A DNA stretch of 22,712 nt from a virus: the IMG/VR virus record IMGVR_UViG_3300044911_001361, positions 1 through 22,712 of that record. One strand, 5' to 3'. Both the position numbers and the translations under genes were made by a program. Positions 1 to 22,712 of this stretch are shown piece after piece (within the stretch, counting starts at the first letter, position 1; each line of letters begins with the position of its first letter). The notes under the pieces were generated by a model. That model worked only from the letters and a program-made list of their open reading frames with translations, had not been told where the DNA came from and made no database searches.

Positions 1-902
1 ACAAAGAATTAAAAGGAATAAGAAATACTTATTATCCTGAGGCAAAAGGTTTAATTATTGCCAACACGATTGAAGATGCTAAAAGTATTTTTAGTAATCT
101 ACAAAATCAAAATATAAGCTGTTCTATTATTACAAGTGACGCGGATTCAACTACCGAAACAATAAAAGAATTTAGAAATAATAATAAGCATTGGGTTGTG
201 ACTGTTCAAATGGTTTCTGAAGGAGTAAACATTCCTCAAATACGTGTTATCCTGTATTTAAACAATATTACAACCAGGACATACTTTGAACAAGTAATGG
301 GTAGAGGTGTAAGAAATTGCAAGGTTTATCAAAATGCAATAGACCATTGCTATTTTTATTATCCTAATTTTTCTTTATTTACTGAGGTTGCAGAAACTCT
401 TGAAGCAGGCTATAAGCATTTTGTAATAGACGAAAATAAAAGGATTAATACTGGACTAAGTGAAGGTTTAGAAAGAAAACCTAAAACAATACAAACTTTA
501 TTCGACGATATAATAGCTGGAAATCATGGTATTATAAACAATGGATATAAGTTTACTGACCAAGAAATAGATGCTTTAAACCAAGTCAAAGATTTAAACT
601 ATGCTTTAGCAAGTATTTTTGAAAATATGATTGCAAGGAATATTCAGAAAGATGAACCTCAGGAAAACAATAAAATAGATGAAATTCCTAAGTACGAAAA
701 AATCAAACTTGTAAAAAAGGAAATTCACAAAAGAGTTGGATATGCTATAAGGTTAGGTATTTACACTGAGTATCAAAACGCTCATTATAAATACAATGAA
801 GCTGCAAATATTAAGGATCATAAAACTTGTATGGACTTAAGATTATTAAATAAAAAATTACAAATCATTAACGATGACATCAGCAATTTCACTAAGCACT
901 AA
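1..902 (+). CDS. SF2 DEAD/DEAH-type helicase, C-terminal part (5' end outside window)
   Basis: The reading frame is open from base 3 with no stop, so the gene begins before the window. The visible part is a RecA-like helicase C-terminal domain. The strand reading LIIANTIEDAK is followed by a motif V-like stretch, VSEGVNIPQIRVILYL, and a motif VI-like QVMGRGVR with the arginine finger region. This arrangement is typical of phage and type III restriction-like SF2 helicases that unwind or translocate on DNA. About 190 residues follow motif VI, rich in Lys, Glu and Asn, with no recognised domain. It overlaps the next gene by 29 nt, which suggests translational coupling at the start of the replication block. 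A restriction-type motor cannot be excluded because motifs I and II are outside the window. Confidence 0.85.
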   Translation, partial: KELKGIRNTYYPEAKGLIIANTIEDAKSIFSNLQNQNISCSIITSDADSTTETIKEFRNNNKHWVVTVQMVSEGVNIPQIRVILYLNNITTRTYFEQVMGRGVRNCKVYQNAIDHCYFYYPNFSLFTEVAETLEAGYKHFVIDENKRINTGLSEGLERKPKTIQTLFDDIIAGNHGIINNGYKFTDQEIDALNQVKDLNYALASIFENMIARNIQKDEPQENNKIDEIPKYEKIKLVKKEIHKRVGYAIRLGIYTEYQNAHYKYNEAANIKDHKTCMDLRLLNKKLQIINDDISNFTKH

Positions 903-1479
903 TCCAGAGGAAGTTTACAATAAACTTATTGACATAAATGGTATAAACAGTTTTGGTTTAGCCATGACCTATTTTGATTCTTTATATTCATTTAAAGACT
1001 TTTGGAGTAACAGACACCCTTATGGTTTGTCTCCTAAAACTTTTACAACTTATGTAGAATTTGCAAGGTACGAAGTGCCCTGGGGATTAGGCTGGGACAT
1101 TGATGTTATAAAAGCACATTGTAAGCGAAAACCTAATATTTGGCAGGAACATGAAGAACAAATTAATGCAATGCCTAAACACGGCATTAATCAACACAAT
1201 AAAGGAGGTTATATATCACCTCCTCAAATTGATAAAGGTACTTCAAGACAATACCAAATTCAACGCCTTAAACGTGATGCCCCTGACATTGCCACTAAGG
1301 TAATTAACCGTGAAATAAGCGCAAAGCAAGGCATGGAAATAGCTGGGTTAAAAGATAGAACAGTTGTTGTAAAATGCAAGGCTGAAGATTTTGTAACTAA
1401 GGCAATAAATAATCTTGAAATTAATCAGATTGAAAAATTAGTGCAAGACCTTACTTTATACCTGAAGGAAATGAAATAA
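874..1479 (+). CDS. conserved phage protein, possible DNA-binding
   Basis: A 201-aa protein of unknown function. The middle (residues about 120-160) holds GTSRQYQIQRLKRDAP followed by a KV(I)NREISAKQGMEIAGLK-like stretch. From memory, this 'TS-Y-RLKRDAP…GE(I/L)SA…A' pattern recurs in proteins of cyanobacterial and Bacteroidota phages, and it resembles a helix-turn-helix segment of ParB/KorB-like proteins. The N-terminal half is Tyr/Phe/Trp-rich, with no recognised fold. The start overlaps the helicase end by 29 nt. The structured RNA with its terminator begins 18 nt after the stop, so this is the last gene before a regulated boundary. The DNA-binding role is inferred from the motif only. Confidence 0.75.
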   Translation: MTSAISLSTNPEEVYNKLIDINGINSFGLAMTYFDSLYSFKDFWSNRHPYGLSPKTFTTYVEFARYEVPWGLGWDIDVIKAHCKRKPNIWQEHEEQINAMPKHGINQHNKGGYISPPQIDKGTSRQYQIQRLKRDAPDIATKVINREISAKQGMEIAGLKDRTVVVKCKAEDFVTKAINNLEINQIEKLVQDLTLYLKEMK

Positions 1480-1497
1480 ATTCTTTATCTTTAATCA

Positions 1498-1594
1498 TTC
1501 TTTTGAACGAGGTGCAAGTCATTCAAAAGAACTTCGGGACAATATCCGCATTGTTTCATCTAACCCAGTAGCCTTGCACCTGCTGGGTTTTTTT
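1498..1594 (+). ncRNA. three-hairpin structured RNA with predicted kissing loops, leader of the replication initiator
   Basis: Three hairpins sit nearly end to end. HP1 is 1498-1507 (TTCTTTTGAA) paired with 1522-1531 (TTCAAAAGAA), a perfect 10-bp stem with a 14-nt loop. HP2 is 1536-1543 with 1550-1557, 8 bp including two G-U pairs and a 6-nt loop. HP3 is 1562-1570 with 1581-1589, 9 bp with one G-U pair and a 10-nt loop, followed by a run of T. The HP1 loop contains GGTGCAAG (1511-1518) and the HP3 loop contains CTTGCACC (1573-1580); these are exact complements, so the loops can kiss. Linkers between hairpins are only 4 nt. HP3 with its T run is an intrinsic terminator 8 nt before the ATG of the replication initiator. 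An attenuator, a copy-number-type regulator or a small RNA are all possible. I did not recognise a known RNA family. Confidence 0.7.
1562..1594 (+). terminator. intrinsic terminator (third hairpin of the structured RNA)
   Basis: The stem AACCCAGTA/TGCTGGGTT encloses a 10-nt loop and is followed by seven T (1588-1594). It would end transcripts of the helicase block and stands 8 nt before the ATG at 1603. The replication initiator is therefore expressed either by read-through or from a promoter inside the structured RNA region. The loop pairs with the first hairpin's loop, which could modulate termination. Confidence 0.75.
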
Positions 1595-1602
1595 ATAAAC
1601 TT

Positions 1603-2556
1603 ATGATAAACATTGATACAAGACTTTTGCCGCAGGTGACGCCTGACCAGTTGTTTCTCCTTTGTCACATTGTAAATTTTATGAATGAAAACCGTATGTG
1701 TTTCCCTTCAAACAAAAAATTGATTGAACAATCTGGATTCAGCGATTCAAAGATTTTACGGGTTAAAAATGAATTGGTAACACGGAAAATTATAAGCGTA
1801 AAACAACGCTTTAGACCTGATGGAAGCCAAACAAGTAACCTTTATAAGATTACCACGGAGTTAATCGGCGTATTTGTAACGGGTAAAAATATGTCAAATT
1901 TGGATACCTCCCCCTTTAATGATGAAGAGGGGGGGATATTCATCCATGAAGGGGGGACGCCTTCACCAATGAAGCCCCTTGAAGTATTAGCCAATTCAAG
2001 TATTAACCATATTCAAGTATTAGTTGAAAATCCTTCAGATTTTACCGACTTTACAAAAGTTTCAAATGATTTTCCAAATGTCCAAACCCCCAAAGTAAAC
2101 CCCTTTACCGTTGTTGCTAAGTTGCAAAGTGAAAAAGAAAATGAAAAAAGTTCCGCGAAAAAAGAAAAAGAAAAGACGCCCTCCCCCACTTACGCCGCCT
2201 TCACCGTGTTTTGCCAAACGTTTGAATCCTTATCCGGTGCCGCGTATCCCACGGATCAAAATGGACATTATATTATGATGCCCAAAGATGCAGGGCAAAT
2301 GGGAAATCTCCTGAAATACATTGACAAAATAGACAGGCAGGGCGATAGCCTTGAGGCATTGAAGGTGTTTATACAAGCCGCGTGGAACTTGAATGACAAA
2401 TGGCTGAGGGCAAATTTCACCATAGCAAACATTTATGGACAAGCCTCAAAGATATTTACGGCATACCAAACGACAAGCCCAGCGGCAAAGGACAAAGCGT
2501 ATAATGACAGGCTTCAAGAATTGCTTGCCGAAAGGATGGCAAAGTTTCAAGATTAA
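1603..2556 (+). CDS. winged-helix replication initiator-like protein
   Basis: A 317-aa protein. Residues about 10-85 look like the winged helix-turn-helix of phage replication proteins of the lambda O / RepA / helix_turn_helix_36 kind: QVTPDQLFLLCHIVNF, CFPSNKKLIEQSGFSDSKI (recognition helix), then VTRKIISVKQRFRPDGSQ (wing). A low-complexity linker (about 100-200, ending in a Lys/Glu-rich KEKEKTPSP stretch) leads to a C-terminal domain (about 200-300) of unknown fold, possibly the replisome contact. The linker DNA has G runs and spaced ATGAAG repeats like an origin inside an initiator gene. The following gene, 14 nt downstream, looks like its partner. The leader is the structured RNA ending in a terminator. 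Family placement is good; the exact function is inference. Confidence 0.7.
   Translation: MINIDTRLLPQVTPDQLFLLCHIVNFMNENRMCFPSNKKLIEQSGFSDSKILRVKNELVTRKIISVKQRFRPDGSQTSNLYKITTELIGVFVTGKNMSNLDTSPFNDEEGGIFIHEGGTPSPMKPLEVLANSSINHIQVLVENPSDFTDFTKVSNDFPNVQTPKVNPFTVVAKLQSEKENEKSSAKKEKEKTPSPTYAAFTVFCQTFESLSGAAYPTDQNGHYIMMPKDAGQMGNLLKYIDKIDRQGDSLEALKVFIQAAWNLNDKWLRANFTIANIYGQASKIFTAYQTTSPAAKDKAYNDRLQELLAERMAKFQD
1922..1974 (+). other. candidate replication origin tract inside the initiator gene
   Basis: Three ATGAAG words start at 1922, 1946 and 1969, spaced 24 and 23 bp, and the first two lead into G runs of 7 (1929-1935) and 6 (1951-1956). The tract lies in the linker-coding part of the initiator-like gene, the position where lambdoid phages keep origin iterons. 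The repeats are short and imperfect, so this is only a candidate; a codon-level explanation (Glu-Gly-Gly linker) is possible. Confidence 0.25.
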
Positions 2557-2570
2557 AAAACCAACCAATT

Positions 2571-3308
2571 ATGAACAACTTACCAATGATTGCCAATCGC
2601 GTGGAAGAAAAGATACAAGACGTGCAGCTTGTTATCCAGAACCGCGAATTAAGGATTTTTAAAACGGGAACAAAGGAAGCCATCCCGAAGATTGCCCAAA
2701 CCTTAAGCCACTTGCTCCCCGTGTATGGCATTGAGCCAAAGCCCGAACACTTGATGGAGGTCACCGACTTTATTTCAAATTACAAGTTACTTGCCGTTGA
2801 TGAGATTAAACTTGCTTTTGAAAAGTTTGCAAAACAAGAACTTGATATTAATGACCATAAATTTTACGGCAAAGTTGACCTTCATGCGATTGGAAGAATC
2901 CTGACCGCGTACATTACCTGGAGGCAAAAGATATATTTCGCGATGGATTCCGATATTCAAGCGAAGAAGGAAGAAGAGGATCGGATTAAACGCCTGGGCA
3001 AAGTTGCTGAGGAATACGATAAGGACTTTGATAACAAGTTGAAAAACTTTCAAAAGCCGCTGGAAGAAATACCCGTATTTTGGTACGACGAATGTGTGAA
3101 GCGTGGTTATATCAACGAATGGAAGGAAGGCGAAAAGGAAGCCTTGTGGCTTGAGGCTCAGGAAATGGCAAAGCAGGAAAAGCCTGATTCCGACAATATG
3201 ATTGATCGCAAGAACCACATGAGAAAAATTGAGGAAGGAAATATGCCACGGGCCCGCGCACTTGCTTACAAGTTAGCCGTCTGGCGCAAGGTGTTATTAA
3301 GAGATTAA
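2571..3308 (+). CDS. unknown protein next to initiator, possible helicase loader
   Basis: A 245-aa, highly charged, mostly helical protein with no signal or membrane segment. Residues about 60-125 contain FISNYKLLAVDEIKLAFEKF and then YGKVDLHAIGRILTAYI. From memory, this combination occurs in proteins paired with wHTH initiators in Bacteroidota phages. The central Lys/Glu-rich stretch (about 125-160) may form a coiled coil. Position directly after the initiator suggests a role like DnaC or lambda P in loading the replicative helicase, but no AAA+ Walker motifs are visible, so that assignment rests on context. The start is 14 nt after the initiator stop. Confidence 0.65.
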   Translation: MNNLPMIANRVEEKIQDVQLVIQNRELRIFKTGTKEAIPKIAQTLSHLLPVYGIEPKPEHLMEVTDFISNYKLLAVDEIKLAFEKFAKQELDINDHKFYGKVDLHAIGRILTAYITWRQKIYFAMDSDIQAKKEEEDRIKRLGKVAEEYDKDFDNKLKNFQKPLEEIPVFWYDECVKRGYINEWKEGEKEALWLEAQEMAKQEKPDSDNMIDRKNHMRKIEEGNMPRARALAYKLAVWRKVLLRD

Positions 3309-3317
3309 AAAAATAAT

Positions 3318-3542
3318 ATGAAAAAAGCATTAATTTATTACGCAGTCATTGATAATGAATGTAACGGAAATTCTTTTATTTTAAATTCCAATGAATGTTT
3401 GCCAAAAGAACTTTGTGGAGATTCTGATTGGTATTTTAATGTAAAAACAAAAATGTTTTGTAGATTTTTTACTCATCACCATGAAATTTATGGTTTACAA
3501 AAAGAATATGAGGAAATAAAAGGACATTTATTGAAGGAATAA
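3318..3542 (+). CDS. small hypothetical protein
   Basis: A 74-aa soluble protein rich in aromatic residues and His (…FCRFFTHHHEIYG…), with four cysteines spread through the chain but no zinc-finger spacing. It is AT-richer than the two genes before it. It starts 9 nt after the preceding stop and is followed by a clear terminator, so it ends the initiator operon. I do not recognise a family. Confidence 0.6.
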   Translation: MKKALIYYAVIDNECNGNSFILNSNECLPKELCGDSDWYFNVKTKMFCRFFTHHHEIYGLQKEYEEIKGHLLKE

Positions 3543-3566
3543 GTTTCATAATTTGGTTTTGTTTTG

Positions 3567-3599
3567 GTGGGGTATAGAAATTATACCTCACTTTTTTTT
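3567..3599 (+). terminator. intrinsic terminator
   Basis: The 10-bp stem GTGGGGTATA/TATACCTCAC (one G-U pair) has a GAAAT loop and is followed by eight T (3592-3599). It closes the initiator operon and insulates the promoter-like repeat that starts 4 nt later. Confidence 0.85.
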
Positions 3600-3603
3600 A
3601 ATT

Positions 3604-3660
3604 TATTTTTGTAAATATTTTTTTATTCAAATAATTATATTTAAATTTACGTATTGAAAA
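3604..3660 (+). promoter_or_regulatory. promoter-like repeated element, copy 1 of 3
   Basis: This stretch aligns with 9095-9150 and 10428-10484. All three copies share TATT(T/A)TTG, then GTAAATATTTTTTT, an AT-rich middle, then AAATTTACGTATTGAAAA. The distance from the G of TTG to the G of TTACG is 40 bp in every copy. TATTTTTG fits the Bacteroidota -7 consensus TAnnTTTG. GTAAAT and ATTTAC form an inverted repeat spanning 40 bp, which suggests an operator. Which element is the actual -7 box is not settled by sequence. Confidence 0.65.
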
Positions 3661-3678
3661 TAACAAAAGCCAATTATC

Positions 3679-3897
3679 ATGATGACAATGAATGAATTAA
3701 AAAACCACTTTGACAAGGTTCACGAATTAGTAGCCGATGCAGCATTTGTAAAAACTGTTTATCACGCGGTAAAATCTCAGGGTTGCACCGATGAAGAATG
3801 GGAGGCAAACAAAATGCCAATAGTTGCAAGAATGGCAAACGAGTATCTAAACAAGTTAGACCAGGATATTAAAAAAGTTCAAGAATCATGGAGCTAA
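3679..3897 (+). CDS. small hypothetical protein in an isolated expression cassette (1 of 3)
   Basis: A 72-aa, helical, slightly acidic protein (FDKVHELVADAAFV…CTDEEWEANKM…) with no recognised family. Two ATGs are possible; the second, at 3682, reads ATGACAA and matches the start of the other two genes behind the same promoter-like repeat, so 3682 may be the true start. The gene stands alone: a terminator and the repeat lie upstream, and a terminator overlaps its last codons. The insulated, independently driven layout suggests a product needed at its own time or dose, for example a host-takeover or anti-defence factor; that is inference. Confidence 0.7.
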   Translation: MMTMNELKNHFDKVHELVADAAFVKTVYHAVKSQGCTDEEWEANKMPIVARMANEYLNKLDQDIKKVQESWS

Positions 3898-3910
3898 CAA
3901 CTCCATTTTT
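3888..3910 (+). terminator. probable intrinsic terminator overlapping the gene end
   Basis: The stem ATGGAG/CTCCAT (6 bp) has a 7-nt loop that contains the TAA stop codon of the preceding gene, followed by TTTTT. The stem is short, but it directly precedes a T run and makes the upstream gene monocistronic. Confidence 0.55.
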
Positions 3911-3931
3911 CCACCTTCAAAAACTTACCAA

Positions 3932-4195
3932 ATGAATATTACAAAATACACCTGCAAATGTACCCTTGATAAAAAGCTGGGTCACTTTGTACACGTTATC
4001 TTCTCCCACGGCTTCGGATTGTACGGGCAAACGTCGCCGCATTCGCCTGAAGATAACATGGAGATTCACGGCTGGACATTTGAGCCGCATGACATTGACC
4101 TTGAATTATATCCACAAATCAACAGTCGAAACCTCATGCCTCTTGTTGCTGAGAACGAAATGGACTGGACAATTTTAACAAATCAATCACTTTAA
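3932..4195 (+). CDS. small hypothetical protein
   Basis: An 87-aa soluble protein with a CKC pair near residue 10 and several His and aromatic residues (FVHVIFSHGFGLYG, PHSPEDNMEIHGWTFEPHD). No family was recognised. It starts 34 nt after the previous gene and 21 nt after that gene's probable terminator; no separate promoter was identified. A 12-nt gap separates it from the next gene. Confidence 0.6.
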   Translation: MNITKYTCKCTLDKKLGHFVHVIFSHGFGLYGQTSPHSPEDNMEIHGWTFEPHDIDLELYPQINSRNLMPLVAENEMDWTILTNQSL

Positions 4196-4207
4196 AAACA
4201 AACCAAA

Positions 4208-4558
4208 ATGGAAAACATTGAAAGCACTTTTACAAACAACGCTCTTACCCGTTATTACGAGGAACGCATCGTGTATCTTGAAGGCGAAAACGAAAGATTA
4301 AGAAACGAGGCTCGCGCCGACTTTTGGATTGTTCTTGATTTTTGGATTTACTCTCAAAGAATGATTCAGGCTTATGTTAGTTGGCATAATGAAGCGAAGC
4401 ACGATCATTACCTTGATTGTATAAAAACGATGCTTGAAACATTGGAGGCTCATGAAACAAGGGTTTTGGATACTGCGATTAATAAACTAAGAATTGAAGT
4501 TATTGCTTGTTGCAAAATCGCGATTATTAAATGCCAACAAATAACCGAATCAAGATGA
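4208..4558 (+). CDS. hypothetical helical protein
   Basis: A 116-aa protein that begins with a likely coiled coil (TRYYEERIVYLEGENERLRNEAR) and continues as amphipathic helix, with two Cys in IACCKI near the end. No catalytic motif was seen. Its TGA overlaps the ATG of the next gene (ATGA), so the two are probably translationally coupled. Confidence 0.65.
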   Translation: MENIESTFTNNALTRYYEERIVYLEGENERLRNEARADFWIVLDFWIYSQRMIQAYVSWHNEAKHDHYLDCIKTMLETLEAHETRVLDTAINKLRIEVIACCKIAIIKCQQITESR

Positions 4559-4815
4559 TTAATATACAAGACTTCGCGCTCAATGCCTCATTAAGCATTT
4601 GTCCCAACCATATCGTTGAACCAAAGCACTTGCAAAAATGGTGGAGGCAAAGGGGAGTCGGTGAACTTGAAAAATACTTTTACACAGGAAATAAGATTAG
4701 TTACGCTCAGGAAATAGACTGGAAGGCAATAAGTGACCACAAAAAACAAATGTGGTACGATTCTCAAAATTTTCAAATTCAAGCAGGAAATGAATATTCT
4801 AAAAGGCAAGGTTAA
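4555..4815 (+). CDS. small hypothetical protein
   Basis: An 86-aa product when started at 4555, where ATG overlaps the preceding TGA as ATGA; an in-frame ATG at 4531 would add eight residues but deepen the overlap. The sequence is basic and Trp-rich (LQKWWRQRGVGELEKYF, DWKAISDHKKQMWY). No family was recognised. The end overlaps the SSB-like gene by 26 nt, so it belongs to the same transcription unit, perhaps as a DNA-metabolism accessory. Confidence 0.6.
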   Translation: MINIQDFALNASLSICPNHIVEPKHLQKWWRQRGVGELEKYFYTGNKISYAQEIDWKAISDHKKQMWYDSQNFQIQAGNEYSKRQG

Positions 4816-5248
4816 ATACACGGCGGGCAAAGTGTTTGAGGGTCAATACGGACCATCCATTAACGCCGCAATTACATTGGATAACGGTACGGACATCCGC
4901 GTTTACGGAAAACCAGACGATACAAAGTTAATGGCTTTGAAAAAAGACGACACCGTTACCATCATTCACGACGGCAAAAGTTACAAGGTCGCATTTGACA
5001 TGGTCACAGCCGACGAAATACCTGAAAAGGTACAAACACCCACCGAAGGCGCGAACGTGCAGCAGGCGGCAAATGTACCCCCTAAAAGCAACGGTAAGCT
5101 AACACATGATGAAATCACGGAAAAGGCGACGTTAATGACTTCGGTTTATGCTGACATATTTCACCAGTTGCAAGCATCAGGCTTAGAACCTGCCCAGGCG
5201 CAACCTGCCGCCGCCACGATCTTTATTCAAATCGGAAAATATTTTTAA
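4790..5248 (+). CDS. OB-fold protein, possible phage single-stranded DNA-binding protein
   Basis: The product is 152 aa from the ATG at 4790, chosen because it is preceded by AGGAA and starts directly at the first strand MNILKGKVKYTAGKVFEGQY; an upstream in-frame ATG at 4733 would add 19 unlikely residues. Residues 1-65 alternate as five short strands (SINAAITLDNGTDIRVYGKP, TVTIIHDGKSYKV), which fits an OB fold. A Pro/Gln/Ala-rich linker (about 75-100) leads to a helical C-terminal domain (LTHDEITEKATLMTSVYADI). Neighbouring replication genes and the downstream exonuclease make ssDNA binding plausible. The acidic C-terminal tip of bacterial SSBs is absent. A terminator follows. Confidence 0.55.
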   Translation: MNILKGKVKYTAGKVFEGQYGPSINAAITLDNGTDIRVYGKPDDTKLMALKKDDTVTIIHDGKSYKVAFDMVTADEIPEKVQTPTEGANVQQAANVPPKSNGKLTHDEITEKATLMTSVYADIFHQLQASGLEPAQAQPAAATIFIQIGKYF

Positions 5249-5266
5249 TCAATTTGGTACGTTTTT

Positions 5267-5294
5267 CCCCAGCCTGAAAAATGGCTGGGGTTTT
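5267..5294 (+). terminator. intrinsic terminator
   Basis: A perfect 8-bp GC-rich stem, CCCCAGCC/GGCTGGGG, has an 8-nt loop and is followed by TTTT. It lies 18 nt after the stop of the OB-fold gene. The T run is short, so read-through into the next genes is possible. Confidence 0.75.
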
Positions 5295-5317
5295 ACCGCG
5301 CCGCAAAAACAAAAAAA

Positions 5318-5536
5318 ATGAACGACAAATATTTAGAAAGAGCATTAGATAATATATCGACTGAAATTAATGATATTTTTATTATGCTTAAACAAAAAAT
5401 TGAAGAACTTGAAAATGATTTGATTGAATTAGAAGAGCAGCATGAACAATCTTTAAAAGTTGCTTTTGAAAAAGGTTACGAAGAAGGTGTTAAATATACC
5501 GACGGACTTATTAAAGACGAAAAATTCCCATTTTAA
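5318..5536 (+). CDS. small coiled-coil protein (paralogue of the next gene)
   Basis: A 72-aa acidic protein, largely coiled coil (MLKQKIEELENDLIELEEQH). Its C-terminal part, AFEKGYEEGVKY, resembles AFEKGYIQGAKEW in the following gene, which suggests a tandem duplication with divergence. The N-terminus MNDKYLERA also resembles the coiled-coil protein at 8555. It is AT-rich with an A-rich leader. No function is recognised. Confidence 0.65.
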   Translation: MNDKYLERALDNISTEINDIFIMLKQKIEELENDLIELEEQHEQSLKVAFEKGYEEGVKYTDGLIKDEKFPF

Positions 5537-5549
5537 AAACAAAAGAACC

Positions 5550-5846
5550 ATGGAAAACCAAGAAGAAAAAGAAACGTCGTTGGAATACTTTTACGATAAG
5601 GTATTGGACGCCTCCGAGTTTTACGAAAGCGAATACAAAGCCATTGTCGATGCTTTGAATGAGGCAAAGAAAATGTATGCTGAGGAAATTGCTAAGGCAT
5701 TTGAAAAGGGTTATATACAAGGGGCTAAGGAGTGGCTTGAACCATTTAAAAAACAAATATGGGAAGGTGCAAAAAATAGATATTTAAAGGAACAAAAGGA
5801 ACAATATGATTATGAAACAAAATTACGTCTTAATATAAATAAATAA
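5550..5846 (+). CDS. small charged helical protein (paralogue of previous gene)
   Basis: A 98-aa product from the ATG at 5550, 13 nt after the previous stop and behind an A-rich leader; in-frame sequence further upstream overlaps the preceding gene and is not needed. It is strongly charged and helical, with AKAFEKGYIQGAKEWLEPF shared in outline with the gene before it. No catalytic or binding motif is visible. It ends 8 nt before the exonuclease gene, so the two are probably cotranscribed. Confidence 0.65.
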   Translation: MENQEEKETSLEYFYDKVLDASEFYESEYKAIVDALNEAKKMYAEEIAKAFEKGYIQGAKEWLEPFKKQIWEGAKNRYLKEQKEQYDYETKLRLNINK

Positions 5847-5854
5847 TATTAACC

Positions 5855-6457
5855 ATGCTCCTTCCAAAAAAATATATATCAGTCAGCCAAATCAACCTTT
5901 GGTACAGTGACCGTCAAAAGTACATTAATCGTTACTTTTTAAACCTTCCTGAAGAACCATCCATTTACATGGATTTTGGCAAGCGCTTTGCCGAGGATAC
6001 GGAGGCGTTTATCAAAAATGGTATAATCATGGAAACCTTTCCCGATTTTTACATTGATAAAATACAAGGCTTCAAAGGGCTTGAAGCTGAGAAACCAATA
6101 AGCCTGAGTATTAATGACATTCAAGTCGTTGGATACATTGACGCATGGGACAGGGAGAACAACCGCGTTATTGACTTTAAAACCTCAGGAAGACCGTGGA
6201 CAATGGAGACCTTGAAAACAAGCCTTCAAATGAAAGTGTACGCCCTGGCAATGTTTGTAAATGGGGAAACAATTCCCGAAAGTCAAATCAACTGGCTGGG
6301 GACAAAGATGACGAAAAACGGCTTATCTTTTACCGGTGAAAGTTATGAATTAAACCATACCTTTGAAATGGATGACTTACTCAAAGCCATTGTTTTAATT
6401 GAGCAGACTTGCAAGCAGATAAGCGAGGTTTACAAAAGTTTTTTACATACCCATTAA
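5855..6457 (+). CDS. PD-(D/E)XK superfamily exonuclease (RecB/Cas4-like)
   Basis: A 200-aa protein with the core motifs of the PD-(D/E)XK nuclease fold in order: an early Glu in FGKRFAEDTEAF (E47), GYIDAWD (D96), VIDFKTS (D107, K109), and the QMKVYALA motif (Q125, Y129) typical of the RecB/AddB/Cas4 clade. The length matches single-domain phage exonucleases. No iron-sulphur cysteine set is seen: the only cysteine is near the C-terminus, so it is not a typical Cas4. The likely role is processing of DNA ends for phage recombination or replication, together with the OB-fold protein upstream. An EssC-like fusion or toxin role is not supported. Confidence 0.85.
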   Translation: MLLPKKYISVSQINLWYSDRQKYINRYFLNLPEEPSIYMDFGKRFAEDTEAFIKNGIIMETFPDFYIDKIQGFKGLEAEKPISLSINDIQVVGYIDAWDRENNRVIDFKTSGRPWTMETLKTSLQMKVYALAMFVNGETIPESQINWLGTKMTKNGLSFTGESYELNHTFEMDDLLKAIVLIEQTCKQISEVYKSFLHTH

Positions 6458-6458
6458 A

Positions 6459-6827
6459 ATGGAAGTTATGACCGACGATTTGGAAAATGAATTGAAAAAG
6501 ATAATGAAATCAGATACAAGGGGACTGAGGTTCAACGATGAAAAAATCAGATACGACCTTATTCCCCCGTTGGCTAACCGTGAATGCGCCAAAGTTTGGA
6601 CGAAGGGTTTGGACAAATATCCAGCTGGCAACTGGGAAAAGGGAATGCCGTGGAGCGAGGTGATTGCCTCCGCCTTACGTCACCTTGAAGCCATTCGCCT
6701 CGGTGAGGACATTGACCAGGAAAGCGGTTGTTTGCACGCGGCGCACTTGCAATGCAACGCTCAGATGTTGACTGAATATTTTTACACAAAAAAGGAATTT
6801 GATAACCGTAAAAAATACGACAAATGA
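6459..6827 (+). CDS. dATP/dGTP diphosphohydrolase-like protein (DUF5664, MazZ-type)
   Basis: A 122-aa protein that matches the DUF5664 pattern closely: RFNDEKIRYDLIPPLANREC, KGLDKYPAGNWEKGMPW, ASALRHLEAIRLGEDIDQES, and HAAHLQCNAQML. This family contains MazZ-like all-alpha nucleotide pyrophosphohydrolases, which convert dGTP or dATP to the monophosphate. The acidic and His residues in the RHLEAIRLGEDID part probably hold the metal. In some phages MazZ supplies dGMP for 2-aminoadenine DNA, but PurZ and DatZ are not in this window, so pool control is the safer reading. It starts 1 nt after the exonuclease and overlaps the next gene by ATGA. Confidence 0.8.
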   Translation: MEVMTDDLENELKKIMKSDTRGLRFNDEKIRYDLIPPLANRECAKVWTKGLDKYPAGNWEKGMPWSEVIASALRHLEAIRLGEDIDQESGCLHAAHLQCNAQMLTEYFYTKKEFDNRKKYDK

Positions 6828-7045
6828 AAATAAAAACGGCAGTTGAAATTTTAGAAACAAGTTTACTTGGCATTGTTTCTTTTGATTCAGAAGTACTAAG
6901 AGATAAATACAAAGAGCGTTTTAAAATTGCCAAACAAATAGAAAAGGAACAACACGAAATTACTTTTAATGAAGCACTTGACGAAAATTCAAATCGTTGG
7001 TTTGAAAAATATTACAACGAAACTTTTAAAAACGAAACAAAATGA
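6824..7045 (+). CDS. small hypothetical protein
   Basis: A 73-aa, charged, helical protein (AKQIEKEQHEITFNEALDE). From memory, its 'A-QIEKEQ-…' segment resembles small proteins common in Bacteroidota phages. It is linked on both sides by ATGA stop-start overlaps, which points to coupled translation. It is AT-rich compared with the DUF5664 gene. The function is unknown. Confidence 0.65.
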   Translation: MKIKTAVEILETSLLGIVSFDSEVLRDKYKERFKIAKQIEKEQHEITFNEALDENSNRWFEKYYNETFKNETK

Positions 7046-7052
7046 TTTTAAC
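7025..7052 (+). repeat. 28-bp direct repeat, copy 1
   Basis: The 28 bases here are identical to 7507-7534. Each copy covers an A-rich leader (AACGAAACAAA) plus the first codons (ATGATTTTAAC) of a gene: the 89-aa small protein here and the dCTP deaminase at the second copy. The 482-bp unit between them holds the two paralogous small genes and could be lost or gained by recombination. Confidence 0.85.
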
Positions 7053-7311
7053 AGCCAAAGAAGAAGCAAAAGAATTAGTTGGACTATTCTATATGACAAT
7101 GCCTAACGACACTTTGATTCATGAGCCTTTAGGAGAATTTCAAGAAATTTTTGCGGCTTTAAACCATGCTAAACAATGTGCTTTGATTGCAGTTGATAAG
7201 ATACTACAAATTTTTAATAACGAATGGACAAAATTAGATTTTTGGACAGAAGAAATAAACGGAACAATTAATTTTTGGTTAGAAGTTAAACAAGAAATAG
7301 AAAAATTATGA
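7042..7311 (+). CDS. small conserved phage protein, paralogue A
   Basis: An 89-aa protein. It shares with the next gene the outline TAKxEAxEL … CALxAVxxIL … DFWxEVKxExxKL. From memory, this arrangement is widespread among small proteins of Bacteroidota phages ('AKECALIAVDEIL … YWQEVKQEI'). The function is unknown. It is coupled to its neighbours by ATGA overlaps at both ends. The leader and first codons (MILT) are identical in DNA to those of the dCTP deaminase gene downstream. Confidence 0.75.
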   Translation: MILTAKEEAKELVGLFYMTMPNDTLIHEPLGEFQEIFAALNHAKQCALIAVDKILQIFNNEWTKLDFWTEEINGTINFWLEVKQEIEKL

Positions 7312-7511
7312 AACAAACAGCAAAACAAAAAGCAGAAGAATTGTTCAATAAAATGGATATGATAATTTACACTGACCAAGACAACGCAGATAGTCAATGT
7401 ATTAGATGTGCGTTAGTTGCAGTTGCTGAAATATTAAATGTAATATGGAATACTGATATTGATGAATATGATTTTTGGCAAGAAGTAAAAGAGGAACTTC
7501 TAAAACTTTAA
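7308..7511 (+). CDS. small conserved phage protein, paralogue B
   Basis: A 67-aa protein with the same outline as the preceding gene (TAKQKAEELFNKM…CALVAVAEILNV…DFWQEVKEELLKL) but about 20 residues shorter in the middle. The two lie in tandem and overlap by ATGA, so a local duplication with divergence is likely. It ends within the second copy of a 28-bp direct repeat that also forms the start of the dCTP deaminase gene. The function is unknown. Confidence 0.75.
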   Translation: MKQTAKQKAEELFNKMDMIIYTDQDNADSQCIRCALVAVAEILNVIWNTDIDEYDFWQEVKEELLKL

Positions 7512-7534
7512 AAACGAAACAAAATGATTTTAAC
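7507..7534 (+). repeat. 28-bp direct repeat, copy 2
   Basis: Identical to 7025-7052. This copy spans the end of the second small paralogue, the A-rich leader, and the first codons of the dCTP deaminase gene. Confidence 0.85.
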
Positions 7535-8057
7535 CGACAAGACAATTAATGACGAAATTAACGAAGGTAACATCGTTATAGAGCCTTTTATTCCTGAGAA
7601 CCTTGGCACCAACTCGTATGATTTGACCTTGTCAAATACTTTGGTGCTTTACACGGAGCGCGTGTTGGATGTGCGCAAGAAAAACCCATCCGCACCAATC
7701 ATTATTCCAGATGAAGGGATAATTCTGCAACCTGGCATTGTTTACCTTGCATCAACGGTGGAATACACGGAGACGTTGAAACACGTGCCAATCATTCAAG
7801 GCAAATCAAGTCTCGGGAGGCTTGGTTTATTCGTCCACGTGACAGCAGGATTTGGCGACGTTGGATTCAAGGGACATTGGACGTTGGAGCTTTTGACGGT
7901 TCAACCGCTGAAGATTTACGCGGGAATGAAAATTGCTCAGCTGACTTACCAGGACATAAGCGAGATGCCAAATGTGTCGTATGATAAAAAGCAAGACGCA
8001 AAGTATTCGAATCAAGGCAAAGATCCAGTAGCTTCTAAAAACTATCTTAATAAATAG
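7524..8057 (+). CDS. dcd: dCTP deaminase, probably bifunctional (DCD-DUT type)
   Basis: A 177-aa protein of the dCTP deaminase/dUTPase trimer fold. It has GTNSYDLTLSN (about 28-38), GKSSLGRLGL (93-102), HVTAGFGDVGFKGHWTLEL (105-123) with the catalytic Glu at 122, GMKIAQL (134-140), and a C-terminal arm KYSNQGKDPVASKNY that closes over the substrate. The GKSSLGRLGL/TAGF-D-GF-GH-TLEL combination is closer to the mycobacterial bifunctional enzyme, which turns dCTP into dUMP directly, than to E. coli Dcd with its TRSSLARLGL; bifunctionality is inferred from this. It feeds dUMP for dTTP synthesis in an AT-rich phage and pairs with the pyrophosphohydrolase upstream. The start lies inside a 28-bp repeat. 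Confidence 0.9.
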   Translation: MILTDKTINDEINEGNIVIEPFIPENLGTNSYDLTLSNTLVLYTERVLDVRKKNPSAPIIIPDEGIILQPGIVYLASTVEYTETLKHVPIIQGKSSLGRLGLFVHVTAGFGDVGFKGHWTLELLTVQPLKIYAGMKIAQLTYQDISEMPNVSYDKKQDAKYSNQGKDPVASKNYLNK

Positions 8058-8060
8058 CCT

Positions 8061-8312
8061 ATGACCGAAGAAGAAAGGGAAAAGCAAAGGGCGTATGACC
8101 GCGAATATTATAGAAAAATGTTACCTTTTCAAAAGGATAAAAGAAGGGAGGCAACACGGCTCAGGAATAAGGACAATTATTGGAAGTTGACGGACGAACA
8201 AAGGCAAATAAGAAAAGACAAAAGTCTTGCTTATTATTATGCGAACATTGAAGCATTGAAAATTAAAGCAAAAGCCTATCGAGAACGAAAATTAAAAAGT
8301 AAATATGAGTGA
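8061..8312 (+). CDS. small basic helical protein, paralogue A
   Basis: An 83-aa, extremely charged, basic protein (REKQRAYDREYYRKM, FQKDKRREATRLRNKDNYW, KAKAYRERKLK). It is similar in outline to the next gene: acidic start, YYR-M, KEKRR. Such Arg/Lys/Tyr-rich helices resemble the spacer helices next to HNH nuclease domains and may bind nucleic acid, but no nuclease motif is present. It starts 3 nt after the deaminase stop and overlaps the next gene by 8 nt. Confidence 0.65.
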   Translation: MTEEEREKQRAYDREYYRKMLPFQKDKRREATRLRNKDNYWKLTDEQRQIRKDKSLAYYYANIEALKIKAKAYRERKLKSKYE

Positions 8313-8562
8313 AGAAGAAAAGAAAGCCCGAAAATCGGAATACATGAAGGCATATTATAGAAATATGTCCGAATACCACAAAGAGAAAAGGCGCTTAAGA
8401 AATTTAGAAACCAAAAAAATAAGGTATTACAAAAACAAGGTGGAAAAGCCTGAGTTATTATATGACAAACACAAAAGATTTAGGCTTAAAAATGCTGAAA
8501 AGATAAAAGCCTATCAAAAAGAATATCGTTTAAAACAAAAAGAAAAGAAAAATCATGAATGA
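8305..8562 (+). CDS. small basic helical protein, paralogue B
   Basis: An 85-aa basic protein with the same plan as the preceding gene (SEEEKKARKSEYMKAYYRNM, HKEKRRLRNLETKK, ending KIKAYQKEYRLKQKEKKN). The pair is probably a tandem duplication. It has no Cys or His cluster and no catalytic motif. It overlaps both neighbours by 8 nt. Nucleic-acid binding is guessed from charge only. Confidence 0.65.
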   Translation: MSEEEKKARKSEYMKAYYRNMSEYHKEKRRLRNLETKKIRYYKNKVEKPELLYDKHKRFRLKNAEKIKAYQKEYRLKQKEKKNHE

Positions 8563-8749
8563 TAAGAATTTACAAAGGAAAGCGTATGATTTATATGCCG
8601 ATGCCAAAGAAGTAATTGATAATTTGATTGAAAAAATTGATAATTTAGAAGACGATATGAATGTTTTAGACACAGAAATTGAAAAAATGTCTGATAGAAT
8701 TATTGAACTTGAAGACCATATTTTAAATTTAGAAAAAGAAAAAAAATGA
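8555..8749 (+). CDS. small coiled-coil protein
   Basis: A 64-aa protein, almost wholly coiled coil (LIEKIDNLEDDMNVLDTEIE, RIIELEDHILNLEKEKK), acidic and AT-rich. The N-terminus MNDKNLQRKAYD resembles MNDKYLERALDN of the gene at 5318, which suggests shared origin. Its stop overlaps the next start (ATGA). With the membrane protein that follows it resembles the coiled-coil/membrane pairing seen in some phage spanin or lysis-control sets, but this is weak. Confidence 0.6.
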   Translation: MNDKNLQRKAYDLYADAKEVIDNLIEKIDNLEDDMNVLDTEIEKMSDRIIELEDHILNLEKEKK

Positions 8750-8874
8750 TTACTGAAAGAGAAAAACAAAAATTGATTAAAGATGCCGCCAGCATCTTCG
8801 TTGCAGCTGGAGGTATTATTACCTTGGCTTTCGCCATTTACTTTATTTTTGACCTTATAAAAAAATGGTACTGA
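8746..8874 (+). CDS. 42-aa single-pass membrane protein
   Basis: A short frame opened by ATG at 8746 (overlapping the previous TGA) and closed by TGA at 8872. The product has a charged N-terminus (MITEREKQKLIKDA), one hydrophobic segment (SIFVAAGGIITLAFAIYFIF, about residues 16-35) and a basic tail (DLIKKWY). The tight ATGA coupling on both sides and the clear membrane segment support a real gene. The charge pattern suggests a small membrane effector or anchor; function unknown. Confidence 0.6.
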   Translation: MITEREKQKLIKDAASIFVAAGGIITLAFAIYFIFDLIKKWY

Positions 8875-9020
8875 TGAAATACGAAATAAAGTACAATGAC
8901 AAAAGAATGATCATTGAAGCCGAAAGCGTTGAAAAGGCGCTTGAGCAATTCAAGGAATTAAAAATTGACGTGAAAAACTTTGAGATTAGTATTTCAAAGT
9001 TTGGCGAGTACAGGAAATAA
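8874..9020 (+). CDS. 48-aa hypothetical protein
   Basis: This frame starts with an ATG that shares one base with the previous TGA (TGATG). The product begins MKYEIKYNDKRMIIEAESVE and ends SISKFGEYRK; it reads as a beta-hairpin followed by a helix and strand, a compact fold common among tiny phage proteins. It is the last gene before a strong terminator, and its position and coupling support it being real. The function is unknown. Confidence 0.6.
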   Translation: MKYEIKYNDKRMIIEAESVEKALEQFKELKIDVKNFEISISKFGEYRK

Positions 9021-9056
9021 AGTGTAAGTAGTAAGTTGTTAAAAGTGTTCTAATTC

Positions 9057-9090
9057 ATGTCCGCGTTTTTCGATGCGGACATTTTTTTTT
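9057..9090 (+). terminator. intrinsic terminator
   Basis: A perfect 8-bp stem ATGTCCGC/GCGGACAT with a 10-nt loop runs into nine T (9082-9090). It ends the nucleotide-metabolism block and insulates the second promoter-like repeat, which begins at 9095. Confidence 0.9.
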
Positions 9091-9094
9091 ATTT

Positions 9095-9150
9095 TATTAT
9101 TGTAAATATTTTTTTATTCAAATAAATAATATTAAATTTACGTATTGAAA
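9095..9150 (+). promoter_or_regulatory. promoter-like repeated element, copy 2 of 3
   Basis: This copy has TATTATTG, one mismatch to TAnnTTTG, then the shared GTAAATATTTTTTT (9102-9115) and AAATTTACGTATTGAAA (9134-9150), with the same 40-bp spacing as the other copies. The ATG of the gene it would drive begins 29 bp after the conserved G of TTACG. Confidence 0.65.
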
Positions 9151-9170
9151 AAAAAACAAAAACAAAACAA

Positions 9171-9506
9171 ATGACAACTTTAGCAAAAACAACAGAAAAC
9201 AACGCAAAAGTAAAAGCACTTAAAAAAATAGCTGAGACTAAATGGACTGGAACAACTATTCACACAAATTTAGATGCTTGTTTAACAGGAATAAATTTAG
9301 ATAGTACAAATTCAGGATGGTATAAACCATCGGCATCAAGAATAGATGGATTAACTGGTATTTTTATGATAAATCAAGATGGTTCAATTTTTTGCGAAGC
9401 AAGAGTTATAAAAATAAGCGAAAAAGAATATAAAATAGAATATATGACAATGGCAGGATGGAACGAATTTGAAAATCTTTTTCATCAATTTATGGATGAA
9501 AACTAA
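9171..9506 (+). CDS. hypothetical protein in an isolated expression cassette (2 of 3)
   Basis: A 111-aa protein starting ATGACAA. The N-terminal third is basic and helical (NNAKVKALKKIAETKW); the rest looks beta-rich (GIFMINQDGSIFCEARVIKI, YKIEYMTMAGWNEFENLF). No family is recognised and it shares no sequence with the products of the other two cassettes. It lies alone between a strong terminator plus promoter-like repeat and a downstream hairpin terminator. The independent expression hints at a specific early function, not known. Confidence 0.7.
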   Translation: MTTLAKTTENNAKVKALKKIAETKWTGTTIHTNLDACLTGINLDSTNSGWYKPSASRIDGLTGIFMINQDGSIFCEARVIKISEKEYKIEYMTMAGWNEFENLFHQFMDEN

Positions 9507-9520
9507 AAATAAAAAAAAAC

Positions 9521-9543
9521 AAGAGGGGGTAAACTCCCTCTTT
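9521..9543 (+). terminator. probable intrinsic terminator
   Basis: The 7-bp stem AAGAGGG/CCCTCTT encloses an 8-nt loop and is followed only by TATTATTT, so the T run is interrupted. It makes the preceding gene monocistronic, with some read-through possible. Confidence 0.6.
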
Positions 9544-9571
9544 ATTATTTACCAGTTTAAAAACCATTTTT

Positions 9572-10414
9572 ATGAAAGACAAAATCATTGATTACGTACC
9601 TCAGAACAAACGCCTCCCGTACCAAGTTGCCGCAGGCGTTGGCGTTGCCTTCGTTGTTGGGTTGATTTATTCCCCAATAAATACCCAGTACCATTATACT
9701 TCCTTCGTGCCAGTCATTGAGCGCGACACGGTGTATGTTCACAAAATAACCACGCTTACTTTTCCTGCAAAGGAAGAAAAAGGCGAAGTAAATGAAATGG
9801 CTTATGGCTCAAGGTCATACGGTTGGGAGATAAGGAAAATGAATATTCATGAATTAAGAAAAAACCTTGAAGGCAAAGGATTCAGAAATCTTGATAAAAT
9901 TGACCTTTTTAAAATTCGTCGTATATGGCTGGCGTATTCTTATGAATCCATGTTGATGAATGTACATCATTTAACCGATTTCCCCGTATCCATGATTTAT
10001 TCCTTTTTCATCATTGAGGCGACGACCTCAGGGGTTGAAACCGAACTTTGGAGAAAACACGCGAACGCTGGGGGTGTGAAGGCTTTGAAAAATCAAAAGT
10101 CGGTGACGTACAAAACACGGGAGGTCATTCGCGGACGTGACAAATACATACGCGCCAAATTTATGAGCGCAAGCACCACGGAAGAAGGCATGAAACTTTG
10201 GGCAGGTGTTTTGAACTCAGGAAGATACGCGGAATGTAAAAAGGCAAATTACAAGATGAAAGGCATACGGTTGTACGAATCCATTTGTAAGTGCGTTTAC
10301 AAAAGCGGGTATCACACGGATCGAGATTACAAGTTTCGCGCTTCGCTTATGGCTGAGTTCTGGGAGTTGAAAAAGAACCATTACCCATTGAAAGGGAAAA
10401 GAGATGAATTTTAA
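9572..10414 (+). CDS. membrane-anchored glucosaminidase-like protein (GH73 type)
   Basis: A 280-aa protein. One hydrophobic segment at about 18-34 (VAAGVGVAFVVGLIY), after a short charged start and without a clear cleavage site, suggests a signal anchor with the rest outside the cytoplasm. Residues about 135-265 follow the GH73 plan: PVSMIYSFFIIEATTSG with candidate catalytic Glu149, LWRKHANAGGVKA in place of the usual NN-FGIK, a FMSASTTEEGMKLWAGVL helix, and GYHTDRDYKFRASLM like the family's GYATDPDYAxKL ending. GH73 enzymes cut the glycan strand of peptidoglycan. It is unusual to find it in the early half, far from the amidase and holin. It could act in lysis or in cell-wall remodelling. 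The domain call is by pattern only. Confidence 0.65.
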   Translation: MKDKIIDYVPQNKRLPYQVAAGVGVAFVVGLIYSPINTQYHYTSFVPVIERDTVYVHKITTLTFPAKEEKGEVNEMAYGSRSYGWEIRKMNIHELRKNLEGKGFRNLDKIDLFKIRRIWLAYSYESMLMNVHHLTDFPVSMIYSFFIIEATTSGVETELWRKHANAGGVKALKNQKSVTYKTREVIRGRDKYIRAKFMSASTTEEGMKLWAGVLNSGRYAECKKANYKMKGIRLYESICKCVYKSGYHTDRDYKFRASLMAEFWELKKNHYPLKGKRDEF

Positions 10415-10427
10415 ATTATTTTGCATT

Positions 10428-10484
10428 TATTTTTGTAAATATTTTTTTGTTTCAATATTTAATATTAAATTTACGTATTGAAAA
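10428..10484 (+). promoter_or_regulatory. promoter-like repeated element, copy 3 of 3
   Basis: It has TATTTTTG (10428-10435), GTAAATATTTTTTT, and AAATTTACGTATTGAAAA, with the same 40-bp internal spacing as copies 1 and 2. No terminator hairpin was seen between the preceding gene and this copy, unlike the other two. The TTG at 10478 is part of the repeat and is unlikely to be a start codon. Confidence 0.65.
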
Positions 10485-10504
10485 AAAACAAAAACGTATC
10501 AATC

Positions 10505-10723
10505 ATGACAAACGAAATGCAATCTTGGAGATTTTTATACACTAAACATTTAAGTGTAAAGCAAGCCGTAACAAAAACAGGCGCATTGAAAGAAGGCAGA
10601 AATAGTAAATGTTCTTTTATTGTAACCGATGGCAAAGATTATTCTGAATGCTTAATGAAGGCAGTACAGGAATGTAAGTTTAATGAAAACCAATTAGTAG
10701 GCGCAAGAAAAGTAAATTATTAA
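10505..10723 (+). CDS. small hypothetical protein in an isolated expression cassette (3 of 3)
   Basis: The start is the ATG at 10505 (ATGACAA), 30 bp after the conserved G of the repeat, matching the other two cassettes; an in-frame TTG nine codons upstream lies inside the repeat and is rejected. The product is 72 aa and basic (WRFLYTKHLSVKQAVTKTG, DGKDYSECLMKAVQECKF), probably alpha/beta, with three Cys. No family is recognised. A strong terminator follows 9 nt after the stop, so the gene is monocistronic. Confidence 0.7.
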   Translation: MTNEMQSWRFLYTKHLSVKQAVTKTGALKEGRNSKCSFIVTDGKDYSECLMKAVQECKFNENQLVGARKVNY

Positions 10724-10732
10724 TTACCTCAC

Positions 10733-10763
10733 AGGGCAGCTCCCCCAGCTGCCCTAATTTTTT
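10733..10763 (+). terminator. intrinsic terminator
   Basis: A perfect 9-bp GC-rich stem AGGGCAGCT/AGCTGCCCT with a CCCCC loop is followed by AA and a run of T (10758-10763). It is one of the strongest terminators in the window. Confidence 0.9.
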
Positions 10764-10786
10764 ACACACAACAAAAACAAAACCAA

Positions 10787-11335
10787 ATGGAAAAGAATTT
10801 TAACAACCTTCAATTCAAATGGACATTCGAAAGTATTTCGGATAACATTCCAACCATCATGCTTTTAACAATCGTTTTAACGTATGGCATTAACGCCTAC
10901 CTAACCGCCATTTTTCTCCCCATTGACTTTTGGCTTGCGATCATTGCCGCCAGTATCTTGCAACTCGGACGCTTCGCCGTGGTTTTCATGGACTTCTTGA
11001 ATCCAACCAAAGGGCGAAGCACATACCCACCAAAGATTGCCCTGGGCGCGACACTTGTCGCCTTGGTTGAAATCTTTTTCGGCTTGCAGGAAAAGTACGA
11101 AGGCGGCGAATTTATCACAATGTTTTTATTCGTTGGCACCATCGTTGTTTTCGGTTACCTCCTTGAAATCAACTTTGTTGACAAGGGCGTTGAAGCATAC
11201 GGTATCAATGTACCTGAGCCAAAGCCAAAGCGCAAAAGGAAACCACGCGTAAAGGTTGAGGCAAAAGAAAACAATGAAACCACGGGAACAACGGCAAAAA
11301 ACTTTGTATCTTCATTTAAAACAATAACACTTTGA
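10787..11335 (+). CDS. multi-pass membrane protein of unknown function
   Basis: A 182-aa protein with about four hydrophobic segments (about 24-46, 47-68, 84-99 and 109-128), a pair of which is joined by a loop with LNPTKGRSTYPPK. A very basic cytoplasmic-type tail follows (EPKPKPKRKRKPRVKV). A domain of this kind recurs, from memory, in Bacteroidota phages without known function. The stop overlaps the TTG start of the RuvC-like gene, which indicates coupling. An S-type holin or superinfection-exclusion role would fit topology, but there is no direct evidence. Confidence 0.65.
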   Translation: MEKNFNNLQFKWTFESISDNIPTIMLLTIVLTYGINAYLTAIFLPIDFWLAIIAASILQLGRFAVVFMDFLNPTKGRSTYPPKIALGATLVALVEIFFGLQEKYEGGEFITMFLFVGTIVVFGYLLEINFVDKGVEAYGINVPEPKPKRKRKPRVKVEAKENNETTGTTAKNFVSSFKTITL

Positions 11336-11808
11336 GGACACTGATAGGCGTTGACCCAGCGTTAAGAATAAAGGGAATGGCGGTTTGCATTATTGCAGAC
11401 CGCACCATGATTTTTAAAAGGTATAAAAGGTTTGTCGATTTTATCGGCGACGTTATAACCTGGGTGACATACGAAAACCCCATTGTTTTAGTGGAAGATT
11501 CAAGCCTCCAGAATGTGACCTTTAATAATTCAATCAACCGCGCGATCCTTTCTCGAATGTCCCGCAACGTTGGCATGAATCAAGCCTCTTCCAGGATTGC
11601 TTATGAATGGATAAAGGAACATGACATTGAAGCCTATAATATTAGCCCTGAAGCAAAGGGTAAAAAGTTTAATAAAGACGTCTTTATGCGAGTTGTCGCA
11701 AGTGAGCGATTGAAATTTGAACCAGATTTTAAACCCGCCAAAATAAGTCAAGATGAAATCGACGCTTTCTTTCTTGCGCTTATGGCAAAAAATTATATCA
11801 AAAGATGA
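11332..11808 (+). CDS. RuvC-like Holliday junction resolvase (RNase H fold), TTG start
   Basis: A 158-aa protein with the acidic residues of the RuvC/RNase H fold in order: GVDPALRIKGMAV (D8), LVEDSS (E55), and KISQDEIDAFFLALMA (D141 and D144). It would cleave branched DNA during recombination or before packaging. The start is taken as TTG at 11332, overlapping the TGA of the membrane-protein gene as TTGA; no ATG lies upstream of the first strand TLIGVD, and a later Met (residue 16) would remove the catalytic D8. Length fits small phage resolvases. The next gene is coupled by ATGA. Confidence 0.8.
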   Translation: MRTLIGVDPALRIKGMAVCIIADRTMIFKRYKRFVDFIGDVITWVTYENPIVLVEDSSLQNVTFNNSINRAILSRMSRNVGMNQASSRIAYEWIKEHDIEAYNISPEAKGKKFNKDVFMRVVASERLKFEPDFKPAKISQDEIDAFFLALMAKNYIKR

Positions 11809-12047
11809 AAAATCTTGAAACAAAAGCAAACGATCCAATACACAACGTTATTAATTCAAAAAAGGATTATTCGGACGATAATATTTATAAAAGTAATGGT
11901 CTAACCAAACGCGAATACTTTGCATCAATGGCAATGCAAGGAATAATAAGTAACAAAGATGGACTTGATATTAAAATTGAACGCATTGTTGAAAGTGCGG
12001 TCGACACGGCAGACGCCTTAATTGAGGAACTAAACAAAACAAAGTAA
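11805..12047 (+). CDS. small conserved phage protein
   Basis: An 80-aa protein. The central GLTKREYFASMAMQGIISN followed by an acidic helix (VDTADALIEEL) is, from memory, a very common pattern in small proteins of phages from many hosts; the function is not known. It overlaps the resolvase end by ATGA and is followed after 1 nt by the next gene. Confidence 0.75.
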   Translation: MKNLETKANDPIHNVINSKKDYSDDNIYKSNGLTKREYFASMAMQGIISNKDGLDIKIERIVESAVDTADALIEELNKTK

Positions 12048-12048
12048 G

Positions 12049-12333
12049 ATGAAAAATAACGAAATAACAGACGGATTAACCAATGAACAATGGAAGGAAG
12101 CGCAAAGATGTTTCAACGCTCGCCCAGCTCCGATAAGATTTGCCGACACGGTAAATAGCAAACAATCGGTAATAAATTTTTACCTTAATCCTTTGATTCC
12201 TGAGACCATGCCCACCTATCAATCAATGAATAAAGAAAGAATGGTTAGCATTTGTTACCAACTTTATCACTCAAAGGAAACCGATACTTTAAAAGAATCA
12301 GCCGCAAAGCTTATAAAACTTATAATTGATTGA
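12049..12333 (+). CDS. small hypothetical protein, last early gene
   Basis: A 94-aa soluble protein (LTNEQWKEAQRCFNARPAPI, RMVSICYQLYHSKETDTLKE). No family is recognised. It is the last gene of the + strand half and is followed by a terminator before the convergent late operon. Confidence 0.65.
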   Translation: MKNNEITDGLTNEQWKEAQRCFNARPAPIRFADTVNSKQSVINFYLNPLIPETMPTYQSMNKERMVSICYQLYHSKETDTLKESAAKLIKLIID

Positions 12334-12367
12334 TTACTAATTTGTTGAATTGTTGATGTGTATATCG

Positions 12368-12395
12368 GGGCTGGCATTTGAACCAGCCCTTTTTT
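12368..12395 (+). terminator. intrinsic terminator at the convergent junction, + direction
   Basis: A 7-bp stem GGGCTGG/CCAGCCC with an 8-nt loop is followed by six T on the + strand. On the - strand the hairpin is followed by GATATACAC, with no T run, so it should stop early transcription but not late transcription coming from the right. Confidence 0.85.
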
Positions 12396-12397
12396 AT

Positions 12398-13060
12398 TTA
12401 AAAGATTACCCCTTGCGTCTTCGCGTAATCCACGACTGCCCGTGCATGAGACAAAGCCAACGTATTTTGAAACACAGGGTCAAACATCATTAAGGCATCA
12501 TGGTAATTTGTAAAGAAGCCGTTTTCGCTTAAGACCGCTGGCATATTGGTTTGGGTAATGACAAAGAAACTTTCCTCCTTGTCCTTATCGCCATCCGTGG
12601 TATCCATGCGATAAACCCATTTTGGAAAAGCCTCCTGAACCTCTTTAAAAAGAAACTCCGCGTAAATATCCGAACGCGTTTTGCCCTTGCTGGTGAACAC
12701 CTCGAAGCCCCTTGCATTGGGCGACGTTGCCGCGTTGCCGTGGATGCTGAGGTATAACGAAGCCTCATAATTCTGGGCGTTTATATTTGCCTTCGCCACG
12801 CGCTTTGTCAATGATACGTCCAAGACAGGATCGTACACGCGAACCACGGAAAACCCCCAGTCAATCAAATACTGCTCAATCTTTGCCGCAACGTCACGGT
12901 TAAACACGCCTTCAAAGAACCATCCGTAACCGTGGAACTTTGCGTTGTTATGCTGAGCGCACTTTGAAGGATACGTGGTATAATTGTAAGGTAATTTTTT
13001 CTTTGCGTCAATGCCTCCGTGACCCGCGTCGAGGAAAACACAAAATTTAGATGCTTTCAT
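12398..13060 (-). CDS. N-acetylmuramoyl-L-alanine amidase (Amidase_3), endolysin
   Basis: A 220-aa enzyme that cuts the amide bond between muramic acid and the stem peptide of peptidoglycan. Zinc ligands are visible in order: DAGHGG (H14), WFFEGVFN (E50) and LSIHGNA (H107), with the catalytic Glu in LSENGF (E179). It spans one domain with no wall-binding module and no signal peptide, so it would need the holin to reach the wall, consistent with the holin gene 388 nt upstream. It is the final gene of the late operon. A hairpin lies just before its start. Confidence 0.9.
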   Translation of the reverse strand: MKASKFCVFLDAGHGGIDAKKKLPYNYTTYPSKCAQHNNAKFHGYGWFFEGVFNRDVAAKIEQYLIDWGFSVVRVYDPVLDVSLTKRVAKANINAQNYEASLYLSIHGNAATSPNARGFEVFTSKGKTRSDIYAEFLFKEVQEAFPKWVYRMDTTDGDKDKEESFFVITQTNMPAVLSENGFFTNYHDALMMFDPVFQNTLALSHARAVVDYAKTQGVIF

Positions 13061-13076
13061 ATTTTGATATTTTTAA

Positions 13077-13102
13077 GGGCGATGCAAGTCAATGCACCGC
13101 CC
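13077..13102 (-). promoter_or_regulatory. hairpin in the amidase leader
   Basis: GGGCG-A-TGCA pairs with TGCA-C-CGCCC around a 6-nt loop, giving 9 bp with one mismatch, 16 nt before the amidase start codon. In the - direction it is followed by TTAAAAATAT, which is not a T run, so it is more likely a translation or RNA-stability element than a terminator. The 9-mer TGCAAGTCA is shared with the first loop of the RNA at 1498-1594, possibly by chance. Confidence 0.4.
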
Positions 13103-13143
13103 TGTAAAACGCATAAGGTAGCGAATCCTGCTGCGCCTATTTC

Positions 13144-13437
13144 TTACAAACGAAATCCAATGAGTGAAAAAGCTGCAGAAACCAAAGAAAACTTAGGAGG
13201 TAAATTTACAGAAATTTCCTTCCCAGCGCACTCCCTTGATGTCTCCTTAATCTTATCCCAAATTATTTGAGCAAGTTGGATATATTCGCGCCAGGTGAAC
13301 TTCACTTTATTGCCTTCAAGATGAACGTTTATCTCCGAAGCCAGCTCCGCAAAGTTCATTGAGTAACAAGCCACGTCACCCATTGGTGACTTTATCCCAT
13401 CTGCATTTTTCAATGCCTCTTTTAAATTAGTCTGCAT
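13144..13437 (-). CDS. small hypothetical protein in the lysis cassette
   Basis: A 97-aa protein. The N-terminal half is soluble (ADGIKSPMGDVACYSMNFAE), the middle helical, and the C-terminus ends in a hydrophobic stretch (FSLVSAAFSLIGFRL) that is too short for a firm transmembrane call. It lies 10 nt after the holin stop and before the amidase, with an 83-nt gap that carries the hairpin. Its place suggests a lysis accessory, but no spanin or antiholin signature is seen. Confidence 0.65.
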   Translation of the reverse strand: MQTNLKEALKNADGIKSPMGDVACYSMNFAELASEINVHLEGNKVKFTWREYIQLAQIIWDKIKETSRECAGKEISVNLPPKFSLVSAAFSLIGFRL

Positions 13438-13447
13438 ATTATTTATT

Positions 13448-13852
13448 TTAACGATTAAAAAAACGTGTGATTAAAACGCCAAGGTTTACACCTGTTATGC
13501 GTTTAATATTTTCCGAAATAGAATAAAGCTCCACCGTTGCAATTAAGAACGCCGCCATGTACGTTATGTTGAACGGAAGGCTAAAAGTATTTCTTGCACC
13601 CTCGAATATCAGGATGCCACAAAAATATACAACTATCTTTTCCATTGTCCGATATAACCCTTTGCTATTTATCTTTTGTTGCTCCTTCTTTGCCGCGAGG
13701 ATTCCCGTTGCCATGTCAGCAAAAACAACAAATACCGTAAAAATCAAAAATCCCTTTATTGGTATGAAAAAAGATGCCACCCAGCCAAAACAAATAGCGT
13801 ATGTTATCTTCTCCCATCCGAGGTGCAAAAAGTTTATTAAGGTTGTTTTCAT
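13448..13852 (-). CDS. holin (phage holin family 4 / toxin-secretion type)
   Basis: A 134-aa membrane protein with three or four hydrophobic segments. The conserved pattern FVVFADMATGILAAKKE followed by SKGLYRTMEKIVVYF matches the Phage_holin_4 family. It would open the cytoplasmic membrane so that the cytoplasmic amidase can act. The start overlaps the stop of the secreted protein upstream (ATGA), and the next gene follows after 10 nt. Confidence 0.85.
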   Translation of the reverse strand: MKTTLINFLHLGWEKITYAICFGWVASFFIPIKGFLIFTVFVVFADMATGILAAKKEQQKINSKGLYRTMEKIVVYFCGILIFEGARNTFSLPFNITYMAAFLIATVELYSISENIKRITGVNLGVLITRFFNR

Positions 13853-14463
13853 CGAGTTACTTTTAACTGCCTCAAAATTATTTTACCATCCTGTGAAATA
13901 TACCTATTTTTTGCCTCCTCCCAATATAAATCAATAAATTGCCCTAACACTGGATAACTAATTAATCTTATGGCAAACTTTGAAAATACAATAGCATTTT
14001 TTGGCGTTGAACCTTCGACAATGTACCTGAATGCACTTGTATTTTTATTGTAATTAAAGTCAACGGCTAAGGTTGTTGTAAGTGCGTTTATCTGCCATTT
14101 GTTATCTGTGTAAAATGCCTCATTGTTTTTTAAAATGGTATCCAATGGATTTTTGCCTGTTAATTCTTGAATGTTATTATTCTCTCTTATGGCTGCTGTT
14201 GTTTTCCTTCCGAAGTCATAATAAGCAATTACCTTGTCAGCAAAGTTATTTGCATTGTTTTCAAAACTTGCCATAGCACCATTATATAGTTGACTTGTAT
14301 CACCAATAATAGAAGCCTTTTCATAATATCCACCTTCGGTATAATCTGCACGGTAAATAAGGTAATAAGCATTGTCAATAATTTTAACATACGATGTATC
14401 AAAAGTGATAGATTGTGCACTTAATTGAGATACAAATAATAAAAAGAAAATGATTTGTTTCAT
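13849..14463 (-). CDS. secreted protein of unknown function
   Basis: A 204-aa product from the ATG at 14463, chosen because it gives a clean signal peptide (MKQIIFFLLFVSQLSAQ, cleavage after AQ) typical of Bacteroidota; upstream in-frame sequence overlaps the fibre gene and reads as unrelated. The mature part is mixed alpha/beta (YYLIYRADYTEGGYYEKAS, SAFRYIVEGSTPKNAIV). No family is recognised. Between the tail fibre and the holin, it may be a periplasmic lysis or exclusion factor. Confidence 0.7.
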   Translation of the reverse strand: MKQIIFFLLFVSQLSAQSITFDTSYVKIIDNAYYLIYRADYTEGGYYEKASIIGDTSQLYNGAMASFENNANNFADKVIAYYDFGRKTTAAIRENNNIQELTGKNPLDTILKNNEAFYTDNKWQINALTTTLAVDFNYNKNTSAFRYIVEGSTPKNAIVFSKFAIRLISYPVLGQFIDLYWEEAKNRYISQDGKIILRQLKVTR

Positions 14464-14482
14464 GTTTATTTTTTTAAGTTTA

Positions 14483-16849
14483 TTAATACATTGGAGCATA
14501 GGATAAAATATACCATTTAGTGCCATCGCTTTGTATAGTAGTACAATAACCACCAACAATGTCAACACTTGAATTTTCACCATCAGTTCTTACAAATAAA
14601 TTTGACGATGGAGTAACTAATGTTAACGCCTCATTACCTTCAGGTATATCAAAAATTGAGATTATAAATTTAACACCAACTGCATCAGACGCATTAGGAA
14701 TAGTCAATGTTTTATCCGATGTTAATGTTGTATAAATAATTGTATGATTATAAGTTGTAGCTGTATAATCTGCATTACTTATTTTTACAATAGGTAATCC
14801 CATATTTTTTTTAAACAAAATATTTCCTTCAAATCTTGCAGAATCATTTAAAATAGTTTTGCCGTCAACTGTTAAAGTATTAGATAAATTTGTTGCACCA
14901 AATACACCTAATGTTCCATTCACATCAAGTGTCTTTGTAGGTGACGCGTAACCAATGCCTACCTTGCTTGTTGACGCATCCACGAAAAGCATGTGTGCGT
15001 TTGCTTCACTTTCCACACGGAAGTCGGAATCAGTTGCGGCTTCATTGAACACGGCGGAGGAATTGACGGTAAGCGGTGCGGATAATGTGGCGTTTCCTGC
15101 GATTGTTGTCGAGTGTGGACCGTATAATCCGTCGCTTGCGCCAATAACAAATCCATTTGCAGCGGAAAATCTTATATTAGCTATTGTGTTTCCTGCGTCG
15201 TGAAATCCAATACTTGAAACATCATTTGATTCAAGCCTTATATTGTGATTTCCCCCTGAGGTTGGAGTATTGTCGGTAAAATTTCCAACAAACGTTTTAT
15301 TTAGCAATGTGGTTTCGCCTGTTACGCCAAGCGTTCCATTTACATCTAATTTATAAGCTGGGTTTAATTTACTTATTCCAACCCTGCCTCCATCTTGATT
15401 TGCCACAACGGATAAGGTTGTGTCAAGATATTGCCCTAATTGACCACTACTAAAATTTTTAGCAGTCATTAAATATATATCAGATGTTCTTACATTATTT
15501 GGAAACGTAGATGTTCCAGGTCTATCCGTAAATGTTATTTGAGCCGTTTGATTTCCTTTGTTATTATCTCTTTTTGCAAAGTAATTTAATAAATTATAAT
15601 AAAATGTATTTGCGCTTCCATCGTGTGAGCCTTCTTGTCTATTTATTGTTCCCGTCATTGTTCCACCCGTCAAAGGCAAATAAGTTGATGCCGCCGTGCC
15701 CGTGCGCAAGTAATTTGTAAGCATGGAAGCCGTGTCAGATAAATTTAATTTAGCTGCAAATCTTGAAGTAAGGTTTAATAAAGATGTATCTGCATCCCTG
15801 AAATACGGCGTAAGCATGGAAGCCGTGTCACTAACCAAAAGAACCGCGGTTGTATCTCTCCATAATCCTTCACTACTTTTGAAATAAAGTGAAGCGTTAT
15901 TTGTAGGATTAGAAATTTGAACATCGTGAAGCTCGTCTAATTCTTGCCCATTTCTTATTTTTACAAATACTTCTCCGCTTCCTGCATTTGTTTTAACGCA
16001 TACTCCAATATACACGCCATGGATAGGTGCCTGTGGCTTAGTAGATGTAAGTGCGCCTGATGTGGTTCCTGATAAATAAACCGCACTATCTTGCGTTAAT
16101 GCAGATGTGTTTATATTTGTTATTAATCCTTCTGTGATAATGTAACCGCTTGCATTGTTTAATATTTGCTCCGCAACAATGCCAAAAGTATTAGCTGATG
16201 TCGGATCACTTGTTGCAATGGCTTTCGCGACGGTTATTCTGTTTCCCTGACTTCCTGACAAATAAACAACATCGCCTTTATTAAGAGTTGCGCCTGTTCT
16301 GTTATTTACCCGTTGGTGTAATTGTTGACCGATGACATTAGTAACTAAACCACCTTTTAAGCCTTGTATTAAAGAGCCTTGTGTATCATTATACTCCACT
16401 TCACCAACTCCTACCGTGCCATCTTTTGCCGTATTAAATGTGATAGAATCAAAGGGCATGGTTAATCCAGGCGCACCGCCGACCAAGTTCCAAACGTTTG
16501 AAGTAAAATCAAATGAATAAAATTTTAAATTAACGGTATCAAGAATAACCCATGCGTTTTGGTTGTTTATCGGTTGAATGGATGCTGTGTCGGACAATGA
16601 ACCACGCCAAACAAGCCCGTCGCCAGTCGTCTGGAAACCAAGGCGTTGTTTATTTCCCGTGTTTGGGTATTGCGCGAAAAGGGTAAACGAAAGGAATATA
16701 AAAAGAATTGAAGGCAAAGTTTTTTTGCCTCCAATCTTCTTAATTAAATTACTCCCCAGTTTAAGCAATACTTGTTCCACCAATATTTCACCCACGCGCC
16801 CCAATGTTTTTAAAAAACGTCTTTCTTTCTTTGGTTTTATTTCACTCAT
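14483..16849 (-). CDS. large tail fibre / receptor-binding candidate
   Basis: A 788-aa protein. Residues 1-44 are basic and helical, then LPSILFIFLSFTLFAQ (45-60) reads like a signal peptide core ending in AQ, an odd feature for a virion protein. The rest is beta-rich with fibre character: TLNKGDVVYLSGSQGN, a VSDTASMLTPYFRDADTS / LSDTASMLTNYLRTG repeat, and two LDVNGTLGV units about 140 residues apart, as in trimeric fibres. No chaperone (S74) peptidase was seen at the C-terminus. The start overlaps the adaptor gene as ATGA, so the basic N-terminus is probably translated. It likely binds the host surface. Confidence 0.7.
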   Translation of the reverse strand: MSEIKPKKERRFLKTLGRVGEILVEQVLLKLGSNLIKKIGGKKTLPSILFIFLSFTLFAQYPNTGNKQRLGFQTTGDGLVWRGSLSDTASIQPINNQNAWVILDTVNLKFYSFDFTSNVWNLVGGAPGLTMPFDSITFNTAKDGTVGVGEVEYNDTQGSLIQGLKGGLVTNVIGQQLHQRVNNRTGATLNKGDVVYLSGSQGNRITVAKAIATSDPTSANTFGIVAEQILNNASGYIITEGLITNINTSALTQDSAVYLSGTTSGALTSTKPQAPIHGVYIGVCVKTNAGSGEVFVKIRNGQELDELHDVQISNPTNNASLYFKSSEGLWRDTTAVLLVSDTASMLTPYFRDADTSLLNLTSRFAAKLNLSDTASMLTNYLRTGTAASTYLPLTGGTMTGTINRQEGSHDGSANTFYYNLLNYFAKRDNNKGNQTAQITFTDRPGTSTFPNNVRTSDIYLMTAKNFSSGQLGQYLDTTLSVVANQDGGRVGISKLNPAYKLDVNGTLGVTGETTLLNKTFVGNFTDNTPTSGGNHNIRLESNDVSSIGFHDAGNTIANIRFSAANGFVIGASDGLYGPHSTTIAGNATLSAPLTVNSSAVFNEAATDSDFRVESEANAHMLFVDASTSKVGIGYASPTKTLDVNGTLGVFGATNLSNTLTVDGKTILNDSARFEGNILFKKNMGLPIVKISNADYTATTYNHTIIYTTLTSDKTLTIPNASDAVGVKFIISIFDIPEGNEALTLVTPSSNLFVRTDGENSSVDIVGGYCTTIQSDGTKWYILSYAPMY
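15717..15830 (-). repeat. pair of 21-bp direct repeats in the fibre gene
   Basis: The 21 bases at 15717-15737 recur identically at 15810-15830. They encode the SDTASML motif of the fibre's internal repeat. Because the DNA is identical, unequal exchange could change fibre length in steps of 93 bp (31 residues). Confidence 0.75.
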
Positions 16850-17385
16850 AATACTATTCCCATCGTGTTATAAATATCAAATATTTCTTCATCCTCGTCG
16901 CAAGTTGCCTCAGGACAACCAACGGCGCTGGGAATGAATCCAAGTAAATTGGTTGCGCAAGTGCATAAATAATCCTTAATCCTTTTCTTTTTTACCTCCA
17001 ACCTTTGAAGCAAAGTATCTTGATAAAATTTTAAGCCTTCAACGCCCACGTTTTGCCCGTATTCGTTATCGAGGGTATAAAGTCCATTTGTTCCAAGCTG
17101 CATCATCATATAAGGCGCTGCCTCGTAAAGAACGGCGTTGGCGCAAAAGGATTTTAATTGGTCATTCCATAACGCTTGATAAGAAGTCGATGTAAACGCC
17201 GTTGAACTTCCTTTGTCTGCAACAAGGGCATCGTAAAACGTTAAGCCAACGGCTGGAATAATCCAACGGTATTCCGCGTCTTGAATATGTGGGCTTATCA
17301 ATGACTTATCAAGGCGTATATCTGCAGGCGTTGGTCTTGCAACACCGCCGCTTATGACCTCAGACGGTTGTATTAATTGGCTCAT
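16846..17385 (-). CDS. head-tail adaptor candidate
   Basis: A 179-aa protein. RLDKSLISPHIQDAEYRWI, a central AVLYEAAPYMMMQLGTNGLY and the helical LQRLEVKKKRIKDYLCTC stretch fit the all-alpha gp6/gp15-like head-tail connector fold, and match what I recall of DUF6712 proteins of Bacteroidota phages. The C-terminal third has a Cys-rich patch (CTCATN, GCPEATCDEDEE). It overlaps the portal end by 26 nt and the fibre start by 4 nt. Position directly after the portal supports the call. Confidence 0.65.
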   Translation of the reverse strand: MSQLIQPSEVISGGVARPTPADIRLDKSLISPHIQDAEYRWIIPAVGLTFYDALVADKGSSTAFTSTSYQALWNDQLKSFCANAVLYEAAPYMMMQLGTNGLYTLDNEYGQNVGVEGLKFYQDTLLQRLEVKKKRIKDYLCTCATNLLGFIPSAVGCPEATCDEDEEIFDIYNTMGIVL

Positions 17386-18769
17386 TTGTTTCTATTGGTG
17401 AATAACCTAATATTTCCCTCTTTTCATCTTGCGTCAAATTATCCTCAACCGCAATGTCACCCATGAAAGACACGGGTAAAGTGTTTGATATTGAGAATTG
17501 AACGTCTTTTAAGGCTGGGTTATAAAGCCCAATTTCGGCTAAATAAGGATTTATAATTTTAGATAACATCAAGTTTTGGCGCGGTTTAATAACCGTACTT
17601 TGTAAGTATTCCATTTCCTGACGTATCTGTTGATTGCTTCCAAGTTGCCCCGCCGTGGCGAAGCCTGCAAGTGACTTGCTCCACCTGTTCGCCACGACAA
17701 TCGCCGAGGCTGCCAAGTTTTGCAAGTTTAAAAATTCGCCCTCGTTTTCTTTTGACGTGGGAATCCAATTTGCTTTTAATTTTTCGTCCCTTAGGACTTG
17801 AACAAATAACTTATGATTATTTGCCATGCCCGTGAACTTGCTTTCTATTCCTTCAACCAATTTCTTTGCCTCAGCTGGCGTAATTGAGCCGAAAAATTGC
17901 ATGATACCCGAAGGCATGAAGCCGTTCTCAAATTTGCTTGTATTAAATCGTTGAATGCGGTATTCCATTTCAGCCCACATCTTTGCGCCAATCCACTCAG
18001 GTAAGCCAAAGTAAAAATAGCCTGCCGCGTATTGCTTAACATGGATAACGCTTCTTTGTGTTCCGTCCTCAAATTTCTTAAAGTCAGGGTACATTGGCAC
18101 CTCCCTGAATCCTTCGCTTTCGTAAAATACGCCGTCGGTGGTGAGCGGCACCTCCTCCCAGTTATCGTAAATGCCAACCGATTTTATAAGCTGATCCGCT
18201 TCTGCTTTTCTAATACCAATGTTATACACGGGTACATGATAAATATAAGTAAATGGCTCGCTGCCTACTTTGCCTTTAACAATTTCGCAAAAGCTATTTC
18301 CAAAAGCATCATAGTCAAAAGCAAGTTGAGCCAAAACCTCCTGAAGATTTTGACCATGTAAATTAACCTGAGATATAACATCCTCAATTTCGTTTAAAGA
18401 ATCGTCGGTGATAACCTCACCCTTCATTGACGTGGTAAGCAAAGTGTTTGACTTACCTTTCATGGGAATGAAGCCATCACCGACAACCATGTTTGTTTTA
18501 TCTTCTATTATTCTTCGTAACGTCGGCGAATTATTTACAATGGCGATAAGGCTCTTTAAAAAGTCGTCTTTTTGTGTAAAGAACCGCACCCATTTTGCCC
18601 CCGTGAAATCAAGCCTCTCCCGTGACGGCTCATTAAAAATATCCTCCCTTACAAGCATTGTATTGGAGGTGTCTAAGGTAACCGAGGCAAGTAAAGGGCT
18701 TTGACTCCTTTTACTTACCCTGTTATTCCTGTTTGGGACTGCCTGTATTTTCTTTAATTGTTGGCTCAT
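17360..18769 (-). CDS. phage portal protein
   Basis: A 469-aa product from the ATG at 18769 (MSQQLKKIQAVPNRNN); an ATG at 18808 would add 13 residues but overlap the preceding gene more. The hallmark block GYFYFGLPEWIGAKMW … RIQRFNTSKFENGFMPSGIM (about 250-290) is the HK97-type portal wing region, and a later NRWSKSLAGFATAGQLGSNQ … EYLQSTVIKPRQ segment fits the stem. It forms the dodecameric DNA channel at one capsid vertex. Unusually it lies after the capsid gene in the operon. Confidence 0.85.
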   Translation of the reverse strand: MSQQLKKIQAVPNRNNRVSKRSQSPLLASVTLDTSNTMLVREDIFNEPSRERLDFTGAKWVRFFTQKDDFLKSLIAIVNNSPTLRRIIEDKTNMVVGDGFIPMKGKSNTLLTTSMKGEVITDDSLNEIEDVISQVNLHGQNLQEVLAQLAFDYDAFGNSFCEIVKGKVGSEPFTYIYHVPVYNIGIRKAEADQLIKSVGIYDNWEEVPLTTDGVFYESEGFREVPMYPDFKKFEDGTQRSVIHVKQYAAGYFYFGLPEWIGAKMWAEMEYRIQRFNTSKFENGFMPSGIMQFFGSITPAEAKKLVEGIESKFTGMANNHKLFVQVLRDEKLKANWIPTSKENEGEFLNLQNLAASAIVVANRWSKSLAGFATAGQLGSNQQIRQEMEYLQSTVIKPRQNLMLSKIINPYLAEIGLYNPALKDVQFSISNTLPVSFMGDIAVEDNLTQDEKREILGYSPIETNEPINTTV

Positions 18770-18947
18770 AGCTTTTTTTCTCGGGGGTATAAATGACGTG
18801 TTGCCCAACGTCCTGAGGGCTTGATTTGTACCAAGCCCTCAATTCGTTTTGTGAAAGTTCGCCGATAGTTTTTCGAATGATTCCAGCTTTGCCCGAAAGG
18901 TCTGCACCCACGTAAAGCATTTGTTTGCTTTTATCTCTAACTATCAT
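18723..18947 (-). CDS. small hypothetical protein before the portal
   Basis: A 74-aa product from the ATG at 18947; a TTG two codons upstream is less likely. The sequence is MIVRDKSKQMLYVGADLSGK … ELSQNELRAWYKSSPQDVGQ, with an unstructured Lys/Pro-rich tail that overlaps the portal gene by 47 nt. The function is unknown; it may help portal or connector assembly, judged only from the overlap. Confidence 0.6.
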   Translation of the reverse strand: MIVRDKSKQMLYVGADLSGKAGIIRKTIGELSQNELRAWYKSSPQDVGQHVIYTPEKKSYEPTIKENTGSPKQE

Positions 18948-18954
18948 ATTCAAA

Positions 18955-19503
18955 TTAATCTAAGGCGTTCATCACTGTTTCGCCGTTAACGATAAACCTC
19001 GCTTTGTTCGTGGTTCTGCAAGTAATGGTAAGCGTTTCTTGGTTTGAATCGGTAAACAATGCACCCGATAAACCTTCGGCACTTGTCAACCTTGCAACCC
19101 TTTTCTTACCGCCAACAAGTTCAACGCCCCAAATCCAATAATTGCCCGTGTTTTCCACGTGAACACAAACCAAGCCACACGCCTGATTTGCCATGTCTTG
19201 AATAAGGTTTCTTAATTCCTGGTCGCGGCAATTAATGATTCCAACCAAACTTTGCTCAATGGCTACCGACAAAGTATCTGGATCTTGCGTCACCGTTTCC
19301 GTGAATGCTCCTGAATTGTCCCTAAATTCAACCTCGTAAAACACGGCAGCCGTGGAAGCCATTGTTATTGCCGTGGTTGCTCCCGATGCGTTATTGGTAA
19401 TGCTTGTTACCTGATTAGCATTGGCAATGTAAAACTTGCCAATACCACCAGCGCACGTTCCATCTGTACATTGATTAAGCCAACCGCTTGTTATTGCGCT
19501 CAT
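18955..19503 (-). CDS. structural protein candidate, unknown role
   Basis: A 182-aa protein with Gly/Thr/Ala-rich beta composition (GGIGKFYIANANQVTSITNN, TITCRTTNKARFIVNGETV) and CTDGTCAGG near the N-terminus. Beta-rich composition between capsid and portal suggests a tail tube or head decoration protein, with no specific motif to decide. It starts 10 nt after the capsid stop. Confidence 0.65.
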   Translation of the reverse strand: MSAITSGWLNQCTDGTCAGGIGKFYIANANQVTSITNNASGATTAITMASTAAVFYEVEFRDNSGAFTETVTQDPDTLSVAIEQSLVGIINCRDQELRNLIQDMANQACGLVCVHVENTGNYWIWGVELVGGKKRVARLTSAEGLSGALFTDSNQETLTITCRTTNKARFIVNGETVMNALD

Positions 19504-19513
19504 TCATTATTGA

Positions 19514-20497
19514 TTAGTAGCCTAAGCTGATTAATGATGGGTGAATATAATTTACGCCCATTTTGAAGCGTGCCTTGATATACACCTTTTCGTCCTTCTG
19601 GTCATACCAAAGTTCCAAAGCCGTTTCAGGACTTAACACGTCCGTTGCAAGTACCTTGTTTTGAGGCGTGGTATATTCAACATAATGCGGCTTAGTTGTT
19701 CCTAAACTTGTTGCAATGTCATCCCAACGGAATTGAGGAATCACGGTTACGCCACGGAAAGTAAATTGTTCAACGCCGTTAATCAACTGAAGTAAACCGT
19801 AGTCGCCGCCACCGCCGTTTTCAATGTCCTCACGAAGCTGAGAATAAACACTTTGCGTCACATTGAACACCTTTTGGTTAGCAGGTAAACCTTTCAACTG
19901 CAATGGTGCCTGGTCATACACCGCGCGAAGGATCGCGAAGCCGTCACCAGCGCCAAGGTCTGAACCTGATCCCGTGTTGCAACGTGGAACTAAGTCACTT
20001 GCAACTAACTGAGGGTAATACACCGTCCAAAATCCGTCTAATGAATCAAAGTTTGGGTTATTGCTTGACTGGTCACCGAAGTAAGAAAGACGGGTAATGT
20101 CGTTTCTTATCGCCTGTTGTGTACGGGTCAAAAGAATGTTTTCAATTAATGTTCCCGAAACATCTGGCAGCCTTGTACCTGTTTTCAATAACTCCTCAAA
20201 AACTGTGTCTTCAAATTCGTCCCAACACATTTCAAGATCCACTTTCATTTTTTCAACGTCGATGGTACGCTGATAAATGTCAACCGAACCCACGGGGTTA
20301 AATCCGCAGCCTGAGTATTTGCGTACAATGTTTTCCAACTGTTGTACGAAAACCATTTTCTTTTTATTGGCGACGTTACCAAGAACGCGAAATTGTCCGC
20401 GAAGGTCATCGTCAAAAAAGACTGGTTCTAAAAAAATGTTATTTGCCTCCGTACCTCTAAAGGATACGTCAAGTTGGCTTATTTCAACTAATGCCAT
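19514..20497 (-). CDS. probable major capsid protein
   Basis: A 327-aa protein. The opening (ALVEISQLDVSFRGTEANN), a helical middle with a WDEFEDTVFEELLKTG stretch, a domain with GDYGLLQLINGVEQF and RGVTVIPQFRWDDI, and a terminal WYDQKDEKVYIKARFKMGVN strand pair fit the HK97-like major capsid fold of Bacteroidota phages. Position downstream of the protease and the small structural gene supports it. The length is near the lower end for HK97-type capsids, with no long N-terminal delta domain, which fits a scaffold supplied by the protease gene. Fold assignment is inferred from context and composition, not from a decisive motif. Confidence 0.7.
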   Translation of the reverse strand: MALVEISQLDVSFRGTEANNIFLEPVFFDDDLRGQFRVLGNVANKKKMVFVQQLENIVRKYSGCGFNPVGSVDIYQRTIDVEKMKVDLEMCWDEFEDTVFEELLKTGTRLPDVSGTLIENILLTRTQQAIRNDITRLSYFGDQSSNNPNFDSLDGFWTVYYPQLVASDLVPRCNTGSGSDLGAGDGFAILRAVYDQAPLQLKGLPANQKVFNVTQSVYSQLREDIENGGGGDYGLLQLINGVEQFTFRGVTVIPQFRWDDIATSLGTTKPHYVEYTTPQNKVLATDVLSPETALELWYDQKDEKVYIKARFKMGVNYIHPSLISLGY

Positions 20498-20509
20498 TTT
20501 GTTTTAATT

Positions 20510-20974
20510 TTAAAGATTTGGGTAAGAAATGGTTGCAGACGTATTTGTTAAAACAAAAGCATCCTCAATACCAAATGAAAACTCTGTTTTTGCACCTGCG
20601 GTTGTTGCCACTGCAAACAAAACCTTCCAATCATTACTTGCGTTTAACGCCGAGGTATTGATTTGTAAAATTGCCGTTGGTGCTGAGGACTGCCAATTTG
20701 CATAAGCCTCGTTACCTGATTCATCCATTACGGTAACCTTATAAAAATCACTTGCACTTGTTACACCTGTCAACGGTGCAAAGTTCAAACGCTTTCCAGC
20801 CGAGGAAGTACCATAGGTGAAGGAAACGGGAATTCGATCCGTAAAGGTATCAATACCGTATAATTGCTCCGCGTTTATCCCTTGCTCGTTGGCATACGGG
20901 TTGGTGCGGTTTAAATTGTTTTGCCCGACGTATGTATTTGAATCGAGAAAACCATTAACGTTTGCTGTTGCCAT
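20510..20974 (-). CDS. structural protein candidate between protease and capsid
   Basis: A 154-aa, Ala/Thr/Asn-rich, beta-type protein (TANVNGFLDSNTYVGQ, ASDFYKVTVMDESGNEAYAN, LFAVATTAGAKTEFSFGIED). It has no cysteine. Its location directly before the capsid gene is that of head decoration proteins in many phages, which is my best guess. The start shares one base with the protease stop (TAATG), and the capsid gene follows after 12 nt. Confidence 0.65.
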   Translation of the reverse strand: MATANVNGFLDSNTYVGQNNLNRTNPYANEQGINAEQLYGIDTFTDRIPVSFTYGTSSAGKRLNFAPLTGVTSASDFYKVTVMDESGNEAYANWQSSAPTAILQINTSALNASNDWKVLFAVATTAGAKTEFSFGIEDAFVLTNTSATISYPNL

Positions 20975-21990
20975 TATCTTTGTGAGATTTTAGATTGAAC
21001 TAATGAAGCGAAAGAATCAAAGTAACTCGATTTCGTTATTGTTTCCTGAACCTTTTCGTGGGCTGAGCCGCCGGAAGGAAGTCCAACGCCTTTTTTTACT
21101 TGCGCCCTGAGTGCAACCAATTCGTTGCCCAATGTTTCAAGAACCGTTTCAATTTCGGTTATTGACGTACTTTGCTCGTTTGATTTTTCAGATAAAGCGG
21201 TCATTTCTTCGGCATTTAAAACCGTGTAACCTTTTGCCTTTAAAACCTCAATAGCCATTTCATCTGTTATAACTACCTCGTCCGCTTTTGAATCAACTGC
21301 CGCTGGTGCGTCAATAACCTCATTGGTTTCGGTTTGGTTTAACAAAGATTTGATTTTTTCTAAAATGGAATTACCCATGTCATCGTTATTTTTGTTTTTT
21401 ATTAATAATGCGGCTGGAACATTTACGAACTTGCTTAAACTGTTTTGCAACGGTAATAAATCTATATTTTTTTCGTCCGTTTTAACAATTTCATCAATGA
21501 AACCGAATTCTAAAGCTTCCTGTGATGTCATCCATGTTTCGGCTGCCATCATTTTTTTAATCTTTTTTCTAAGGTCTTTTTCTTCCCCTTTGCGTTTGTA
21601 AACAGCTGACAAATAAATGTCAAGTAACTTTTCTTCCATCTTGTCTAACAAATCAGCCGTTGCCTCAAGTTCGTCGGAATTACCGAAAGCTTGTGACCAA
21701 GGTCGATGAATCATTAAAAATGAATTTTCGGTCATTTTCACTTTGTCAGCCGCCAACAGTACAACCGTTGCAATGCTTGCTACCAAGCCGATTCCTGTTG
21801 CCGTGGTTTCGTTTGAATAAGTAGAAATTAAATCAGCCATTCCCATTCCTTCGGTAACTGAGCCGCCACCTGATGAAATAGTAAAATCTATTGACGCTCC
21901 ATTTGCCTCATCTATTTTGTATTTTAGATAAGGCATTGAATTGTACCACTCTGAAATTTCCCCTATAATATCAACTTTAACATTTGCCAT
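20974..21990 (-). CDS. ClpP-like prohead protease with scaffold-like C-terminus
   Basis: A 338-aa protein. Residues about 1-170 form an S14/ClpP-type domain: ISSGGGSVTEGMGMADLIS, GLVASIATVVLLAADKVKMT with the catalytic Ser at S72, and FLMIHRPW with H95. The third catalytic position aligns with E151 in AAETWMTSQEALEFGFIDEI, Glu instead of Asp, as is common in phage relatives. After about residue 200 the chain becomes acidic and helical with a coiled-coil part (STSITEIETVLETLGNELV), like a capsid scaffold. An internal ATG at residue 205 (base 21378) could start a separate scaffold. It would cleave head proteins during maturation. Confidence 0.85.
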   Translation of the reverse strand: MANVKVDIIGEISEWYNSMPYLKYKIDEANGASIDFTISSGGGSVTEGMGMADLISTYSNETTATGIGLVASIATVVLLAADKVKMTENSFLMIHRPWSQAFGNSDELEATADLLDKMEEKLLDIYLSAVYKRKGEEKDLRKKIKKMMAAETWMTSQEALEFGFIDEIVKTDEKNIDLLPLQNSLSKFVNVPAALLIKNKNNDDMGNSILEKIKSLLNQTETNEVIDAPAAVDSKADEVVITDEMAIEVLKAKGYTVLNAEEMTALSEKSNEQSTSITEIETVLETLGNELVALRAQVKKGVGLPSGGSAHEKVQETITKSSYFDSFASLVQSKISQR

Positions 21991-22019
21991 TTTTGTAGAT
22001 TAATGTGTAAATTTATTTA

Positions 22020-22364
22020 TTATAATTTTTTATCTTTTCTTTTTTGCTTGATTTGATAACCAAACCTTTCAGGGTGCTGAACCATGTTATAAACGTGCTT
22101 CTTTGAAATACCCGTGCGTATGCTTATTTCCATCATGGCATCCATCTTTGAATCATTTGAATAAAGGCTATTTGGATAAAGGTGCATGACCATGTATTTC
22201 GCCACCGTCTTTTCCTTTACCACGTCGGTTTTTACGAGGAAGGAAATCAAGTGAAAAAAACTGGGTGTAATACCTTCCTTATGACAAAAAGCACTGTATT
22301 TATTCAAGATTTCATGGGTAAAATCCTGCAATAAATCCTCATTAATCATTTCAAATTCATCCAT
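22020..22364 (-). CDS. hypothetical protein with C-terminal helix-turn-helix-like region
   Basis: A 114-aa protein. The C-terminal part MMEISIRTGISKKHVYNMVQ followed by a basic tail (KQKRKDKK) reads as a helix-turn-helix. Its place upstream of the protease, near the expected packaging genes, suggests a small-terminase-like or regulatory DNA-binding role, but it is short for TerS and no family was recognised. It overlaps the preceding gene by 8 nt. Confidence 0.6.
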   Translation of the reverse strand: MDEFEMINEDLLQDFTHEILNKYSAFCHKEGITPSFFHLISFLVKTDVVKEKTVAKYMVMHLYPNSLYSNDSKMDAMMEISIRTGISKKHVYNMVQHPERFGYQIKQKRKDKKL

Positions 22365-22620
22365 TTTCGTTCCAATATTGTACTATCTGCCTCATTTTAC
22401 CGACTACTTTTGTCCGACACGCGGGACAATTTCGCCGCTCAGGCTCATAATGATTAACAAAGTTGTTATAAATATTGAACAAATAATCCATATCGTTCGG
22501 GTCAATGCTTAAAACCCTGTAAGTCCTATTAACCGTGGCGGTAACTTGCGCCTTGTATTCCTCGGGGATGCGAGAACCAAGTTCTCCCCAAATGCTATCT
22601 GTCTTCATACAATTACACAT
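22357..22620 (-). CDS. hypothetical protein with CxxC motif
   Basis: An 87-aa protein whose C-terminus has RRNCPACRTKVV, a single CxxC knuckle; the N-terminal CNC could supply further zinc ligands. The middle is helical (DYLFNIYNNFVNHYEPE). A second start at residue 5 is possible. The start follows the preceding stop directly (TAAATG). It forms a pair with the 114-aa gene; function unknown. Confidence 0.65.
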   Translation of the reverse strand: MCNCMKTDSIWGELGSRIPEEYKAQVTATVNRTYRVLSIDPNDMDYLFNIYNNFVNHYEPERRNCPACRTKVVGKMRQIVQYWNENG

Positions 22621-22712
22621 TTATAAAGTGGCGTTTATTTTTAACTTGTTTCCCTCAGCAAGATCGCGCGCAATATCCTCACTCACAACGTACGCCTGCA
22701 ACCTGTCTATCC
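22621..22712 (-). CDS. C-terminal end of an unknown late gene (cut by window edge)
   Basis: The frame is open from the window edge to TAA at 22621-22623 and encodes IDRLQAYVVSEDIARDLAEG plus NKLKINATL. It is immediately followed by the next ATG, which supports a real operon member. Too little is visible to name it. Confidence 0.55.
   Translation of the reverse strand, partial: IDRLQAYVVSEDIARDLAEGNKLKINATL

Follow-up and report, generated by a model that had tools for sequence, protein, structure and literature searches.

A strongly covarying phage RNA family, apparently unnamed, heads replication-region genes in the virus DNA described here and in its relatives among uncultured bacterial viruses. 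Sequence comparison establishes its structure, a helix between two of its hairpin loops, a promoter box in front of it, a terminator-like hairpin at its end, its place in the replication region, and loops that differ from copy to copy. A regulatory role of the family is likely, and the RNA probably represents a new type of switch that turns replication of the virus on and off or sets its dosage. We think it fairly likely that it acts as a terminated leader RNA with its own promoter, in which the loop-loop helix sets the read-through into replication operons.

The window, that is, the whole stretch of DNA analysed, is a 22.7-kb virus record with forward genes up to ~12.3 kb, followed by a reverse block that carries portal, head protease, and endolysin genes. 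On the forward strand, 1498–1594 folds into three hairpins separated by 4-nt linkers (1532–1535 and 1558–1561; Table 1), as a preliminary description of this DNA had stated. The minimum free energy is −31.1 kcal/mol, against −18.6 ± 3.2 for shuffled sequences (z = −3.87; 0 of 200 as low). That description had also reported an 8-nt match between loops 1 and 3. The two are indeed exact reverse complements, but eight base pairs do not form with the hairpins whole: C1580 closes hairpin 3 with G1571, so the eighth pair competes and the usable loop-loop helix is 7 bp (1512–1518 with 1573–1579). The first gene behind the RNA encodes an initiator that matches HTH_36 (E = 2.5e-10) and the replication initiation protein family phrog_270 (E = 9.1e-12).

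Table 1. Features of the RNA and its surroundings (window coordinates unless a locus is given).
Feature	Position	Strand	Basis or remark
−7 promoter box TATCTTTA	1486–1493	+	Bacteroidota type TAnnTTTG; final base A here
Predicted RNA 5' end (hairpin 1)	start 1498	+	distance from promoter box
Hairpin 1, 10 bp	1498–1531	+	1498–1507/1522–1531; fold
Upper 2 bp of hairpin 1	1509–1510/1519–1520	+	above a C·A mismatch; fold
Loop 1 GGTGCAAG	1511–1518	+	7-nt pairing core 1512–1518 conserved
Hairpin 2, 8 bp	1536–1557	+	1536–1543/1550–1557; fold
Hairpin 3, 10 bp, terminator-like stem	1562–1589	+	1562–1571/1580–1589; fold
Loop 3 CTTGCACC, complementary to loop 1	1573–1580	+	core 1573–1579
T run 3' of hairpin 3	1588–1594	+	sequence; terminator-like site
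Winged-helix replication initiator, first gene 3' of the RNA	1603–2556	+	ATG at 1603
Gene after the initiator, 245 aa, no assigned function	2571–3308	+	RNA-independent anchor
Last gene of the upstream gene group	874–1479	+	putative operon member by gene order and strand
Second copy, loop core GCACTAC	L002:1357–1452	+	2,537 bp upstream of the window-identical copy

Homologues were collected in several ways. A protein search with the initiator gave 53 viral loci, and in many of them the same hairpins lie directly 5' of initiators with different N-termini. A scan for the hairpin 1 pattern added further loci from among the matches listed, which constitute the sample; five loop types among the listed pattern matches (L099, L066, L151, L150, and L142) were dropped as chance. 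The first alignment held 28 of 34 distinct RNAs, six near-identical ones being left out. Covariance model R1, which describes the three hairpins without loop-loop pairing, was applied to the window and to the loci collected up to then, and model R2 was built from 67 matches. Three proteins led to another 125 loci: the upstream methyltransferase, the ParB-like methylase, and the product of the gene that follows the initiator. Of these loci 75 were searched with R2, the rest being other stretches of covered records or near-duplicates. Matches in L238 and L239 are cut by contig ends and were left unscored. Extra model matches on the opposite strand mostly overlap real copies because hairpin 1 is near-palindromic.

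The first RNA set had been pre-filtered for loop matching and therefore proves little by itself; the unbiased test is provided by members taken by the model alone. The loops match in 21 of 22 distinct members of the first such batch and in 23/23 of a later one. The exception, L086:6756, is a weak hit (E = 0.021) that fell out under the later threshold. In all 78 distinct RNAs from viral contigs, found with models that contain no loop pairing, loops 1 and 3 are perfectly complementary over 7 nt or more (exactly 7 in 56, 8–10 in 22). The RNAs represent 17 loop types, longer and shifted forms of one core being counted once, and when loops are swapped between types at least 7 nt can pair in 2.3% of 5236 pairs. 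A chance match of the loops is excluded, since homologues keep it.

The alignment of 76 distinct rows bears the helix out pair by pair. Two-sided changes occur in all seven loop-loop pairs, as well as in 9 of 12 pairs of hairpin 1, 6 of 8 of hairpin 2, and 9 of 9 modelled in hairpin 3; over the whole structure 529 cells carry such changes, against 142.7 ± 10.9 after shuffling. In this gapped alignment 96.6% of the cells of the loop-loop helix are paired. Sliding one partner by 1–3 columns lowers the share of paired cells from 95.6% to 38–49%. Single cases illustrate the pattern. L157:2686 and L309:3855 have only two differences, which are both partners of loop-loop pair 1, and L016:3802 and L083:6830 have six, of which four fall in the loop cores and the other two in hairpin 3. 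Both loops thus covary together upstream of winged-helix initiators, which is the support that the preliminary description had asked for. Faster evolution of the loops was considered and rejected: in 188 close pairs the loops change no faster than the stems (0.051 changes per site, against 0.045 in hairpin 1, 0.089 in hairpin 2, and 0.067 in hairpin 3).

Rfam 15 gave no match at gathering score for the whole window, and six loci with divergent copies returned tRNA only; in a permissive search of 1350–1750 the best hit had E = 0.31 and 23.4 bits against a cut-off of 60. The earlier statement that no named RNA family fits therefore holds for the window and these six loci. The same searches gave no match to the P4 CI/C4 immunity RNA, the phi29 pRNA, or the guanidine-II riboswitch, for each of which Rfam holds a model. 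Among the papers listed by literature searches none was recognised as describing this RNA; the motif sets of PMC8040213 and PMC2864571 lay outside the sequence comparison.

Tandem hairpins with intramolecular kissing resemble, in outline, the guanidine-II riboswitch as it is presented in the part of PMC7357161 that deals with it. The differences are considerable: at least seven variable pairs occur here instead of two, no loop letters are fixed, and the terminator-like hairpin is itself one kissing partner. A guanidine-II-like riboswitch is thus very improbable, as Rfam gave no match, 17 loop types leave no fixed pocket, and the downstream genes concern DNA replication and modification rather than one metabolite. 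A ligand, which had been suggested as a possible partner of this RNA, is likewise unlikely to read its loops, as their letters lack conservation.

A promoter box, TAnnTTT(G/A), ends 1–4 nt 5' of the model start in 88 of 88 distinct contexts (those with at least 40 nt of upstream sequence), with G in 63; it is found so in 3.3% of random locus stretches and 9.5% of shuffles. According to the promoter data given in PMC9723704, Flavobacterium psychrophilum has a TAnnTTTG box at −12 to −5, and the −33/−7 elements of F. johnsoniae are given as TTTG/TAnnTTTG in the corresponding part of PMC6847099. A box at −12 to −5 places the start belonging to 1486–1493 at 1498, which is the first paired base of hairpin 1.

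An intrinsic terminator had been described directly before the initiator. What is present is a terminator-like hairpin that is kept across homologues, and termination is predicted. The window holds 20 terminator-like sites including hairpin 3 with its T run, where shuffling predicts 10.6 ± 3.3. Taken alone, the match at hairpin 3 is therefore weak, and it is its conservation that carries weight. The T run is present in the aligned rows. Other terminator-like hairpins in the window, at 3566–3592, 9057–9082, 9521–9542, 10733–10755, and 12367–12390, lie within the forward block and at its end; they would matter if the leader acts on processivity. The distance from the RNA to the first long ATG frame 3' of it is 6–13 nt in 80 of the 88 contexts, 16–26 nt in seven, and 172 nt in one. 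A hairpin with a T run is therefore placed between promoter box and first gene, the arrangement of an attenuator leader as far as consensus matches define it.

This location also bears on a cis-acting element for processive antitermination, or for recruiting a protein, that would serve the long early gene block. The model for such an element is the HK022 put RNA. The RNA does stand directly after the promoter box of a ~10-kb forward block (1603–12333) with terminator-like sites inside it; it nevertheless ends in a terminator-like hairpin of its own and has no conserved loop sequence for contact with a protein or the polymerase, and we regard this reading as unlikely.

The genomic setting was surveyed with the gene after the initiator as anchor, which gave 73 loci. 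The RNA lies on the same strand in all 55 of those with more than 4 kb of upstream sequence, as one copy in 30 and two copies in 25 (some loci are near-duplicates). Among the 18 loci with at most 4 kb upstream it is found in eight and absent from ten, which have no more than 1,133 nt upstream. Searches of whole records, in two sets of 49, never gave more than two separate copies per record. Five of the first 49 lack the RNA (the records of L005, L009, L012, L053, and L054), and in these loci the initiator match is within ~120 nt of the contig end. The four without it in the second set are the records of L054, L257, L259, and L260; in the last three the ParB-like methylase has a relative at 76% identity, and the methylase therefore occurs without the RNA.

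The first gene 3' of the RNA varies. It may encode an initiator, of which several kinds occur, a helicase-HNH protein, an HNH endonuclease, a product of unknown function, or a ParB-like protein fused to an N6/N4 DNA methylase, and the initiators themselves match several different PHROG families. The link to the initiator drawn in the preliminary description is thus correct for the window, where the RNA adjoins the winged-helix initiator, but too narrow for the family, as one or two copies per record head several kinds of operon. Contigs that are nearly identical to the window carry a second copy, whose place falls just outside it (Table 1). This copy precedes a helicase-HNH gene, whose 3' part is window 1–902, and heads the gene group that ends with the 874–1479 gene.

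Because the RNA adjoins the initiator gene in the window, it might be asked whether the element works as DNA, with hairpins extruded at a replication origin by the initiator gene and an RNA fold that is incidental. We consider this improbable. G-U pairs are frequent in the stems, the distance to the promoter box is nearly fixed in 88/88 contexts, hairpin 3 is followed by the T run, other copies precede genes that are not initiators, and loops complementary to each other would make little sense in duplex DNA.

Somewhat greater weight, at a probability that we still put low, is given to a free-standing small RNA that acts on other phage or host RNAs, with the helix serving compactness, stability, or dimer formation and the gene behind it being leak-expressed. 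Promoter box and terminator-like hairpin bracket ~100 nt with almost no unpaired tails, as such an RNA would have. The start codon, however, follows within 6–13 nt in most contexts, the RNA keeps its upstream place in the replication region at all 55 anchored loci, and the loop letters vary while matching each other, which leaves no conserved sequence for target recognition. Nor does the window contain an excess of the RNA's loop 7-mers: the 7-mer core occurs 68 times, against 65.0 ± 8.5 under a fourth-order model. The 8-mer CTTGCACC with at most one mismatch occurs 32 times, against 12.9 in dinucleotide shuffles and 18.8 ± 4.7 under the fourth-order model, a count that includes two sites in the RNA itself; this excess was not taken as evidence of other loop targets in the window.

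In ColE1, loop kissing belongs to the antisense control of replication, and three hairpins with 7-nt loops recall its RNA I. Loop kissing in antisense control likewise governs replication-gene expression in I-complex plasmids, in what PMC10724649 reports of them. In the present RNA both loops are on the same strand of one leader. An opposite-strand promoter box (strict form, RNA plus 80 nt) is found in 3 of the 88 contexts, below the 11.7% of shuffles, so that on promoter-box evidence no counter-transcript is indicated. A plasmid-type system, in which a counter-transcript binds the leader loops, is accordingly highly unlikely, and the ColE1 analogy made at the outset finds no support.

From these features we infer transcription, termination, an effect of pairing on read-through, and a mode of action in cis or in trans for the terminated leader, which remains the preferred reading. 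Transcription from its own promoter, with a predicted start at 1498, would give a ~100-nt leader that ends at the hairpin 3 terminator. Most transcripts would stop there and yield a free three-hairpin RNA, and those that read through would continue into the initiator gene and the early genes that follow. The working part would be the conserved helix between loops 1 and 3, which would decide how frequently the polymerase reads through. This helix could form within the nascent leader, between the finished short RNA and a nascent leader, or in both ways.

A crude length estimate for the window RNA gives ~79 Å needed for intramolecular pairing against a linker reach of ~83 Å. By the same crude estimate the 73 three-hairpin members would require the opening of 0–5 bp if the helix is straight; these linker counts leave out 3 of 76 RNAs that have another minimum-energy fold. 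The idea that short linkers sterically exclude pairing in cis was withdrawn after this estimate, by which such pairing, with the stems complete, is barely possible and taut. As modelled, the lengths would fit cis (intramolecular) and trans pairing alike.

The nearest working analogues appear to be IsrK and the P4 CI RNA. In the outline given in PMC4825925, the IsrK leader of Gifsy-1 yields a short RNA or, by terminator read-through, an inactive mRNA, and the short form binds its read-through mRNA in trans; the P4 CI RNA pairs with two sites in the transcription unit that encodes it and thereby halts transcription of replication genes. The likeness to P4 CI RNA/SeqA and IsrK is that of a phage leader that gives a short terminated RNA, as would be the case here, and the short RNA may possibly act on its own leader as reported for these two. 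The differences are that here two hairpin loops pair inside one 100-nt unit and that one or two copies with different loops are present per phage. In the phi29 pRNA, too, a single RNA has two unlike hairpin loops that are complementary to each other; as far as it is treated in PMC7357161, its loops pair between molecules through 4 bp and it serves DNA packaging. The present RNA has at least 7 bp; it follows a promoter box, ends in a terminator-like hairpin, and precedes genes of the replication region.

Records with two copies add a further aspect. The loop cores of the two copies differ in 21 of 21 such records (each counted once), in two of them by one base. Upstream and downstream copies use nearly separate sets of loops, and for this reason the difference is no test of orthogonality. 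The longest cross match between the two copies averages 4.3 nt (range 3–7), similar to swapped pairs, and the 7-nt case lies partly in a stem. The differing loops fit separate addresses; statistical orthogonality is not claimed. Even a one-base difference could matter, because a single nucleotide change in the RNAI of IncK plasmids alters compatibility, as noted in the section of PMC10724649 on these plasmids.

A possible, more tentative extension of the terminated leader is a same-strand dosage sensor that recognises itself by private loop addresses. Finished RNAs would pair with nascent leaders, loop 3 with loop 1 or loop 1 with loop 3, and terminated RNA would accumulate with genome number until it shuts or opens the replication operon. 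If such addresses are real, one phage would hold two independent circuits, and the loop type would define an incompatibility or immunity group of related phages. The RNA would then regulate the dose of phage replication as a module whose loop address can be exchanged, and it could provide mutually independent RNA control parts for Bacteroidota.

The host phylum is suggested chiefly by the promoter. Phage and plasmid records contain no counterpart of the RNA; a single 21-nt match was put down to chance. Among named phages there is likewise no counterpart of the initiator, of the gene that follows it, or of the methyltransferase upstream. The ParB-like methylase matches 1177 phage records and the portal 141, all below 60% identity; four of the latter are Nonlabens phages. 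Since named phages are only distant relatives, the host phylum, likely Bacteroidota, rests mainly on the promoter type. In species genomes the strict hairpin 1 pattern, which covers the commonest stem type only and makes the cellular negative a partial one, hit one stretch of a Deltaproteobacteria MAG; neither model matched it, and it was set aside as chance.

Several observations concern the genes around the RNA. The initiators of the window, L024, L041, and L018 share ~180 C-terminal residues but differ in their N-terminal domains, a pattern that resembles exchange of the DNA-binding half between phages. The cassettes that follow the upstream copy seem interchangeable too: helicase-HNH at L002:1462–3877, a ParB-like DNA methylase at L041:1570–3394, and a ParB/GmrSD-like gene at L018:2747–3547. 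The RNA may mark recombination borders. In L018 before 3596, and in L019, L020, and L040, one RNA copy is found, and an ordinary terminator-like hairpin, GGCGCGGGT..ACCTGCGCC plus a T run, stands directly 5' of the initiator at the expected place of the second RNA. Farther downstream in the window, 7524–8057 is a dCTP deaminase-like gene (Pfam DCD, E = 2.5e-42), and 8061–8562 contains two adjacent small lysine/arginine-rich ORFs with similar starts, probably a tandem duplication. A related phage contig carries a tRNA gene at L306:11082–11156 (+).
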